A stretch of DNA of 64,000 nt from Synechococcus sp. HJ21-Hayes (GTDB lineage: Bacteria; Cyanobacteriota; Cyanobacteriia; PCC-6307; Cyanobiaceae), in the NCBI RefSeq assembly GCF_024345835.1, contig NZ_JAGQBW010000012.1, forward strand, positions 1 through 64,000, given 5' to 3'. Below, piece by piece: positions 1 through 64,000 of this stretch. The translations under genes were made by a program, and so were the position numbers. Within the stretch, counting starts at the first letter, position 1. Each line of letters starts with the position of its first letter. The notes under the pieces were generated by a model, which searched no databases, was not told the origin of the DNA, and was given only the letters and a program-made list of their open reading frames with translations.

Positions 1-55
1 GCTTTTTGGCCGTCGTCAGCTCGTAGTCCGAGAAGCCGAGCTGCTTGCCACCCAT
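1..55 (-). CDS. IS5-family transposase, N-terminus only (runs off the left edge)
   Basis: The minus strand opens with ATG at 53-55 and reads MGGKQLGFSDYELTTAKK, the characteristic start of cyanobacterial IS5-type transposases, then leaves the window. Only 18 codons are visible, so nothing can be said about the DDE catalytic core. The end of the element should lie between this start codon and the neighbouring AraC fragment at 77; the short palindrome TGTGATCACA at 72-81 sits at that junction, but no terminal repeat or target duplication can be confirmed because the other end is outside. The family call rests on the distinctive N-terminal string. Confidence 0.75.
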   Translation of the reverse strand, partial: MGGKQLGFSDYELTTAKK

Positions 56-76
56 CAATCCAGTCCTGGCCTGTGA

Positions 77-748
77 TCACAGCACCATTGTCCCGTGGAT
101 CGCTGGGGTTTTCCAGAGCTTCCCTAGCAGGCGATAGATCTGGTCATCCAGCGCAAGGCCTGCTGCTAGATCGTCGCTTTCACGCAGCACTTGATCAACA
201 TAAGACAAGTACGCCCACAGGTGCCCCGTCGCCGCGCCTTGCTGATCTGTCTTTTTCCTGTGAAAGACATAGGGCTCCCCAAGGTCGATCCTTGTGTCCT
301 CTCCCTTCATGGCGCGAATGGTCCGCTTCAGTCTCGAGTGTTCGATTTGGCAGATGATCCCCGAGAAGTAACCGACATTGGCGATTCCCCCAGTCCTTGG
401 ACTGAGGTGAACGTCGCCTGGTTCTATGGTCTGGATGATCTTGCCGTCTTTGTATTCATGGGTATCGCCTGCATAGGACATGGACAGCGTGCTGAACCCT
501 GTGCCTTCTTCTGTCGATAGACACGGGGTTGTTCGTGTTGCAAGGAGCTTGAGATCTCCAACCTGGATCACGCTGGCATCTGCTTGAGGCCGAATGCCCC
601 CTGTCTTGCTGGAATGGACGCCGCCACCAAAAAACTCCTTGCCCTCGCTAAAGAGGGTTGTTGGGTCAAGGGACTGAATCTGTCCCGGGCTTGTCAAGGG
701 AAACGGCAGAGAGGCAAATCTGTCTTCGCTTAAATGGCTAGAGATCAT
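77..748 (-). pseudogene. AraC-type regulator fragment: ligand-binding half without the HTH
   Basis: The 223-residue product resembles the N-terminal sensing half of AraC-type activators. A beta-rich stretch around residues 85-130 (PGDVHLSPRTGG, then a strand ending in FSGIICQIEH) is followed by helices, as in the complete AraC protein at 27080-27994. The two helix-turn-helix motifs, which should add about 100 residues, are missing, and the frame stops about 20 bp from the start of an IS5 transposase. I infer that the insertion or a linked deletion removed the DNA-binding domain. It could still be a free cupin-like protein, but the length and the IS junction favour a truncated gene. Confidence 0.55.
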
Positions 749-793
749 AAATGCCTCTTCTGTCGTGTGAATTGCAACTTGGATTCGGATCTT

Positions 794-982
794 CTAGTCC
801 GATCTCGCAAATGCCATCTCCAGCAGGAACGCCGCTAAATTGCTAAGCGAGCGACCCTCTTCATCGCTGCGGCACAGTAAATACTGGTAGGTGCAATCTG
901 GCAAGGTGATGCTGATCCGGGTCGGAGAGCGAAACGCTGCCTTGCGCTGTGGCCTGTTCCGCAGATTGGCTTGGTTCTCCAT
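794..982 (-). CDS. Ribbon-helix-helix (CopG/Arc-like) small protein
   Basis: This 62-residue protein contains a short beta strand (TRISITLPD, about residues 21-29) followed by helices (residues 30-60) in the pattern of MetJ/Arc/CopG DNA-binding proteins: strand, turn, helix A, then helix B around EEGRSLSNLAAFLLE. The same signature occurs in the 81-residue protein at 9323-9568 (RISITLSYHVHEALLSRSEEEGRSVSNLCAFLLED), so the two are paralogues. Such proteins usually dimerise and bind operator DNA, either as antitoxins or as stand-alone regulators. No toxin-like partner lies next to it. Confidence 0.75.
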   Translation of the reverse strand: MENQANLRNRPQRKAAFRSPTRISITLPDCTYQYLLCRSDEEGRSLSNLAAFLLEMAFARSD

Positions 983-1263
983 AGTCCTGCTGCAGTTGTT
1001 AAGGGGGGCAGGTATGCCCGCGTCATTTCAGCATTTCTGCACTAACTCCATGCGAATTGTCCTTGAGGTTGCTCCTGCCCTATTCGTTCTGGTGGAAATT
1101 CTTCGCTTTTTACGAAAAGGGCCTTTGCAGAACGTTACATCGGGATCCGCTCTGGTTGCCTACCCCTAGCTAGCGCTAGTTGCTGCATTGATGCCGCATT
1201 CATGCAGCGATCCGGCATTGAGATCTGGATGAGCGGGGCACCGGCCCTGGGCGAGTCGCGGGC

Positions 1264-1698
1264 ATGATGGTGTGTGTGTCCAGCCATACACCTGTGGTGC
1301 GCTGTCGTCTGCCTGTGCTGTTGATCCTCGGACTGCTGGCTGGCCGTGCCGATGCCGCTCCTTTCAGTTACGACCCGGTGTCCTTCGCTGGGTTCGCCAA
1401 CCAGACATTCAAGACGCAGGGTGACGCGGTGTTTGTACGCCTTTTGGGCACCTGCCTCCGGGAGGGCAAGGACCGCACGGGATACCGCTGCCTCAGCGGC
1501 GAGCTGCTGCAGGACCTACCGGCCAAACAAGGGCGTAACTTCTGCAAGCTCGATGCCATCTGGTATGTGCCCTTCAGTAAGACGGTGCAATACCGCACGG
1601 CTCGCTGTCAGTTCAAGGGGGATCGACAGCGTCTGATGGAGGGCGGCCAGCAATGGCTGCGCGAAGGCCTCAATCAGCTGGAGAACTACGGCAAGTAG
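1264..1698 (+). CDS. Secreted hypothetical protein
   Basis: The product is 144 residues. An N-terminal hydrophobic stretch (about residues 14-26) ends in GRADAAPF, which looks like a Sec signal peptide with an Ala-x-Ala cleavage site at DAA. Four cysteines in the mature part (in GTCLREG, YRCLSG, NFCKLD and ARCQFK) could form two disulfides in the periplasm. I do not recognise a family. Two ATG codons, at 1264 and 1267, are equally plausible starts. Its 3' end overlaps the convergent small gene at 1670-1906 by 29 bp. Confidence 0.65.
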   Translation: MMVCVSSHTPVVRCRLPVLLILGLLAGRADAAPFSYDPVSFAGFANQTFKTQGDAVFVRLLGTCLREGKDRTGYRCLSGELLQDLPAKQGRNFCKLDAIWYVPFSKTVQYRTARCQFKGDRQRLMEGGQQWLREGLNQLENYGK

Positions 1699-1906
1699 CG
1701 GCCCCTTCTCCGCGGCTGCCGAACACCATGGCCGCCGCTGAATCCTCCAGGTTGAGCAACAGCTCGGTGGTCTCGCGGGCGTTCAGGCCACTCTGCTGGC
1801 GCACCCGCGCCAGCACCTCGATGAAGTGCCGCGGATCCACGGCATGTTTTTGGAGGAAGGCGTTGAGGGTTTGCTGGCAAACCACGGCTGGAGTGGGTTG
1901 GCCCAT
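1670..1906 (-). CDS. Small hypothetical protein, probably helical
   Basis: The 78-residue product has a plausible amphipathic composition in its first 60 residues (QQTLNAFLQKHAVDP, then FIEVLARVRQQSGLNARETTELLLNLED), unlike the Arg/Pro-rich products of shadow frames here. The C-terminal 15 residues overlap the convergent gene ending at 1698 and look less constrained. No family is recognised. The frame composition is the only support. Confidence 0.45.
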   Translation of the reverse strand: MGQPTPAVVCQQTLNAFLQKHAVDPRHFIEVLARVRQQSGLNARETTELLLNLEDSAAAMVFGSRGEGAATCRSSPAD

Positions 1907-2333
1907 GACACCTCGGGGATGGAATCATGAGCCTCCGCAGGCTGGGCCGAGGCCGCTGGATGTTCCGCGGATTCGCTGAGATGCTGCGGCGGCTTCTGGG
2001 CTGTGGGCGGCTTCCTGCTGAACAGGGCTGTACATCTGAGCTGCTGCATGGGGTGGGCCTACGGGGTGACTACGACGGAGGTAGTCGCAGTCCTTCCCAT
2101 GGCCCGCTCCCATCTCCATCTCCACGATCTGCGCCACTCCGCCGCCCAGGAGACCGCCCTGCACATGATCACCATGGCCGCCAGGGCCCTGCTGATGATC
2201 GGCACGGCGATCCTGGTGGGAGAGGCCGTGGCAGGGCCGGGCAAAAAATTGCTCGAGGGCCGGTTGCACAGGCCCATGGTCAGCAATGAGGATGGCGAGC
2301 CTGCCGATTGATTGATACCGGTTCGGGCTCTCT
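1907..2333. other. Stretch without a confident gene
   Basis: About 430 bp lies between the small gene ending upstream at 1906 and futB. The best candidate is a plus-strand frame starting with ATG at 2099 and ending at 2311 (70 codons), with a hydrophobic middle around ARALLMIGTAILVGEAVAG that could be one membrane segment. The only purine-rich GGAGG is about 16 nt upstream, which is too far for a good ribosome binding site. Antisense frames are equally long. I see no terminator or tRNA. Confidence 0.3.
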
Positions 2334-3905
2334 TCAGCTGCGGGGTTCCACCTCGATGCGCTCGAGGTTGGGAATCAGGGCCAGCGAAGCAGCCAGCCCC
2401 AGGATCAGGATCAGCAGAGCCGGCACCAGGGCCGCACCCACCCGTTCATCGCTGGCGTACTGAAACACCCGCACCGCCAGGGTGTCGAAATCAAAGGGCC
2501 GCAGCGAGAAGGTGATCGGCAGTTCCTTCACGGTGTCCACGAACACCAGCAGGGTGCCCACCACCAGCGGCGAGCGCAGCAGGGGCAGGTGAATCCGCCG
2601 CAGCACGGCCATCCAGGAGCACCCGAGGCTGGTGGCCGCTTCATCCATGCTCGGGGGGATGCGCTCAAAGGCGGCATCGAGGCCCCCCTTGGCCACCGCC
2701 AGGAAGCGATCGGTGTACCCCCAGATCAGCAACACCATTGGCGCCAGCCCCGCAGGGCCACCGATCAACATCAGGGCCAGGGCAATCACCGTGCCCGGGA
2801 TCGCGTAGCCCAGGCCGGCCAGAAAGCTGAGTTGCTGGATGAGCTGATTGGGGATCCAGCGCTTGGCCATGGCCAGCAGCAGGCCCGCGGCCACCGTGAT
2901 GCCGGAGGCGGCCAACGCCAGGGCAAAGCTGCGGCCGCTGAGGCTGGCCAGCTCGCCGATGGGTTCGGCCTGCAGTTGATCCCAACTCAGCGCTGCCCAC
3001 AGCACGGGCAGGCCGAGGGTGAGCAGCGGAGGCACCAGAGTCACCATCCAGGCGGCCACCAGCCTCCAGCCCCGCAGGCTCCAGCGCTCGAGCTCACTGC
3101 TGTCGTTGCCGAGGTTCCAGCAACGGCTGCGCTCGCGCAGCTTGCGCTCCGCGGCCACCAGCAGCGCCACGATCACCAGGGCCACCAGGGCCAGGGCCAC
3201 CGCCCCATGGGGGTTGCCCTGCTGCTGCCAGCGCAGCAGGATCCCCGCCGAGAGCGTGGGCACGCCGAGCAGCTCAACGGCTCCGAGTTCGTTCACCACC
3301 TCCATGCCGGCTAGGGCAATGCCGGCACCGATGGAGGGCATGGCCATCGGCAGGGCCACGCGCCAGAAACTGCCCCAGGGGCCCACCCCCAGGCTGCGGC
3401 AGGCCTCCAGTTGGCGCCTGCCGCTCACGGAGAAGCTCTCGGTGGAGAGCAGAAACACGTAGCTGTAGGTGCTCAGCGTCAGCACCACCACGGTCCAGAG
3501 GGAGCCGTGAACGCGGTAGCCAAGCCGGCTGCCCACATCGATCAAGGTGGCCGCCAGCAGATAACTCGGGGTGGCCAGGGGCAGCAGCTGGGCGATGCGC
3601 AGCCAGCGGCGGCCGGCGAATTGACAGCGGGCCGTCAGCCAGCCCGAGCCAGCCCCGAGGGCGGCTCCCAGCCCTCCCACCGCCGTGACGAGGCCAACGG
3701 TGTTGAGCAGTTGCTGGAGGCCATCACTGCCGAGGCTGAGCCCGGACAGGCCGTCGGGGCCTGAGCAGGCGAAGGCCACCAGCCAGGCCACCGGCGCCAG
3801 GGCCAGCAGCACCACCACCACCACGGCCAGGGACAGGGCCGTGCGGCCTTCCTGGGCAGGCTGAACCGGCGGGGCTGATGGTTGCGAGGCGCCGGCGGCC
3901 ACCAT
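2334..3905 (-). CDS. futB: Iron(III) ABC transporter permease, FutB/FbpB type
   Basis: The protein is a roughly 523-residue polytopic inner-membrane protein with two tandem permease units, as in FbpB/SfuB-type iron transporters: about twelve hydrophobic segments, with the EAA-like cytoplasmic loops near ACRSLGVGPWGSFWRVALP and DEAATSLGCSWMAVLRRIHLP. It forms the channel for ferric iron delivered by the binding protein encoded just upstream (3997-5055, 90 bp away, same strand). The frame extends to a TTG at 3947, but ATG at 3905 is preceded by GGAG at an 11-nt spacing and is preferred. No ATPase gene (futC) lies alongside, so it must be elsewhere. Confidence 0.88.
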   Translation of the reverse strand: MVAAGASQPSAPPVQPAQEGRTALSLAVVVVVLLALAPVAWLVAFACSGPDGLSGLSLGSDGLQQLLNTVGLVTAVGGLGAALGAGSGWLTARCQFAGRRWLRIAQLLPLATPSYLLAATLIDVGSRLGYRVHGSLWTVVVLTLSTYSYVFLLSTESFSVSGRRQLEACRSLGVGPWGSFWRVALPMAMPSIGAGIALAGMEVVNELGAVELLGVPTLSAGILLRWQQQGNPHGAVALALVALVIVALLVAAERKLRERSRCWNLGNDSSELERWSLRGWRLVAAWMVTLVPPLLTLGLPVLWAALSWDQLQAEPIGELASLSGRSFALALAASGITVAAGLLLAMAKRWIPNQLIQQLSFLAGLGYAIPGTVIALALMLIGGPAGLAPMVLLIWGYTDRFLAVAKGGLDAAFERIPPSMDEAATSLGCSWMAVLRRIHLPLLRSPLVVGTLLVFVDTVKELPITFSLRPFDFDTLAVRVFQYASDERVGAALVPALLILILGLAASLALIPNLERIEVEPRS

Positions 3906-3996
3906 GGCGAAACGAACTCCAGCGGGCAAGTGGAGCAACCTAGCCAACGCCTGCTGCTATTGAGAATCCCTTGCAACCAGTGCCGGGCGGCTGGGC

Positions 3997-5055
3997 CTAC
4001 TTCCAGCCATTGGTTTCCATCAGTTTCACGGCCGCCTTGTTCTTGGCGCCCATTTGCTCGGCCGAGATGCCGCTGGCCTTGAAGGTGCCGAAGGCCTTCA
4101 GGGTGGCGTTGCTGCCATAGCCCTTCAACGGGTATTCGTGATTGGCTTCGGCGTAGCCCTTGCCGCCGGCGGGGGAGGCGAGGAATTCGATCAGCTTCAG
4201 CGCAGCGGCGGGATTCTTGGCATGGCGGGTCACGCCGGCACCACTGATGTTCACGTGGGCGGGGTTGGTGAACACCACCTTGAGCTTGCTGGCCAGGGCC
4301 TTGTCGGCAGCGCCACTCTCGCCGGACACCATGCGCGCCACGTAATAGGTGTTCACCAGGCCAACGCCGCATTGGCCGTTGCCGATCGCGCGGATCAGCG
4401 GTGTATCCGAGGTGAAATAGGGCTTGGTCACGTTGGCTGTCATCGCCTTCACCCAGGTGGCAGCGGCCGCATCGCCCCGCTGGATCATCTGATCGGCCAC
4501 GAGCGACTGGTTGTAGACGCTCTGGCGGTCGCGCAGGCAGAGCTTGCCCTTCAAGGCCGGATTGGCGAGGTCGGCGTAGGTCTTGATGCTGGCGGGGTTC
4601 ACCAGCCTGGGATTCACCAGCACCACGCGCACCCGGCGGGTGAGGCCGTACCAGCGGCCCTTGCTATCCCGCAGGCTCAGGGGCACATCCCGCAGCAGGG
4701 CGGCGGAGCGGGTGGCCTGGAACAGCCCCATGTCGCTCGCTTTATCCAGGCGGGCGGCATCCACCAACACCAGGACATCGGCTGGCGAGTTCTTACCCTC
4801 ACTGCGCAGCCGTTCAATCAGGGCGTCGTCCTTGGCCTCCAGCAGCCTCACCTTGATGCCGGTCTGGCGGGTGAACTGGCTGTAGAGCTGTTTGTCGGTG
4901 TTGTAGTGGCGCCCTGAATACACGCCGATCTCGTTGCTCTGAGCCCGTGATGCCGTGGCGGCAGCCGTGAGGGTGAGGCTGATCAGAGCAGCGGTGCCGA
5001 TCCGCACAGGTGTGAGCTGACGACGCATGGAACGCAGGGTGGCAAAGCCGGACAT
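3997..5055 (-). CDS. futA: Periplasmic iron-binding protein IdiA/FutA
   Basis: The product is 352 residues. A signal peptide occupies about residues 10-38, with cleavage near SRA-QS. The mature protein begins NEIGVYSGRHYNTDKQLY, typical of ferric-iron binding proteins of the FutA/IdiA/FbpA class. The paired tyrosines in VNTYYVARM (Y237, Y238) match the iron-coordinating tyrosines of the family. It captures Fe(III) and hands it to FutB, encoded directly downstream. In cyanobacteria this family is strongly induced by iron limitation through Fur. I could not pick out a convincing Fur box in the 394 bp upstream. A second ATG at residue 10 (MRRQLTP) is an alternative start. Confidence 0.92.
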   Translation of the reverse strand: MSGFATLRSMRRQLTPVRIGTAALISLTLTAAATASRAQSNEIGVYSGRHYNTDKQLYSQFTRQTGIKVRLLEAKDDALIERLRSEGKNSPADVLVLVDAARLDKASDMGLFQATRSAALLRDVPLSLRDSKGRWYGLTRRVRVVLVNPRLVNPASIKTYADLANPALKGKLCLRDRQSVYNQSLVADQMIQRGDAAAATWVKAMTANVTKPYFTSDTPLIRAIGNGQCGVGLVNTYYVARMVSGESGAADKALASKLKVVFTNPAHVNISGAGVTRHAKNPAAALKLIEFLASPAGGKGYAEANHEYPLKGYGSNATLKAFGTFKASGISAEQMGAKNKAAVKLMETNGWK

Positions 5056-5503
5056 CGAGCAACAGCAACGGCGGTGGTAGGCCTGAAACCTAAAAGCCCT
5101 GTGCCCGGGCTAGAGGTGCCTAGTTGGCCAAGCGATGTGCCATTTTTTACAGCCCCGGGCTGGCCGTTAGGCCGCCAGCTGTTTCAGCGACGCCAGGTAA
5201 CGCTTGCGCTGTCCGGATGCCCAGGGTTCATCGCTCCAGCTGTTCTCTGTTCGGGGGCTGGGTGGGCTCGATGCGTTCTGGGGGGCGAGCTTGTCGCTGG
5301 AGCGAACGGCTGGTGGGCTGGTCTCATGCATGGCGAGAACCTAGGCAGGTTCTGCCAGCTGCCCAGGAGCTGCAATGTGTTGTTGCAATGGCGTGGCCGA
5401 TCGGGGGCGCAGGCCCGGGATATGAGGAAAAACCTCAGCTGAGGTCGGGTTGCCGTTTTCGATTCCAATTCAGAGGACACTCGCCTCCGGACGCGCCTCT
5501 GCC
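5056..5503. other. Divergent intergenic region between futA and rpaB
   Basis: This stretch of about 450 bp holds the promoters of two divergent genes. No coding frame with convincing composition is seen on either strand. A short palindrome (AACCTCAGCTGAGGT) lies about 70 bp before the rpaB start codon. Clear -10/-35 boxes and a Fur box could not be assigned by eye. Confidence 0.4.
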
Positions 5504-6262
5504 ATGACCGGCCCCAGCGAGACCCCCATCAAGATCCTGGTGGCCGACGACGAGGGCAGCATCCGCCGCATCCTCGAAACCCGGCTCACGATGCAGGGGT
5601 ATGCGGTGACCCTCGCCTGCAATGGAAAGCAGGCCATGGAGTGCTTCCGGGAGATTGAGCCCGATCTGGTGGTGCTCGACGTGATGATGCCCGAGCTGGA
5701 CGGCTTTGCGGTGACCGAGCGCATCCGGGCCCAATCGGAGGTGCCGATCATCCTGCTCACCGCCCTTGGTGATGTGGCTGATCGCATCACCGGCCTGCAG
5801 CTGGGCGCGGACGACTACCTCACCAAGCCCTTCAGCCCCAAGGAGTTGGAAGCCCGCATCCGCTGCGTGATCCGCCGGGCCACCTATGGCCAAGGCCCTG
5901 GTGTGGCAGGCAGCGGCCGCGCCGCCAGTGTGGTGGCGGTGGGCAACATCAGCGTGGATCTCAACAAGCGCCAGGTGTTCCGCGGCGAGGAGCGCATTCG
6001 CCTCACGGGCATGGAGTTCACCATGTTGGAGCTGTTGCTCAGCCGGTCCGGCGAGCCCATCAGCCGGCTGGACATGCTGGAGCAGGTGTGGGGCTACAAG
6101 CCCGAGCGCTCCTCCGATAGCCGCGTGGTGGATGTGCACATCTCGCGGCTGCGGGGCAAGCTCGAGGACGATCCGGACAATCCCGAGTTGATCATCACGG
6201 CCCGGGGCCTGGGCTACATGTTCCAGCGCATCAGCCAGCCCTTGGAACCCACCCTGCGCTGA
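5504..6262 (+). CDS. rpaB: OmpR-type response regulator RpaB
   Basis: The protein is 252 residues from the ATG at 5504; the frame is open to 5450, but receiver domains begin a few residues before ILVADDE. The receiver (about residues 8-125) has acidic D15/D16, phospho-acceptor D59 in VVLDVMMPELDG and the conserved Lys in YLTKPFSP. A winged-helix OmpR/PhoB domain (about residues 150-245) ends with VVDVHISRLRGKLEDDP and ITARGLGYMF. The overall sequence and the RRATYGQ linker match RpaB, the essential cyanobacterial regulator that binds HLR1 elements of high-light genes and is controlled by NblS. An hli gene follows directly. Confidence 0.9.
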   Translation: MTGPSETPIKILVADDEGSIRRILETRLTMQGYAVTLACNGKQAMECFREIEPDLVVLDVMMPELDGFAVTERIRAQSEVPIILLTALGDVADRITGLQLGADDYLTKPFSPKELEARIRCVIRRATYGQGPGVAGSGRAASVVAVGNISVDLNKRQVFRGEERIRLTGMEFTMLELLLSRSGEPISRLDMLEQVWGYKPERSSDSRVVDVHISRLRGKLEDDPDNPELIITARGLGYMFQRISQPLEPTLR

Positions 6263-6361
6263 GGCCCTGGAGGCTCAGGGTTGGCCAGGTGATTGGGGCG
6301 CATCAGCACCACCACGGGGAGCTGCCGCCATAGGGGCGGATCACCGCCCTACCCAATCCGC

Positions 6362-6379
6362 TTCACAAGGCTTTACGAT
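6362..6379 (+). promoter_or_regulatory. Candidate HLR1 element upstream of hli
   Basis: TTCACAAG-GC-TTTACGAT matches the two-repeat HLR1 consensus (G/T)TTACA(T/A)(T/A)-NN-(G/T)TTACA(T/A)(T/A) at about 13 of 16 defined positions, with the correct 2-bp spacer. It lies about 30 bp before the hli start codon. RpaB is the known HLR1-binding protein and is encoded immediately upstream. The match is imperfect, and an inverted TTTACG/CGTAAA pair overlaps it (6372-6397). Confidence 0.4.
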
Positions 6380-6408
6380 CCCTACAAGTTTCGTAAAGAA
6401 CTGCCCCC

Positions 6409-6552
6409 ATGGCTGACTCCACCTCCCGCTTCGGTTTCGTTGGCTTCGCTGAAACCTGGAATGGTCGCCTGGCCATGCTCGGCTTCGTGATCGGCCTGGG
6501 TACCGAGCTCCTCACCGGCCAGGGCATCCTCTCCCAGCTGGGCCTCGGCTGA
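6409..6552 (+). CDS. hli: High-light-inducible protein (one-helix CAB-like)
   Basis: The product has 47 residues. The signature ETWNGRLAMLGF (residues 15-26) is the chlorophyll-binding ExxNGRxAMxGF motif of Hli/SCP proteins, followed by the rest of a single transmembrane helix (VIGLGTELLTG). These thylakoid proteins dimerise, bind chlorophyll and carotenoids, and protect photosystem II assembly intermediates and chlorophyll synthesis under high light. The gene sits just downstream of rpaB with an HLR1-like site in front and a strong terminator behind, so it is probably its own transcription unit under RpaB control. Confidence 0.93.
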   Translation: MADSTSRFGFVGFAETWNGRLAMLGFVIGLGTELLTGQGILSQLGLG

Positions 6553-6566
6553 TCCAAACAGCGAAA

Positions 6567-6584
6567 GGGCCGCGTTTGCGGCCC
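6567..6584 (+). terminator. GC hairpin directly after hli
   Basis: A perfect 7-bp stem GGGCCGC/GCGGCCC with a 4-nt loop lies 14 bp after the hli stop. The run following it (CTCTCC) is pyrimidine but not a T-tract, so termination here may be partial. Confidence 0.5.
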
Positions 6585-6592
6585 CTCTCCAG

Positions 6593-6622
6593 GCCTGTCC
6601 GGTAGTCCGGGCAGGCTTTTTT
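6593..6622 (+). terminator. Rho-independent terminator
   Basis: A 10-bp stem (GCCTGTCCGG with CCGGGCAGGC) and a TAGT loop are followed directly by six T residues. It closes the hli transcript before the convergent DUF3136 gene. Confidence 0.8.
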
Positions 6623-6636
6623 GCTGGGAAGCAGCC

Positions 6637-6927
6637 TCAGGCCTGCTTCCCGCTCACCCACTCGTCAGGCTTGGCGGCCTCTGGGGCATCAGCGGGAGCC
6701 CGCTCCTTTTCGATCTCCCGGTTGAGCTGGTGAAACAGGTGGTCCGGTGATCGGTAGCGCCGGGGCAAGCAGGTGTGCAGGGTCTCAAGACGGCTCCAGC
6801 ACAGGGTTTTCTGCACCTTTTTGAGGCTGCTGCCCTCCATGAGCAGCATTTTGAGGGCCTTACGGTAGAGGTAATACTTCGATTCAAGCTCGCCGATCGT
6901 CAGTCTGGGCGTGTCTGTGTCTGTCAT
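6637..6927 (-). CDS. DUF3136 protein
   Basis: This 96-residue protein carries the features I associate with DUF3136, a small family of picocyanobacteria: LTIGELESKYYLYRKALKML, then a Cys-Trp-x-Arg-Leu segment (LCWSRLETLHTCLP) and RYRSPDHLF. Its function is unknown. A predicted helix-turn-helix-like fold is plausible (a WSRLETLH recognition-type helix), but that is inference. The C-terminal 20 residues are charged and probably disordered. Confidence 0.8.
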   Translation of the reverse strand: MTDTDTPRLTIGELESKYYLYRKALKMLLMEGSSLKKVQKTLCWSRLETLHTCLPRRYRSPDHLFHQLNREIEKERAPADAPEAAKPDEWVSGKQA

Positions 6928-7076
6928 CGCGCTCTCGGGAGAAAAAATTCAGCTGGGCAACAATGTGCTGGCTCAGTCGCGTTGGCGAACGGCGCGTCTT
7001 CTCCCGGGGTCAGGCCCGCTGCGGCAGATGCGATGCCGCAGCGGCCTAATCCATTGACCCTAAAGCACCTCTCGTG

Positions 7077-7784
7077 TCAGCCGGCTTGCCAGTTGGCAGG
7101 GGGTTCCGGCTTCTCACTGTCCTTGAGGGAGGGGAAGGTGCTGCGGATCTGAGCGGTGATGGCCTGGCGCACCGTTTGCCGGAACTGCTCAGCCGCTGCT
7201 GGGCTCAGGACCGGGTAGCTCGAGTCGCTACTGGCCTCACCCCGCAGGGGCTTCCAGCTGGTTTTTTCACGCTGCTTGAGCTCTTCCAGGGGGGTGAGGA
7301 AATCGAACGCGAGGGTGCGACCGGAGGTTGCAGCCTCCGCAATCCACTGCTCCCGCAGGGGGATCAAGTCCTTGGCCTTGAGGGTGTCAGGCAGCCCCAG
7401 CACGGGCTCGTAATAGTCGAGGGCCCGCAGCTCCTCCTCCAGCAGCACCGGCCAGGCACCCTGCTCCGTGTCGTCGAGGCTGGCCTCGGCGCCGCTGGCC
7501 CGCATGGCTTCGAGATAGAAGGCCAGCCAGCGGTAGTGCGACTTGTCGCGGGTGCGTTTCTTCTCCGAGCCCTTGCCGGTGGCCCGCTTGGGCAGGGCGG
7601 CTTCTGCCTTGCGCAGGAACACCCGGTCGTCCCGTTCGAGGTTGATGGCACCCCAGCGCTGGCGGTACTCCCAGAGCTCTTCGTACTTGCGCACGTCCTC
7701 TGCGGTCCACCCCAGGGCCTTCAGCTCTTCTGCCCTGTTCTCCTCGCCTGTCTGCACGCGTCTGTTGCCTTGATGCGTGCGCAC
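7077..7784 (-). CDS. Hypothetical soluble protein
   Basis: The 235-residue, charged, helix-rich protein starts from a GTG codon. It has no signal peptide or membrane segment. Tryptophan- and tyrosine-rich blocks (WEYRQRWGAINLERDD, SHYRWLAFYLEAM, LDYYEPVLGLP) suggest a folded domain, but I do not recognise the family. It starts 31 bp after the stop of the cyAbrB gene on the same strand, so the two may be cotranscribed. Confidence 0.7.
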   Translation of the reverse strand: MRTHQGNRRVQTGEENRAEELKALGWTAEDVRKYEELWEYRQRWGAINLERDDRVFLRKAEAALPKRATGKGSEKKRTRDKSHYRWLAFYLEAMRASGAEASLDDTEQGAWPVLLEEELRALDYYEPVLGLPDTLKAKDLIPLREQWIAEAATSGRTLAFDFLTPLEELKQREKTSWKPLRGEASSDSSYPVLSPAAAEQFRQTVRQAITAQIRSTFPSLKDSEKPEPPANWQAG

Positions 7785-7815
7785 CCTAGGTCCCGTCTAT
7801 CCGCCGCAACATGGT

Positions 7816-8172
7816 CTACGGCCTGGTGGTGGGGATCAGGCGGATGCCGTTGCGTTCCAGCTTGATCTCAAAGCTGTCCCCCGGTTGGAGATCCAGCAGC
7901 TCCGTGTAGGCCTTGCCCACCATCAGATTGCCGTTGAAATGCACGTGGGTGCTGAAGGTGAGTTTGCGGCCGTCTTTGCTGAGGTCCTTGCCGTGGTCAG
8001 CCCGGAAGCTGAGGCCCTTGGCCTCCAACAGGGCTTCGTAGAAGTCGCTGTAGTGGAGCCGCTCAGAGCCGTCTTTCTTGGCACTCACATAGCCGCAGTT
8101 GCGCACGAGTTCTGATTTGGAAATGGGGCCAAGATCCCGCATCTTGGAGAGCAGTTCTGTGCCACGCAGCAT
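7816..8172 (-). CDS. cyAbrB-type transcriptional regulator
   Basis: The product is 118 residues from ATG at 8170-8172; the frame continues upstream but loses family similarity. The N-terminal segment SKSELVRNCGYVSAKKDGSE followed by FYEALLEAKG is diagnostic of cyanobacterial AbrB-like (cyAbrB) proteins. The C-terminal 60 residues hold the swapped-hairpin-like region (VGKAYTELLDLQPGDSFEIKL). Members control nitrogen, carbon and redox-related genes globally. A possible partner gene follows 31 bp downstream. Confidence 0.88.
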   Translation of the reverse strand: MLRGTELLSKMRDLGPISKSELVRNCGYVSAKKDGSERLHYSDFYEALLEAKGLSFRADHGKDLSKDGRKLTFSTHVHFNGNLMVGKAYTELLDLQPGDSFEIKLERNGIRLIPTTRP

Positions 8173-8376
8173 GGATCTTCTGAAGGTTGGGTTTGTTCTA
8201 CAGCTGCTTCCTTCCCTGGGCTGCGTGTGCCCCTGTTTTGCCGCAGATCTGCCCGAGCTCCGATGGGATCTGGCGCCGTTGGGATCCCTCGCCCCTGTCA
8301 GGGCGTTGCCCGGTGCCGTCATGACTATGAAAGAAGTCCCTACTCCGGCCACCAGGTGGAGACGAATCTCAGCGGC

Positions 8377-9024
8377 ATGACGCAGGCAGTGTCGATCCCC
8401 GCCGCTGGCCTCACCCTCGCCGGAGACTTGATGCTTCCCGCCCAGCCCCGGGGCCTGGTGGCCTTTGCCCATGGCAGCGGTAGCAGTCGCTTCAGTCCAC
8501 GCAATCGCTATGTGGCAAATGTTCTGCACGCGGCGGGATTGGCCACCCTGCTGTTTGATCTGCTCACGCAGCAGGAGGCCGCGGAGGACGCAACGGGCCA
8601 TGCACCGCGCTTTGATATCCCCCTGTTGCAAAAGCGCCTGCTGGCTGCCATCGACTGGTGTGTGCAGCAGCCCCAGCTGGAGGCCCTACCCCTGGGCCTG
8701 TTCGGTGCCAGCACCGGTGCGGCAGCGGCTCTGGAGGCTGCCGCTGCCAGGCCCCAGCTGGTGCAGGCCCTCGTGGCCCGTGGAGGCCGTCCGGACCTGG
8801 CCTTTGACGCCCTCGCCCTGGTGCACTGCCCCACCCTGCTGATCGTGGGCTCCTTGGATGTGGATGTCCTGGAGCTCAATGCCTGGGCTGCAGCCCACCT
8901 GCGCGCCTCCCACGATTTGTTGGTGATCCCTGGAGCTGGCCATCTGTTCAGTGAGCCGGGCACGCTGCACCTGGCGGCGGCGGCGGCCCGCGACTGGTTC
9001 CTGCAGGCCTTGGACGCCTCCTGA
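8377..9024 (+). CDS. Alpha/beta hydrolase, dienelactone-hydrolase-like
   Basis: The product has 215 residues. The catalytic triad can be read as Ser in the nucleophile elbow GLFGASTG, Asp in VGSLDVDV and His in GAGHLF near the C terminus. The N-terminal FAHGSGSSRFSPRN matches the oxyanion region of small cytosolic hydrolases that in other bacteria are often fused to a phosphoribosyltransferase domain. Here the matching phosphoribosyltransferase is encoded separately at 52562. The substrate is unknown. The ATG at 8377 is the last start before the conserved fold. Confidence 0.82.
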   Translation: MTQAVSIPAAGLTLAGDLMLPAQPRGLVAFAHGSGSSRFSPRNRYVANVLHAAGLATLLFDLLTQQEAAEDATGHAPRFDIPLLQKRLLAAIDWCVQQPQLEALPLGLFGASTGAAAALEAAAARPQLVQALVARGGRPDLAFDALALVHCPTLLIVGSLDVDVLELNAWAAAHLRASHDLLVIPGAGHLFSEPGTLHLAAAAARDWFLQALDAS

Positions 9025-9322
9025 CCGGCTTGTGTCCGCTGGACACAGCGGTGGATGGGGCGCGCTGGTGTGATCAGCTATCACCGGTTTGCCCCGGTTT
9101 CAGCCTGGCTGTGCCCGCATCTGCGCCCCCGTGGCTCGCCGCTGCAGGCAACATCTTCGGTTATGGAGTAGCTGGCCGCAGGTTGCAGCACATCTGGTGT
9201 CCCAACGGCGCAATACCAGGAGTTGAGATCAAAAAACTGGGTTTACTGTTGAGGGGCCGAGGCTAAAGCCATGTCTTCAATGTCTCGGTTGCCACGACTT
9301 CATCCATCGCTGGATTCCTCTA

Positions 9323-9568
9323 ATGAATGATCGCTTTCGCGTGCTTCAGCGTCAGCCGCGACGCATCTCAATTACCCTCAGCTACCACGTGCATGAGGCT
9401 CTGTTGAGCCGATCCGAAGAGGAGGGCCGTTCTGTGTCTAACCTCTGCGCATTTCTGTTGGAGGATGCCCTGCGTGATCAACGCAGTCCTTTGATGCCAT
9501 CCCAATCAATCCCCCCTGCGGTGAATGGCTTGATGCCCAATGGTCGCGTCAAGTCGCGCAGTTTTTAG
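9323..9568 (+). CDS. Ribbon-helix-helix (CopG/Arc-like) small protein
   Basis: This 81-residue paralogue of the protein at 794-982 shares the strand RISITLS, the helix around HEALLSRSEEEGRSVSN and LCAFLLED. A 30-residue Pro/Ser-rich tail follows the fold. It is a probable dimeric DNA-binding protein. It is followed by a long hairpin and then a DUF4912 gene on the same strand, and may regulate or be cotranscribed with that gene. Confidence 0.78.
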   Translation: MNDRFRVLQRQPRRISITLSYHVHEALLSRSEEEGRSVSNLCAFLLEDALRDQRSPLMPSQSIPPAVNGLMPNGRVKSRSF

Positions 9569-9622
9569 ATTGTCTTTTCAGATGAGCTGCAGACCTGCAG
9601 CGATGTTCAATCTGATGGCTGG

Positions 9623-9663
9623 GGCTCCCTAGGTTCTGAATTAAGAATCTAGGGAGCCTTTCT
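9623..9663 (+). terminator. Long stem-loop: terminator/attenuator covering the next gene's Shine-Dalgarno
   Basis: A 15-position stem (9623-9637 with 9644-9658, one G-T wobble) and a GAATTA loop are followed by TTTCT, so it looks like an intrinsic terminator of the ribbon-helix-helix gene. The 3' arm contains AGGGAG (9651-9656), exactly 7 nt before the GTG start of the DUF4912 gene at 9664. The hairpin should therefore also hide that ribosome binding site whenever transcription reads through. Confidence 0.7.
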
Positions 9664-10287
9664 GTGTCCAGGCCTCGCCGCCGCTCCCATCCCCGCCTCA
9701 CATTGGCGGCCAAAATCCGCGACCGCGACTGGATCGCGGTGCGCTGGCGGGTGCCTGCGGAGCTCAGGCCGCTGCTGCCAAGCCAGCTTTGCCTGCGCTT
9801 GGTGGATCTCAATCCCGTGGATCCTCTGGCTACGGCTCTCGTGTTGCAGGAGTGGTTGGTGCCCACCGACCGAGGGGAATGGTTTCTCGCCGCGCCAGCG
9901 GTGGAGCGGGTGTATCAGGTGCGCCTCGGTTGCCTCGATGCCCAGGCTGGCTGGCAGGAATGGGCACGATCCAGTCGGCTGCGCTGTCTGGTACCAGCAC
10001 CACATCGGTTGCTGGTGCCCGTGCGCAAGCGGGAGCCGTGCCATCCACGCCAGAGGCTCTGGCTGTTTGCCGATGCCAAGTTGATGGTGCATGGAGCCAC
10101 GATGCGCCATGCCCAACTGGTGATTTCTGGTCAGCCTGTACAGGTGGAGATCGATGGCACCTTCTGCTTCGATGTGCCCCTGAGGGAAGGGGTGGATCGT
10201 TTCTCCTTGGTGGCCCAGCCTGGGCTGGGTCCCGGCCCTGCCATCAGCCGGAGCGGTTGGATCCGCAAGGAAACAAGGCTGGGGTGA
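9664..10287 (+). CDS. DUF4912 domain protein
   Basis: The product is 207 residues. The block from VRWRVPAELRPLLP to YQVRLGCLD matches the Ig-like DUF4912 domain found widely in cyanobacteria. A second block, RLWLFADAKLMVHGAT, corresponds closely to FWLVADAELIVYGAT in the longer DUF4912 protein at 53437-54414, so these are paralogues. No signal peptide or membrane segment is seen; the molecular role is unknown. The only usable start is GTG at 9664, 5 bp after the hairpin. The 3' end overlaps the convergent sigma factor gene by 44 bp. Confidence 0.78.
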   Translation: MSRPRRRSHPRLTLAAKIRDRDWIAVRWRVPAELRPLLPSQLCLRLVDLNPVDPLATALVLQEWLVPTDRGEWFLAAPAVERVYQVRLGCLDAQAGWQEWARSSRLRCLVPAPHRLLVPVRKREPCHPRQRLWLFADAKLMVHGATMRHAQLVISGQPVQVEIDGTFCFDVPLREGVDRFSLVAQPGLGPGPAISRSGWIRKETRLG

Positions 10288-11101
10288 GCGATCGGCGCAG
10301 TTTGGTGAGGGCATGGCGCTCCAGCCGTTGCACCTGATCCTTGCTGCGGCCAATCATCCGTGCCACCTCGGCGAAGGATCGATGGGTGTCACTGCCGTAG
10401 CGGAGCTTGATCACAGCCAGTTCAGGGGTGGAGAGTTGATGCATCTGGCTGTGCATCCAGCTGTAGTCGTCCTCGATTTCGGGCAGGTTGCTGTCGGATA
10501 CGGTGTCCAGAAGGGTCATGTCTCCATCGCTGCCGTTGAGTTGTTGATCGAGGGAAATCGTGTTGCTGCGGTGGTTGATCGAGAGGGCGTAGAGCACCCG
10601 CTCTTCGTTTTCCCCCAGGGCATCCGCTAGCTGCGTGGCATTCAGCGGTTCCTTGCCATTCACCTGAAGGGTTTCCGCCTTGTTGGCAAGGCTCACCAGA
10701 TTCACGGGGATCCGGATCGATCCGTTGTGCTCCTGGAGGTAGCGATTGATGGACTGGCGTATCCACCAGTAGCCGTAGGTGGAGAATTTGTAGCCGCGGG
10801 TGGGGTCGTATTTCTCAGCGGCCCTCAGGAGGCCCATGTTGCCGGCCTGCACCAGGTCCATCGGGTCGTGGGCGAGATGCTTGAGGCGCCTGATGTAGCG
10901 CAGGGCTACGGTCACCACCAATCGCAGGTTGGCATTCACGATCCGTTTGAGTGCTCTGCGGCCTCGCCGTTCGAGCGCTTTGGGCGGATTGGGGTCGTCC
11001 ATCCACTCCTTCACGATCGTGCCGAGGTGCACTTCTTCCTGTGCAGTGAGGAGCGGAACACGACCAATGGTACGCAGGTAATCACCAAAGGCATCACTCA
11101 T
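10244..11101 (-). CDS. Group 2 sigma factor, RpoD-like
   Basis: The 285-residue sigma-70 protein lacks region 1.1. Region 1.2 begins at SDAFGDYLRTIGRVPLL; region 2 (about residues 50-130) includes DLVQAGNMGLLRAAEKYD and the -10 recognition helix in YKFSTYGYWWIRQSI; region 4.2 near the C terminus (EVARMIGRSKDQVQRLERHA) reads the -35 element. This architecture is that of the non-essential RpoD-like sigma factors of cyanobacteria used in stress and circadian responses. The frame extends upstream into the preceding gene, but ATG at 11101 fits the family. It lies 28 bp after cfa on the same strand. Confidence 0.9.
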   Translation of the reverse strand: MSDAFGDYLRTIGRVPLLTAQEEVHLGTIVKEWMDDPNPPKALERRGRRALKRIVNANLRLVVTVALRYIRRLKHLAHDPMDLVQAGNMGLLRAAEKYDPTRGYKFSTYGYWWIRQSINRYLQEHNGSIRIPVNLVSLANKAETLQVNGKEPLNATQLADALGENEERVLYALSINHRSNTISLDQQLNGSDGDMTLLDTVSDSNLPEIEDDYSWMHSQMHQLSTPELAVIKLRYGSDTHRSFAEVARMIGRSKDQVQRLERHALTKLRRSLTPALFPCGSNRSG

Positions 11102-11129
11102 CGCTGGGTTGGATGCAGGTGTCCAATCT

Positions 11130-12362
11130 TCAACTGGATTGATGGAAAATTGACTGCTCTGACGCGGAGGTGCGGTGTGTCTGCAGCGGTGAAGTTCGTC
11201 GTGCAGGACGCCAGGATTCATAGGCTTGGTTCCGGGTCTTCTTGCTCAGAACCACTTGCCAGAGTTGCCCTTGACGAGAACGGAAAAAGCCGGCACAGCT
11301 CAACAGGTAGTAGCGCCAGAATCGATAGAAGTCGTGATGAATATCGTGTTGAAGGGCAGGCCAGGCAGCATCAAAGTTCTGCCACCAAGCCATGAGCGTG
11401 CGATCGTAGTCCTTGCCAAAATTCTCCCAGTCCTCCAGTAGAAAGTCGGATTCAAATCCACGGCAGAACTGGGTGGCGGATGGCAGTCGTCCGCCTGGGA
11501 AGATGTGGGTATCGATCCATCCGTCTGTGTGGTGTGTGGTGCGATCGGAGCCGATGGTCTGCAACAGTGCCAGTCCGTCACTGTGCAGCAATTGATTCAC
11601 GCTATTGTGGAACTTATTGTGGTTGCGTGGTCCTACATGTTCAAACATGCCAATGGAGACAACGCGATCAAAGGGCTCGCTGACCAATTGAGGTAGTTTG
11701 CGATAGTCGCAGAGTGCAACTTGGATTGGTAGGTTTTCCAGGCGTTCCTGGATGAAACGAGCTTGCCGCGATGACACCGTGATGCCCATCACGGTGACGC
11801 CGTAGTTGCGGGCGGCATAGGCCGCCAGGCTTCCCCAGCCACAGCCGATATCCAGCAGTGTCTGACCTGGCTCCAGCTGTAGCTTCTCGCAGATCAGCCT
11901 GAGTTTGTGCTCCTGAGCGGTATTGAGGTCGTCCGCCTGTCGCCAGTAGCCGCAGCTGTACACCATCTGTGGATCCAGCATGGCGGCATACACCCTCGGA
12001 TCGATGTCGTAGTGGCGCTGGCCCACCACAAAGGCCCGGCGTAGTGATTGCGGGTTTAACCATCGCTCGCGTACCAGCTCGGCCAGGCTCAGTAGCTGCA
12101 GTCGTTTGCTCAGGGGTGCCTGGCCGTTGGCCTGCAGGAGCCGGCTGATGAGCTCGTCGAGTTGCTCGCAATCCCAGTCGCCCCTTACATAGCTGTTTCC
12201 CAGGGCTAGAGAACCCTGGCGGAGCAATTCATTGAAGAGTGCTGGGTTATGGACTTGTAGGTCCCACGGCCGCTCACCGTTGAATTGCACATCTGCATGT
12301 TTTGCAACGGTGGCAATCGCCGCAGGAATGGGCATTGTGCTGGTATCACTGGCACCAATCAA
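11130..12362 (-). CDS. cfa: Cyclopropane-fatty-acyl-phospholipid synthase
   Basis: The product is 410 residues, the usual length for CFA synthases. The SAM-binding glycine motif LLDIGCGWGSLA is at residues 169-180; the family cysteine in YSCGYW is at 136-141; the conserved FYRFWRYYLLSCAGFFRSRQ block is near the C terminus. The enzyme transfers a methylene group from S-adenosylmethionine to double bonds of membrane phospholipid acyl chains. Here it immediately precedes a group 2 sigma factor gene, an unusual coupling. MPIPAAIA at residue 10 is an alternative start. Such genes are uncommon in picocyanobacteria as far as I know, so acquisition by transfer is possible. Confidence 0.9.
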   Translation of the reverse strand: MIGASDTSTMPIPAAIATVAKHADVQFNGERPWDLQVHNPALFNELLRQGSLALGNSYVRGDWDCEQLDELISRLLQANGQAPLSKRLQLLSLAELVRERWLNPQSLRRAFVVGQRHYDIDPRVYAAMLDPQMVYSCGYWRQADDLNTAQEHKLRLICEKLQLEPGQTLLDIGCGWGSLAAYAARNYGVTVMGITVSSRQARFIQERLENLPIQVALCDYRKLPQLVSEPFDRVVSIGMFEHVGPRNHNKFHNSVNQLLHSDGLALLQTIGSDRTTHHTDGWIDTHIFPGGRLPSATQFCRGFESDFLLEDWENFGKDYDRTLMAWWQNFDAAWPALQHDIHHDFYRFWRYYLLSCAGFFRSRQGQLWQVVLSKKTRNQAYESWRPARRTSPLQTHRTSASEQSIFHQSS

Positions 12363-12414
12363 ACGCTGTTGAGAGCAATTCCCTGAACTTGTTGTAGATT
12401 CGCGGCAGCTTGTG

Positions 12415-12445
12415 GGCGAGGGCGCTGCGATTGAGCGCCCTCGCC
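12415..12445 (-). terminator. Perfect stem-loop after hsp20
   Basis: GGCGAGGGCGCT (12415-12426) and its exact complement (12434-12445) form a 12-bp stem with a 7-nt loop, starting 7 bp past the hsp20 stop. There is no T-tract on the minus strand (CCACAAG follows), so it may be a transcript-stabilising or pausing structure rather than an intrinsic terminator. Confidence 0.5.
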
Positions 12446-12452
12446 GTAGTTG

Positions 12453-12893
12453 TTACTCGATCGCCACTTCCACGGCTGTAGCTTGGCTCGTTGGGACTTT
12501 GGGAAGATCAACTTCCAGCAGCCCATCATGGAAATGGGCTTTCAACTGTTCCGCATCAACGTTTGATGGCAAGGTGAAGCTGCGCATGAAGTTTCCGTAG
12601 CTGCGCTCGATGCGGTGGTGACGCCAGCCCTTCTCTTCCATTTCCTTATGCCGCTCACCCTCCAGAACCAGAATGCCATTCTCGATCTTTACCTTTACAT
12701 CCTTTTTCTCCACGCCAGGTAGTTCAGCATGAATCTGAAACTCTTTGTCGTTCTCGCTGATATCCACCCGCGGACACCACTCGCCATTGCTACCCCATTC
12801 GCCCGAACGCATCAGCGGCAGGCTGAGATTGCGGCTGTAGCGATCCATTAGATCTTCAAAGTCTCGCAGGGGTTCCCACTTCATCAATGCCAT
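12453..12893 (-). CDS. hspA: Hsp20-family small heat-shock protein
   Basis: The product is 146 residues, a typical length. The alpha-crystallin domain spans about residues 42-135: PRVDISENDKEFQIHAELPG, the loop KKDVKVKIENGILVLEGER, and the strand with YGNFMRSFTLPSNVDAE. A short, potentially oligomerising C-terminal tail follows. It is an ATP-independent holdase that in cyanobacteria also associates with thylakoid membranes. I found no CIRCE inverted repeat upstream. Confidence 0.93.
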   Translation of the reverse strand: MALMKWEPLRDFEDLMDRYSRNLSLPLMRSGEWGSNGEWCPRVDISENDKEFQIHAELPGVEKKDVKVKIENGILVLEGERHKEMEEKGWRHHRIERSYGNFMRSFTLPSNVDAEQLKAHFHDGLLEVDLPKVPTSQATAVEVAIE

Positions 12894-13289
12894 GGTGCTT
12901 GAATTGCAACGCCAAACTCAACCTATGAAGCTGGCCATGCTGCCATGGCAGATGCAGCGGAGGTGATTTCGATGTGCAGCGATGGATCGATTGGAGGCCC
13001 GAATCATGCGACCCATCGAAGCCATGCTCTGGAACTTGAGCCCAATATCTTCACATGGGAAGATCTGATGAGGAATGCAGATTCTTCGCTTCAGTGTTCA
13101 GAACGGAGCCTGCGGCATAAGGTGTTCCAGAATGCCAGAGTATTACTACGTCTGATGTGGAACTCCAAGCTTTCTTGTGCGTCTGTCTATGCACAAGGCC
13201 TGGTTGACAGCCGCTGAGCCTGGTATTCGCCTAGATGGCTTGGTTTGAACCTGTCAGGATACAAGTAACTTGGCTCTGTTAACTCTAGG
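12894..13289. other. Stretch without a supported gene between hsp20 and the HlyD gene
   Basis: About 400 bp carries the hsp20 promoter region and lies past the stop of the HlyD gene. A plus-strand frame at 12945-13217 (90 codons) has no recognisable signature. No strong hairpin with a T-tract was seen after the HlyD stop. Confidence 0.4.
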
Positions 13290-14549
13290 CTAGCCCTGAA
13301 CCCTCAGCTTGTTGAGGAGAAAACCGAGAACAGTTGTTTGACGTGTGATGACATCACCTGTGATCTGCATGCCCAGTCGCAGTTGGCAGTTGTCCTTGCG
13401 CCCTTTGAGACTGTTGCTCTTCGGTTGCACCAGCACCTCATAGGCGCTTGTCGCCGCACCCCCGTCGGCCGCTCTCTGAGCCTGTGTATCGGCGCCCACG
13501 CTGAGCACCCGGGCTGTGAGCACACCAAATTCCGCGGTTGGACAGCTTGCCACCCTCAGGCTCGCCTTCTGCCCGCTTCGCACTTGGCTGATCAAATCTG
13601 GAGGAACCAGGAGCTTGATCATCATCCGTTCCGAGGCAGGCGCCAATACGGCCATGGTTTCTGCAGGCTGCACAACCTGACCCGGATGGTGGAGGCTGGT
13701 CTGGATCACGGATCCGCTGATCGGTGCTCGCACGGTGGCCTGCTCAATAGCCCTGTTCAGTTGTACGAGTCGAGCTCTTCGCTGGGCGAGTTGTTTGCTC
13801 CATTCATCGGCCGATGCGCGGGATTGAGATGCAGTCTGCTTCAGTCTGGCAAGCTCGCTTGCCCCACGCGCTTCCTGTTCAGATACGCCCTGTAGGGCTT
13901 TGAAGAGTTCCGATCGGCTCACCAACTGACGAGCCTGTTTTTCCTCAACGATGCTTTTTGGCACTGCGCCACTCGTGAGAAGAGACTGGTATCGCTTCAA
14001 TTGGCTCTGTTCGAATTCCAGAGTTGCCTTCGCCTGATCGACCCCACGGCGTGATGCTGTTCTCCAGGAGTTGGTTAACTCTCCGAGAGCCTGCACCTGA
14101 GCTTGTAGCGACCTTTGCTCTTCGCGCGATTGATTGGCCTGTCGTTGCAAGGCCGTTAGCTCCTGGTTCACCTGGTCACGCTCGGCCTCCAGTGTTCGGC
14201 TATCTAAAATAGCCAGCACTTGTCCTTGGCTCACTTGCTGGTTTGGCCGTAGCATCACCTGCTGTACCCGTCCCCCGAGCTCACTCTGCAACAGGGTGTT
14301 CTCGCCAACGGGACGCACGGTTCCCTGCGCGCGAACAGTTTCTTGCATCGGCCATACGGCTAGAGCTCCTGCCCCGAGTGTTAAGGCAAGAGCAAGTTGA
14401 CGGCCTAGGGCCCTTGTCCATGGGCCTGGGCTTGGAAGGAAGTCATCGTGTTGCAGCTCATGCAGCACGACCGAGACATTCTCGCCGCCCTTGCGTATGG
14501 ACGTTGTGCTGGGTACCAGACCCCGGTCTGATCTGCCTGTATTCGTCAT
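13290..14549 (-). CDS. HlyD-type periplasmic adaptor of a peptide exporter
   Basis: The product is 419 residues. A cytoplasmic N-terminus is followed by one membrane helix (about residues 50-67), a first lipoyl/barrel half (AQGTVRPVGE to QVLAILDS), a long coiled-coil hairpin (about residues 110-265, rich in Gln/Glu/Arg), a second lipoyl half (ATVRAPISGSVIQTSLHHPGQVV) and a beta-barrel domain. It bridges the inner-membrane ABC exporter to an outer-membrane channel of TolC type, which is not encoded here. Its start overlaps the transporter stop by 4 bp (ATGA), so the two are translationally coupled. Confidence 0.9.
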   Translation of the reverse strand: MTNTGRSDRGLVPSTTSIRKGGENVSVVLHELQHDDFLPSPGPWTRALGRQLALALTLGAGALAVWPMQETVRAQGTVRPVGENTLLQSELGGRVQQVMLRPNQQVSQGQVLAILDSRTLEAERDQVNQELTALQRQANQSREEQRSLQAQVQALGELTNSWRTASRRGVDQAKATLEFEQSQLKRYQSLLTSGAVPKSIVEEKQARQLVSRSELFKALQGVSEQEARGASELARLKQTASQSRASADEWSKQLAQRRARLVQLNRAIEQATVRAPISGSVIQTSLHHPGQVVQPAETMAVLAPASERMMIKLLVPPDLISQVRSGQKASLRVASCPTAEFGVLTARVLSVGADTQAQRAADGGAATSAYEVLVQPKSNSLKGRKDNCQLRLGMQITGDVITRQTTVLGFLLNKLRVQG

Positions 14550-16792
14550 GCGGCTTGTAGGTAAGGGCCAACTTGGCTGTGGTTTCGGAGGTCATGAGGG
14601 TGACTCTGCTGCTTGACAGATCCTTGTTCCATGTAAATGATCCAGTCCGCGCGCAAAATCACACTCGAGCGATGGCTCACCAGGAGTGTGGTTTTTCCCT
14701 TGCGATGATCCAGGAGGCGATCCATCAGCCGTGCTTCTAGGACAGGATCAAGGGCAGAGGTGGATTCATCTAGCAGGAGAACCGAAGGATCACTGGCCAG
14801 AGCCCTAGCAAGAGCGAGGCGTTGTCGTTGACCGCCAGACAAATTGGCGCCGAATTCACCTAACACAGTGGCATAGCCGTCAGGAAGCCGACAGATGAAG
14901 TCATCAGCAAGGGTTAGTTGGCAGAGCTCTACCACATCCGCGAAGCTCAAATCTGGATAGGCGAAGATAAAGTTATCGTAGATCGAACGATTGAGAAAAA
15001 TGTCCTCTTGAGGTAGTAGTACCACCTGTTGTCTTAGGCATTCAAGGCTGAGATCGCGTCCATTGAATGGCCCAAAATGAATTGTGCCTTGCTGCAGTGG
15101 GTATAGTCCAGCAATGAGCTTGCTCAGGGTACTCTTTCCACAGCCAGATTCTCCAATTAAAGCCGTTGTAATGCCCCCTGGAATTCTGAGATTTAGGTTC
15201 TGGATCAACGCACAGCGTCCTGGGTGATGGAAGCTCACGTTATGGCAGACAATATCGCCATCGGCTGGGATCTCCGCCTCTTGCTTGCCAGGAGCTATTG
15301 CTGATTCTGCCGGATGTTGCAGTGCGTCATCCAGGCGATCCATCACAACCCGAGATGTAATCCATTCTTGGCTCAGTCCTGTCGCAGCGGCTAGAAATGC
15401 AAGAACATTGCCCCCCATTCCATTGAATGCCAGGAGCTGACCAATGGTGAGTTGTTGGTTCAGAACAAATGAACTTCCGTACCAGAGCAGGATCACGGTT
15501 GTCACGTTGCCGAGAAAGGTCGTGGCTGTGCTCGCCTTGAGCTCAAGCATTCCCATATTCCAGGCTAAATTCGCCAGACGTCCTTGCTTGCCCTGAAATT
15601 CATCCCATGCCTGTGGTCGCGCCTGTGTCGTTTTTAGAAGGGTCTGCCCCCTGAAGAGTTCAACCAAAAACCCCTGGTTATCAGCTGATTGCACCAGCAT
15701 GCCCTGGGTTCTCCGATGTAAACTTGGCAGAATGGCTACCTGTGCTAATAAAACGGTCGAATAGCCAACCAAGGCAGCTACCGTGAGGGATCCACTGTAT
15801 TGCCACATCCATAGCAGTGAAATGAGAGCGATGCAGCATTGGCCAGGCAGCCCTAGCACTGCATTGGCAATCAAATCATTGAGGCGCTGGATGTCATCCA
15901 AACGGCTCACAACTTCTCCGCTACGACGACTTTCGAAGTAGCTGAGTGGCAGTTGTAGTAAATGCCGGCCGTAGTGTAGGACCATCTGCAGTTGTAGTTT
16001 CTGTCCAAAGTGGCCCACCAAGACACCCTGCAGCAGATTGAGCAATGCTCGCAGTAGGAAGAGAGCTAGAATGCCTATGCTCAAGCTCCGTAGCATGTCT
16101 GCATCTCCACGTACCAATACATCATCCGTAAGGATCTGCATGAGTAGCGGCATCGCCAGTGCAAGAACCCCGATGCTTAGGTTGAGTGCAAGTGCTTGAA
16201 AGAGCAATCGCTTAAACGGCAGCACCAGGGTACGGATAAGGTTTGCTCCCCTGCCTCTTTGCCAGTTCTCCTCAACTTTGTCTTGCGGGGGGAAGCGCTG
16301 AGGATCGGTTTCCAGGAGTAACACCACCCCATTGTTCCAACCCTTGAGAAAAGCCTGCGGGCTCATCTCTCTTAGGCCAATCGCAGGGTCAGCTACAAGC
16401 AGTTGTCCATTCTTATGGCCGTGTAACACTACCCAATGGCATCCCTGCCAGTGGCAGATGATTGGCATCGGCAGGGATTCCAGGTCGCTGAGCATTTCCG
16501 GCGAGGCCTTAGCTGCTCTGGCATTGAAGCCAAGACTTTCTGCCCCGCGCTTCAAGCCCAGCAATGTTGTTCCCGTGCTGGACGTGCCAACACTGTGCCT
16601 TGCTATTGAGAGAGGCAGCGCATAGCCATGACTTTGGCAGACGGTGGCTACGCAGGCTGCTCCGCAGTCTTCCTCACTGTGTTGGCGTATGCAGGCTGGG
16701 GTGTCTGTTGGAACAAAAGCTCGCAGCTGGCTTTTGATCCAGGTTATCCATTTGACGCGTTCCATTCCCAGATGCTCCTTGGGCTGGTTCAA
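14546..16792 (-). CDS. C39-peptidase ABC exporter for double-glycine peptides
   Basis: The product is 748 residues, with three domains. The N-terminal C39 protease has C43 in EEDCGAACV, H119 in CHWVVLHG and D135 in VADPAIG, the full catalytic triad. Six membrane helices follow at about residues 190-450. The ATPase domain (about residues 500-740) has Walker A GESGCGKST, signature LSGGQRQR and Walker B LLLDESTSALD. Such transporters remove leaders after a Gly-Gly pair and export the mature peptide in one step. Four small upstream genes encode exactly such leaders. Its start overlaps the stop of the nearest one by 4 bp. Confidence 0.93.
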   Translation of the reverse strand: MNQPKEHLGMERVKWITWIKSQLRAFVPTDTPACIRQHSEEDCGAACVATVCQSHGYALPLSIARHSVGTSSTGTTLLGLKRGAESLGFNARAAKASPEMLSDLESLPMPIICHWQGCHWVVLHGHKNGQLLVADPAIGLREMSPQAFLKGWNNGVVLLLETDPQRFPPQDKVEENWQRGRGANLIRTLVLPFKRLLFQALALNLSIGVLALAMPLLMQILTDDVLVRGDADMLRSLSIGILALFLLRALLNLLQGVLVGHFGQKLQLQMVLHYGRHLLQLPLSYFESRRSGEVVSRLDDIQRLNDLIANAVLGLPGQCCIALISLLWMWQYSGSLTVAALVGYSTVLLAQVAILPSLHRRTQGMLVQSADNQGFLVELFRGQTLLKTTQARPQAWDEFQGKQGRLANLAWNMGMLELKASTATTFLGNVTTVILLWYGSSFVLNQQLTIGQLLAFNGMGGNVLAFLAAATGLSQEWITSRVVMDRLDDALQHPAESAIAPGKQEAEIPADGDIVCHNVSFHHPGRCALIQNLNLRIPGGITTALIGESGCGKSTLSKLIAGLYPLQQGTIHFGPFNGRDLSLECLRQQVVLLPQEDIFLNRSIYDNFIFAYPDLSFADVVELCQLTLADDFICRLPDGYATVLGEFGANLSGGQRQRLALARALASDPSVLLLDESTSALDPVLEARLMDRLLDHRKGKTTLLVSHRSSVILRADWIIYMEQGSVKQQSHPHDLRNHSQVGPYLQAA

Positions 16793-17031
16793 GCCGAGGC
16801 ATCCATGCTCAAGCCATTCAGCTGGTTGTTCACAATCGAACCGCCATTAAACACGATGTTGATTGCAAAGTTGATTTGGTTGGCTCCCATCAGTACGGAG
16901 CTCATGATTCCGCCACCTCCAGCTCTTCCACCCCCTCGCCTCTGCGGACTCAGACGTGCGTTGTAGCTTCTCAATCCGGAGCTGCGGCCGCCACAATGCT
17001 GTTCGGCTTCGAATTCTTTGAGGAACTGCAT
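16789..17031 (-). CDS. Double-glycine leader peptide precursor D
   Basis: The 80-residue product has leader MQFLKEFEAEQHCGG (15 residues), then a 65-residue core. The core begins basic (SSGLRSYNARLSPQRR), passes through a glycine-rich linker (GGGRAGGGG) and ends with a hydrophobic, Asn-rich segment (VLMGANQINFAINIVF). The linker ends in GG before IMSS, so a second C39-type cut is conceivable. The stop codon overlaps the exporter start (ATGA), placing it in the exporter operon. The leader resembles those of the other three precursors in EAE-x-x-x-GG, although His-Cys replaces Leu-Thr before the glycines. Confidence 0.75.
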   Translation of the reverse strand: MQFLKEFEAEQHCGGRSSGLRSYNARLSPQRRGGGRAGGGGIMSSVLMGANQINFAINIVFNGGSIVNNQLNGLSMDASA

Positions 17032-17058
17032 GGAATGATTGGATGAATGTGATAGGAA

Positions 17059-17084
17059 GCCCGTTTCCTGTGATGGAAACGGGC
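17059..17084 (-). terminator. Hairpin after precursor C
   Basis: A perfect 10-bp stem GCCCGTTTCC/GGAAACGGGC with a 6-nt loop begins 6 bp past the stop of the gene at 17090. The minus strand continues TTCCTATC, a weak T-tract, so partial termination is likely before precursor D and the exporter. Confidence 0.6.
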
Positions 17085-17089
17085 AAGCA

Positions 17090-17302
17090 TCAAGCGGCGA
17101 TGATCGCTGACAAGTCCAAGCCTGTGAGTTGGCTCACGCCTGATCCAGCTGAACCTCCGAGTAAACCAACCGCAACGCTGGCAGCATTGTTCAACTGCAG
17201 TGCATTGGTGAGGATGGAGCTAATCGTGATACTGGGCGATACATTGATCGTGAGAAAGCCACCTGTAAGGGCCTCTGCTTCCAGTTCGTTAAGTTCGTAC
17301 AT
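17090..17302 (-). CDS. Double-glycine leader peptide precursor C
   Basis: The product has 70 residues. Leader MYELNELEAEALTGG is a textbook double-glycine leader with hydrophobic residues at regular spacing (L, L, A, L) before GG. The 55-residue core is hydrophobic and almost uncharged (FLTINVSPSITISS, then NNAASVAVGLLGGSAGSG), suited to insertion into membranes. Its ISSILTNALQLNNAASVAV resembles MSSVLMGANQINFAINIVF of precursor D, so the two may share an origin. A hairpin follows the gene. Confidence 0.85.
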   Translation of the reverse strand: MYELNELEAEALTGGFLTINVSPSITISSILTNALQLNNAASVAVGLLGGSAGSGVSQLTGLDLSAIIAA

Positions 17303-17318
17303 GGTGTCTAGGAGTGGG

Positions 17319-17356
17319 AAAAGCCACCGCTAGCTGATGGCAACTAACGGTGGCTT
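17319..17356 (-). terminator. Intrinsic terminator after precursor B
   Basis: A 9-bp stem (AAGCCACCG with CGGTGGCTT) is followed on the minus strand by TTTTCCC, 18 bp downstream of the precursor B stop. It separates precursor B from precursor C. Confidence 0.65.
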
Positions 17357-17374
17357 GGTGTGAACAGATGTGGC

Positions 17375-17590
17375 TCAGCTAATGACAGAACCCAGTTCAA
17401 ATGCATTGCCCTGCAGACTATGGGCAAAGCCACCACCCAGCAGGACACCGATGCCGTTATTGCTTACGGTGTTGCCCTGGGTGAGGCGAGTGGTGTTGAA
17501 GCTGTATTTGGTGGTGTCGATCTTGGTAAACCTCCAGCCACCGCTGAGGGCCTCTGAGTCGCGGCTGTCGAGTTCGGTGAACATCATCAT
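17375..17590 (-). CDS. Double-glycine leader peptide precursor B
   Basis: The product has 71 residues. The leader MMMFTELDSRDSEALSGG is followed by a 53-residue core that starts WRFTK, contains a polar stretch (YSFNTTRLTQGNTVSNN) and then GIGVLLGGGFAHSLQGN. The core aligns with that of precursor A over its whole length: NT-x-x-NN-x-G-x-G, a glycine cluster, then S-x-Q-x-N and a final hydrophobic S-x-I. The pair therefore looks like a duplicated bacteriocin gene. No Cys or Ser/Thr-modifying enzyme partner is encoded nearby. Confidence 0.87.
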   Translation of the reverse strand: MMMFTELDSRDSEALSGGWRFTKIDTTKYSFNTTRLTQGNTVSNNGIGVLLGGGFAHSLQGNAFELGSVIS

Positions 17591-17648
17591 GGTTGCTTGC
17601 TTTCGTGTCGTGTTGGTTGAGCTCTAAACCTCAAGTCCCTGATGTGAC

Positions 17649-17867
17649 TCAGAGGATGTAGGAGGTGACAGAGGCAATGTTTGCTTGCTCGCTGGTAGCG
17701 ACGCCGTAGCCTGCGAGACCAAAGCCAAAGTTATTGGCTGTGTTGTTCTGGCCTACAGTCGTCTTGTTCGACTTATAGGTGTAGGCCGATTTCTGGTACC
17801 AAGAACCCCAGCGGCCCCCGGTCAGGGCTTGGGCTTCTTGGTCCGCGATCAGATGGAGTTTAGTCAT
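17649..17867 (-). CDS. Double-glycine leader peptide precursor A
   Basis: The product has 72 residues. The leader MTKLHLIADQEAQALTGG is followed by a 54-residue, mildly basic core beginning RWGSWYQKSAYTYKS and continuing TTVGQNNTANNFGFGLAGYG. Aromatic residues cluster at the core N terminus, and glycine/asparagine in the middle. It is the first of four codirectional precursors leading to the exporter. It is homologous to precursor B; receptor-binding or pore-forming roles cannot be told from sequence. Confidence 0.87.
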   Translation of the reverse strand: MTKLHLIADQEAQALTGGRWGSWYQKSAYTYKSNKTTVGQNNTANNFGFGLAGYGVATSEQANIASVTSYIL

Positions 17868-17978
17868 CGATAATCTCGAAGAGGATGAAGGACCTCCAAA
17901 GGCCCCAACTTGTTTTAGAGCTGGCTGATCATGATGAGGTGTGAATCAGCACTATTGCAGCATCTGTGCTGTGGCCAG

Positions 17979-18836
17979 CTAGGGAAAACTTGCAGTTCGG
18001 AATGAGCCCCCCCAGCTGAGTGACAATGCAACAGCACGACCTCGTCCATCATTGTTGGCTAGGTTTGCCCCTGACAGCGCGATATAGATCGGCACCTCCC
18101 TTAGCGGCACATAGGACAGTGAGGCATTGATTCCCTTGCCAACCCAGCCAGCGCTCAGCCCCAGGTTCGGGGTTAGTTCTATCCCTGCTGATGCGAGCAG
18201 CCCATCGCTCACAAGATTCACCGCGTCGATCCGTTGAAAGCGACCACTTCCCCCTCCGAGGTTGATCTGCAGTGTCTGTCGAAAGTTCGGGTCGTCCTTT
18301 CGGAGCGCCCATGCCCCTGTGAGCACGCCATAGGGAGATCCCCCTGGTTTTGGCCAGTTTCCATAGGAGGCCGCTCCAAGCCATCCTGCTCCGATGTGCA
18401 TCGTGAAGTCGTTATTGGTGTAGAGCTCCCTGCCGAGTCTCACGTCGAGGCTGCCACCATTGCGCTGATCCGCCAAACTCTCCAGGTTAAAGTCCACCTC
18501 AATGGCCACGAGCCGCCGGGCATTACCCATCCCCACGCCGACATTCACACTTCCGTCAGTTGTTAGTGCATTGTTGTTATTGCCGTCTTCGTAGCCATAG
18601 ATCGAAGATGAGACAAAATAGTTTCCCCACTCAGCTACAAAAGCGGTTGGCATCTGTGTGGGGTTGAGGTTTGGTCGGCTGTATGGCTGCTGTTGCCTCT
18701 GGCCTTGTTTGTTGTGATCCTGCACCATGCTCTCTGCCGATTCGTTGGCATGAGCATGTAGCGTGTTACCCAGGCTCCATAGGCTTCCGATGAGTGTGAT
18801 ACCAACGACGATGCTGTTCTTTTTGTTTTGTTGCAT
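17979..18836 (-). CDS. Barrel-like envelope protein of unknown function
   Basis: The product has 285 residues. It has an N-terminal signal sequence (about residues 8-30, SIVVGITLIGSLWSLGNTLHA), then a disordered Gln/Asn/Pro stretch, then about eight to ten short amphipathic strands with alternating hydrophobics (NARRLVAIEVDFNLESL, LDVRLGRELYTNNDFTMHIGAGWLG, GLSAGWVGKGINASLSYV). This pattern fits an outer-membrane beta barrel. It begins 3 bp after the glycosidase stop, in one tight row with the GT2 and GH26-like genes, which suggests a role in polysaccharide export or surface attachment. No Pfam family is recognised. Confidence 0.7.
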   Translation of the reverse strand: MQQNKKNSIVVGITLIGSLWSLGNTLHAHANESAESMVQDHNKQGQRQQQPYSRPNLNPTQMPTAFVAEWGNYFVSSSIYGYEDGNNNNALTTDGSVNVGVGMGNARRLVAIEVDFNLESLADQRNGGSLDVRLGRELYTNNDFTMHIGAGWLGAASYGNWPKPGGSPYGVLTGAWALRKDDPNFRQTLQINLGGGSGRFQRIDAVNLVSDGLLASAGIELTPNLGLSAGWVGKGINASLSYVPLREVPIYIALSGANLANNDGRGRAVALSLSWGGSFRTASFP

Positions 18837-18839
18837 CGT

Positions 18840-19793
18840 TTAGGTCTCCAGGCAGCGGAGTGCCTGTTGGGGTTTGAGTGGCAGTGCTGTCTGGATCCAG
18901 TTCTGACTCTCAGGTTTCAACCTCCAGTCTTCGTGCCCAGTGGGAAGTGGCATCCATCGTGGTTGTTGTGCCTGGAAGTACACCAGTCCACAGAGTTCTG
19001 GAAAGTTACTTCTGTTGTCTATTGCTTCTTTTAACCATGTCGTCTGATCCTTGCTCGATCCACTTACACCCATTTCGGCTACAATCACAGGCTTCCGATA
19101 GCGATCGTGCAACCATCGTTTCTCGCTAAATAGTTCGGAGAAGCTGGGGAGTGATCCATCTTCTGTCCACGCACGACTGGCATAGACGGATAGACCGATT
19201 AAGTCCACATAATCTTTTCCTGGCCAGAATTTTTCAGCACCTTTTCTGCCAATTGGGGACCAGACCCATCGGATCTGCTTGTTGTCTGCGGAATTGAGCA
19301 TGGTGTGCACATACCGATAGAGCTGAATGTATTTTTTTGGCTCCTTCCATGCCCATGGATATTGACCTGGCTTGTCCATCTCGTGGGCAAAGCGGAGCAG
19401 CACTGTGCCCTTGTGCGCTTTCAGAACCTGTTTGATTTCTTGAAGCTGCTTATCATATTGACCACTCAGCACATCTGCATGTAGATCCCTATCATCTCCA
19501 TCTGGATCTGTTTTGGGAAAGGGTTCTAGTGTCACCAATGGAACTCTTGTTTGTATTGTACTGTCTGCTAGAAATGACATGAGTTGCTTCGCAGCGGATG
19601 GATCAATCCAGCTGATGAACTGATGGTTCAGATCTAGGCCATGCCAACTCTCATTGCGCGGCTCTGTTGTGTACATTCCAATTAACATCGGGTAGCGATG
19701 GCGATTCTTGATGTCGTGGTTGCTTGCCAGGACTAGTAATCCACTGGTCACTGCAGCCAGTCCGATCAATCCGGTTTGTCCTAAAAGTCGCAT
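18840..19793 (-). CDS. GH26-like glycoside hydrolase, membrane-anchored or periplasmic
   Basis: The product has 317 residues. An N-terminal hydrophobic segment (about residues 5-24) is a signal or anchor. The TIM-barrel hallmarks of GH26 beta-mannanases are readable: acid/base E138 in RFAHEMDKPG, and nucleophile E240 in VIVAEMGVSG, with YPWAWKEPKKYIQLYRYVH and RWVWSP between them. It probably trims or edits the polysaccharide made by the GT2 encoded 4 bp upstream, as the cellulase BcsZ or alginate lyase do in other synthase-dependent systems. The actual linkage cleaved is unknown. Confidence 0.82.
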   Translation of the reverse strand: MRLLGQTGLIGLAAVTSGLLVLASNHDIKNRHRYPMLIGMYTTEPRNESWHGLDLNHQFISWIDPSAAKQLMSFLADSTIQTRVPLVTLEPFPKTDPDGDDRDLHADVLSGQYDKQLQEIKQVLKAHKGTVLLRFAHEMDKPGQYPWAWKEPKKYIQLYRYVHTMLNSADNKQIRWVWSPIGRKGAEKFWPGKDYVDLIGLSVYASRAWTEDGSLPSFSELFSEKRWLHDRYRKPVIVAEMGVSGSSKDQTTWLKEAIDNRSNFPELCGLVYFQAQQPRWMPLPTGHEDWRLKPESQNWIQTALPLKPQQALRCLET

Positions 19794-19797
19794 TGGT

Positions 19798-21546
19798 TTA
19801 GGATCTGATTAATACCTTGCTGATTCCTGCTTGCCAGGTGGCTGGCGTGGTCAACGGTGCCAGTAATTCTCGTTGTCGTATCCAGATGCTGCTGAGAGTA
19901 AGCACGATGGCCGTTGTTGCCATGAGGTGATGCCTACGCCTTGTCTTTCGGCTTAATGTTGTGATTGCAAGGATCGCTACCGTTAAGAGAGCAGCATTGA
20001 TGAGAGTGAGTAGAACATAACCTTGTGCTTTCGGGGCGATGGGTCCCAGCAGCACTGCTACGCCGCAGGCCACGAACACCCCAGCCAAGTTCGGGACCAA
20101 AAAGCGCGATGGTAGAGGTGAAGCTGAACCCCCTTTGTTTGTTACCTTAAAGTCCAGTGAATATGAGGACCATCGCATCACAAATGCGTGGATCACGCCT
20201 GTTAAAATCCATGGCCCCCGGCTAAGCTCAAAAAGCCCCTGCTCCCACGAGACCAACGGTGCGTCCGGTGGTTGCAGTAGTTTCTGTTGCTTTAAATACA
20301 GCACTGGCAATAGTGTAAGCAGCAGCTGTAGCCCACTCAGGGCAAGAAAGCTTGGGTAATGGACCTGCATCCAAGGTCTATTGATTGCCAGCGCCACAAT
20401 TGGCAAGCCTATTCCGAAGAGGCTCAACAAGCCTCTTAGTGGATAGAACACCTGGGCATAGAGAAACTGTAGCCTTAATCTCCAAGGCAGTTTTCTTAGC
20501 AGTGCAGGTGTGTAACTCAGTAGCAGAGCTGTCAAACTCCTGGCCCACTGCATCTCCTGCACCATCGCATCTTCAAAGGTTTCCGGTCCTAGTCCGTGGC
20601 AGATTGCACGATGGGCAAAGGCTCCACGCCAGCCCTTTGCATTCATCAGAAGTGTTGTTGAGTGGTCTTCCGCAAGTTCTGGTCCCAGTCCTCCGATTTC
20701 CCGAAGAGCTTTCGTACGTACTGCGTAGTGGCTACCGATGCATAGTGGGGCAAGACTGTTGTTAAATCCGAGTTGTTGTGGTCCATGCAGCACGCTCTCG
20801 GCGTATAGTCGTCCTCGTGCAACCCAGCTCGTGTCAGCATTGCAGTCGCACACTGACGGTGCTGCTACATATCCGATCCCAGGGTCATTAAATGGTCTGA
20901 GCATCTCCTCTAAATACCCCTCTGCGGGTCTATGGTCGGCATCCAGCTGCACAACGACGTCGTAGCGCTCGTACCCGAAGTGGTCATAAAAGTAAGCTAG
21001 ATTGCCTTCCTTGCACCGTCTCCGTCTTGGCCAGCTAGGTTGGTGATAGCCTTCTACTTGCCAGCGCGACGATATTTTTACTCCCTGCTGACTGCACCAC
21101 TCCTTCACTTCTGGGCTTGGCTGTTCATCTGCCAGCCACGTCGCATGATGGTGTCTCTGTTCTATTGCTGCTTCCAGTGTGGGTCGCACGACGGACCACG
21201 GCTCTGATGGACTCTTTGTGACAACCATCGCAACTCTCAGACCGCTAGGTGGGTTGAGTCTTGGATTGACTTGTCGCATCCGAAGAAACAACACAAATGG
21301 CCATAGTGGCAGGCCGGTCACGTAGATCAACAGACTTGCGTTGAACAGTGTGTAAGGCAAGCTCACCCACGTATCTGGCTGCAACATCCATCGCCAGAAC
21401 GCGAGCGTGCCCATGATCCAACATAGAACCAAGATCTGCAGCACTCTTTGCTGTCTGTTGTCGAATGCTGGCTCGAATATGCTGTTCATGCTCTCACTTC
21501 TCCTCGCATCTGGCTCGCCCCATGACTTAATCGCTGCTTTCGGCAC
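19798..21546 (-). CDS. Membrane glycosyltransferase family 2, cellulose-synthase-like
   Basis: The product has up to 582 residues. Two N-terminal membrane helices precede a GT-A domain with the DxD-type motif QLDADHRP, the catalytic acid in LAEDHST and QEMQWARS, corresponding to the Q-x-x-R-W motif. Several C-terminal membrane helices follow, and DFKVTNKGG matches the gating-loop motif FxVTxKG of BcsA-type synthases. It should polymerise a sugar at the inner membrane and move the chain across. The adjacent ugd and UXS genes supply UDP-glucuronate and UDP-xylose. A start at the later ATG (MNSIFEP, 21489) is possible. Confidence 0.87.
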   Translation of the reverse strand: MPKAAIKSWGEPDARRSESMNSIFEPAFDNRQQRVLQILVLCWIMGTLAFWRWMLQPDTWVSLPYTLFNASLLIYVTGLPLWPFVLFLRMRQVNPRLNPPSGLRVAMVVTKSPSEPWSVVRPTLEAAIEQRHHHATWLADEQPSPEVKEWCSQQGVKISSRWQVEGYHQPSWPRRRRCKEGNLAYFYDHFGYERYDVVVQLDADHRPAEGYLEEMLRPFNDPGIGYVAAPSVCDCNADTSWVARGRLYAESVLHGPQQLGFNNSLAPLCIGSHYAVRTKALREIGGLGPELAEDHSTTLLMNAKGWRGAFAHRAICHGLGPETFEDAMVQEMQWARSLTALLLSYTPALLRKLPWRLRLQFLYAQVFYPLRGLLSLFGIGLPIVALAINRPWMQVHYPSFLALSGLQLLLTLLPVLYLKQQKLLQPPDAPLVSWEQGLFELSRGPWILTGVIHAFVMRWSSYSLDFKVTNKGGSASPLPSRFLVPNLAGVFVACGVAVLLGPIAPKAQGYVLLTLINAALLTVAILAITTLSRKTRRRHHLMATTAIVLTLSSIWIRQRELLAPLTTPATWQAGISKVLIRS

Positions 21547-21652
21547 TCTCTGTGCTGCTTCGCTCGCACCCTCTCTTTTTCTGGTCTTCCTTGTCCGTTG
21601 ACTTCCCTTGCTTTTCCTTTGCTCCTTCTGCAGGCTTTACATGTCGTTCGTT

Positions 21653-23005
21653 TCATAGCAGTTCACCACGTCCGATCTGCCATACTTCAAGTCCAGCATC
21701 TGCGGCAGCCTGAATATCCGTCCCGCGTCGTGTATCAAATACCCAGCCGGGCCTACGCATTTTGCCTGCTATCTGATTCCAATTCATCTGCTGATAGTCA
21801 CACCAGTCCGTGAGTACGATCACGGCATCGGCATCTTCACATGCCTCTTCAACAGTGTTGTGCCGGCTGAAGCTACCTTCAAGTAGTTTGCTGATGTCAG
21901 CATCCGACACCCTTGGATCATGGATGCGCAAGCTAGCGCCATCATGAAGTAGTTCCCGGCAGATCGGAATTGCTGGGCTTTCCCGGGTGTCGTCTGTGTC
22001 TGCCTTAAATGCAAATCCAAGAACTGCCACCTTCTTCCTGCGTAGCCCTCCAAACATCCGGCGTACAACTAGATCAGAGATTCGCTTCTGAGACCAATTG
22101 TTCAACTCTACGACTGAACGCCAGTAGTGTGCTACTGGATCCAGCCCATAATGTTCCGCTAGATAGATCAGATTGAGTAGATCTTTTGTGAAGCAGCTTC
22201 CTCCAAAGCCTGGCCCTGGTTTCAGAAACTGTTTGCCGATACGCTGGTCACTGCCAATCGCCAGCCTGACTTCTTCTACATCAGCGCCTGTTGCCTCGCA
22301 AAGTCCCGCAATCGCATTGATCGATGATATTCTCTGAGCCAGAAATGCATTAGCTGTTAACTTCGCTAGTTCCGCCGACCACAAGCCTGTTGTGATGATG
22401 CGGTCTCTTTCGACCCATTGTGCGTATATACCGGCGAGCTCCTCAACGGCTGTCGCTTCTTCGCCACCCACTAAAACACGATCTGGATTCTCCAAATCAT
22501 GAATTGCTGTGCCCTCCGCCATGAATTCTGGATTGGAAAGAATCTCGAACTTTGCATCATGACCCTGGCTCAGAATCTTGCGGAGAATGTCTGCTGTTCG
22601 TACCGGTAGTGTGGAGCGTTCGACAACAATTGTGCTTCCTCTCGCATCAGTTGCGATCTGACGTGCAGCCGACTCGATAAACGTTAGATCTGCCGCCGCT
22701 CCTGCTCCGTGCCCGCTGACCTTCGTCGGTGTATTCACGGATAGAAATACCATGTCAGCTTTTCTTATTGCTGCTGTCACATCGGTTGAGAATCTCAGAT
22801 TCTTTCCCCGCACTCGTTCTAGGACACTTTCTAAGCCCGGTTCGTAGACAGGTAGCGATGCATTGCCTAGGTTGTTCCAGGCGTCAATCCTTTTCTTGTC
22901 TAGGTCGACCACTTCAATTTCAATGCCACGGCACTGATCTGCCATCACAGCCATGGAAGGTCCACCTACATAGCCAGCTCCAATGCAGCAGATTCTGTTT
23001 GTCAT
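21653..23005 (-). CDS. ugd: UDP-glucose 6-dehydrogenase
   Basis: The product has 450 residues. The N-terminal NAD-binding motif is CIGAGYVGGPSMAVMA. The catalytic cysteine is in GPGFGGSCFTKD, flanked by the lysine and asparagine blocks of the family (NAFLAQRISSINA); a C-terminal UDP-binding Rossmann domain has FAFKADTDDTRESPA. It oxidises UDP-glucose to UDP-glucuronate with two NAD+. The length and style resemble the eukaryote-like class. It overlaps the UXS stop by 4 bp (ATGA), so substrate channelling from Ugd to UXS is matched by coupled translation. Confidence 0.92.
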   Translation of the reverse strand: MTNRICCIGAGYVGGPSMAVMADQCRGIEIEVVDLDKKRIDAWNNLGNASLPVYEPGLESVLERVRGKNLRFSTDVTAAIRKADMVFLSVNTPTKVSGHGAGAAADLTFIESAARQIATDARGSTIVVERSTLPVRTADILRKILSQGHDAKFEILSNPEFMAEGTAIHDLENPDRVLVGGEEATAVEELAGIYAQWVERDRIITTGLWSAELAKLTANAFLAQRISSINAIAGLCEATGADVEEVRLAIGSDQRIGKQFLKPGPGFGGSCFTKDLLNLIYLAEHYGLDPVAHYWRSVVELNNWSQKRISDLVVRRMFGGLRRKKVAVLGFAFKADTDDTRESPAIPICRELLHDGASLRIHDPRVSDADISKLLEGSFSRHNTVEEACEDADAVIVLTDWCDYQQMNWNQIAGKMRRPGWVFDTRRGTDIQAAADAGLEVWQIGRGELL

Positions 23006-23961
23006 GATACTTTTGTGAGAACTTGCTTGGTTTCTAGCTGTGCCTTAATGTCGGCGATGGTTTCTTTTAATCCGTTCTCTAGTGAGATCACGGGTTGCCA
23101 CTCCAGCATCTTCCTTGCAACTGTGATGTCTGGCTTTCTTCTTTGAGGATCGTCTTCTGGTTTGGCTTTGTTTGTCAGCCCTGCTTGTGTATTTACTAGA
23201 TCCCTGATTATGCGGGCTAGCCTCCTGATTGTGATCTCGTCCGGGTTTCCCAGGTTCATAGGGCCTTTGTGTCCACTATTCATGAGTGCCACTAGCCCTT
23301 CAACCAGATCGCTGCAGTAGCAAAAGCTTCTTGTCTGCAATCCATCGCCATACATAGTTAGGGGTTTCCCTTGTATTGCCTGGCTGATGAAGTTGGTTAC
23401 AACCCTTCCATCGCTGCTACTCATCCTTGGCCCATAGGTGTTAAATATTCGTGCCACGGCTACCGATGTGCCATGCATTCTCGCGTGGTCAAATACCAAT
23501 GTCTCCGCAATCCTCTTGCCCTCGTCGTAACAAGCCCTTGGGCCTGTGCAGTTCACGTTCCCCAGATAGCCTTCTTGCTGGGGGCTTACCAGTGGGTCTC
23601 CATAGATCTCACTTGTTGAGGTAAACAGTAGTCTGGCTTTGCACCTATGCGCAATGCTCAATGTGTTTAGTGTGCCCAGGAAGCATGTCTCAGCTGTGCC
23701 GATGGGATCTTTCTGGTACTGCTCGGGTGACGCCGGACATGCCAAGTGCCACACCTGATCTGCCTCGACGTGAAATGGCTCTCTCACGTCATGCTCTACC
23801 AACTCAAAACGAGGATTGCCTAGCCACTTCTCTATATTCTTCTTTGAACCTGTCTGCAAGTTGTCGATGCAGACAACTTTGTTTGCCCCTGTACTCATCA
23901 GTCTGTCTATTAGGTGAGAGCCGATAAAGCCGGCCCCCCCAGTCACTACGTGACGCATCAA
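23002..23961 (-). CDS. UDP-glucuronate decarboxylase (UDP-xylose synthase)
   Basis: The product is a 319-residue extended SDR: NAD motif GGAGFIGSHL at residues 8-17, FTSTSEIYGDP, the catalytic Tyr/Lys in ACYDEGKRIAETL, and RIFNTYGPRM. The combination SPEQYQ-x-DP and TGPRACYDEGKR is typical of UXS rather than of epimerases. It converts UDP-glucuronate to UDP-xylose. It is the first gene of the polysaccharide row. Confidence 0.9.
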   Translation of the reverse strand: MMRHVVTGGAGFIGSHLIDRLMSTGANKVVCIDNLQTGSKKNIEKWLGNPRFELVEHDVREPFHVEADQVWHLACPASPEQYQKDPIGTAETCFLGTLNTLSIAHRCKARLLFTSTSEIYGDPLVSPQQEGYLGNVNCTGPRACYDEGKRIAETLVFDHARMHGTSVAVARIFNTYGPRMSSSDGRVVTNFISQAIQGKPLTMYGDGLQTRSFCYCSDLVEGLVALMNSGHKGPMNLGNPDEITIRRLARIIRDLVNTQAGLTNKAKPEDDPQRRKPDITVARKMLEWQPVISLENGLKETIADIKAQLETKQVLTKVS

Positions 23962-24434
23962 CCTGTTTCTTGGGTCCCTGCGAAACTATGGGATTTCTGC
24001 TTCACTGTCCGGACTTTGCTGCCCGACTGTGCATCTTCTGCATCTCTATGCCTGATTCTGCTGCAGTTTTCCAGCACTCTTTGGGCTCTGGCATGGCCCA
24101 GTCAATGTGAAGCTCCTGCTTACTTCACCCCATTCCCTCTAGGCGTTCCTCGCCCTTCCCTCCTGTTGCGCAGGGTCTCCTCCATGGCCTCCCCTGCGCC
24201 TACTTTCTGATCCCTTCTGCTTGTGGTCGCTTTTGGCCTTCTGCCTGCATGATCCACCCAGCTGCCACTGGCCCATCCTCTCGGGTTGATGGGTGTGGCA
24301 TATTTTGAGCATATATGGCCTTCTGGCTTAATCTCGAGCGATTCACATCTTCCTTTTGGTGTTTAATGGTTGTCATAGCATGACTGGATGATCATCCTGA
24401 ACTCGTCCCACCACCCCTCATCGGGGCCTATACC
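23962..24434. other. Divergent intergenic region, no gene seen
   Basis: About 470 bp lies between the UXS gene (minus) and a secreted-protein gene (plus). It is pyrimidine-rich (many CTTCC/CTCC runs) with a lower GC content than the flanks. Both divergent promoters should be here. A possible AT-rich -10 lies in the GAGCATATATGG segment near 24310. No tRNA, repeat or JUMPstart-like motif was found. Confidence 0.4.
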
Positions 24435-24929
24435 ATGCTCACTCGAATGGCTTTATTGAGTAGGACTGCTCTTTATGCTGCTCTTCCCTTCGCAGTTCTA
24501 GGGTTTCCTTTGCCAGGCAGCGCTGACATCCTTTACAAGCTCACGACCAAATGCAGCTTGAACGGAGCGGCACCGGTGCCCTGCACGGTGCAGGCTGAGG
24601 AGGATGGCAACGCTACACTTTATCGTCACAAGATCGGCAATGTCACCGAGACAGTCCGCATCACGGACTCTCCTGTGACTATGGCCTTGTACAACGCTGG
24701 CACGAAGCAGTGGGTGGGGCTTTCCATGGCTTCGGCGCGTTTCTCCTCGAACACCATCTGCTTTAATCGGCAGCAATTGTGTGTGGTAAATCCTAATTAT
24801 CTCAATAGTGTGAGGGAGGACAATCCTGCTGCTACATCTAAGCGAGATTTGGTGAAGGTGCACTTCGGCCGTGATGGGCGCATCGATGCCAGCTGCTACG
24901 ACGACGGTTGCGAGGTGATTCAGAAATGA
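24435..24929 (+). CDS. Secreted hypothetical protein
   Basis: The product has 164 residues. The signal peptide spans about residues 8-30 (ALYAALPFAVLGFPLPGSADI). The mature part has six cysteines (TKCSLNG, VPCTVQ, TICFNR, QLCVVN, ASCYDDGCEV), so a disulfide-stabilised periplasmic or extracellular fold is likely. No family is recognised. The stop overlaps the next gene's ATG (ATGA), showing a two-gene operon. Confidence 0.72.
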   Translation: MLTRMALLSRTALYAALPFAVLGFPLPGSADILYKLTTKCSLNGAAPVPCTVQAEEDGNATLYRHKIGNVTETVRITDSPVTMALYNAGTKQWVGLSMASARFSSNTICFNRQQLCVVNPNYLNSVREDNPAATSKRDLVKVHFGRDGRIDASCYDDGCEVIQK

Positions 24930-25849
24930 ACGTCTTTACAGGATTAAGCACTCTGTTGCTTGCTGGTGCCCTTGCTGCTCCTGCTGGGTCCAGTTTCGCT
25001 TTAGAGCTCACCGCCCAGCCCGAAGCCGTTTTCAGCGCAGTGATTGCCCGAGCTGGTGGTGGTGGTGGTCGAGTGGGCGGCGGTTCCCGAGGTGGTGGCT
25101 CCCGAGGTGGTAGCCCTGCTCGCGGTCAAACGGGCTTCAGCAGTGCGGGTGGCGGCCTCAACCGTGGCTCCAGCCGGCCCACTGGAGGCTGGACTAACAA
25201 GGTTGGCACCGATCGGGCTCGCCCCTCCATTGATCGACCTGCGGCCAATCGCTCGTTGGCCGGTACTGGAAGTCGTGATCTCAAGCTCGATGGTAACCGT
25301 GGGTTGAACCGCGAAGGCACCCGTGAGCTCACCCGTGACGGCAGTCGCAATATCAGCCGGGATGTTAATCGTGACATTAACCGCGATGTTAATCGAACTA
25401 TTGATCGCAACTGGGGCCGCAATATAGACATTGTCAATGTAGACCTCTACCCTGGCTGGGCTCGTCCTGGTTGGGGGGTCGCCCGCCCTTGGAGCTACGG
25501 CTGGTACGGGGGATGGTCCACCCCAGCTTGGGGTTGGTGGGGTGCCCGGGCTGCTGCTTGGGGTGTTGGTGCCCTCGCTACCGCTGCTGTGATCAACAAT
25601 GCCGTTGATGCTGCTGTTAGCGATTACATGAGTTACATCGTTGTTCCCAACACCGACTACCAATTGCTTTACGGCACTGTTCAGCCCACGAGTGGTTCCA
25701 GTATCACTTTCGATGTCACGGCCAATGGCAGCACCTATCGGCTAACTGCCGATTGCAATGCTGGTTATCTCAATGGTCGAGAGCCCAGCAGTGCGTCCCA
25801 GGCGGAGTTGCTCAATGCAGCCTGCCAAGTCGCTTACGGATCAGTCTAA
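24926..25849 (+). CDS. Secreted Gly/Arg-rich protein with NRD repeats
   Basis: The product has 307 residues from the ATG at 24926, which overlaps the upstream stop; an upstream TTG at 24908 is less likely. A signal peptide is followed by a Gly/Arg/Ser-rich low-complexity region (residues about 40-75), then an Arg/Asn/Asp repeat zone (SRDVNRDINRDVNR) and a Trp/Gly-rich zone (YPGWARPGWGV, SYGWYGGWSTPAWGW). A hydrophobic segment and a folded C-terminal domain of about 90 residues with two Cys follow. The composition resembles cell-surface or matrix proteins. Function unknown. Confidence 0.72.
   Translation: MNVFTGLSTLLLAGALAAPAGSSFALELTAQPEAVFSAVIARAGGGGGRVGGGSRGGGSRGGSPARGQTGFSSAGGGLNRGSSRPTGGWTNKVGTDRARPSIDRPAANRSLAGTGSRDLKLDGNRGLNREGTRELTRDGSRNISRDVNRDINRDVNRTIDRNWGRNIDIVNVDLYPGWARPGWGVARPWSYGWYGGWSTPAWGWWGARAAAWGVGALATAAVINNAVDAAVSDYMSYIVVPNTDYQLLYGTVQPTSGSSITFDVTANGSTYRLTADCNAGYLNGREPSSASQAELLNAACQVAYGSV
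25358..25405 (+). repeat. Four tandem 12-bp repeats inside the secreted protein gene
   Basis: Four consecutive 12-mers of the form CGN-GAY-RTT-AAY encode R-D-[VI]-N tetrapeptides; the last unit is degenerate (R-T-I-D). Third-position differences between units show that the protein motif is conserved more than the DNA. Confidence 0.7.
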
Positions 25850-25869
25850 TCCGACCTTACTAATCCCCT

Positions 25870-25900
25870 GGCTCGCCAATGCATGGCGAGCCTCTTTTCT
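25870..25900 (+). terminator. Rho-independent terminator
   Basis: A perfect 9-bp stem GGCTCGCCA/TGGCGAGCC with an ATGCA loop is followed by TCTTTTCT, 20 bp after the stop of the two-gene secreted-protein operon. Confidence 0.8.
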
Positions 25901-26174
25901 CTTTCCATCTCCTGCCTGCACTAGTCTGATTTAACCGGCTGAGTCTGTACACCTGTTCCCTGTTTTATTGCCCGCTTTCCCTGTGATTCGATGAGTTGTC
26001 TTTGTTCGCTCTCTTGAGCGTCACTTCGACCAGCCACATGATGCAGCCGATCATCCTTTGATTCTCTGTTTCCCGGATGGGGGGGATCCTTGATTAGTCT
26101 TTTGTCTCGTCGAGCTCCACCCAGGTTGCTTCGATCCTCATAATCATTTCACACCTCGTACCTTCACACTCACA

Positions 26175-27071
26175 GTGCCGACGCTTCAGTTCAAGCACTT
26201 TGCTCTCCTTGCCCTATTGGCTCCACTCTTCCCCTGCAACGCAGCCTTGGCGCTTGAGGTAGAACCGGTCCCCCCTGATTCTTCTGTGTTGGAGGTTTCA
26301 GACATTCGTTCGGTAGATGCCCCTGAGCCCACTCCAGATGACTGGGCCTTCACCGTGGAGGCCTATGGCTACTTGCCATGGGTGGATGCCACCACTACTG
26401 TTTCGGGCTTCGAAACCACAACTTACTTGCCACCTGGAGACCTTCTCAACATCCTCCAGTCTGTTTTTATGGCAAGAGCCAGCGCTGAGAAAGGTCGTTG
26501 GGGTGTTCTGGCTGATGTGGCGTACACCCAGCTTGGCGCTGAGCAGTCTCGAACAACTCGGCGTGGTTTGTTCACGGGAAGTGCTCAGGTCACCTCAATC
26601 AACGGCCTTTACGATCTGGCTATTCGCTACCGTTTTGGTGCCCGTGAGTCGGCCATTGGCAAAGCTGGCCACTATTGGATTATTCCCTATATGGGTCTTC
26701 GGGTTGTTGAAGCGCAGCTTGGTGTCAATGCTGAGATCATCGGTAACGGCCCACTCGGCCTCAGCTTTGAGAGCCAAGGCAGCCTCAATCATACGTGGAG
26801 TCAGCTCTTGATTGGCACCCAGGCTTCTCTGTTCCTGACCCCTACACTGCGTGCCTTTGTTAGGGCTGACATCGGTGGCTTCGGGATGGCGGGATCTCGG
26901 GATCTTTCTGGCAACGCCCAGGTTGGCTTTGGTTATGCGCTTGGCAACAGCACTGATTTGAATGTGTCCTGGCGGTATACCGGCATCGCTTATGACAATG
27001 GGGCGTCTCGCTCTACCGGCTACACCAGTGATCAGGATGGTGTTGAGGTTGGCCTGAAGTTCTACTTCTAA
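26175..27071 (+). CDS. Outer-membrane beta-barrel-like protein
   Basis: The product has 298 residues from a GTG start. The signal peptide is at about residues 8-26 (ALLALLAPLFPCNAALA). The mature protein has alternating hydrophobic strands (WAFTVEAYGYLPWVDATTTVSG, GRWGVLADVAYTQLGA, LNVSWRYTGIAYDN) and ends VEVGLKFYF, the aromatic C-terminal signature recognised by the BAM machinery. Short length suggests about ten strands. Substrate or role unknown. The 325-bp gap in front contains only the preceding terminator and a pyrimidine-rich leader. Confidence 0.75.
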   Translation: MPTLQFKHFALLALLAPLFPCNAALALEVEPVPPDSSVLEVSDIRSVDAPEPTPDDWAFTVEAYGYLPWVDATTTVSGFETTTYLPPGDLLNILQSVFMARASAEKGRWGVLADVAYTQLGAEQSRTTRRGLFTGSAQVTSINGLYDLAIRYRFGARESAIGKAGHYWIIPYMGLRVVEAQLGVNAEIIGNGPLGLSFESQGSLNHTWSQLLIGTQASLFLTPTLRAFVRADIGGFGMAGSRDLSGNAQVGFGYALGNSTDLNVSWRYTGIAYDNGASRSTGYTSDQDGVEVGLKFYF

Positions 27072-27079
27072 GTTCTGCC

Positions 27080-27994
27080 CTAGCCGGTCTTCCTTAGCCC
27101 TTCGCGCAATAGGCTGGAGGGCTTGATCCGATATGTGCCTTGAAAATCGCGGCTGAACTGTGAGAGGTGTTGGTAGCCATAGGCCATCGCTACTGACGAC
27201 ACGGTGTCTGTTGGTTCTGGATCCAGTAGCCGCCTGCGGGCTGCTTCCAGCCGTTGGGTCCGTACCCAGTGGGTGGGGCCGCAGTTGAAGCGATCCTTGA
27301 ACACGTTCCGCAGACTGCGCTGTGAATAGCCACTGCGCTCCTCCAGATCGCTCAGATGTATGGGGCGATCGAGGTTGCCCCGAATCCAATCCAGCAGTTC
27401 ATCGATGATCGATGCTTTGGTTCTTTGTTGATCAGTGGCCCGTGTGCGGCATTTGTGGATCATGTCACCGCAGATGACCAGGGCCAGACTGCGGTAGATC
27501 AGTTGTTCGAGACCAATCATGGCTAGTAGGTTGTTTTGCTCTAGCCCTGGGAGCTCCACCACCTCCAGGATCTGGTGCAGGGCATGCACCAAGTCGCGCT
27601 CGGCATCTTGGCGCGGCTGAATGATTCTGATGTACCCTAGTCGCTGCTTGCAACGGCTTGCACTGAGCCGGAACGAGGACAGTTCTGTGGTAATTCGGCC
27701 CAGGCGTTGCTGGTCGATTCGGATCACTATTCCGCGGAACGATCCGATTCGCTTGCGATGGGCTCCCGCAGGCAGGTAGAGCAGGTCATGCGGGGCCCGA
27801 AGGATCTGTTCCACATTGCCTTGATGCACGGTGAGGTGGGTGTCCACCGGCAGCAGCACGCTGGGATTCGGATCCGTTTCTCGGTTGCGGCCGTGGTAGC
27901 CCCTCGAGATCTGAATGTCGTTGATCTTCCAGGCCTGGTTGCTATCAGCACCACCTATCCCTAACCTGCTTGATTGATAGGAGAGGCTTGTCAT
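27080..27994 (-). CDS. AraC-family transcriptional regulator
   Basis: The product has 304 residues from ATG at 27992-27994. The N-terminal sensing domain is of the cupin-like AraC type (HGRNRETDPNPSVLLPVDT, LLYLPAGAHRKR). The C-terminal region (about residues 205-300) has two helix-turn-helix units: IHLSDLEERSGYSQRSLRNVFKDRF, then DTVSSVAMAYGYQHLSQFSRDF. The start overlaps the stop of the formylglycine-generating-enzyme gene by 4 bp, so before the IS insertion the regulator was cotranscribed with the sulfatase-maturation gene. Confidence 0.88.
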   Translation of the reverse strand: MTSLSYQSSRLGIGGADSNQAWKINDIQISRGYHGRNRETDPNPSVLLPVDTHLTVHQGNVEQILRAPHDLLYLPAGAHRKRIGSFRGIVIRIDQQRLGRITTELSSFRLSASRCKQRLGYIRIIQPRQDAERDLVHALHQILEVVELPGLEQNNLLAMIGLEQLIYRSLALVICGDMIHKCRTRATDQQRTKASIIDELLDWIRGNLDRPIHLSDLEERSGYSQRSLRNVFKDRFNCGPTHWVRTQRLEAARRRLLDPEPTDTVSSVAMAYGYQHLSQFSRDFQGTYRIKPSSLLREGLRKTG

Positions 27995-28732
27995 CGGGCC
28001 TCCACTCGTACAACGCAACGGAATCCCATGTGGCATGTGGAGGTGTCGATGCCCTGAGCCATTCGTGCGGCTGGTCGGTAGCGGCGGCAATAGCTCGGTG
28101 CACATAGAAACGACCCACCTTTCACCACCTTTCGCGGCATGCTTCCGTGCTGGGAGTTTGGCGCGATGCTGGCCTCACGGGCTGTCTCGGCGCCATCGTA
28201 GCAACCAGCACCGCTAGAGGGTTCTGCGTGGTTGTTGTTGTACCAATCGCTCGTCCATTCCCACACATTGCCGATCATGTCCACTAGGCCATAGCCGTTG
28301 GCGGGAAACACCCCGATCGGTGAGGTCCGTTCGTATCCGTCTTGGAGGGTGTTGTGATGTGGAAACTCTCCTTGAAAGGTGTTGGCCATCATTCGACCGC
28401 AGGGATGCAGCTCTTCCCCCCAGGCGTATTCGGTGTTGTTGAGGCCGCCCCGCGCTGCCCGTTCCCATTCATGCTCGTAGGGCAGTTGCTTGCCCAGCCA
28501 CTGGGCATAGGCCTCAGCGTCCTCAAAAGCCACATGCACCACGGGATGGTGCTCACGGTTTTTGATCGAGCTGCCGGGTCCCTCGGGATGCCGCCAGTTG
28601 GCCCCTGCGATGTACTGCCACCAGCTGTAGGGATCTGCCTGGTTGTTCACGGCTACGGGGGGCACAAACACGATTGAGGCCGGAGCCAGTTGCTCCTGCA
28701 ATGCTCCGGGATAGACGGCCGGATCTGCACCA

Positions 28733-28742
28733 CGTTCAGCCA
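28733..28742. repeat. Target-site duplication, left copy
   Basis: CGTTCAGCCA, identical to 29985-29994, borders the ISAs1 element. A 10-bp duplication fits this family. Confidence 0.9.
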
Positions 28743-29984
28743 CAGGGCTGATTCAAAGTCTGGTCATGGCTTTAACTCTGGTTGCCGTCGCGCCATCGCC
28801 AGCAATGCCGTGATGTCATGCATCACCGCCTGTAGGCCCTCTCGGATTGAGCCGAATCCGGCCAAGCGCAACAGGTTCATGGCTGCGGTGCGCAGCGTGG
28901 CCATGACACCGGCGCCGTTCCCGCCGTAGCGGTGTGCGTCTTCCCGGAGCTGAGTGTCCCGGATCCAGTGCCAGCTCTCCAGGCTCCAGCGCTCTCGCAC
29001 CAAACGCAGCAATGCTTCTGGGGTGGTGCGCAGGCTCGTGATGAATCGGTGGGTGGCCTTGAACGGCTTGCTGTCGCGGGTTCCGGTCGCGATGACTTCC
29101 GCGATCCAGCTGTCGCCATGCCAGTTGACCTCGATGTGCTCTGGCGCTTCTTTCGCCCTCAGAGTCCAAGTGATGTCACGCCCATGGCTGACCTCGTGAT
29201 CCGTTGCCATGAAAGGGATCTTGCGCCTTCCAACAAACTGATCGGTGATTTGCCGGTAGAGGCTCCGCTGGTTTGCTTTCACGGTCAGTAGGAAGTCGGA
29301 CCCCTGCTCCTTGAGTTGTCGAAAAACGCTTGCTGCGTATGGAGCGCATCCGCCTGGATGAGAACGCCCTCGAGATTCAGCTCCCCAAGCAACTTTTGGA
29401 GCACCGCACGCTCGTGGTTGTCACCTGTGGCGTAGCAGGCCTGAGCGATCGCTACTCCCAAGGCTGCGGAGTACAGCGTCACCTGGGCGATGAACGCAGA
29501 ACCGCCGCCGCTGGTTGACTCAATGGAGCCCCGGAGGGTCTTGCCATCACAGATCAGCTGATCAAGTTCGCTTGCTCCACCTGGGATCTGAGCGATCGTC
29601 CAATCCCGGATGGCGGTGCAGACGGCGGCGACGTCCACCTGCAGGAAGAAGTAGCGGAAGGCTGAATCTGAGGGGGGGCGTTTGAGCTCAAGGCCAAGGG
29701 CCTCAGTCAGCACAGCGTGATGGCGCCGGGCAAAACGCTCCAAGTCGCGCAAGCTCTCGCACTTGCTCAGGATGCCGAGCACAGCTACCAGCAGAAGGTA
29801 CCAAGCCGGGATACGGACACCCCGCCGCATCCGAGCATCCGGGATCGCCTTGAGGTAGCTGATCAGATCGAGATCGGTTACGGCAGAAACGCTTTGGAGC
29901 ACTGAAAGGAATCAATCCCACCGACCTCAGCCCATGCTCGCAACCCAGGCAAGGCAGCCTGTGACACACTTTGAATCAGCCCTG
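28743..29984 (-). mobile_element. Complete ISAs1-family insertion sequence (1242 bp)
   Basis: The ends are perfect inverted repeats: CAGGGCTGATTCAAAGT at 28743-28759 and its complement at 29968-29984. Terminal CAGGGCTG is typical of ISAs1-family ends. The element is flanked by 10-bp direct repeats, carries one transposase reading region on the minus strand and interrupts the formylglycine-generating-enzyme gene. The intact ends and exact duplication show a recent insertion. Confidence 0.93.
28764..29902 (-). pseudogene. ISAs1-family transposase, two frames
   Basis: The first frame (29902 to 29285, 205 codons) has DARMRRGVRIPAW, the DDE Asp in CDGKTLRGS and a second Asp in QADALHTQQAFF. The second (29282 to 28764) begins at KANQRSLYRQ and carries RERWSLESWHWIRD, with the Glu after Trp-Ser-Leu. 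Reading FFRQLKEQGSDFLLTVKANQ needs a -1 shift at the run TTTTTC (29321-29326). This is either a one-base loss or a programmed frameshift. Together the frames cover a full-length transposase of about 375 residues. Confidence 0.85.
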
Positions 29985-29994
29985 CGTTCAGCCA
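29985..29994. repeat. Target-site duplication, right copy
   Basis: CGTTCAGCCA, identical to 28733-28742, at the other border of the ISAs1 element. Confidence 0.9.
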
Positions 29995-30242
29995 GTGTTC
30001 GATGGCCGGTGGCCTTCACGAATTTGAGGAACTGGGCATTGGTCACGGGAGCCCTATCCATCCAGAAGCCCTGCACCTCGGCCTGATGCGCCGGAGCTTC
30101 TTCGGGGTAGTGCTGATCGGATCCCATCACAAACGCACCCCCAGGGATCCAGCACATGTCCCGGGCCGGCGGGCGGCCGGGAGCACGCTCGCTTCTGCCG
30201 GATGGGGTGATGGATGAAGCGGCAGCCATGGGCCAATGGATG

Positions 30243-30265
30243 AAAGGCCCGGTGTTCCCCGGGCC
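30243..30265 (-). terminator. Weak hairpin between sulfatase and its maturase
   Basis: A perfect 7-bp stem GGCCCGG/CCGGGCC with a 6-nt loop is followed on the minus strand by only three T residues. It lies between the sulfatase stop and the maturase start and may reduce readthrough. Confidence 0.35.
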
Positions 30266-30296
30266 CGTTGCATGGGATGGACTCGTTCGGTGTGTT

Positions 30297-31808
30297 TCAG
30301 GCGCCGCCGCTGGTGGCCTGTTCCAGTTTCTCCATAACCCGCTCCAGCGAGAAGCTGGCGGCCTTCTGCCGTGGCGGGAACTCCGCAAAGGTCTTGAGGA
30401 AGTCCCCCACGAAGGTCTGTGCCGGCACAAGCATGAACACGTGATCAAACATCCAGTCCCAGTAGGTGTTGGAAGTCACGTCGGCGCGCTCATAGGGATC
30501 GGTGAGCAGGTTGAAGATCTTGGGCACGCGCAGTTCCACAAAGGGCTCGGCCCAGATCTGACAGGTGCCCTGCTCCCGCTGTTCCTTGAACACGAACTTC
30601 CAGTTGTCGTAGCGCAGGCCCACCAGATCACCGTCGTCGGAGAAGTAGAAGAACTCCCGGCGCGGGCTCTTGTCGGTCTGGCCGGTCCAGTAATCGAGCA
30701 TGTTGTACCCATCCAGATGGATGTGGAAGGTCTTGTCCCCGACCTGATAGCCCGATTTGAGCTTTTCCTTGATGTCCGGCTCACCCGCGGCGGCAAGCAG
30801 GGTGGGCAGCCAGTCGAGGTGGCTGCAGATGCCCGTGAGATGGCCGCCGGCTGGGATCTTGCCGGGCCAGCGCACGAGGGCAGGCACGCGGAAAGCACCC
30901 TCCCAGTTGGTGTTCTTCTCGCTGCGGAAGGGGGTCATGCCGGCATCGGGCCAGCTGTTCATGTGGGGCCCGTTGTCGGTGCCGTACATCACGATCGTGT
31001 CGTCGGTGACGCCTAGCTCATCCAGCAGGTTGAGCATCTCACCGATACACTCGTCGTGATAGATCATCACGTCGTGGTATTCCGACTGCCAGCGCCCGCT
31101 CCGGCCGATGTCCTGGGGCCGGGCGTAGGTGCGGAAGTGCATGTGGGTGGTGTTGAACCACACGAAAAAGGGTTCACCGGAGGCCACTGCATCGTTGATG
31201 AAGCGCTTGGCCTCCACAAGAAACTCATCATCGGCCGTTTCCATCCGCTTGCGGGTGAGTGGGCCGGTGGTCTCGATCCGCTGGGTGCCATCGCCATTGG
31301 CCCAGCAGTGCAGCACACCGCGGGGAGCGAAACGCTTGCGGAAGTTGGGGAACTCGGGGTCATCCTCCTTGGGATAGTCGCGCAGCTCGGGCTCCTCCTC
31401 GGCGTTGAGGTGGTAGAGGTTGCCGAAGAACTCGTCGAACCCGTGCACCGTTGGTAGGTGTTCGTCGCGGTCGCCGAAGTGGTTCTTGCCGAACTGGCCC
31501 GTGCGGTAGCCCTGGGGCTTGAGCAGCTCGGCAATGGTGGGATCTTCGGCCTTGAAGCCCTGCTCTGCGCCGGGCAGCCCCACCTTGGAAAGGCCGGTGC
31601 GGTAGACGCTCTGGCCGGTGATGAAGGCGGCACGGCCGGCGGTGCAGCTCTGCTCGGCGTAGTAGTGGATGAACGTCGCGCCTTCTTTGGCCACCCGGTC
31701 GATGTTGGGGGTCTGATATCCCATCAGCCCATGGCTGTAGCAGCTCAGATTGCTCTGGCCGATGTCATCGCCCCAGAGGATCAGGATGTTCGGTTTTCCG
31801 TTCGGCAT
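30297..31808 (-). CDS. Type I (formylglycine) sulfatase
   Basis: The product has 503 residues from the ATG at 31806-31808. Metal-binding aspartates are in NILILWGDDIG; the sulfatase signature with the modifiable cysteine is C55-T-A-G-R in YYAEQSCTAGRAAF, followed by GYRTGQFGKNHFGD and VMYGTDNGPHMN. It hydrolyses sulfate esters once Cys55 has been turned into formylglycine. There is no signal peptide, so it is probably cytoplasmic. Its dedicated maturase gene lies 67 bp downstream but is interrupted. A divergent AraC gene probably regulates it. Confidence 0.9.
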   Translation of the reverse strand: MPNGKPNILILWGDDIGQSNLSCYSHGLMGYQTPNIDRVAKEGATFIHYYAEQSCTAGRAAFITGQSVYRTGLSKVGLPGAEQGFKAEDPTIAELLKPQGYRTGQFGKNHFGDRDEHLPTVHGFDEFFGNLYHLNAEEEPELRDYPKEDDPEFPNFRKRFAPRGVLHCWANGDGTQRIETTGPLTRKRMETADDEFLVEAKRFINDAVASGEPFFVWFNTTHMHFRTYARPQDIGRSGRWQSEYHDVMIYHDECIGEMLNLLDELGVTDDTIVMYGTDNGPHMNSWPDAGMTPFRSEKNTNWEGAFRVPALVRWPGKIPAGGHLTGICSHLDWLPTLLAAAGEPDIKEKLKSGYQVGDKTFHIHLDGYNMLDYWTGQTDKSPRREFFYFSDDGDLVGLRYDNWKFVFKEQREQGTCQIWAEPFVELRVPKIFNLLTDPYERADVTSNTYWDWMFDHVFMLVPAQTFVGDFLKTFAEFPPRQKAASFSLERVMEKLEQATSGGA

Positions 31809-31949
31809 TGGGAGAGACCACCGAGAAAGGGGGTTGACGGAGCTCTGTGGCACTTCCGCAACCCTTGCTATCGGATTGTGGGCAGGCTGGGAGGATGGAG
31901 CCGCTCAAAAAGTGCATTCCTACCGTTTTTGCTGCTTTCCTTCCCCTGT

Positions 31950-32924
31950 GTGGAGCAACTTGCTCAAGGGGCGGGCTCCCTGGGTTTGGACTATTCCTTG
32001 ACCCAGCTTGTCGGTGGTCCCCTTCAGGCCGACCTCACTCCCGTTGTGCTCGGCCCCTTGCAGCTGGTGCGCCTCCGATACAACCGGACCCTCCACGTCG
32101 CTGGCGCCAAGCCACCCGGTCATCAGGTGTTCGCTCTGAACCTGGCCCCTATGGCCATATCCTCCGCGATTCGCAGCCACGGCCAACTGTTATCCACCGC
32201 TTCGGTCTTTGGCACCCGTCCCGCGGGTGAGGCCCATCTCGTTTTGCCGGACAGCTCTGAGCTGGGCCTGCTCTCCATGAAGCGCGAGCTGTTTCAGCAG
32301 TGGGCGCTGGACCTGGGGTTCGGGCACCTTGATGAGCAGGTTCCTGCCACCAACTGGTTGTCCCTAGACCCCCAGTTGTTTGAGGGCCTGCGCCGCTTCT
32401 TGCTCCACCTCTTCCGTGTGGCGACACACCAGCCCGACTTGTTGCAGGTGCCCACTTGGCAGAGCTTGGCCTTGAAGGACGTTGTTCCCCTGCTGATGAG
32501 TGGGTTGAGTCAATCTCTGGGACAGGGTGTGCGGCCAGCAGCGCGCACCCCGGCCCGGATCGACATGGTGAAGCGGGTGCAGCGCTGGATGGCAGACCAT
32601 CCCACCGAGCCCATCACCCTCGACGACCTCTGTCGGCAGATCTATGCCAGCCGCCGCAGTGTGATTCAGGGATTCCGTGAGCATCTGGGCATGGGCCCGA
32701 TGGCCTATCTCAAGCTGCAGCGCCTGCATGCCGTACGCCGCCAGTTGCTGGAGGCCGCACCCGATCAGGTGAGCGTCACCGGGGTGGCGGGCAACTTCGG
32801 CTTCTCTAATGCGGGTCATTTCGCCCGTGATTACCGTCAGCTGTTCGGTGAGCTCCCCAGCATCACCCTGTTGTCGCGCCCCCTGAGGAAGGGAATTGAC
32901 ACCACTACGGTGATCAGCAGGTAG
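31950..32924 (+). CDS. AraC-family transcriptional regulator
   Basis: The product has about 324 residues from a GTG at 31950; the frame continues further upstream without family similarity, and no earlier ATG fits the divergent promoter. The C-terminal HTH pair is clear: ITLDDLCRQIYASRRSVIQGFREHLG, then VSVTGVAGNFGFSNAGHFARDYRQLFGELP. The N-terminal part is a variable sensing domain. It is divergent from the sulfatase gene (142 bp between start codons), so control of the sulfatase operon is likely. Its 3' end overlaps the convergent transporter gene by 88 bp. Confidence 0.85.
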   Translation: MEQLAQGAGSLGLDYSLTQLVGGPLQADLTPVVLGPLQLVRLRYNRTLHVAGAKPPGHQVFALNLAPMAISSAIRSHGQLLSTASVFGTRPAGEAHLVLPDSSELGLLSMKRELFQQWALDLGFGHLDEQVPATNWLSLDPQLFEGLRRFLLHLFRVATHQPDLLQVPTWQSLALKDVVPLLMSGLSQSLGQGVRPAARTPARIDMVKRVQRWMADHPTEPITLDDLCRQIYASRRSVIQGFREHLGMGPMAYLKLQRLHAVRRQLLEAAPDQVSVTGVAGNFGFSNAGHFARDYRQLFGELPSITLLSRPLRKGIDTTTVISR

Positions 32925-33718
32925 GCCAAGATTCCGACCTTCACGCCACTCAGGTGGCTGCCGTGGGTACTGGCCAGCAGCAGGGCCAGCCCCGGATTGC
33001 GCATCGAGGTCACCAGGGAGGAGGTGGTGCGCTCTTGACTGGTGTTGCCGGCTAGGGCGTAGCCGATGGCCAGGGCGGCCACCACCATCACCACCATCAG
33101 GGCCAAGGCCGCCAGGTTCCTGACCAGGAAGGGCAGCAGGATGGGCCCAGCCTTGATCAGCACCACCACGATCAAGAGCAGCAGCAGGATGTTGGCCAGC
33201 TTGTCGAGCGGGCTTTCGAGGCGATTCGCCAGCGATGGCGCAACTTGGCGCAGCAACACGCCAATCGCCAGGGGCAACACCTGCACCCTTGCCACCTGAA
33301 GGGCTACATCCCCGGGCTCGATGTTCCAGCCCTCGATCCCGAAGATGGTGCGGAAGCCGGCTGCCATCAGCGGCACCGACACGATGGCCCCCAGGGCGGC
33401 ACCCACCTGCAGCAGTCCCGCGAGCTGGCGGTCGCCCCCACATTTCCCCGCTTTGCGCAGGGTGAGCGGAGCGCTCGGACAGAGGGCCATCAGGGCCACG
33501 GCGTAGCGCGCTTGTTCCGTGAGGGCATAGCTCCAGGGTGTTTGCAGCAGCAGCAGCGCCACCAGGGGCACCAGCAGACAGGAGCCGATCAACACCCGGA
33601 TCAACAGCCCTGGCCGGCCTGTCCACTGCTGCAGCGCTTCCGGTCGCAGGCTGATGCCCAGGGCCAGCATGATCGTGAACAGGGTGGTGCTCACCAGCAA
33701 GGCAGGTGTTGCCGTCAT
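32837..33718 (-). CDS. SBF-like (bile acid:Na+ symporter superfamily) membrane transporter
   Basis: The product has 293 residues, with nine to ten hydrophobic helices. It begins LVSTTLFTIMLALGISLRPEAL, the usual SBF start; MALCPSAPLTLRKAGKCGGD and MRNPGLALLLAST match the two broken-helix motifs that form the ion/substrate site in this fold. The substrate cannot be inferred; organic acids are possible. Its start overlaps the DUF202 stop by 4 bp. Confidence 0.82.
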   Translation of the reverse strand: MTATPALLVSTTLFTIMLALGISLRPEALQQWTGRPGLLIRVLIGSCLLVPLVALLLLQTPWSYALTEQARYAVALMALCPSAPLTLRKAGKCGGDRQLAGLLQVGAALGAIVSVPLMAAGFRTIFGIEGWNIEPGDVALQVARVQVLPLAIGVLLRQVAPSLANRLESPLDKLANILLLLLIVVVLIKAGPILLPFLVRNLAALALMVVMVVAALAIGYALAGNTSQERTTSSLVTSMRNPGLALLLASTHGSHLSGVKVGILAYLLITVVVSIPFLRGRDNRVMLGSSPNS

Positions 33719-34098
33719 CGCCCCATGCCTCCAAGAACGAGAAGAAGCAGAGCCGCCAGGCCGATCAGGGTGATCATCACGGCCGTCGTTGAAGCGATGG
33801 ATGGCTCCTCCTGATCGGTGACGTCATCCCGCAGCAGGCGTTGGAGATTGCGGCTGTGTTGTCGGGTGGCTGCCGCCATGGCCACCACGCCGGTGACGAT
33901 GAAGGCGAGGGCCACCAGTTGCACACTCCAACCTGGGTTGCCGATCTGGCCTGGATTGCGGCTGTTGATGGCCGCCACGATCTTGTCGAGCCCGAAGCCG
34001 AAGCTGATCAGCGAGAGGCAGGTGCGGATCCAGGCCATCAAGGTGCGCTCGGCCCCATCCCGGTTGCGCTGGCGGGCGAGGTTGTCGGTGAGGTTCAT
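33715..34098 (-). CDS. DUF202 membrane protein
   Basis: The product has 127 residues. It starts NLARQRNRDGAERTLMAWIRTCLSLISFGFG, the hallmark ERT-x-x-AW-x-RT-x-L of DUF202 (YidH-like) proteins, and has three membrane helices (about residues 22-40, 60-78 and 105-123). Function unknown. ATGA overlaps at both ends link it to the SBF transporter downstream and to a short open frame upstream. Confidence 0.85.
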   Translation of the reverse strand: MNLTDNLARQRNRDGAERTLMAWIRTCLSLISFGFGLDKIVAAINSRNPGQIGNPGWSVQLVALAFIVTGVVAMAAATRQHSRNLQRLLRDDVTDQEEPSIASTTAVMITLIGLAALLLLVLGGMGR

Positions 34099-34232
34099 GG
34101 CTGTGCTCCGTTGTGTTGCTGGTCTGGTTCAAACCGCATCTCCCCTTCCAGTTCCCTGGCCAGGACTACGTTGAAGATGGTGCGGATCACAGCCACAACC
34201 ACCATCGCCAGTACCGCAGCGGGCCACCGCAA
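34095..34232 (-). CDS. Possible 45-residue membrane peptide in front of DUF202
   Basis: The frame opens at TTG (34230-34232), preceded by AAGGGG at an 8-nt spacing, and ends in TGA overlapping the DUF202 ATG. It encodes one hydrophobic helix (RWPAAVLAMVVVAVIRTIF) and a charged tail. The first ATG inside would give 35 residues. Support is the ribosome binding site and the ATGA overlap; there is no family match. Confidence 0.42.
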   Translation of the reverse strand: MRWPAAVLAMVVVAVIRTIFNVVLARELEGEMRFEPDQQHNGAQP

Positions 34233-34386
34233 GGTAAGGACCCCTTGTCAATGGCGTCAGCGTGATTCGGTGGAACTGCACGGATTCGGCACCTCCAGCG
34301 CTGTTGGCCCGCTGTGTCGCGCTGGGGCGCGGATGGATTGAGGGCTCGTTGGGCGGGCGATAGGGTCGTGCCAGGCAGGCTTCCCC

Positions 34387-35517
34387 ATGACAATCGCCGC
34401 AGCGCAACTGGACATTCAGACCGCGGAGGGTGGCCCGATCGGCGTGATGATCTGCGGCCATGGCAGCCGGAATCGCCAGGCCGTGGCCGAATTCGCCCAG
34501 CTGGCGGAGGGCCTGCGGCTGTTGCTGCCCCACGTGCCGGTGGAGTATGGCTATCTGGAGTTCGCTCGGCCGATCCTGCGCGACGGGCTCGACAAGCTGC
34601 GGGCGCAGGGGGTGAAACGGGTGCTGGCGGTGCCCGGGATGCTGTTCGCGGCGGGCCATGCCAAGAACGACATCCCCTCCGTTCTCAATACCTATGCGGC
34701 TGAGACCGGCCTGCGCATTGATTACGGCCGCGAGCTCGGCGTGGATCTGCAGATGATCCAGGCCGCTGGTGCCCGCATCCAAGAAGCGCTGGACACCGCG
34801 GCGGCCAGAGGTGCCGTTCCCCTCAGCGACACCCTGCTGGTGGTGGTGGGGAGGGGCTCCTCCGATCCGGATGCCAACTCCAACGTGTCGAAGGTGACGC
34901 GCATGTTGGTGGAGGGCTTCGGTTTTGGCTGGGGCGAAACCGTGTACTCCGGGGTCACTTTCCCTCTGGTGGAACCGGGCCTGCGCCATGTGGTGCGGCT
35001 GGGCTTCAAGCGGATTGTGGTGTTCCCCTATTTCCTCTTCTCAGGGGTGCTGGTGAGTCGCATCCGCCAGCACACGGCCCTGGTGGCAGCCGACCATCCC
35101 GAGGTGGACTTCGTGGATGCCTCTTATCTCGGTGATCACCCGCTTGTGATCGCCACCTTCCGGGAGCGGGTGGAGGAGGTGGTGCGTGGCGAGGCGCTGA
35201 TGAATTGCTCCCTCTGCAAGTACCGCGCCCAGGTGTTGGGGTTTGAGACAGAAGTGGGGGCCCCTCAGCAGAGCCACCACCACCATGTGGAGGGCTTGAT
35301 CGAGGGCTGCACCCTCTGTGAGCACGAGTGCACCGGTGCTTGTCAGCCCGATGGCATCTCGATTCCCCTGGGCCACCATCACAGCCACGATCACGATCAC
35401 AGCCATGACCACAGTCATAGCCACGATCACGGCCATGCCCCTTATCCCCACGCGAACCATCCCCTTGGGCCGCGCACCCTTCACAAGCCGACGTTGAAAT
35501 CCGAAGACAAGGGGTGA
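34387..35517 (+). CDS. cbiX: Sirohydrochlorin cobaltochelatase CbiX with metal-binding tail
   Basis: The product has 376 residues. Two CbiX/SirB-type domains follow one another: the first starts VMICGHGSRNR (H25 is the expected metal ligand), the second near LLVVVGRGSSDPDANSN. VFPYFLFSGVLVSRI is conserved. The C-terminal tail (about residues 270-376) has Cys pairs in NCSLCKYR and CTLCEHECTGAC, and a long His/Asp run with more than 15 histidines. The enzyme inserts Co2+ (or Fe2+) into sirohydrochlorin for cobalamin or siroheme; the tail probably stores or delivers metal. Confidence 0.9.
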   Translation: MTIAAAQLDIQTAEGGPIGVMICGHGSRNRQAVAEFAQLAEGLRLLLPHVPVEYGYLEFARPILRDGLDKLRAQGVKRVLAVPGMLFAAGHAKNDIPSVLNTYAAETGLRIDYGRELGVDLQMIQAAGARIQEALDTAAARGAVPLSDTLLVVVGRGSSDPDANSNVSKVTRMLVEGFGFGWGETVYSGVTFPLVEPGLRHVVRLGFKRIVVFPYFLFSGVLVSRIRQHTALVAADHPEVDFVDASYLGDHPLVIATFRERVEEVVRGEALMNCSLCKYRAQVLGFETEVGAPQQSHHHHVEGLIEGCTLCEHECTGACQPDGISIPLGHHHSHDHDHSHDHSHSHDHGHAPYPHANHPLGPRTLHKPTLKSEDKG

Positions 35518-35954
35518 CTTCGCTCGCCTCATCCGTCTCGATGTCAGCCGCGTCCCATGAGACCACCGGCTGATAGGGCCTGCTTATCGCGTCCTGCTTT
35601 CCCCAGTGGTGGGGCATGTCCCCCAGGTCTGTCTGCTGTTTTCCCCAGCCGATGGCTCGAAACGCTCCGTCTGTTGTGGGCTTGGGGATTGCGGCATGTC
35701 GTCCACAACGCACTTGACAGACCCCACGCTGCTGCTAGCCGGGCTCCGTCCCCCTCGGAGGATGCCGCCGAAAACCCCTGGGCCACCAGCAGTCTCAAGC
35801 ATGAGCCGGATGGTTCCGGGTCCGGGCGACCCCTTTGACGCACAGGCCTTCGCCGTGGCTTTCTGGCTGCAGACCACGGGGCAGCACGCTTGGACGGAGA
35901 CATGGCGAGGGAGAGCACCCAGCAGCAGGAGGCTGTCCCGGTTGTTGCCCCCGG
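35518..35954. other. Stretch without a recognised gene
   Basis: About 440 bp lies between cbiX and the DUF2811 gene. Frames on both strands are Arg/Pro/Ser-rich and show no family signature. No clear terminator with a T-tract was found after cbiX. A short tract of cbiX-independent coding remnants cannot be excluded. Confidence 0.35.
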
Positions 35955-36146
35955 GTGAGTCTGGAGGCCGAGGTGCCAGAAGCCCTGTTCGAGGGCATGC
36001 GGGCCTTCCTGGAGGGCCGCCCAGAATGGGACCAATACCGGGTGATCACCTCGGCCCTGGCCAGTTTCCTCTTCCAGAACGGTTGCACGGATCGTTGCGT
36101 GTCCCAGCACTATCTCAACGGTCTCTTCATGCATCCCGGTGAGTGA
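35955..36146 (+). CDS. DUF2811 protein
   Basis: The product has 63 residues from a GTG start. SLEAEVPEALFEGMRAFLE, WDQYRVITSALASFLFQNG and VSQHYLNGLF match DUF2811, a small cyanobacterial family that resembles ribbon-helix-helix proteins (a strand, then two helices). Function unknown. The frame is open upstream but similarity begins at this GTG. Confidence 0.78.
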   Translation: MSLEAEVPEALFEGMRAFLEGRPEWDQYRVITSALASFLFQNGCTDRCVSQHYLNGLFMHPGE

Positions 36147-36150
36147 ACAC

Positions 36151-36177
36151 AAAAAAGCGGGAGTGCCGCGCTCCCGC
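36151..36177 (-). terminator. Terminator, strongest for the minus strand
   Basis: A 7-bp stem GCGGGAG/CTCCCGC has six A residues on its plus-strand left side, which become a T-tract for minus-strand transcripts from the GMC oxidoreductase gene. On the plus strand it may also stop DUF2811 transcription weakly. Confidence 0.65.
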
Positions 36178-36288
36178 CTGTGGTTTCTCCCTTGCCCGAC
36201 CTGTTAGAGGTCGCCAGGTGAGTGTGCGAGAGCTGCCAGGATCGAACTGTGGTGGATGACACCAGATCCACGATTCAGCGTTCGCGAT

Positions 36289-37911
36289 TCACAACAGACC
36301 GCCCTTGAACTTGCTGGCGGCGTGGTCGCAGGCCCGCCAGGTCACCGCCATTTCCGTGAGGGTGGGGCTTTGCCAGCCGGCACTGGGCCAGCAGCTGCCA
36401 TCGGTCACCAGCAGGTTGGGGGTCCGCCAGAGTTGGTTCCAGGGGTTCAGCACACCGGCCTCCTCATGGGCGGCCATCGGCGCCCCACCCAGCTCATGGA
36501 TGTAGTACCCGGGTGGCGGTGCATCAGGGGCCAGGGCCAGGCTGCCCTGCACTAGGGGCTCCACCAGGGGCATCACGAACAGGTCGGCCAGCGGGGCGAT
36601 GCGGCCACCGCCGCTGGCCACCACGGCCTCCATGCGAGCCTGCATGTGGGCCACCATTCGGGCTTCGTTCTCCCCCCAGCGGCAGTCGATGTGGGCGATG
36701 GGCAGGCCCCAGGCATCCACTCTGTTGGGGTCGAGGCTGATGCGGTTGTGCCGCTCGGCCAGCACCTCCCCGTGGCCGATCAGGAAGCCCACCGCGGCTG
36801 AGCGGTCCCGCTTCAGGGCTTGAGGTGGGTCAAAGCGCTGGATGCCGCTCCAGAGGCCATAGCCCCGCAGGAAATCGCACGCGCTCGAGTCGCCGAGGTT
36901 CACCGTGTTGGGGATGAACACGCTGCCGGCGCCGGAGAGTTCGGTGTCGCCTGGTGCTGGCTGATCTGGCAGGGCAAAGAAACGACTGGTGGAGATGTGG
37001 TCCATCAGGTAGTGGCCCAGGTGGCCGCTCACGTCCTCCAGCTGCCCCTGTTGCTGGGAGTGCAGCAGGATCCGCACGCTCTCGATGGTGGAGGCGCAGA
37101 GCACCACCAGCTGGGCGGATTGTTCGTGCCATTGGCCCGTCGCTGCGTCGACGTAGGCCACCCCATTGGCTCGGCCGTTGCGCTGATCCACGCAGACATG
37201 GCTTACCACCGCTTGGCTCTGCACCCGCACCCGGCCCGTGGCCAGGGCGATGGCCAGGGCGCCTCCCTGGGAGCAGGAACGGGGCCAGGGGCCGTCGGAG
37301 GCGCGGCGCAGGGCGAAGCCGCGGGAATGGATCAGCGGCAGCCCCAGCTGGCGCTGCACGGCGGCCTGCAGGTGGGCTTCCGCCGGTGTGAACGGCAGGG
37401 GGGGCTTGTAGTGGCCATCGGGTAACTGGGCCAGGCCGTCGCAGTGGCCATGCACTTGCAGCAGGGCTTCCAGGCGCTGGTACCAGGGGGCCAGATCGCG
37501 ATGCTGGATGGGCCAGCTACGGCCGTGGCCATCGCGCTCTGCCGCCTTGAACTCGTAATCCGACAGCCGCAGGGTGATGCCCCCCCACGTGAGGCTCTTG
37601 CCGCCCACCTGGCGCCCCCGGGTCCACAGAAAAGGCCGCTCAGCCGGGGTGGAATAGGGGTTGCGGCGCTCGTCAACAAAGAGCTCAGGGTTGGCTTTCC
37701 AGTAGCCGGGGTGATTGGCGGCCAGCCGCTGTTTGCCGCTGCTGAGATTGGCCAGCCGCCGCAGGGTGTTCTGCGGTTCGTTGCCGAAGGCCCGATCGGC
37801 CGTGAGTTCCGGACCCGCCTCCAGCACCAGCACCTCGAGGCCGGCCTGGGCCAGGGCCATCGCGGCCACTCCGCCCGTGGCGCCGGACCCCACCACGATG
37901 GCTTGCACCAT
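36289..37911 (-). CDS. GMC-family FAD oxidoreductase
   Basis: The product has 540 residues. The N-terminal FAD motif is IVVGSGATGGVAAMALAQAG; GRQVGGKSLTWGG is the second flavin-contact motif; the C-terminal TDGSCWPSAGWQSPTLTEMAVTWRA block corresponds to the region carrying the active-site His/Asn in GMC enzymes (here with Gln/Ser at the tip). Such enzymes oxidise alcohols, sugars or lipids. No signal peptide is seen. The ArsR gene lies 109 bp upstream on the same strand. Confidence 0.87.
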   Translation of the reverse strand: MVQAIVVGSGATGGVAAMALAQAGLEVLVLEAGPELTADRAFGNEPQNTLRRLANLSSGKQRLAANHPGYWKANPELFVDERRNPYSTPAERPFLWTRGRQVGGKSLTWGGITLRLSDYEFKAAERDGHGRSWPIQHRDLAPWYQRLEALLQVHGHCDGLAQLPDGHYKPPLPFTPAEAHLQAAVQRQLGLPLIHSRGFALRRASDGPWPRSCSQGGALAIALATGRVRVQSQAVVSHVCVDQRNGRANGVAYVDAATGQWHEQSAQLVVLCASTIESVRILLHSQQQGQLEDVSGHLGHYLMDHISTSRFFALPDQPAPGDTELSGAGSVFIPNTVNLGDSSACDFLRGYGLWSGIQRFDPPQALKRDRSAAVGFLIGHGEVLAERHNRISLDPNRVDAWGLPIAHIDCRWGENEARMVAHMQARMEAVVASGGGRIAPLADLFVMPLVEPLVQGSLALAPDAPPPGYYIHELGGAPMAAHEEAGVLNPWNQLWRTPNLLVTDGSCWPSAGWQSPTLTEMAVTWRACDHAASKFKGGLL

Positions 37912-38020
37912 TAGAAGAACGCCACCGGTGTGGCCAGGGGCGTGGCAGGGATTGGCACCATGGGGCCCATCTTTTCAGAGCCCAGTCCTGCTGGCGGCCT
38001 GGGTGGCGGGATCGCGCTGC

Positions 38021-38359
38021 TCAGGCGCTCTGCAGTTGCTTGAGCTGATCCTGCAGCCGTTGCTTGAGGCGCTGTTGCACCAGTGAGCAGAGGTCGGCCA
38101 CCAGGTCGCCATCGGTGCTCCAGATGGTGCGTACGCCATCGCGTTGGCACCGCACCAGGCCAGCCCGCTGCAGCTGGCCCAGCTGGCGGCTGATGTGGGA
38201 CTGGGAGAACCCGGTGGCCTCGATCAGCGAAGCCACATCCATCGGCCCCTGCCTGAGTTGGCAGAGCAGCTGTAGCCGTGCCGGCTCACTCAGCAGGCGG
38301 AAAAATTGGCTGTACTCCTCAAGCAGCTGGGGACTGGGCATGGACCCGGCGGCGTCCAT
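38021..38359 (-). CDS. ArsR/SmtB-family repressor
   Basis: The product has 112 residues. A winged helix-turn-helix is readable: FRLLSEPARLQLLCQLRQG, then VASLIEATGFSQSHISRQLGQLQRAGLV, then the wing CQRDGVRTIWSTD. The classical metal site ELCVCDL is absent. Cysteines in LLCQLR and ADLCSLV stand where redox/persulfide sensors of the BigR/SqrR type carry theirs, so a thiol-sensing role is possible. The GMC oxidoreductase downstream may be its target. Confidence 0.85.
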   Translation of the reverse strand: MDAAGSMPSPQLLEEYSQFFRLLSEPARLQLLCQLRQGPMDVASLIEATGFSQSHISRQLGQLQRAGLVRCQRDGVRTIWSTDGDLVADLCSLVQQRLKQRLQDQLKQLQSA

Positions 38360-38483
38360 CGTAGTCCTTTATGGCGATAGACTCATTGTAGCGTGCCCAG
38401 TTGCGGGGCAGGTCTGGGGGCGGTTTGCGCCCTTGCTGTGAAAATTTCACGCCCTATCCTGGGCCCATGCCTTCAGGCCCCCC

Positions 38484-38741
38484 ATGCACTTCTGGGCCCC
38501 TGATACCGATCCAGTCCATCCCATGGATTGCACGCAGCCGGAGCGCTACGTGCTGCAACGGCTCAAGACCCAGGGCTTTCTCGCCATTGCTGCCGATGGT
38601 GTTCAGCTGGTGGATGTGGAAACCTCGCACCAGGCCCATTGGTTCCACACCCACGAAGCGGCCCTGCGGGCAGCCCTAGAGCTCAACGCCGAAGGCCGTG
38701 GCCCCTTCGACGTGGTGAAGCTGGAAGTGGACGTGCTTTGA
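38484..38741 (+). CDS. Small hypothetical protein
   Basis: The product has 85 residues with an even, folded-looking composition: YVLQRLKTQGFLAIAADG, then LVDVETSHQAHWFHTHEAALRAALELN. There is no signal peptide or membrane helix. No family is recognised. A bidirectional terminator follows. Confidence 0.65.
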   Translation: MHFWAPDTDPVHPMDCTQPERYVLQRLKTQGFLAIAADGVQLVDVETSHQAHWFHTHEAALRAALELNAEGRGPFDVVKLEVDVL

Positions 38742-38785
38742 GGGGGTGACGCTTGGGGTTTGCTCCAGGCGGGAATCGCCAACAA

Positions 38786-38816
38786 AAAAGCTCCTCAGTT
38801 GGACTGAGGAGCTTTT
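38786..38816. terminator. Bidirectional terminator
   Basis: AAAAGCTCCTCAGT/ACTGAGGAGCTTTT forms a perfect 14-bp stem with a 3-nt loop. The A-run on one side and the T-run on the other serve both the plus-strand small gene and the minus-strand tRNA. Confidence 0.88.
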
Positions 38817-38846
38817 GTTCATGCCCTCGTGGGGCGTCGTTGGAGT

Positions 38847-38923
<77 letters not shown>

Positions 38924-39011
38924 TCGACCCCTGAACCATACAACACGGCGTCCCCCCCAGGCAATGAAGGGCAGGATGGAGAGACGTCGACCCGCGGCAG
39001 GGCCGCTTCGC

Positions 39012-40073
39012 ATGAATCGCTACCTCCGCTACGTGCGGTTTCCGTTCATCTGCTGCGTCATGGGCCTGGCCGTGATCTTTGTGGCCAAGGGTGGGTTTAG
39101 CCCCGCTGGGCTGCAGGCCGTGTGGGTCACCCTGGTGCTGCTGGCCCTGGAGATCAGCCTCTCCTTCGATAACGCCGTGGTGAACGCCCGCGTGCTGGAG
39201 AAGCTCACCCCCGGCCAGCAGAACTTCTTCCTCACCTGGGGCCTGGTGATCCCGGTGTTCGGGGTGCGCTTCCTCGGCCCTCTGGTGCTGGTGAGCCTGG
39301 CCGGTGGCATCGGCATCGGCGAAGCCCTGGATGCGGCCCTGCATCATCCGGAGCATTACCACGAGCTGCTTGAGCTGGCGGAGCCGCGGATTCTGGCCTT
39401 CGGGGGCATGTTTCTGCTGATGGTGTTCCTGCGTTATTTCTTTGATGAGGCCAAAACCTTGCACTGGGTCCAGGTGCTCGAGAAGCGCCTCAGCCAGGCG
39501 GGCAGGGTGCCGTCCCTGGAGGTGGCTGTGGCCCTGGTGATCCTGATGCTGGTGGCCACGGTGTTGCCGGGTCCCTTACGCAGCGACGTGCTGTTCGCTG
39601 GTTTGATCGGCCTGGTGCTGCAGATTCTCAGCACGTCACTGGCGGACGTCTTCGGCGGTGAGGAGGAAGCGGTGGGCCGAATGGCCGCCAGCGGCGGCCT
39701 GGCCAGTCTGGTGTATCTGGAGCTGCTCGATGCCTCCTTCAGTCTCGACGGCACCATCGGTGCCTTCGCCATCACCAGCGACCTAGGCCTGATCATGAGC
39801 GGTTTGGGCCTGGGAGCCCTGTTCATCCGCTCGCTCACGGTGATGCTCAGCCGGGAGAAGGCGCTCGACCAGCTCATCTATCTCGAGCACGGCGCTCACT
39901 ACGCCATTGGGGCCCTCGGGTTGCTGATGCTCGCCGGTGTGGTGATCGGCCGCTGGGGCTGGCACGTGCCCGAGTGGCTGAGCGGCCTGATCGGTGTGGT
40001 GCTGCTGGTGTTGGCCCTCGGCGATTCGCTGCGCCACAGCCGGCGCCATCAGACCCTGCCCTCGTCCCACTGA
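39012..40073 (+). CDS. DUF475 (TerC-related) integral membrane protein
   Basis: The product has 353 residues from ATG 39012; an earlier ATG at 38964 gives an Arg-rich extension. The TerC-type motif ALEISLSFDNAVVNA (about residues 45-60) and its inverted partner YLELLDASFSLDGTIGAFA, each with acidic residues within membrane helices, define the family. About nine membrane segments are seen. TerC relatives move Mn2+ or support metal loading of exported proteins; for DUF475 this is inference. Confidence 0.88.
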   Translation: MNRYLRYVRFPFICCVMGLAVIFVAKGGFSPAGLQAVWVTLVLLALEISLSFDNAVVNARVLEKLTPGQQNFFLTWGLVIPVFGVRFLGPLVLVSLAGGIGIGEALDAALHHPEHYHELLELAEPRILAFGGMFLLMVFLRYFFDEAKTLHWVQVLEKRLSQAGRVPSLEVAVALVILMLVATVLPGPLRSDVLFAGLIGLVLQILSTSLADVFGGEEEAVGRMAASGGLASLVYLELLDASFSLDGTIGAFAITSDLGLIMSGLGLGALFIRSLTVMLSREKALDQLIYLEHGAHYAIGALGLLMLAGVVIGRWGWHVPEWLSGLIGVVLLVLALGDSLRHSRRHQTLPSSH

Positions 40074-40088
40074 CGCCCCTCACACCCC

Positions 40089-40742
40089 ATGGCCTTGCGA
40101 CTGTTTCTCGATACGGCTGATCCCGAGGCCTGGGAGCAGTGGCTGCCCAGCGGGCTCTTCCATGGCGTCACCACCAACCCCACCCTGTTGCGGAGAGCCG
40201 GGCAGCCCTGCGATCTCGCCAGCCTGCAGGAGCTCAGTCTGCGAGCTCTGGAGCTGGGGGCCCGGGAGCTGCACCTCCAGGCCTGGGGGGATGATCTGGC
40301 CGGTTGTGGCGCAGCGCTGGCGGCGATCGCCCCTGGGCGCATCTGGGTGAAACTGCCGATCACCCGCTCGGGGGCCGAGGCGGCCAGGCTGTTGATGGCC
40401 GCCGGGGTGTCCATCACCTTCACGGCCTGCTACGAGCCGGCCCAGGTGTTACTGGCGGTGGCCCTGGGGGCCGATTATCTGGCCCCCTACCTTGGCCGCA
40501 TCAGCGACCTGGGCCGCGATGGCCACACGGAGCTGATCCGCATGCAGCGCTGTGTGGATGGGCTGGCTTCTCCCCTGCGGTTGTTGGTGGCCAGCCTGCG
40601 CCAGCCCGACGACCTGGCCAGGCTGGCGGCCGAAGGCCTCAACACCTTCACCATCAGTCCGCCGATTGCTGAGGCGCTGTTCAGCTGTGGGGCCACAGAG
40701 GCGGCCGCCGCCCAGTTCGAGCGTGATGCCAGCGCTCTCTAA
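40089..40742 (+). CDS. Small transaldolase / fructose-6-phosphate-aldolase-like
   Basis: The product has 217 residues, the short subfamily. LFLDTADPEAWEQW and GVTTNPTLL open the barrel; the Schiff-base lysine is K88 in IWVKLPIT; the later strands hold TFTACYEPAQVLLA and LAPYLGRISDLGRDG. It interconverts sugar phosphates by aldol chemistry (transaldolase or F6P aldolase; the two cannot be separated here). The gene starts 15 bp after DUF475. The stop overlaps the convergent asparaginase stop by 4 bp. Confidence 0.88.
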   Translation: MALRLFLDTADPEAWEQWLPSGLFHGVTTNPTLLRRAGQPCDLASLQELSLRALELGARELHLQAWGDDLAGCGAALAAIAPGRIWVKLPITRSGAEAARLLMAAGVSITFTACYEPAQVLLAVALGADYLAPYLGRISDLGRDGHTELIRMQRCVDGLASPLRLLVASLRQPDDLARLAAEGLNTFTISPPIAEALFSCGATEAAAAQFERDASAL

Positions 40743-41719
40743 CGGCCGTTATCGAAGCGCAGCTCGCCGTTCACCTCGAGCCTCACCCCCTCATTGGGCT
40801 GAAGGAAGGCCTGGCTCAGTTCCTCGAGGGTGAGGGGGGTGAGCCACTCCAGCTGCTTCATCAGGTGCAGGGCCACGGCGTGTTTGGCACGGCTGGCACC
40901 GTCCTCCACCTTGATGGCGAGGCCAAGACCTTCCCCCAAGCGGCTGAGGCACTGGATGCCTTCGGCGCCGCCCTTGCTGAGTACCTGGCCATGGCTCGAG
41001 CGCATCACTTCGGTGTCGAAGCGGCCACTGCCAGCCACCAGCTCGGGGTGGGCCAGCATGGCCCGGCTGAGCCGTTCCAGTTCGGCCTGCTCGGAGGCCC
41101 CCAGGTGGGCAAACAGCAGGGCCATCTGGGAGAGCTGTAGCTGCAGGGTGGGGGCGCCACAGTCGTCGCGGGCGGTTACCAGTTCAGCGCCTGGCATGCC
41201 CAGCAATTCCCCGACGCGCTTGAGCACTTGCTGTTGCAGGGGATGGTCGGTCTGCAGGTAGCTCTCCAGGGGCCAGTGCATGCGCCGGCAGGTGGCCAAG
41301 AAGGCGGCATGCTTGCCGGAGCAGTTGTGCTCCAGGGGGCTTTCCTTACCCCTGGGGGTGGGGCATTGCAGCTGTTCGGTGTCCAGGTCCGCCTTCCAGA
41401 GGATCTTGAAGGCCTCACGGGCCTGACTGGCTTCCCCGGCATGGGAGGCGCAGGCGATGGCCAGAGCCCGGTCGTCGCTGCCGGCTTGATCAGCGGCACC
41501 GCTGGCCACAAACACCTGGGCCTGGAAGGGTTTGAGCGCCGAGCGGATGAAGCTCAGCTGCTGGGGATCGCCGGCTCGCATCAGCACCCGGCCACGCTGG
41601 TCGCACACCACAGCGTGCACCCGATGCAGGGATTCAGCGATGCCGTTACGGGTGAGCCGCACCTCCAGCGGTGGCATGCCGGGACGGGCTGCGGAACCGA
41701 AGCTGCTCGAGAAGGTCAT
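40739..41719 (-). CDS. L-asparaginase II family protein
   Basis: The product has 326 residues. FIRSALKPFQA, ALAIACASHAG, HNCSGKHAAFLATC and ARDDCGAPTLQL are the conserved blocks of the asparaginase II (Rhizobium-type) family, with the Ser/Lys pairs of the active site. It hydrolyses asparagine to aspartate and ammonia in the cytoplasm. It is the last of four codirectional genes from 43306. Confidence 0.87.
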   Translation of the reverse strand: MTFSSSFGSAARPGMPPLEVRLTRNGIAESLHRVHAVVCDQRGRVLMRAGDPQQLSFIRSALKPFQAQVFVASGAADQAGSDDRALAIACASHAGEASQAREAFKILWKADLDTEQLQCPTPRGKESPLEHNCSGKHAAFLATCRRMHWPLESYLQTDHPLQQQVLKRVGELLGMPGAELVTARDDCGAPTLQLQLSQMALLFAHLGASEQAELERLSRAMLAHPELVAGSGRFDTEVMRSSHGQVLSKGGAEGIQCLSRLGEGLGLAIKVEDGASRAKHAVALHLMKQLEWLTPLTLEELSQAFLQPNEGVRLEVNGELRFDNGR

Positions 41720-41759
41720 TGCGGGGCTGAGGGCTCGGCCCAGGCCGAAGCCGGTTGGC

Positions 41760-42287
41760 TCAAAGAGCCTGACAGAGGCTCGTCCCCACGAGCATCAGTG
41801 CCGCGGTGATGGCCATGGCCTGCTGCAGCCGCTCGAGCACGGGCTTCACCTCGTGGGTGGCCACTAGCAGATCCTGCTCGCGCCAGGCCAGGGGTTTTTC
41901 CCACACCTGGCCGTCGTACCAGCCTGATTCCTCGTAGTCCACCGCTGTGGCCATCAGGCGTTGTTGCAGGTTGGTCCAACCCAGCCACTGCCGCAGCAGC
42001 ATCAGCAGGGGCACCACCAGGCCCGCCACGGCGCCGGCCACCACCAGGCGGGGCAGGTTGTGGCGTAGGGGCACGCTGCCACTGGCCACCAGCATCGTGA
42101 GCGGCAACACGATCAGCCAGCTGCGCACCAGGGGCACGGCCAACCCTTGGAAGCTGGCGTGGGGCCAGGTGAAAAACCACGACTGCTGCAGTTCGCGGTA
42201 CTGCTCCAGGGGCCGCTGCTCAGGTGGCACCGGGCAGGCCTGGGTCTCGGCGATGGGTAGGTCCGGGGTGGGCTCCGGCGCGGGCAT
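41760..42287 (-). CDS. CGLD27 family membrane protein
   Basis: The product has 175 residues. CPVPPEQRPLEQYRELQQSWFF near the start and YDGQVWEKPLAWREQDLL are signatures of CGLD27, a family conserved in cyanobacteria, green algae, plants and diatoms. Three membrane helices are at about residues 52-72, 78-98 and 152-172. It is linked to photosynthetic/iron physiology in the green lineage, but its biochemical role is unknown. Confidence 0.9.
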   Translation of the reverse strand: MPAPEPTPDLPIAETQACPVPPEQRPLEQYRELQQSWFFTWPHASFQGLAVPLVRSWLIVLPLTMLVASGSVPLRHNLPRLVVAGAVAGLVVPLLMLLRQWLGWTNLQQRLMATAVDYEESGWYDGQVWEKPLAWREQDLLVATHEVKPVLERLQQAMAITAALMLVGTSLCQAL

Positions 42288-42300
42288 GGAGGGCCCGGCC

Positions 42301-42678
42301 TCAGGCCGGCGCAGCGTTTTCGGAGCCTAGGTAGGCCTCCTTCTCGCCGTGGCCCCAGAAGGATTCCAGGTCGTAGTAGCGGCGCTCATCGGGGGTGAGG
42401 GCATGCACGATCACTTCGCCGTAATCGAGCAGCACCCAACGGCCCTCGGTCTGCCCTTCACGGCGCAGGGGCAACCGGCCGGTGCTCTCCTCGATCTTGT
42501 CCTCCACGGAGCGGGCAATGGCCCGCACCTGCACATCGGAGAGGCCCGTGGCGATCACGAACCAGTCCGCCAGGGAGGACACCTCCTCCACCCGGATCAG
42601 CAGGATGTCAACGGCCTTGCGGTCGTCACAGGCTTCAGCAGCCAGAAGTGCCAGAGCCCTGGTGTCGGCCTCAGCCAT
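42301..42678 (-). CDS. rsfS: Ribosome silencing factor RsfS
   Basis: The product has 125 residues. AAEACDDRKAVDILLIRV, DWFVIATGLSDVQVRAIA and WVLLDYGEVIVHALTPDERRYYDLE give the Iojap/RsfS fold. It binds ribosomal protein uL14 and blocks subunit joining when nutrients are low. It overlaps the DUF3318 gene by 8 bp. Confidence 0.93.
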   Translation of the reverse strand: MAEADTRALALLAAEACDDRKAVDILLIRVEEVSSLADWFVIATGLSDVQVRAIARSVEDKIEESTGRLPLRREGQTEGRWVLLDYGEVIVHALTPDERRYYDLESFWGHGEKEAYLGSENAAPA

Positions 42679-43306
42679 AGACGTTCTCGCTGCTCACGGA
42701 TTGACGGGAGCCCTGCTGCTGAGCCATCTCAGCCCGGGCCTTACCGGCACTCTTGCGCAGCGCCTCCAGCCGGTCTTCGTAGAAGCCGCGCTTTTTCTTT
42801 TTGCGGCTCTGCTCCACCAGCTCCTTGAGGGCGCCACCGAGGCTCTTGTAAGCGTTGGGCAGGGTGTAGCCGAAGCGGCAGGCCAGATCGATGGCCCGTT
42901 CATCGGCGGCGATGGCGTCCTGCAGCCGCTTCTCCGAGTTGTTCTTGAGGTAGAGGCGGTAGCCGGCAAAGCCCGAGAGGCCCAGGGCCATCACCAGCAG
43001 CAGCCCGTCCTGCACCCAGAGCTCGCCGATGGCGCCGCCCAGGCCGATGGCCAGGGCCGCCATCTCCCAGCCGTCGCGGGGGACTGCATCGTTCTGCACC
43101 CGACCCACCTCATGCCAGAACAGCAGGTTGCGGTGATCCAGGGCCAGCAGATCCCACTTCTGCAGATCCAGCTGGATTTCCACCTCATCGCGGCCGATCT
43201 CCTCGATCGTGATCAAGGGGGGATCCGCGGAGGCGGCGGCTTCCACAAACACCCAGCTCTGCATCTCGGGAGGCAGCAGCCCCTTCAGGCGCTGGAGTTC
43301 GCTCAT
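42671..43306 (-). CDS. DUF3318 protein
   Basis: The product has 211 residues. It begins ELQRLKGLLPPEMQSWVFVEAA, then QLDLQKWDLLALDHRNLLFWHEVGR. A pair of hydrophobic segments (about residues 90-125) anchors it in the membrane, and a charged helical C-terminus follows. This is a cyanobacterial family usually found upstream of rsfS. Role unknown. It is divergent from carB. Confidence 0.87.
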   Translation of the reverse strand: MSELQRLKGLLPPEMQSWVFVEAAASADPPLITIEEIGRDEVEIQLDLQKWDLLALDHRNLLFWHEVGRVQNDAVPRDGWEMAALAIGLGGAIGELWVQDGLLLVMALGLSGFAGYRLYLKNNSEKRLQDAIAADERAIDLACRFGYTLPNAYKSLGGALKELVEQSRKKKKRGFYEDRLEALRKSAGKARAEMAQQQGSRQSVSSENVYG

Positions 43307-43432
43307 GAAGTCGTCACCGGTGTATCGGTGCTCACCCTAGCCATGGCTTGAAGCCAGGCCACGCCAGCGTTGGACTGCGTGAAGCACTGCTGCGTGAGAG
43401 GCTAGCCAGGTTTGGCCGCCGCCCCTCTGCCC

Positions 43433-46400
43433 ATGCCCCGTCGCACGGATCTGCGTCGCATCCTGCTGCTGGGTTCGGGTCCGATCGTGATCGGCCAGGC
43501 CTGTGAATTCGACTACTCCGGCACCCAGGCCTGCAAGGCGCTGCGGGCCGAGGGTTTTGAAGTGGTGCTGGTGAACAGCAACCCCGCTTCGATCATGACC
43601 GATCCGGACATGGCGGATCGCACCTACATCGAGCCCCTCACTCCCGAGGTGGTGCGGCGGGTGATTGAGCAGGAGCGGCCCGATGCCCTGCTGCCCACCA
43701 TGGGCGGCCAGACCGCCCTCAACCTGGCGGTGGCCCTGGCCAGAGACGGCACCCTCGAGCAGTTCGGCGTGGAGCTGATCGGCGCCAACCTGCAGGCGAT
43801 CGAAAAGGCGGAAGACCGTGACCTGTTCAAGCAGGCCATGGAGCGCATCGGCGTGGCCGTGTGCCCCTCGGGCATCGCCACCACTCTGGAAGAGGCCGAG
43901 GCGGTGGGTGAGCAGATCGGCGGCTACCCGCGCATCATTCGCCCGGCCTTCACTCTGGGGGGCAGCGGTGGGGGCATCGCCTACAACCCCGAGGAATTCC
44001 GGGCCATCTGCCTCAGCGGGCTCGATGCCAGCCCCGCCAATCAGATCCTGATTGAGAAGTCGCTGCTGGGCTGGAAGGAATTCGAGCTCGAGGTGATGCG
44101 CGACACCGCCGACAACGTGGTGATTGTGTGCTCGATCGAGAACCTCGATCCCATGGGGGTGCACACCGGTGACTCGATCACCGTGGCCCCGGCCCAGACC
44201 CTCACCGACCGGGAATACCAGCGGCTGCGCGATCAATCGATCGCTATCATCCGCGAGATCGGTGTGGACACCGGCGGCAGCAACATCCAGTTCGCCATCA
44301 ACCCCGCCAATGGCGATGTGGTGGTGATCGAGATGAACCCGCGGGTGAGCCGCAGTTCAGCGCTGGCCTCCAAGGCCACCGGTTTCCCGATTGCCAAGAT
44401 CGCCGCCCGCCTGGCGGTGGGCTACACCCTCGACGAAATCCTCAACGACATCACCGGCAAAACCCCGGCCTGCTTCGAGCCCACGATTGATTACGTGGTC
44501 ACGAAGATTCCGCGCTTCGCTTTCGAGAAGTTCCGCGGCAGCCCGGCGGTGCTCACCACGGCCATGAAGTCCGTGGGTGAGGCGATGGCCATCGGCCGCA
44601 GTTTTGAGGAGTCGTTCCAGAAGGCCTTGCGCTCCCTGGAAACCGGCCATGCCGGCTGGGGCTGTGATCGCCCGGACGCCACTCCTGAGCGGGTCGAGCT
44701 GGATCGGGAACTCCGCACCCCTGCGCCCGACCGCATCTTTGCGGTTCGCACCGCGATGGTAGCCGGCTATAGCGATGCCGCTATTCATCGGCTGAGTGCC
44801 ATCGATCCCTGGTTCCTGGCCAAGCTGCGCCGAATCATCGAGGCCGAGCAACGGTTGCTGCAGGGCCATTCCCTCAATCAGCTCACGGCACCGGCCCTGC
44901 TGGAGCTCAAGCAACTCGGTTTCTCCGACCGCCAGATCGCCTGGGCCACGGGCACCAAGGAGCTGGATGTGCGCCGCTACCGCCAGGGCCTAGGGGTGAA
45001 CGCCGTGTTCAAGACCGTGGACACCTGCGCGGCTGAATTCGCCTCCACCACCCCGTATCACTACGCCACCTACGAGCGGCCGCTGGAGCGGCTCCACGCC
45101 GATGGCAGCCTCGAGTTGCTCAGCCCCGAGAGCGAGGTGCAGCCGGAAACCCGCCGCAAGGTGATGATCCTGGGGGGCGGCCCCAACCGCATCGGCCAGG
45201 GCATCGAGTTTGACTACTGCTGCGTGCACGCCTCCTTCGCCCTGCAGGCGGAGGGCTACGCCACGGTGATGGTGAACAGCAATCCCGAAACGGTGTCGAC
45301 CGATTACGACACCAGCGATCGCCTCTATTTCGAGCCCCTCACCCTCGAGGACGTGCTCAACGTGATTGAGGCCGAGAAGCCCGAGGGGGTGATTGTGCAG
45401 TTCGGCGGCCAGACCCCGCTCAAGCTCGCCATCCCGTTGCTGCGCTGGCTGGAGTCGAGCGAGGGCCGGGCCACCGGCACCCGGTTGTGGGGCACCTCGC
45501 CCGAGTCGATCGATATGGCGGAGGACCGCGAGCAGTTCGAGGCGATCCTGCGCCGGCTGGAGATCCGCCAGCCCCGCAATGGCCTGGCCAGAACCGATGC
45601 CGAAGCCAGAGCGGTGGCCGCGGCTGTGGGCTATCCCGTGGTGGTGCGTCCCAGCTATGTGCTCGGCGGCCGCGCCATGGAGGTGGTGTTCGATGAGCAG
45701 GAGCTCAACCGCTACATGGTGGAAGCGGTGAACGTGGAGCCGGATCACCCGGTGCTGATCGACCAGTACTTGGAGAACGCCACCGAAGTGGATGTGGATG
45801 CCCTCTGTGATGCCACCGGTCGGGTGGTGATCGCTGGCCTGATGGAGCACATCGAGCCGGCCGGCATCCACTCCGGCGACTCCGCCTGTGCCCTGCCGGC
45901 GGTGAGCCTCGATCAGCAGGCCCTGGCCACCATTAAGCAGTGGAGCGAAGCCCTAGCCCTGGCCCTGAAGGTGAACGGCCTGATCAACCTCCAGTTCGCC
46001 GTCAAGGACGGCGAGGTGTTCATCATCGAGGCCAACCCCCGTGCCTCCCGCACCGTTCCGTTCGTGGCCAAGGCCACCGGCGTGCCCCTGGCCAAGGTGG
46101 CCAGCCAGATCATGGCCGGCAAGACCCTCGAGCAGATCGGCCTCACGGCCGAGCCGGTGCCGCCACTGCAGGCGGTGAAGGAGGCGGTGTTGCCCTTCAA
46201 GCGCTTCCCCGGTGCGGACTCGCTGCTGGGTCCGGAGATGCGCAGCACCGGTGAGGTGATGGGCACGGCCCAGAGCTTCGGCCTGGCCTACGCCAAGGCG
46301 GAACTGGGGGCTGGCGAGGCCCTGCCCACCAGTGGGGTGGTGTTCCTCTCCACCCACGACCGCGACAAGGCGGCCCTGGTGCCCGTGGCCCGGCGCCTGG

Positions 46401-46738
46401 CGGAGCTGGGCTTCCAGCTGATCGCCACTGAGGGCACAGCCGTGGCGCTGCGGGCGGCGGGCCTCACGGTGGACTCGATCCTCAAGGTGCACGAGGGGCG
46501 CCCCAACATCGAGGACGCCATTCGCTCCGGCAGCATCCAGCTGGTGATCAATACGCCGGTGGGCCGGCAGGCCGCCCACGACGACAAGTACCTGCGCCGT
46601 GCCGCTATCGACTATGCGGTACCTGCCGTGACCACTCTCGCCGGTGCCCGTGCCGCGGTGGAGGCCATCACCGCCCTCCAGGGTGAACCCATGGCCGTGA
46701 CGGCCCTGCAGGACATCCACCCCACGGCTGCTCGGTAG
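43433..46738 (+). CDS. carB: Carbamoyl-phosphate synthase large subunit
   Basis: The product has 1101 residues from ATG 43433. Two ATP-grasp halves can be aligned: the first opens [21 protein letters not shown], the second [20 protein letters not shown]. Each has its VNSNPxxxxTD motif and the acidic metal-binding segment ([16 protein letters not shown] and [16 protein letters not shown]). The C-terminal 150 residues form the allosteric domain ([12 protein letters not shown]). It makes carbamoyl phosphate for arginine and pyrimidines, with ammonia from CarA, not encoded here. Confidence 0.97.
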
Positions 46739-46763
46739 GGTTGGCCCAACTGCCGATCCCTCC

Positions 46764-47456
46764 GTGACCGTTGCCCCCACCAGCGCCATCTCCCCGGGAA
46801 CCGATTGCACCGCTGCCTTCCGCGCTGCCTACGAGAACCGCTACACCTGGGACCCTGGGTTTGCCGGCTACCAGGGCCGCTGTGTCTGGGAGCAGGCGGG
46901 CGAGGGTGGTGAACCCGATCGCCGCGCTGAGGGCCGTTTCCAGGTGGGCGCTGATCTCAAGGCCACGGTGGAGGGCATCGACGACGAGGAGGTGCACAAG
47001 GCTGTGGCCTCCCAACTGTGGGAGGTGGCCATTCACCGCGTGCGCCGCAGCTTCGAGCAAACCCACGGTGCCAATACCTTCACCGCCGGTGACAGCGATG
47101 CCGTGGGCACCGAAGTGATCGTGGGCGGCAAAAATGAAGGGGATCGCTACCGCATCCACAACGACGTGGTGACGATGGTGCATCGCCACATCCACGGCAC
47201 CGTGGTGACGATCTACACCGAGAGCACCACCGACACCGGTAGCGGTTACCTCAGCCACACCTACTCGAGCCAGTACGCCGATCCCGCCACCGGGGCGGCC
47301 CGCGGCGGCAAGAGCCAGTTCACCGACACCTTCGTGCCGCTTACCGAGGCTGGCCCCTGGGTGCTGAGCGAGCGGGTGGTGGCCACGGAGGCCCATGGTG
47401 AGTCCCCCGCCGGCCGTCAAGTGTTCCGCTTCGAGGATCTCCAGCCCCTGGGCTGA
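46764..47456 (+). CDS. DUF3386 protein
   Basis: The product has 230 residues from a GTG, 25 bp after carB. AFRAAYENRYTWDPGFAGYQGRC and EVAIHRVRRSFEQTHGANTF, with YSSQYADP later, are typical of DUF3386, a cyanobacterial soluble family of unknown function. Possible cotranscription with carB. The stop lies 4 bp from the convergent gor stop. Confidence 0.87.
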   Translation: MTVAPTSAISPGTDCTAAFRAAYENRYTWDPGFAGYQGRCVWEQAGEGGEPDRRAEGRFQVGADLKATVEGIDDEEVHKAVASQLWEVAIHRVRRSFEQTHGANTFTAGDSDAVGTEVIVGGKNEGDRYRIHNDVVTMVHRHIHGTVVTIYTESTTDTGSGYLSHTYSSQYADPATGAARGGKSQFTDTFVPLTEAGPWVLSERVVATEAHGESPAGRQVFRFEDLQPLG

Positions 47457-47459
47457 GGC

Positions 47460-48821
47460 TCAGTTCGGCATGGTCACGAATTCCTCGGCCACCGTGGGAT
47501 GCAGGGCCATGGTGCGGTCGAAGTCGGCCTTGGTGGCGCCCATGCCGATGGCGATGGCGGCCATCTGAATGATTTCGGCCGCGTGGTCGCCCACCATGTG
47601 GCAGCCCAGCACCTTGCCACTGGCCCGCTCCACCACCAGCTTGAGCAGCACCCGCGGCCCCCTTGCCGGCAGGGCCTGGCTCATGGGCCGGAAGCGGGCG
47701 CGGTGCACCTGCACGCCCTCCACGCCGAAGCGCTCGATGGCCTGTTCTTCGCTGAGGCCCACACCGGAGAGCTCCGGCTGAGAGAACACGGCACTCGCCA
47801 CTAGGTCGTGGTTGACCTGACGTGGTTTGTTGCCCCAGAGTGTGTCAGCCAGAGCCCTGCCTTCATCAATGGCAACTGGTGTGAGGTTGATGCGGTCGGT
47901 CACGTCTCCTACCGCGTAGATGTGGGCCACGTTGGTGCGCTGATCGGCATTCACGGGGATTCGGTGCCCTTCACGGGCCACACCGGCTGCCTCGAGGTTG
48001 AGTCCGTCCAGAAAGGGGCGCCGTCCGGTGGCTAGCAGCACGCCATGGCAGCTGATCCGCTCACCGCTCTGGCTGATCACGGTGAGATCCCCGGGTCTGC
48101 CTTCGATGGCGGCGGGGCTGTGGCTGAAGCGGATCTCGATGCCATCGGCCTGCATGGCCTCCTGCACGGCTCGGCTGGCCTCCAGGTCAAAGCCCCGCAG
48201 GAGATGGTCGCCGCGCACCAGCTGGGTGACCTGCACCCCCAGGCCGTGGAGGATGCAGGCGAACTCGCAGGCGATGAAGCCCGCACCCACCACCACGACC
48301 CGTTCGGGGAAGCGCTCGAGCTCAAACATGTCGTCGCTCACCCAGCCCAGGTCCGCCCCGGGGATGGCGGGGCGGTGGGGCTGCCCACCCACGGCGATCA
48401 GGATGCGCTCCGCCTGGAGCTGGCGCAGCTCCAGGCCAGTGGCGTCCTGCACAGCCACCGTATGGGTATCGGCAAAGCGCCCCCAGCCGCGCACCAGCTC
48501 CACATCCGCCTTCTCCAGAAAGCCGATGTGGAGCTGATTGAGCCGATCCACCTCGGCGCGCACCTTGGCCAGTAGCACGGCGCTGTCGTGCTGGCTCTCG
48601 CCGATGGTCCAGCCATAGCTGGCGGCATCGTGCAGGTGGTGGCCCATGGCCGACCCGTACACCAGTAGCTTCTTGGGTACGCAGCCACGGATCACACAGG
48701 TGCCGCCCACGCGGTCACCTTCCACGATCGCTACCCGGGCCCCATGGGAGGCAGCCCGCTTGGCTGCGGCCAGTCCACCGGAGCCGGCTCCGATCACGAT
48801 CAGGTCGTAAGTGGCGCTCAT
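47460..48821 (-). CDS. gor: Glutathione-disulfide reductase
   Basis: The product has 453 residues. FAD motif VIGAGSGGLAAAKRA; redox disulfide C42/C47 in GGTCVIRGCVPKK; NADPH Rossmann motif VVVGAGFIACEFA; YAVGDVTDRINLTPVAI; C-terminal MALHPTVAEEFVT with the active-site His that accepts a proton. It regenerates glutathione. After the second glycine motif the usual basic NADPH-binding pair is not obvious (LVRGDHLLRGFD), which fits the cyanobacterial form with altered coenzyme preference. Confidence 0.93.
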   Translation of the reverse strand: MSATYDLIVIGAGSGGLAAAKRAASHGARVAIVEGDRVGGTCVIRGCVPKKLLVYGSAMGHHLHDAASYGWTIGESQHDSAVLLAKVRAEVDRLNQLHIGFLEKADVELVRGWGRFADTHTVAVQDATGLELRQLQAERILIAVGGQPHRPAIPGADLGWVSDDMFELERFPERVVVVGAGFIACEFACILHGLGVQVTQLVRGDHLLRGFDLEASRAVQEAMQADGIEIRFSHSPAAIEGRPGDLTVISQSGERISCHGVLLATGRRPFLDGLNLEAAGVAREGHRIPVNADQRTNVAHIYAVGDVTDRINLTPVAIDEGRALADTLWGNKPRQVNHDLVASAVFSQPELSGVGLSEEQAIERFGVEGVQVHRARFRPMSQALPARGPRVLLKLVVERASGKVLGCHMVGDHAAEIIQMAAIAIGMGATKADFDRTMALHPTVAEEFVTMPN

Positions 48822-48976
48822 GGGGTTTGGGGCGGCGGATGAACGGTGGACGTCACGCTATGGCGTGATCTCGGGTGGCAGCAGGGCCTCCGCCAGCTTG
48901 GCTCCGTTCAGGAGGGCAACGCTGAGGTCGGCGGCTCAGATCGAGGCTTTGCGGTGCCGGGCTCGAACCCGGGGCA

Positions 48977-49333
48977 TCACAGGATGGCGGCGAGGGCGTC
49001 CAGCTGTTGGCGGCGGGTGGCCAGCAGCAGCGTTTCGGCCTGGGCCATCAACTGGAACACCGATTGATCAATCACGTCGTAGTACACCAGGGAGCCCTCG
49101 GGCCGGCGCTGCACCACGCCGGCGATGGTGAGCAGTTTCAGGTGCTTGGACACCAGGGCCTGACTCAGGCCAGTTTTGTCCACCACTGCCGTGACATTGA
49201 GGGGGCCGCTGCGCAGGGCTTCGAGAACGACCAGCCGGTTGGGCTCGGAGAACACTTTGAAGTATTCGGCCAGGGCTTCCATGGGTGCCGGTGCGGGAGG
49301 GAGCGCGGGCGGCGCTTGGGGCGAGGCGCCCAC
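48977..49333 (-). CDS. ArsR-family repressor
   Basis: The product has 118 residues, or 101 if it starts at MEALAEYF (49282). The fold reads FKVFSEPNRLVVLEALRSG, VVDKTGLSQALVSKHLKLLTIAG, then the wing RRPEGSLVYYDVIDQ. It contains no cysteine, so it cannot use a thiolate metal site; regulation by another ligand is expected. A perfect 12-bp palindrome lies 13 bp upstream. Confidence 0.85.
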   Translation of the reverse strand: MGASPQAPPALPPAPAPMEALAEYFKVFSEPNRLVVLEALRSGPLNVTAVVDKTGLSQALVSKHLKLLTIAGVVQRRPEGSLVYYDVIDQSVFQLMAQAETLLLATRRQQLDALAAIL

Positions 49334-49346
49334 CTTAACGCAGATT

Positions 49347-49358
49347 TGCGCTAGCGCA
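49347..49358. promoter_or_regulatory. Palindrome, candidate ArsR operator
   Basis: TGCGCTAGCGCA is a perfect 12-bp palindrome between the ArsR start and the rightward stretch that leads to the ATPase gene. ArsR proteins usually bind such dyads and repress their own gene. Confidence 0.35.
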
Positions 49359-49862
49359 TCAAAGTAGAACAGGCTTACCGTGTTTTACTGCTATTACGAA
49401 GATGTTATGTCGTTGGCTTGTTGCTTTTGTGTCCGCATCGACTGGTTTGCTTGCGCCGCCGCCATCGACAGCTGGTCCATGACCGCCACCGCGCCGCACC
49501 TGCGCGAGGGCCTGCTCAGCCCGCGCTCCTCTGGGGCGATCGGCTGATGGTGGCTGTTGCGCTGTCCACCCTCAAGCGGGGGCCTGGCCGTTTGCCCGTC
49601 AGCGCTGCCACGGTGCTGTTCAGGGGAGCCATTCACGCCTTGGCGCCGGTGGCTCTGTTGCAGCGCTCCTGGAGCCCAACGGCACTGCTGGTGCTGTCTC
49701 CATCCAGAGCTGCAGCACACGTCCCCTGAACACTGGTTGATCCGCAGCATTGCTGCGGTGTTCGACCCTGAGCAGCGCCGGCTGGCTAGCGGATCGCGGC
49801 TGGTCTAACTTCAACGCCCCTTGGCGTGGCTACGGTCCGGAGGTAGCGGCCCGGGTTCGGTT
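49359..49862. other. Stretch with only short doubtful frames
   Basis: About 500 bp on the rightward side of ArsR. A 46-codon Cys-rich frame (49407-49547, starting MSLACCFCVRIDW) is followed, with stop and start overlapping, by a 60-codon frame (49547-49729, MVAVALSTLKRG). Neither matches a family and composition is unconvincing. They may be remnants of a lost gene. The promoter of the ATPase gene should be near the right end. Confidence 0.3.
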
Positions 49863-52565
49863 GTGCTGCTCTCCGCCTCTCGGCCGATCGCGAGCCTTAG
49901 TGCTGCTGAAGCCCTGGCGGCCCTTCGCAGCGCCCCCGAGGGGCTCAGCGCAGCGGAGGCCATCCAGCGCCTCGAGCGCTTTGGCGCGAACCAGTTGCCC
50001 CCGATCCAGCGCAGACCCCTGCTATGGCGCTTCACTGATCAGCTGCGCCATTTCATGGCGCTGCTCCTCTGGGCGGCCGGTGGCATGGCCTTTCAGGCCG
50101 GCACTCCCGAGCTGGGCTGGGCGATCTGGAGCGTGGTGCTGATCAACGCCATCTTCAGTTTCTGGCAGGAATTTCAGGCCGAGCGCACCTTGCTGGCCCT
50201 CACCCAGGTGCTGCCGCGGCAGGTGCGGGGCTGGCGGGATGGCGCCCTGATGGCCGTGGCTGCCGACACCCTGGTGCCTGGCGATCTGATCGACCTGGAG
50301 GAAGGGGATCATGTGCCTGCCGATTGCCGGGTGTTGCAGGCGGCGGGGCTCTATTTGGATGTGTCGGTGCTTACCGGTGAGTCGCTCCCGGTGGCTCGCA
50401 GCAGTGAGTCGGTGGCCCAGAGGCTGAAGACCTCCGAAGCCCAGAACCTGTTGCCGGCTGGTACCACCGTGGCGGCCGGCCGGGCGCGAGCCCTCGTGTA
50501 CGCCACCGGCGCAGAGACGGAATTCGGCCAGGTTGCTCACCTCACCGCCAGCACCGTGCGCTCCCCCAGCACCCTGGAGCTGCAGGTGGGTCGCATCGTC
50601 CACACCATCACCACCATCGCAGTGTCGATGGGGGCACTCACCTTCCTGGCCAGCCTGCTGTTCGTGGGTATGACGCCGCTGGAGAGCCTGGTATTCGCCA
50701 TTGGCATCATCGTGGCCAATGTCCCGGAGGGCCTGCTCCCCACGGTGACCCTGGCCCTGGCCCTGGCGGTGCAGCGCATGGCCCGGGAGAACGCCTTGGT
50801 GCGCCGTCTGTCGGCGGTGGAAACCCTCGGTGCGGTCACTGTGGTCTGCACCGATAAGACCGGCACGCTCACGGCCAATGCCATGGCGGTTCGGGATACC
50901 TGGACCACCAATCCAGCCCTGCTGCTGCTGGGCTCGGCCCTGTGCTCCAACGCCTCCCTGGGGGTTGGCGATCCCACGGAAACGGCTCTGTTGCAGGCGG
51001 CGATGCAGGCCGGCATCAACCTGGAGCAGGAACGGCAACGGTTGCAGCGCCTGCAGGAGTTGCCGTTCGATTCCGAGCGCCGCATGATGACGGTGCTGTT
51101 GCAGTGGTCGTGGGACTCCCGTTGGCCGGAGCCGGTGGAGCTCATGGCCTTCACCAAGGGCGCGCCGCTGGAGGTGCTCAACCGTTGCGATCGCTGGCTC
51201 AAGGCCGGTCAGGCCGTGCCGATCACGGCCGCCGATCGCGATGTGGTCGTGTCGGCCAACGATGTGATGGCCCGCCAGGGCTATCGCGTGCTCGCCCTGG
51301 CCTGTCGGCCCATGGCCACGGCGCTGCCGCAGCTGGAGCAGCAGCTGGTGTTTGTGGGGCTGGTGGGGCTCTACGACCCGCCGCGGCAGGGGGTTCCCCA
51401 GGCGATTGCCGCCTGCCACAGCGCGGGCATCAAGGTCACCATGGTGACCGGCGACTATGGCCTCACGGCCCAGGCCATCGCCCGCCAGATCGGGCTGCTC
51501 GATGGCCCGGCCCATGGGGGTGCCGACCCGGTGCGGGTGATCAACGGCGACGATCTGGAGCGCCTCAGTGATGTGCAGCTGCGCCAGGTGATCAAGTACC
51601 GCTCCCGCCTGGTGTTTGCCCGCATGGCGCCCGACCAGAAGCTCCGGCTGGTGCAGGCCTACAAGGCTCTCGGTGAGGTGGTGGCCGTGACCGGCGATGG
51701 CGTGAACGACGCCCCCGCCCTGCGGGCGGCGGATGTGGGTCTGGCCATGGGGCGGAACGGCACCGCCGTGGCCCGCGAAGCCGCCGACATCGTTCTGCTC
51801 GACGACAACTTCGCCACGATCGTGAGTGCGGTGCGCCACGGCCGTGCCGTGTATCAGAACATCCGCAAATTCATCACTTACATCCTGGCTTCGAACGTGC
51901 CCGAGGTGGCTCCGTTCCTGGCGATGCTCACCCTGCGGATTCCAGCGGCGCTCACGGTGCTCCAGATTTTGGCGGTGGACCTGGGCACCGATCTGTTGCC
52001 GGCTCTGGGCCTGGGGGCTGAGCAGCCAGAGCCGGATGTGATGGCCGCGCCGCCGCGGCGGGTGGGGGAGGCAATGCTGAATCGGCCCTTGATGCTGCGG
52101 GCCTACCTGTTCCTAGGGCTGCTGGAAGCTGTATTCGCCATGGCGGGCTATCTGCTCACCTGGCGGAGCCATGGCATTGGCTTGCGGGAGTTGCAGCAGT
52201 TGGCCCCGGAACTGCTGCGCCACACGGCCTCGGCCCCGGTGTTGGCCATCCAGCGCCAGGCCTCCGCCGTGACCCTGGGGGCGATTGTGTTCGGCCAGAT
52301 TGGCACCCTGCTGGCCTGCCGCTCCGATTGGAAGTCGATTCGCAGCTTGCCGCTGCGGGCCAATCCCTGGATTTGGCTGGGGATCGGCAGTGAACTACTC
52401 GTTTATGGCGGGTTGCTGTTCATCCCGGTGGTTGCTAATACCTTCCAGCTCGCACCGATTCCGCCAGAGTTGTGGTGGTGGTTGCTGATCTGCACCCCAG
52501 CACTGCTGCTGGCTGATGAAGCTCGCAAAGGGTGGGTGCGCCGTTCCCGGAGACCGGGCCGATGA
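49863..52565 (+). CDS. P-type cation ATPase, class II (Na+/K+ or Ca2+-type)
   Basis: The product has about 900 residues from GTG 49863; the frame is open to a TTG at 49821. The cation N-domain (LSAAEAIQRLERFGANQLP), actuator TGES motif (VLTGESLPV), membrane motif IIVANVPEGLLPTVTLALA, phosphorylation site D331 in CTDKTGTLT, and hinge VTGDGVNDAPALRAADVGLAMG are all present. NVPEGLLPTVT resembles Na+/K+-pump-type proteins more than SERCA (PEGLPA). About ten membrane helices. The ion carried is unproven. Confidence 0.9.
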   Translation: MLLSASRPIASLSAAEALAALRSAPEGLSAAEAIQRLERFGANQLPPIQRRPLLWRFTDQLRHFMALLLWAAGGMAFQAGTPELGWAIWSVVLINAIFSFWQEFQAERTLLALTQVLPRQVRGWRDGALMAVAADTLVPGDLIDLEEGDHVPADCRVLQAAGLYLDVSVLTGESLPVARSSESVAQRLKTSEAQNLLPAGTTVAAGRARALVYATGAETEFGQVAHLTASTVRSPSTLELQVGRIVHTITTIAVSMGALTFLASLLFVGMTPLESLVFAIGIIVANVPEGLLPTVTLALALAVQRMARENALVRRLSAVETLGAVTVVCTDKTGTLTANAMAVRDTWTTNPALLLLGSALCSNASLGVGDPTETALLQAAMQAGINLEQERQRLQRLQELPFDSERRMMTVLLQWSWDSRWPEPVELMAFTKGAPLEVLNRCDRWLKAGQAVPITAADRDVVVSANDVMARQGYRVLALACRPMATALPQLEQQLVFVGLVGLYDPPRQGVPQAIAACHSAGIKVTMVTGDYGLTAQAIARQIGLLDGPAHGGADPVRVINGDDLERLSDVQLRQVIKYRSRLVFARMAPDQKLRLVQAYKALGEVVAVTGDGVNDAPALRAADVGLAMGRNGTAVAREAADIVLLDDNFATIVSAVRHGRAVYQNIRKFITYILASNVPEVAPFLAMLTLRIPAALTVLQILAVDLGTDLLPALGLGAEQPEPDVMAAPPRRVGEAMLNRPLMLRAYLFLGLLEAVFAMAGYLLTWRSHGIGLRELQQLAPELLRHTASAPVLAIQRQASAVTLGAIVFGQIGTLLACRSDWKSIRSLPLRANPWIWLGIGSELLVYGGLLFIPVVANTFQLAPIPPELWWWLLICTPALLLADEARKGWVRRSRRPGR

Positions 52566-53266
52566 GCCGCATAGCTCCGCTGTGGAGGGATCGCCGCGAG
52601 GCTGGCCGGCAGCTGGCCAGATTGTTGGCGGCCTGGCGCGGCCACCCGCAGGCCCTGGTGATCGGCTTGCCCCGCGGCGGCGTGGCCGTGGCGGCCGAAG
52701 TGGCCGAACAGCTCCATCTCCCCTTGGCCAGCTGGGCCGTGCGCAAGCTGGCCCACCCCGCCGCGCCAGAGGTGGCCGTGGGTGCGATTGCTCCTGGCGG
52801 GGTGCTGATCTGGGATGAGCCCTACCTGCGCCAGGTCCACCTCGACCCGTTACTGCGCCGTCAGCTGGTGGCCCAGCAGGACGATGAATTGCGTCGTCGC
52901 CAGCGTCTTTTTGGTGATCCACTGGTTTCGTCTCTGCGGGGGCGCCCGTTGCTGGTGGTCGACGACGGCGTCGCCACAGGTCTCACTGTGCGTGCGGCGC
53001 TGCAGTCGTTACGGCAGGCCACGCCGTCCCACTTGGTGTTGGCGGTGCCGGTGATTGATCAGTTGGTGGCAGCGCGCCTGCGCCCCCTAGTGGATGACCT
53101 GGTGGCCCTGGCTGAAGTGGATGGTTTGATGGCCGTGGGCGCCTGGTACGAGCGCTTTGAGCAGCTCGATGACGCCCAGGTGAAGGTCCTTATGGACGCT
53201 GGTAAGCGGGATCAACCCAGCAGCGAGGCAGCAATTCCTCCGAGGGGAACAGCAGGTCAGCTTTGA
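52562..53266 (+). CDS. Phosphoribosyltransferase-domain protein
   Basis: The product has 234 residues from ATG 52562, which overlaps the ATPase stop by 4 bp, so the pair is translationally coupled. VIGLPRGGVAVAAEVAEQL opens the fold; the PRPP-binding loop is LLVVDDGVATGLTVRAAL. WYERFEQLDD near the end is typical of the subgroup often fused to alpha/beta hydrolases. The base substrate is unknown. Its 3' end overlaps a convergent small gene by 77 bp. Confidence 0.87.
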   Translation: MSRIAPLWRDRREAGRQLARLLAAWRGHPQALVIGLPRGGVAVAAEVAEQLHLPLASWAVRKLAHPAAPEVAVGAIAPGGVLIWDEPYLRQVHLDPLLRRQLVAQQDDELRRRQRLFGDPLVSSLRGRPLLVVDDGVATGLTVRAALQSLRQATPSHLVLAVPVIDQLVAARLRPLVDDLVALAEVDGLMAVGAWYERFEQLDDAQVKVLMDAGKRDQPSSEAAIPPRGTAGQL

Positions 53267-53399
53267 GGAAAGCGTCGGGGTCTTGCAGTTCCTCCCCGGC
53301 ATGGAGCCTGCCCTGAACGGCTGTGGAGAAGGGATCAAAGAGCTGTTGAAGATTGATCACTTCCACCAAGGAGCCGTCCTGGCGGGTTTTGAGGAACAT
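53190..53399 (-). CDS. Small conserved cyanobacterial protein
   Basis: The product has 69 residues from ATG 53397-53399. KTRQDGSLVEVINLQQLFDPF, GRLHAGEELQDP and LFPSEELLPRCWVDPAYQ form a pattern I recall from a short cyanobacterial family that is often mislabelled as acetyltransferase. Function unknown. The N-terminal start is clear because earlier residues in this frame are low complexity. Confidence 0.72.
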   Translation of the reverse strand: MFLKTRQDGSLVEVINLQQLFDPFSTAVQGRLHAGEELQDPDAFLKADLLFPSEELLPRCWVDPAYQRP

Positions 53400-53436
53400 G
53401 GTTGTTGCTCCAAAGCCTGTAGCTCCGTTGTAGTGA

Positions 53437-54414
53437 TCAGAACCACTCGGACACAGCTGCGGAGGCGGGATTGGTGTGATCTTCCGGGGTGGTGCGCTCG
53501 AACTGCAGCACGATTGAGCGGCGCTGCTCGCCATCGGCGGCGATGGCCTCAATGGGGTAGAGCTGCTGGCCGTCGCGGAAGGGAACCTGGATGCGGAAGC
53601 TGCCATCGGCGCTCAGGGGCACCACTTCACTGCCGATGCGCAGGGTTGCCGTTGGATCGGTGGCGCCGTACACGATCAGTTCGGCATCGGCTACCAGCCA
53701 GAAGGAGCGCTGGCGGGCCACGGCTCCGGTCCCCGATTCGTTGCGGCCGCTGGCCCACAGGCCTACCCCTGAGGCATTGAGGCCGCCGTGCTCACCCTCC
53801 AGGCTTTCCAGGGTGTGGAACACCTCCGATCCGCGGCCCAGCTGCCGCACCCGCACCGTGGCGGTTTGGTACATGCGCTCGTGCAGGGCGGAGGCAATGG
53901 GGCCTGCTGCTGACGCCGTGGCTGCTGGCGGTGCATCGAACGCCTCTGGAGCTGCAAATGGTTCGAAGCTGGGGGCCGGTGCCGGTGCATCGTTGAAGCC
54001 AGGAATCATCACCGGCAGAGAGCGCACCAGTTCCACCCAGCCGTGGCTGGTGCGCATGCCCAGCTCGGCGCGATAGAGGCGGTTGCCGAGGGGCAAGGCC
54101 ACCCCCCACTGCCCAGCGCGCGGGTCCACGGGTAACTCCTGCAGGGCGTGGGGAGCCGGGCTCGCCCCGTTGAGGCTTGTCACGTCGGCGATGCGCAAGC
54201 ACAGGCCACTGCCGCCAGCCTCACGCAGGCGCGCCTGATCGCCATTGGAGAGGCTCCAGAAGGCAAAGCCCCACTGGGGGCCATGGGCCTCAAAACTGAG
54301 GCTGCTGCTGCCGCTCACCGGCGCTGGTTCCGCAGGCTGGGCGTTCGCTTCGGGTTTGGACAGGCCGAAGACCCCGAGGGCTTTCTTGGCCAGTGCCTGA
54401 AGAGAGAGCGCCAT
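53437..54414 (-). CDS. DUF4912 domain protein, long form
   Basis: The product has 325 residues from MALSLQALAKK. One DUF4912 block (GFAFWSLSNGDQARLREAGG to YRAELGMRTSHGWVEL) is followed by a Pro/Ala linker (about residues 155-185) and a second conserved block, FWLVADAELIVYGAT to SFRIQVPFRDGQQLYPIEAIAADG. The linker-plus-HERMYQTA arrangement is common in cyanobacteria. Paralogue of the 207-residue protein at 9664. Function unknown. Confidence 0.85.
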   Translation of the reverse strand: MALSLQALAKKALGVFGLSKPEANAQPAEPAPVSGSSSLSFEAHGPQWGFAFWSLSNGDQARLREAGGSGLCLRIADVTSLNGASPAPHALQELPVDPRAGQWGVALPLGNRLYRAELGMRTSHGWVELVRSLPVMIPGFNDAPAPAPSFEPFAAPEAFDAPPAATASAAGPIASALHERMYQTATVRVRQLGRGSEVFHTLESLEGEHGGLNASGVGLWASGRNESGTGAVARQRSFWLVADAELIVYGATDPTATLRIGSEVVPLSADGSFRIQVPFRDGQQLYPIEAIAADGEQRRSIVLQFERTTPEDHTNPASAAVSEWF

Positions 54415-54559
54415 CACCAGCCAACAGTTGGGGCCTTCCTAAGGTGTTCTTGGCTCGGCGATGTGCCTCAAACCACAGACGTTTGGGATTGCTGACGCGC
54501 AGACAGCCCAGCACCGGTTTCTCTGGCTTGTCTAGAACGGACCCTCCTGTTTGCCGACG

Positions 54560-55825
54560 ATGCCCGCTCCCGCCGCAGCGCCCCTCAGCTGGACGGAGCT
54601 GGAAGCCCTCGCTCCGGCGGAGCCCGATCGCATCCATGGCTCCACCAACCCCCAGGCCCGCCTGCGCCTATTCGGCCGCCCGGAGAGTGAGGTGCGGGTG
54701 ACGCTCTACCGCGATCACCACGCCTGGTGTCCCTACTGCCAGAAGGTGTGGCTGTGGCTGGAGGAAAAGCGGATCCCCTACCGCATCCGCAAGGTGACGA
54801 TGTTCTGTTACGGGGAGAAGGAGGCGTGGTTCAAGCAACGGGTGCCCTCCGGCATGCTTCCCGCCCTCGAGCTTGATGGCCGCCTGATCACGGAGAGCGA
54901 TGTGATCCTGGGGGAACTGGAAGCAGCCTTCGGTCCCCTCGGCCAGGGCCTGAGCGATCCGGATGTGTTTTCGCTGCGGCAGCTGGAGCGGCGCCTGTTC
55001 CGGGCCTGGTGCCAGTGGCTTTGCTACAGCGAAGGCCATGGGCCCCATACCGCCCCGGCGGAACAGCATTTCATTCGCATGGCCCAGCTGGTAGAGCTGG
55101 CCCTTGAGGCCACGCCTGGACCGTTCTTCCTCAGCGAGTTCGGCAGCGCCGATGTGATTTTCATCCCCTACCTGGAGCGGATGAACGCCTCGCTCAGCTA
55201 CTACAAGGGCTACGGACTCCGGGCCGAGCACCCGGCCATCGATCGCTGGTTTGCGGCCTTAGAGCAGCGCTCCACCTACCTCGGTACCCAGAGCGATGTG
55301 CACACCCATGCCCACGATCTGCCGCCCCAGATGGGCTGTTGTTTGGCCAGCGGCACGGCGGATCAGAAGGCCGTTGCTGAGGTGATCGATCAGGGGCCCT
55401 GGCCATCGCCGAATCCGGCTGTGATCGAAACTCGTCAGCCCGAACCGGCGGCCGTGGCTCTGGAGGCCCTCACCCGGGTGATGAAGCACCGCGCCGTGTT
55501 GCTGGCCGTGAATCCCGAGGGTGCTCAGCGCGGCCCTGATGCCGCCGATCGCCTCGATACGGCTCTGCGTTGCAGCCTCACGGCCTTGCTGCACCATGGC
55601 GTTCCGCCCTGTGCCCCACCAAAAGGAACAGCGGCCGGCTTGCGCTACCTGCGGGACCGCATTTCCGTGCCAAGGGATATGTCGCTGCATGCGGCCCGGC
55701 ATCTGCGCCAAGCCCTCGAGGCCACTGCCAGCTTGGACGGCGATCAACAAGGTCCGGCCATCCCAGTGCAGCACCGGCGCGACCAGAATCCCCAGCCCTT
55801 CCTTGCCATTGCCGTTCCGCGCTAG
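54560..55825 (+). CDS. Glutathione S-transferase-like protein with long C-terminal extension
   Basis: The product has 421 residues from MPAPAAAP. The thioredoxin-like N-domain has C57-P-Y-C60 in HHAWCPYCQKVWLWLEE, then PSGMLPALELDG and ITESDVILGELE; the helical C-domain holds SEFGSADVIFIPYLERM. The last 150 residues (after DVHTHAHDLPPQMGCC) are an extension with four cysteines. A CPYC active site suggests glutaredoxin-like or dehydroascorbate-reductase-like thiol chemistry. Confidence 0.87.
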   Translation: MPAPAAAPLSWTELEALAPAEPDRIHGSTNPQARLRLFGRPESEVRVTLYRDHHAWCPYCQKVWLWLEEKRIPYRIRKVTMFCYGEKEAWFKQRVPSGMLPALELDGRLITESDVILGELEAAFGPLGQGLSDPDVFSLRQLERRLFRAWCQWLCYSEGHGPHTAPAEQHFIRMAQLVELALEATPGPFFLSEFGSADVIFIPYLERMNASLSYYKGYGLRAEHPAIDRWFAALEQRSTYLGTQSDVHTHAHDLPPQMGCCLASGTADQKAVAEVIDQGPWPSPNPAVIETRQPEPAAVALEALTRVMKHRAVLLAVNPEGAQRGPDAADRLDTALRCSLTALLHHGVPPCAPPKGTAAGLRYLRDRISVPRDMSLHAARHLRQALEATASLDGDQQGPAIPVQHRRDQNPQPFLAIAVPR

Positions 55826-55995
55826 CGGCCGGAAAGCCCCTCGCGCTTGTTGGTGAGATACTGAACCAGCTCCTGCTGCAGGGCGAGCAGCTCGCGGGTG
55901 CACCCCCGAAAGGCGGCGCGGTGACGAATTTCGTCGTGCCGGGTGTTGAGGTCGCGCAGCATCAGTTCGATGGCGTCGAGTTCAGCCCTGTTCAT
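55822..55995 (-). CDS. Small helical hypothetical protein
   Basis: The product has 57 residues: MNRAELDAIELMLRDL, then HDEIRHRAAFRGCTRELLALQQELVQYL. The heptad-like spacing of Leu/Ile suggests a helical hairpin or coiled coil. Stop overlaps the convergent GST stop by 4 bp. No family recognised; the regular composition and the ATG support it. Confidence 0.55.
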   Translation of the reverse strand: MNRAELDAIELMLRDLNTRHDEIRHRAAFRGCTRELLALQQELVQYLTNKREGLSGR

Positions 55996-56097
55996 GTGCG
56001 TTTGGTCCCGGTGGCCGGCACCCTATCAACGGCCCGTGGATCAGCCCAGGCGCGGCTTGGGTCCATGGCTAACTTCTGGGAATTCAGCCTCCCTGGG

Positions 56098-56676
56098 ATG
56101 ACCTTCTCACCGGTTCGTTGCGGTTGCTCTGCCCTGTTGGGACTGCTCCTCGGCGCTGGGGCCGGCGTGACCGTCCACCTGTCAGGGCAGCCATCAGCCC
56201 AGGCCGTGGAACTCCAGGGGCAAACCTGGTTCGCCAAGCCCCCCTGGAAGGTGGAGCTCCGCAACTACTACTGGTATGTGATGCAGAGCGGCGGGGAGTA
56301 TTACTTCACCGTGAACCTGCCGGAGCAGGCCGGTGTGGGTCTGGGTGGGCTGGTCATTCGGCAGATCCGTGGTGTGGACACCAATTTCAGTTTTGACGCA
56401 GCCAGAACCCGCGCCTTTGTGGGGCTGCCGCGGCGGGAGGGGGCAGCTGTGCCTGTGGAGGCCACGTTTGATCCCGATGCCCGCCGCTTCGAGATCCGCT
56501 TCCCCAAACCGCCCCAGCCTGGACAAACCGTGACCGTGGCGCTGCGGCCTTGGCACAATCCAAGCCAGGCAGATTCCTACGTGTTTGGGGTGCAGGCCTT
56601 GCCGGCTGGCGTGAATCCGGTGCCGGCCTCCCTAGGCGTTGCCACCCTGCCGATCTACGAGGGGATTCGCTTCTGA
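56098..56676 (+). CDS. DUF2808 secreted protein
   Basis: The product has 192 residues from ATG 56098 (MTFSPVRCG); ATG 56065 is an alternative. Signal peptide about residues 8-35. WKVELRNYYWYVMQSGGEYYFTV, LVIRQIRGVDTNFSFD and VTVALRPWHNP, with DSYVFGVQALPAG, match the DUF2808 family of cyanobacterial exported proteins, which are often induced by stress or desiccation. Function unknown. Confidence 0.87.
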   Translation: MTFSPVRCGCSALLGLLLGAGAGVTVHLSGQPSAQAVELQGQTWFAKPPWKVELRNYYWYVMQSGGEYYFTVNLPEQAGVGLGGLVIRQIRGVDTNFSFDAARTRAFVGLPRREGAAVPVEATFDPDARRFEIRFPKPPQPGQTVTVALRPWHNPSQADSYVFGVQALPAGVNPVPASLGVATLPIYEGIRF

Positions 56677-56678
56677 GC

Positions 56679-57020
56679 TCAGAGCTGCCGCCGTTCCAGG
56701 GCGATGGTCAGGCGATTGGCGGCGTCGGCCAAATGCTGTTGGCTGTTGGGCCCGGCGGCCTCAGGCTCGCGGCGGTTGAGCTTCCCGAGGGCTCGAATGA
56801 TCACGAACACCACAAAGCTGATCACCACGCAGTTGATCAGGGCCACAAGTACGGCCCCGGCAGGCCAGGTGCTGATGGCCGACCCATTGGCGGCCTTGAG
56901 GGCTGGCTGCAGCAGGGCCCCCATCACCAGGGACACCACGGCCAGATCAACGACGTTGCCGCGATTGAGAACGTCCTTGAAGTCGCGCAGAAAGGAGTAG
57001 GCCTGTTGTCGCTTGCCCAT
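56679..57020 (-). CDS. mscL: Large-conductance mechanosensitive channel MscL
   Basis: The product has 113 residues from ATG 57018-57020. FLRDFKDVLNRGNVVDLAVVSLVMGALLQP is the TM1 pore helix of MscL; TM2 is about residues 60-82 (GAVLVALINCVVISFVVFVIIRA), followed by the cytoplasmic helix. It opens under membrane tension to release solutes on hypo-osmotic shock. It is somewhat shorter than the usual 130-150 residues because the periplasmic loop is short. Confidence 0.92.
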   Translation of the reverse strand: MGKRQQAYSFLRDFKDVLNRGNVVDLAVVSLVMGALLQPALKAANGSAISTWPAGAVLVALINCVVISFVVFVIIRALGKLNRREPEAAGPNSQQHLADAANRLTIALERRQL

Positions 57021-57182
57021 GACATTGTTTTGGGTCAAGCCGGACCGTAGCGAGCTGGTTTTGGGCTGTCCGCGGATTGCAATTCGGCTGGGAAGGGTTT
57101 GCTTGCCCCGTTCAGAATGGCCGTTTCTGTAGGTGTTTCGCCTTGCTGGGGCAGGATGGAGCTTGTTGATGAGCTCCATCCC

Positions 57183-57461
57183 ATGCAAGCGCGCTGGAAC
57201 GGCACGGTGATTGCCAGTAGCGAGGATATCGAAACTGTGGAAGGCAATGCTTACTTCCCCGCGGAGGCCCTCGTGGCTGATTGCTTCCGGCCCTCGAGCC
57301 ACACCAGCGTGTGCGGATGGAAAGGCACGGCCCACTATTTCGATGTGGTGGTGAATGGTGAGGTGAATGCCAATGCGGCCTGGTATTACCCTGAGCCCAA
57401 GGATGCCGCCAAGCAGATCAAGGGGCGTGTGGCGTTTTGGAAGGGCGTGCAGGTGGCCTGA
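57183..57461 (+). CDS. DUF427 protein
   Basis: The product has 92 residues from ATG 57183, the usual length. ARWNGTVIASSEDIETVEGNAYFP, FRPSSHTSVCGWKGTAHYFDV and AAWYYPEPKDAA are the DUF427 signature. A small beta-rich cytosolic fold of unknown function, with an aromatic pocket. Earlier in-frame ATGs (57156, 57099) give atypical extensions. Confidence 0.92.
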   Translation: MQARWNGTVIASSEDIETVEGNAYFPAEALVADCFRPSSHTSVCGWKGTAHYFDVVVNGEVNANAAWYYPEPKDAAKQIKGRVAFWKGVQVA

Positions 57462-57485
57462 GCTGGCCGCTGTGCGGCACCCAGA

Positions 57486-58025
57486 TCAGCCTGTGGGCAG
57501 CAGGGAGGAATGGTGGTGCAGGATCCTCCACTCCCCGTTGCGGAATGCATACACAAAGGAATACCGGGCCTGAACCCGTTCCGCCGGCTGGCCCGGTGGA
57601 TGGAGCAGAAAGCTGTAGGTGCCGGCATCGAGGGCCTGGTTGCAGCCCAGCCGGATCTCGCGGCTCTCGATCCGGCCTTCGGGGGCCTGGGCCAGGAACC
57701 CCTCGAAGTAGTTGTTGATGGCAGCTCCATCGCGCCGGGGTTCAGCGGAGAGGGTGGGCAGCAGCAGCGCATCCTCGCTGTAGAGGCTGCTCACCTGATG
57801 GGCATCCCCGCTGTGCAGAGCCTGATTCCATCGCACGAATAACTGCTCCACATCGCTGCTGTTGATCGGAGCGCAACTGGCATTGCCCGCCACGCTGGCG
57901 GCCTGGGCTGGGCCCGCCGAGCAGAGCAGCAACCAGCCGATGCTGAGGCCGAGCAGCTGCTGAGCCAGGGCTGGGATCCAGCCGGCTTGGCGCGCTCGTT
58001 GAGGCCCTTGCTGTTTGCCCAGCAT
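57486..58025 (-). CDS. SnoaL-like (SgcJ/EcaC type) secreted protein
   Basis: The product has 179 residues from ATG 58025. A signal or anchor helix is at about residues 18-43 (LLGLSIGWLLLCSAGPAQA). The NTF2-like cone follows: DVEQLFVRWNQALHSGDAHQVSSLYSEDALLLPT, then YSFVYAFRNGEWRILHHHSS. Such domains bind small molecules; members next to oxidases or ligases vary in role. Confidence 0.82.
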   Translation of the reverse strand: MLGKQQGPQRARQAGWIPALAQQLLGLSIGWLLLCSAGPAQAASVAGNASCAPINSSDVEQLFVRWNQALHSGDAHQVSSLYSEDALLLPTLSAEPRRDGAAINNYFEGFLAQAPEGRIESREIRLGCNQALDAGTYSFLLHPPGQPAERVQARYSFVYAFRNGEWRILHHHSSLLPTG

Positions 58026-58105
58026 CGGCTGAAACCGTGGGTTGCTGTCTTCAGAGTTAACCCAACTGAACCCCAGGGCGCGATTGGCGCGCTTAAGTTC
58101 CGGCC

Positions 58106-58768
58106 ATGGCCCTGCGTTTGCCCCCATTCCAGCCCCTTCCTCCACCGGCGGCGGATGGCCGTGGCTTGCTTGAGGTGGCGCTGGCGGCGTTGCAGCCCAC
58201 CCAGATGTGTGTGGGGATGGCCGAGATCCGCAGCCGCCAGCTGGATTTCGCCAAGGACACCCCCGAGGAGCGCCGCCGCTACCTGAGGAAGAAACCCACC
58301 CCTCTGGTGCGCAGCGCCAGCGGTGAGTGCTGGATGGTCGATCGGCACCATCGTCTGCGGGGCTTGATGGAGCTCGATCCCGCGGCCACCGCCTTCGGCT
58401 ATGTGGTGCTGCAGTTGGAGGTGCAGGAACGGCACCTGGTGCTGGAGGAGCTGCACCGCCGCGGTTGGCTCTACCTCTATGACGGCCGTGGACTGGGGCC
58501 CCTTTCCCCGGCCGCGCTCCCCGCCCAGCTCACTGGCACCCTCGACGACCCCTACCGCAGCCTGGTGTGGAAGTTGAAACGTGAGGGTGTGGTGGCGCCT
58601 GCCCCCCTGATTCCCTTCCATGAATTTCGTTGGGGCGCCTGGCTGCGCAGCCGCACCCTGCCGCCCTTCAGTTCAGATCGGCTGGAGCCTGCCTTGCCTG
58701 TTGCGCGCGCCCTAGCCCGCTCAACCGCAGCCTCCCATCTAGCCGGTTGGATCGGCCCGCATCCATAG
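58106..58768 (+). CDS. ParB-like nuclease-domain protein (ParBc_2 type)
   Basis: The product has 220 residues. PTQMCVGMAEIRSRQLDF and the basic CWMVDRHHRLRGLMEL are the signature of the short ParB-like family (PF08857-like), followed by YDGRGLGPLSP and DDPYRSLVWKLKREG. It lacks the HTH of true chromosome-partitioning ParB, so a role in segregation is unlikely. It is 80 bp from the divergent SnoaL-like gene. Confidence 0.82.
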   Translation: MALRLPPFQPLPPPAADGRGLLEVALAALQPTQMCVGMAEIRSRQLDFAKDTPEERRRYLRKKPTPLVRSASGECWMVDRHHRLRGLMELDPAATAFGYVVLQLEVQERHLVLEELHRRGWLYLYDGRGLGPLSPAALPAQLTGTLDDPYRSLVWKLKREGVVAPAPLIPFHEFRWGAWLRSRTLPPFSSDRLEPALPVARALARSTAASHLAGWIGPHP

Positions 58769-58828
58769 GGCTCTACGCCTCTGAGAAAGCTGCTTACGTT
58801 GCCGGTAGATCCCTGTTGCGGCTTGGTC

Positions 58829-59299
58829 ATGTTCCGGCATCTCCTTGTTCCCACCGATGGCTCGGAACTCTCCAAAGCTGCTGCTGCGCGGGCGGTGACC
58901 TTGGCTCAGCAGATGGGCGCTCGGATCACCTTTTTCCACGCCCAGGAGAGTTTCTACGGCCGGCCGCAGCTGGCGATCTACAGCGAAGGACTGGTGATGG
59001 ATCCGGCGCTCGTGGTGCAATTCAGCAAGGCCAGTGCGGAGTATGCCGCCACGCTGTTGGCAGAGGTGCAGCAGTTGGCCAAGCAGGCCGGTGTGGAGGC
59101 TGCCGGAGCGACGGCCGTGAATCCGCTGATCCACGAGGCCATCTTGGAGGCCGCCCAGCGTTACGACTGTGATCTGATTGTGATGGCCTCCCATGGTCGG
59201 CGTGGCTTGGCGGGGCTGCTGCTGGGCAGCGAAACCCAGCGCGTGCTCACCCATGCCCAGATCCCGGTGCTGGTCTGTCCCGCCCTCTCTTCTCACTGA
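58829..59299 (+). CDS. Universal stress protein (UspA family)
   Basis: The product has 156 residues from ATG 58829. FRHLLVPTDGSELSKAA opens the fold; the ATP-binding glycine motif is DLIVMASHGRRGLAGLLLGSETQRVLTHA, followed by IPVLVC, so nucleotide binding is expected. A small cytosolic dimeric protein involved in general stress. Confidence 0.92.
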   Translation: MFRHLLVPTDGSELSKAAAARAVTLAQQMGARITFFHAQESFYGRPQLAIYSEGLVMDPALVVQFSKASAEYAATLLAEVQQLAKQAGVEAAGATAVNPLIHEAILEAAQRYDCDLIVMASHGRRGLAGLLLGSETQRVLTHAQIPVLVCPALSSH

Positions 59300-59368
59300 G
59301 CCGGCGCCGTAGCCAGGTGCTCAGTACCACCACCGCCATCACCCCGAGGTATAGGGGTAGCCATGGCT

Positions 59369-59821
59369 TTAGACCAGCTCGGGCATGGTCTGGAAGTTCA
59401 TGGGGTTGTTGGTGTTGGCCATGAAGGTGGCTGTTGCCGCATCGCACTGGTGGCGCAGCATTTCGGTCTGCTCGTCGAGCAGTTCATCCACCAGACAATG
59501 GAGAACGTCGTTAAGGAATCTGGCTCCAGGCGGCGGCTCCAGTGAGGCCAGCCAGCGAATCAGGCCGGGGAAGGCCTGGGGTTTTGGCTGTTCTTCGATG
59601 CTCAGTAGCGGGTTGGGTATCAGCAGCAGATTCACCTGTTCGCCGTGTAGGTGTCCGTCCATGGCTCTGTTCTGGAGCCGATGCAGCAGCAACAGCACCA
59701 TCTGGCCGTCACTTTCCACCAGGGTCGGAAATCCCGGTGTGCTCGCCGTTCGGGTGCGACGCGGTGAGTGGATCAGGGACAGGTTCCCCTCGATCAGGGC
59801 GGCCAGGGGGATCACTAGCAC
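59369..59821 (-). CDS. Hypothetical protein
   Basis: The product has about 150 residues from a GTG at 59821; the start is uncertain because the frame is open further upstream. The C-terminal part is regular and acidic (FLNDVLHCLVDELLDEQTEMLRHQ, then MANTNNPMNFQTMPELV), consistent with a real protein. No membrane helix or family is recognised. Divergent from the Pmp3-like gene (56 bp). Confidence 0.6.
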   Translation of the reverse strand: MLVIPLAALIEGNLSLIHSPRRTRTASTPGFPTLVESDGQMVLLLLHRLQNRAMDGHLHGEQVNLLLIPNPLLSIEEQPKPQAFPGLIRWLASLEPPPGARFLNDVLHCLVDELLDEQTEMLRHQCDAATATFMANTNNPMNFQTMPELV

Positions 59822-59876
59822 CGGGCTGACACCCCGCCGTGCTGTTTCTACGGTTTCTGTGTTGCGTTCCCTGCTT

Positions 59877-60083
59877 ATGACGTTCGGAGACATCCTGCGC
59901 ATCGTCTTGGCGTTCATCTTGCCGCCCGCGGCGGTGGCTACCCAGGTGGGTTTCACCGGGGCGTTCTGGCTGAATGGAGTGATCTGGTTGTTCACTTTCG
60001 GAGCGCTTGGCCTTCCTCTACTGGCGATTGCCTGGCCGATTTGCGTGATTCATGCCCTGTGGATCATCATCACCCGCAAGTAG
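59877..60083 (+). CDS. Pmp3/YqaE-like small membrane protein
   Basis: The product has 68 residues: ILRIVLAFILPPAAVATQVGF, then FWLNGVIWLFTFGALGLPL, ending WPICVIHALWIIITRK. The LPP motif in helix 1 and the His in helix 2 are the Pmp3 hallmarks. These proteins help maintain membrane potential under salt and cold stress. It is slightly longer than the 52-residue norm because of an insertion in the loop. Confidence 0.85.
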   Translation: MTFGDILRIVLAFILPPAAVATQVGFTGAFWLNGVIWLFTFGALGLPLLAIAWPICVIHALWIIITRK

Positions 60084-60431
60084 GCACTAGCACCTCTTTC
60101 CTGCTGAGATGTGAGGCACGCGCAAGGTTGTTTGCATGGTTGCTTGATGGTGTTTTGTCACTGCAAGACCCCATGCATTCTGCCTGGTGATTCTCATCAA
60201 TAAGCCGCTGAGCGTGTGCTGGCTGCCTGATCCAGAGCTGCTTTTCGGAGCACACCCATCTGAATGCTTTCCCTCGTTGTTGTCTCCCTGACTGATCGGT
60301 GGCCAGGGCCCCGAGGTATCAGTTCCGGTTCGATAGAAATTAGATCGACTGCAGAATGGGCAGATTATTGGCTACTGGCAGGCAGAAGCGCTCCCAGGCT
60401 TTGCCGTGAAGTCGTCGGGCATGGGCCGGCA
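60084..60431. other. Stretch without a gene
   Basis: About 350 bp between the Pmp3-like gene and the 3' end of the ATP-grasp gene. Frames are short and unlike coding sequence. No hairpin with a T-tract or tRNA found. Confidence 0.4.
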
Positions 60432-61928
60432 TCAGTGCTGCATCAGGTCAGCCGCCCGCTCGATCAATCGTTCGGCGGTGGCGTTGTACACGCTTGTGGC
60501 CTCTTCGGCGTTACGGCCCACGCAGGTCATCCCCAACTTGCCGAATTCCGAGAGGCAACCCAACAGGTGAAACACGCTGCCTCGCAGGCGGGCTGGGTCG
60601 TAGTGGAGATCGGCCTCGGCCACGATGTCCACCAGGTCTGCCGGCAGCAGGCCCCGCAGCCGCCCATCGGTGAGGTTGTCGGTGGCCATGTAATGCAGGG
60701 GCTGACCGGTGGGTGCCAGGAACAGCCCCGTGGCTGGATCCAGCTGACCGGTGGTGATGGCCCGTAGGGCCATGTAGGGATGGGTGGTGCCCCCCTGGCG
60801 CAGGTTCACCTCAATGGCTTGCACGTCCCATTGGCCGTTGATCAGGCGCGCGATGAAGTCCACCGCGTAGCGCTCCAGCGCCCCCTCGCTGGCCAGGGCC
60901 TCACCCACCGCCTGGCCGTGCCGCATCAGTTCGAGGCGATAGGCCGCATCAGCTGGGAAGGAGCAGCCCAGGTAGGTCTGGCCGCTGGGCCCGCCAAGGA
61001 TCTGCTCGTGGGTGGACAGCACCTCTACGGCACCACCGGGGTGGATGGTGCCCTGCACACTTGGGGAGCTGAGTTGCTCGCCACCTTCCAGCCAGGCCTC
61101 CACCAGGGCCCCTTGCTGGGCGAGCAGCTCACGCCATTGGCGCGCGGGCATCGGCAGGGTTTCGAGCGATTGGCGAATGCGCTGGCGCCGTTCGTTGCTG
61201 CTCAGCTCCTGCAGCTGGAGCGGTTCCAGTTCAAACGGCGCATTGCCCTCGCCGCTGAACCCCTCGTTCAGTTTCACCACGCAGCGCCGCAGGCTGGGAT
61301 GGGCCTCCCATAAATCTGCTGTTGCCTCGGCCAGGTCGTCGAGCTGGTAGGCCAGGGTGCTGCCGGGGGGATGGGGCACACCGCAGCGGGCGAACAACTC
61401 CCGGCTGCCAGCCTTGCTGCCCCAGTGCCCCAGGGCCGGATCGGTACCGAGCAGGGGGATCTGCAGCCGTTCGGATAACTGCTTCTCGAGCTCGCTCACC
61501 ACAAAACAACTGATGAAGCTGCGGCCCGGGCGCAGTTGATCGTGGATCCGCTTGAGCAGCGCCGGCCGCTCCAGCAGCTTGGCGGTGAGCGGCCGGCTGG
61601 AGGCATCGTCGGTGTCGAACAGCTGCAGCCGCCGGCGTGCGTGGGAGGTGGGCACCCCAGGCAGTAGCTCCAGTACCGCATCCACCACCAGCTCCGGCAG
61701 CAGCTTGCTGGTCACATAAATGGCCCGCACGTCGGGGTCCCGCAGTCGCACCAGGGAGAACAGCTGGCGCTCCTCGTAGTGGTGGGCTCCTGTTACCAGG
61801 TCCATCTGGGCCTGGTCCATCGATAGCGACGGCACCACCAGTACGTCGAAGGCTGCGTTGCCTCCGCTCTGCTCACAACCCCAGCCCGGGTGCAGCTGGG
61901 CCTGGAGCTCGCGGAAGGAAAGGGGCAT
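60432..61928 (-). CDS. PGM1-like ATP-grasp peptide ligase
   Basis: The product has 498 residues from MPLSFREL. The N-terminal half holds DVLVVPSLSMDQAQMDLVTGAHHYEER, a signature of PGM1-related proteins; the ATP-grasp half has RRCVVKLNEGFSGEGNA (nucleotide-binding lysine and glycine loop), VEAWLEGGEQLSSPS and the metal motif AIEVNLRQGGTTHPYMALR. PGM1 of pheganomycin synthesis joins an amino acid to a peptide, but the substrate here is unknown. The next gene downstream is on the opposite side of a window gap; upstream, an MFS transporter stops 58 bp before it. Confidence 0.85.
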   Translation of the reverse strand: MPLSFRELQAQLHPGWGCEQSGGNAAFDVLVVPSLSMDQAQMDLVTGAHHYEERQLFSLVRLRDPDVRAIYVTSKLLPELVVDAVLELLPGVPTSHARRRLQLFDTDDASSRPLTAKLLERPALLKRIHDQLRPGRSFISCFVVSELEKQLSERLQIPLLGTDPALGHWGSKAGSRELFARCGVPHPPGSTLAYQLDDLAEATADLWEAHPSLRRCVVKLNEGFSGEGNAPFELEPLQLQELSSNERRQRIRQSLETLPMPARQWRELLAQQGALVEAWLEGGEQLSSPSVQGTIHPGGAVEVLSTHEQILGGPSGQTYLGCSFPADAAYRLELMRHGQAVGEALASEGALERYAVDFIARLINGQWDVQAIEVNLRQGGTTHPYMALRAITTGQLDPATGLFLAPTGQPLHYMATDNLTDGRLRGLLPADLVDIVAEADLHYDPARLRGSVFHLLGCLSEFGKLGMTCVGRNAEEATSVYNATAERLIERAADLMQH

Positions 61929-61986
61929 GGGGGCGTTCCGGTGCCCCCAGTTTGGTTCACCTGAACCCACGCGCACCAGCCTGTCT

Positions 61987-63291
61987 TCAGGGCATCGGGG
62001 TGAGACGGCTGCGGCTGGCCTGCACGGCCCAGAGGGCCATGGCTCCGTAGAGGAGGCAATAGAGCGGTGTGCCCCAGGACCAGTGCTGTTCCACCAACAG
62101 CCAGCTGGCCATCAGCGGTGCGGTGCCGGCAAACAGGGCCATGGCCAGGCTGTAGGCAATCGAGAACACCGCACAGCGCTGATGCATGGGCACCAGCGCT
62201 ACCCCGAGTACCCCCTGGGCCCCCATGGTGGCCATCAGCGGCAGCAGCATCAGCCCCTGCGCCACAGCCAGGTTGGCCAGGCTGCCCCCCTGGCCGATCA
62301 GCAGCGCCAGGGGCATCACCAGTAGAAGCAGCCCATTGCCCCAGCGGTTCACCCGGATCAAGCCGAAGCGATCCGCCAGTTGCCCGCCCATAACCACCAG
62401 AGGTAGCCCCAGGGTCTGCACCACGGTGGACACGCTGTTGGCCCCTGCAGGGCTGCCCGCCTGCTGGCCGGCGTGATCCACCAGGAACACGAAGCACACG
62501 TAGAACAGCACATTGGCGAAGCTCACCACGCCCATCACTTGCAGCACCAGCCGCCATTGCTGAGCCACCTGCTGCAGGCGCCAGCCCATGGCACCGCCGA
62601 GATCGCCAAGGCTGTGGATCGGTGGCGCGCCCTCATCCACGGGCAGCGTTTCGGGCATCGACCGGCGCATCCAGAGGCCCAGGCCCGCCACCGCCGCCCC
62701 CAGTAAAAACGGCAAACGCCAACCCCAGCTCGCCATGGCGGTGTCGCCGATTGCCCAGCCGATCAGTGCCGCGGTGAGGGACCCCAGGCTGAACCCCAGC
62801 AGCCCGCCGGCGGTGGCCAGGCTGGATACCAGCCCTGCATGGCCTGTGGCGGCGGCTTCGGTGGCGTACGTGATGCTGCCGGTGAATTCACCTCCCACCG
62901 AAAATCCCTGCACCATGCGCAGCAACACCAGTAGCAATCCGGCTGTCGCGCCGATCTGTTGATGGGTGGGCAGCAGGCCGATCAGGAGGCTCGACAGCCC
63001 CATGATCACGATGCTCAAGCTCAGCATCAGGCGGCGACCCAGCAGATCGCCCAACGGGCCCAGCACCAGGCTGCCCAGGGGGCGCATCAGGTAGCCCACG
63101 GCGAACACCCCGAAGCTGGCCATGGTCTGCAGAGCCGGCAGCTCGGCGGGGAAAAAGGCCCGGCCCAGGGCGCTGGCCACAAAGCCATACACCGCAAAGT
63201 CGTACCACTCGAGGGCATTGCCCAGCAGGGCTGCCACGGCCGCCAGGCGCCGCTGACGGGCCGTGAGCTCCAGCCCGACGTTCAGCTCCAT
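61987..63291 (-). CDS. MFS transporter, metabolite:H+ symporter type
   Basis: The product has 434 residues and twelve membrane helices. NALEWYDFAVYGFVASALGRAFFP and the loop GPLGDLLGRRLML (the MFS GDRxGRR-type motif), with GEFTGSITYATEAA, are typical of the MHS family (ProP/KgtP). The substrate is probably an organic acid or a compatible solute. It starts 10 bp within the 3' end of the decayed mscS and precedes the ATP-grasp gene on the same strand. Confidence 0.9.
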   Translation of the reverse strand: MELNVGLELTARQRRLAAVAALLGNALEWYDFAVYGFVASALGRAFFPAELPALQTMASFGVFAVGYLMRPLGSLVLGPLGDLLGRRLMLSLSIVIMGLSSLLIGLLPTHQQIGATAGLLLVLLRMVQGFSVGGEFTGSITYATEAAATGHAGLVSSLATAGGLLGFSLGSLTAALIGWAIGDTAMASWGWRLPFLLGAAVAGLGLWMRRSMPETLPVDEGAPPIHSLGDLGGAMGWRLQQVAQQWRLVLQVMGVVSFANVLFYVCFVFLVDHAGQQAGSPAGANSVSTVVQTLGLPLVVMGGQLADRFGLIRVNRWGNGLLLLVMPLALLIGQGGSLANLAVAQGLMLLPLMATMGAQGVLGVALVPMHQRCAVFSIAYSLAMALFAGTAPLMASWLLVEQHWSWGTPLYCLLYGAMALWAVQASRSRLTPMP

Positions 63292-63870
63292 GACGGCACG
63301 GTGCTGCGGTTGCCATCGCGTACGGCGTTGTACATCGAGGAAAGGATCTCCACCTTGGCCCTGGCGAAGGCGTCCTCAATGGAACCCAAGAGGGCTGAGA
63401 GGGTCTCGCGGTAGCGGTTCACATCTTCCACGCAGGCCGTGAGTTCGTAACTGATGTGATAGTCGTTCAGAGCTGTCTGCAGCACAAACGGTTCTGGCTC
63501 GGAGGGGATGTGGACGGTGGTTGTGGCGGCCAAAGCCATGGATTGGTTGATTTCACGACGGGCGAAGCTGAAGTTGACCACCGAGCTGCCGATCAAGGGG
63601 GCATTCAGACTGAGGTATTCGGCACCCTCACCAGCTCATGGCGCGGCGTGCAGATGTGGGCTACCAGCAGGGCCCGCTGTTGCACAACACTCGCTACACC
63701 ATTGATATCCACCCGGTCGCACTCCTGGAAGGCCCGCGTGTAGATCAGTATCAGGCCGGCAATTCCATGGTTGGCTGTAGCGGCGGGCCAGTTGCTGCCG
63801 GCTCACCCCCAAGGCTGCGCTGGCACGATCGTCCGCCCCCACCATCGTGCAAGGCGGCACGTTGTCCTCC
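63282..63870 (-). pseudogene. Decayed small-conductance mechanosensitive channel (mscS)
   Basis: The C-terminal MscS domain is readable in one frame (EPFVLQTALNDYHISYELTA, GVEILS-type KVEILSSMYNAVRDGN) at 63282-63600. Upstream, another frame gives LILIYTRAFQECDRVDING and VPNTSV, then a stop, and before that ADDRASAALGVSRQQLA in a third frame. This is the pore and beta domain of MscS broken by at least two frameshifts (near 63610 and 63780). The AUG frame at the window edge (to 64000) may be the start of the same gene but shows no clear homology. Confidence 0.75.
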
Positions 63871-64000
63871 GTGACGCTTGGGGTTGCACGCTGCTGTCTC
63901 GGGCCAGTTCCAGCAGCTGCCTCACCCTGAGCAGCGGGGCCGTGGTTGCCGTCACCAGCGGCGTGGCTTCCAAAGCTGAAGGAATCATGAAGGTGCTCAT

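Follow-up and report, generated by a model that had tools for sequence, protein, structure and literature searches.

In class II microcins, microcin V for example, a double-glycine (GG) leader goes together with an ABC exporter bearing a C39 peptidase and with an HlyD adaptor. The curlin pattern consists of repeating strand units of ~18-23 residues with Gln/Asn positions, and curli have more repeat units and a different export route from that of the locus described here. In Synechococcus elongatus, PteB secretes the biofilm peptides EbfG1-4 (PMC4997328, partial text); according to PMC9981879, EbfG1-3 form amyloid, and EbfG4 is at the cell surface and formed no amyloid. GG-peptide/C39-exporter clusters of cyanobacteria have widely been classed as putative bacteriocins, and the group III clusters, under which S. 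elongatus PCC 7942 and Cyanobium PCC 7001 appear, have a mean of 3.89 precursors per cluster and diverse cores (Wang et al. 2011, PMC3140520, partial text). As deduced from that text, group III shares with the present locus a short C39 ABC exporter with HlyD, several precursors and no modification enzyme, and differs from it in that its products are presumed bacteriocins and that paired-motif cores and polysaccharide linkage are absent from the available part of the description. Fap amyloid export in Pseudomonas needs a C39 peptidase, and the Fap repeat GN-X-G-N-X2-AG-X2-NQQ-X-N contains N-Q-Q-x-N (PMC5557850, partial text). Fap is likened to the present system by description, not by sequence, through its C39 peptidase and amyloid, N/Q-type repeats; unlike here, FapD is periplasmic and outside any ABC exporter, and FapF is an outer-membrane pore (PMC5557850 and PMC6173800, both partial text).

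The window, i.e. the whole stretch of DNA analyzed, comprises 64,000 nucleotides (64 kb) of Synechococcus sp. HJ21-Hayes, in which an initial annotation had placed four small minus-strand GG-leader genes ahead of an exporter and an HlyD adaptor. All six genes lie as it described, next to a polysaccharide locus on the same strand:

13290..14549, minus strand: HlyD-family periplasmic adaptor (Pfam; ATGA overlap with the exporter)
14546..16792, minus strand: C39-peptidase ABC exporter, PteB-like (Pfam, identity to PteB, tree)
16789..17031, minus strand: P4, GG-leader precursor of 80 aa, predicted mature 65 aa, Q-x-N pair 18 apart
17090..17302, minus strand: P3, GG-leader precursor of 70 aa, predicted mature 55 aa, one Q-x-N
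17375..17590, minus strand: P2, GG-leader precursor of 71 aa, predicted mature 53 aa, Q-x-N pair 22 apart
17649..17867, minus strand: P1, GG-leader precursor of 72 aa, predicted mature 54 aa, two Q-x-N 21 apart
17979..18836, minus strand: 285-aa protein (family unknown), lying immediately upstream of P1
18840..19793, minus strand: GH26-like glycoside hydrolase, belonging to the linked polysaccharide locus
19798..21546, minus strand: cellulose-synthase-like GT2 glycosyltransferase (family match, neighbourhood comparison)
21653..23005, minus strand: accessory UDP-glucose dehydrogenase (UGD) of a second type (family match, neighbourhood comparison)
23002..23961, minus strand: NAD-dependent sugar epimerase/dehydratase (family match, neighbourhood comparison)

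A leader profile built from 35 leaders, those of P1-P4 among them, matched P1-P4 and nothing else in the window at a score of at least 15, and gave zero matches on 20 mononucleotide shuffles of the window. The leader pattern EAxAL(T/S)GG, originally attributed to all four, is exact in P1 and P3, while P2 reads SEALSGG and P4 EAEQHCGG; the predicted mature lengths agree with the 53-65 residues given at the outset. The predicted mature peptides lack Cys and have calculated average masses of 5887, 5677, 5283 and 6639 Da (P1 to P4); those of P1, P2 and P4 are basic (pI 9.5, 9.7 and 12.0) and the P3 core is hydrophobic (GRAVY 1.03). The P1 and P2 cores are homologous (hhalign E 3e-15), and profile comparison found no kinship of P4 to the P1-P3 cores. 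The P4 core has a Gly/Arg-rich linker followed by a conserved NQxNxAxNI..NGGSIVNNQLNG.

Four GG-leader genes in identical order occur in seven clusters of different genomes (P1 orthologs are at L051-L054, L144 and L145), and core-only searches recovered the positional partner in 166/168 comparisons among the seven. Because the order is kept and the cores match their partners, the four precursor genes are, by sequence comparison, real. Selective constraint on the peptides is weak: pN/pS values are 0.25-0.76, but in the closest pair they reach 0.93 for P1 and 1.19 for P2. Two more GG-leader reading frames, reached via a weak profile match (E 0.007), lie on contig 23 of the same genome, and P1-P4 may thus not be the full precursor set.

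The exporter and adaptor match Peptidase_C39 (6.7e-32), ABC_membrane, ABC_tran and HlyD_3 of Pfam over cut-off, and the C39 triad C43/H119/D135 (748-aa numbering) is intact as first reported. The exporter start is either TTG 16792 or ATG 16765; of the ATGA overlaps originally described, that of the exporter/HlyD pair is correct, whereas the overlap of the last precursor with the exporter is TTGA and exists only with the TTG start. A single C39 domain reaches E 0.001 or better in the genome, and TolC-type OEP genes are present. This gene set fits secretion by a type I exporter whose C39 domain removes the leader. YcaO and LanC-like proteins gave no match in the genome (97.7% complete), in keeping with the earlier statement that no lantibiotic or thiazole enzyme lies near. 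Lanthipeptide and azole routes were rejected on these absences and on the Cys-free cores, which fit peptides lacking azole or lanthionine.

The system of S. elongatus PCC 7942 resembles the locus in having four GG precursors immediately upstream of an exporter from the same C39 ABC family, with GG leaders and similar-sized cores devoid of a known domain. Over 715 aligned positions, the exporter shares 53% identity with PteB. At L137, PteB comes after EbfG1-4, and three published EbfG mass-spectrometry peptides are present letter for letter. The linked polysaccharide locus is a feature of the window's system, unlike that of EbfG. Comparison of the cores with EbfG1-3 gave an hhalign probability <1% for P1/P2, P3 and P4, and Q-x-N is absent from all eight EbfG-type precursors (two genomes). 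The hhalign alignment of whole precursors is mostly leader. In the exporter tree, PteB of S. elongatus groups with filamentous and other cyanobacteria (100/100), and a joint clade of picocyanobacterial and S. elongatus exporters was rejected (p-AU 0.0004 with L084, 0.00009 without); a strict PteB orthology of the exporter was dropped for this reason.

Pairs of Q-x-N 15-26 residues apart are found in 29/42 picocyanobacterial cores, vs 0.27 by shuffling, in a set from which leader matches scoring <15 and minus-strand matches were dropped, L036 excepted. Among further loci (score limit 12; 5/20 loci, L147-L150 and L163, dropped as lying on the same contigs as earlier ones) pairs occur in 11/16 cores vs 0.08 expected, although eight of these cores are P1-P4 orthologs (L144, L145) and the set is consequently not independent. 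Precursors of other cyanobacteria contain pairs in 0/24 cases. However, single Q-x-N is enriched in these control precursors (11 vs 4.1 by shuffling), and hence only the pairing is specific. Column conservation at every second position gave shuffle p values of 0.0001 for P1/P2, 0.068 for P4, 0.37 for P3 and 0.010 for EbfG1-3; repeated strand-like N/Q units are present in P1/P2, weak for P4 and absent for P3. Such units with Gln/Asn positions are shared with curli CsgA/CsgB of E. coli K-12, to which the core profiles showed no hhalign match. Two AlphaFold2 predictions were too uncertain to be informative (pLDDT 43 and 51); the helix drawn across the P4 core has low confidence. Two precursor profiles searched against PDB sequences returned no relevant relative.

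In 5/7 genomes the accessory UGD is found no more than 10 kb from the exporter, in three arrangements; in the two others UGD and exporter are on different contigs. It is missing in 17/24 exporter carriers searched. The gene for the 285-aa protein is also immediately upstream of P1 in G133 (L144).

Comparison of the relatives suggests extracellular biofilm fibres rather than killing. It is judged nearly as probable as its contrary that the operon is EbfG/PteB-like and encodes four small extracellular structural peptides forming a beta-rich matrix, a reading that draws on the observed genes and how they are conserved, on the pattern of motifs, on the kinship of the exporter and on the link to a polysaccharide locus, with the EbfG1-3 and Fap amyloids as precedents. 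From these, a course of cleavage, export, fibre formation and biofilm function may be inferred. Each peptide would be made with a GG leader, which the exporter's C39 domain would cut off after Gly-Gly, while the core would leave the cell by way of the ABC exporter, the HlyD adaptor and an outer-membrane protein of the TolC type. Outside, the cores, most with paired strand-like Q-x-N motifs, would stack, each kind on itself and on the others, to give amyloid-like fibres rich in beta structure on the surface of the cell; these, with polysaccharide from the linked UGD/GT2 locus, would make a matrix for attachment or aggregation, and the operon would work like EbfG1-4/PteB of S. elongatus. Confidence in the matrix reading is lowered because EbfG lacks Q-x-N and the single motif is enriched in controls, and the unlikeness of the cores to EbfG and curli, the clade of PteB, the unsupported kinship of P4 to P1-P3, the one Q-x-N of P3, the uninformative structure predictions, the lack of a PDB relative, the weak constraint, the exporter carriers with an unlinked or missing accessory UGD and the loci of distant exporters in which the leader profile found no precursor count against it.

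The multi-peptide class II microcin or bacteriocin that the initial annotation proposed, whose cores singly or jointly would hit competitors' membranes with the exporter or an unlinked gene giving self-protection, is considered unlikely. The GG leader, C39 ABC exporter and HlyD match the microcin V layout, and its secretion part fits the genes; basic P1, P2 and P4 with a hydrophobic P3, and the fast change of P1/P2 between closest relatives, also favor it. The killing role finds no such support: each of the four cores keeps its own counterpart throughout the seven clusters, no bacteriocin family of Pfam or NCBIfam was matched over cut-off (one sub-threshold LcnG-beta match, E 0.023, is in the leader region), and PteB, the nearest characterized exporter, secretes biofilm peptides. 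Unlike in the microcin V type, a survey of the operon strand close to the exporter showed no recurrent immunity-like gene among groups shared by at least three of 17 loci, beside which there were 42 two-locus groups; the earlier remark was likewise that none was recognized. The single widespread small-ORF family on that strand consists of GG-leader members (47/52) and short frame shadows (5/52), and two other groups (3-4 loci) are not TM-like.

Secreted signalling peptides or attachment regulators sensed by the same population are given a slim chance. GG peptides serve as signals in other bacteria, and genes for a sigma-70 factor and for a CopG-like regulator are repeatedly found close to the cluster; however, at 53-65 residues the cores are long for signals, no sensor kinase was found among the neighbours scanned, and four different co-conserved cores exceed a signal's needs. 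It is also quite unlikely, if less so, that the peptides bind the cell surface or polysaccharide and coat the cell or organize the linked polysaccharide without fibres, e.g. in grazer or phage defence. The polysaccharide linkage, the AlphaFold2 and core-profile results that leave fibres unsupported, and surface-located, non-amyloid EbfG4 (PMC9981879, partial text) agree with such a coat, whereas the cores match no carbohydrate-binding family and the alternating, paired Q-x-N pattern speaks for stacking.

If the peptides do form a matrix, bacteriocin annotations of such picocyanobacterial clusters need revision and a clear genetic test of picocyanobacterial aggregation becomes possible; the paired Q-x-N rule is a simple search signature. 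A tentative extension of the matrix reading, with distinctly less than an even chance, is that picocyanobacteria share an unnamed short functional-amyloid family with two Q-x-N rungs, a fixed set, C39 type I export and a dedicated polysaccharide, as a second line parallel to EbfG; bacteriocin-type export machinery would then build biofilm matrix in that line also.

An Rfam scan of the window gave a tRNA and nothing else, and a promoter/terminator scan gave results at chance level. The leader profile found no precursor at eight loci whose exporters are more distant (L153-L158, L160, L161). At L155, a precursor-like stretch continues in frame into the exporter.

The window carries, on the minus strand, four small genes (P1-P4) for precursors with leaders ending in Gly-Gly, which stand between a polysaccharide locus and a C39-peptidase ABC exporter with its HlyD adaptor, in the following order.

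23961-23002, minus: sugar epimerase, polysaccharide locus
23005-21653, minus: UDP-glucose dehydrogenase, polysaccharide locus
21546-19798, minus: cellulose-synthase-like GT2, polysaccharide locus
19793-18840, minus: GH26-like, polysaccharide locus
18836-17979, minus: 285-aa protein with no family assigned, polysaccharide locus, directly upstream of P1
17867-17649, minus: P1 precursor, mature peptide 54 residues
17590-17375, minus: P2 precursor, mature peptide 53 residues
17302-17090, minus: P3 precursor, mature peptide 55 residues
17031-16789, minus: P4 precursor, mature peptide 65 residues
16792-14546, minus: C39-peptidase ABC exporter, after P4
14549-13290, minus: HlyD adaptor, after the exporter

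Cysteine is absent from all four predicted mature peptides. The C39 triad of the exporter is intact, and the genome (97.7% complete) holds TolC-type genes and a single C39 domain, with no match to YcaO or LanC-like proteins.

P1-P4 are, by codon comparison, real protein-coding genes under weak constraint, weakest for P1 and P2, because most change falls in third codon positions and because of their pN/pS values (five clusters). The latter, to be read with synonymous change close to saturation in many pairs, are 0.25-0.76 for the precursors and 0.03-0.24 for part of the exporter; the exception is the closest pair, L052/L054, with 0.93 for P1 and 1.19 for P2 from few changes. Seven clusters of different genomes (the window, L051-L054, L144 and L145) have four precursors in the same order, and a precursor's best match is its positional partner in 164 of 168 full-length comparisons and, for the cores (the predicted mature parts after Gly-Gly), in 166 of 168. 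An exporter of 58-77% identity is found in 11/24 genomes of the genus, one of them partial. Profile matches to P1/P2 occur in 11 of 201 family genomes, nine of which have the best match close to the exporter on the same contig; of the other two, G220 has it on a contig different from the exporter's, and G106 yielded no exporter. Decay in some family members is suggested by in-frame stops within C39 copies (G165:C1:1612133-1612537 and G147:C1:1836902-1837303). At ~4450-5110 of L171 (G152), a short C39 fragment and the end of a match to the window's 285-aa protein overlap; the cluster there may have decayed or been rearranged. At L155 (G079; 5398-7833, plus) a precursor-like Gly-Gly leader and Q-x-N core are in frame with a C39 exporter, no stop between, either a natural precursor-exporter fusion or an accident of frame.

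By hhalign, the cores of P1 and P2 are homologs (E 3e-15, probability 98%), with P3 as a probable relative of both (E 1.7e-5, probability 79%); P4, a doubtful relative, gives E 0.0017 and probability 15% with P3, and probability 1% with P1/P2. Among 42 picocyanobacterial cores, 73 Q-x-N motifs are counted vs 11.3 by shuffling, and a pair of such motifs 15-26 residues apart occurs in 29 cores vs 0.27 (maximum 3 in 5000 shuffles). The pair, first noticed on these loci, was then tested on further ones and recurs there in 11 of 16 cores vs 0.08. The same leader profile also yields 24 precursors from other cyanobacteria; none has the pair, but single Q-x-N motifs are enriched in them as well (11 vs 4.1). 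Eight precursors of EbfG type, taken from two genomes of the S. elongatus type, have no Q-x-N at all. Because orthologs enter these counts one by one, all the figures overstate independence. Conserved and variable columns alternate in P1/P2 (shuffle p 0.0001); the corresponding values are 0.068 for P4, 0.37 for P3 and 0.010 for EbfG1-3. Alternation and Gln/Asn pairs ~18-23 residues apart look like the stacked beta-strand units of functional amyloids, for which the curlin repeat is one reference and the Fap repeat printed in PMC5557850 another. AlphaFold2, as a monomer prediction a poor test for amyloid, gives pLDDT 43 (P1) and 51 (P4), with two short strands close to the C-terminus of each and, in P4, a low-confidence helix across the core.

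The account with the best support combines C39 ABC/HlyD/TolC export with a fibre matrix. By family knowledge and the example of PteB, the C39 exporter of the S. elongatus biofilm peptides EbfG1-4, the leader would be cut and the core exported by this route; exported cores would then form beta-rich fibres, and these with linked polysaccharide the matrix. Assembly of such a matrix, argued by analogy, has a little under an even chance. In S. elongatus, biofilm requires the GG motifs and the C39 cysteine, and mature EbfG is present in the medium (PMC4997328); EbfG1-3 form amyloid, and both the surface and the matrix contain EbfG4 (PMC9981879). Secretion of Fap amyloid also needs a C39 peptidase (PMC5557850). 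Against the matrix stand the lack of core homology to EbfG, exporters in separate clades, EbfG peptides without Q-x-N, AlphaFold2 models uninformative for P1 and P4, and the single Q-x-N of P3. The bacteriocin favored by the initial annotation is unlikely; short C39 exporters with HlyD were placed by Wang et al. in groups of putative bacteriocin clusters, the group III list including S. elongatus PCC 7942 and Cyanobium PCC 7001 (PMC3140520). That annotation recognised no immunity gene, and among the small-frame groups that recur beside the exporter, on the strand of the operon, in three or more of 17 loci none is immunity-like; another 42 groups are common to two loci only. The one widespread small-frame family there has a GG leader in 47/52 members, the remaining five being short frame shadows, and two further groups (4 and 3 loci) are not membrane-like and look like alternative frames. 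That the peptides form a surface coat without fibres is rather doubtful, and a role as signal is improbable.

The accessory UDP-glucose dehydrogenase of the polysaccharide locus is of a second type, and enzymes of this type (70% or more) occur in 7/24 exporter-bearing genomes searched. The gene lies <10 kb from the exporter in five (G000, G019, G133, G171, G187), either downstream or upstream, there co-directional or divergent, and on another contig in the drafts G004 and G007; the chance of this linkage is ~7e-10 under independence, in genomes that share ancestry. The 285-aa protein has matches in 15/201 family genomes, 12 below 1e-20, and six of these 12 also have an exporter or a fragment (Fisher p 0.001, shared ancestry ignored); directly beside the precursors, upstream of P1, it is seen in just two cases, the window and G133 (another genus).

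The exporter is 53% identical to that following EbfG1-4 in L137, a locus taken as S. elongatus ebfG1-4/pteB because the published EbfG1, EbfG2 and EbfG4 peptides (PMC4997328) are found in it letter for letter. In a tree of 47 exporters, the picocyanobacterial rows are one clade (14 rows, support 95/100) and S. elongatus falls among filamentous and other cyanobacteria (28 rows, 100/100); a clade joining S. elongatus and picocyanobacteria is rejected (p-AU 0.0004 with the long-branched L084, 0.00009 without it). On these comparisons the window's exporter belongs with PteB in one cyanobacterial family without being its strict ortholog. The cores give no hhalign match to EbfG or CsgA/CsgB, in agreement with the statement of Parnasa et al. 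that mature EbfG1-4 lack homology to proteins of other cyanobacteria. By title or start of abstract, none of the papers listed for the cyanobacterial EbfG, bacteriocin/C39 and amyloid/curli/biofilm literature (subscription journals and preprints lying outside) describes this core family. GG precursors at L115 and L125 (Chamaesiphon) have Ser/Ala/Asn/Gly-rich cores, by eye nearer to EbfG than to those of the window.

Beyond the four, searching with a P4-like precursor profile gives a weak hit (E 0.007) on contig 23 of the same genome (L180), where two tandem minus-strand GG-leader frames with Asn-rich cores lie at 1045-1314 and 1441-1737. One of them has a core matching a precursor beside the G013 exporter (L039, E 2e-8) and a low-scoring leader (9.4); the leader of the other scores high (23.8), with no usual start codon close before it. 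The pair are candidate extra substrates of the window's exporter: as the genome search turned up one C39 domain only, no other exporter of this type would be open to them. Partner precursors encoded elsewhere, which the initial annotation counted against its reading, may thus exist, as additions to the four that remain here.

Genes for Hsp20, a cyclopropane-fatty-acid-synthase-like protein, a sigma-70 factor and a CopG-like RHH protein lie at 9323-12893 of the window, and some or all recur in varying order beside the cluster in L052, L054, L055 and L151; the sigma-70 factor could regulate the precursor cluster. An AraC-type regulator adjoins an FGE-sulfatase-domain protein at 27080-28743.
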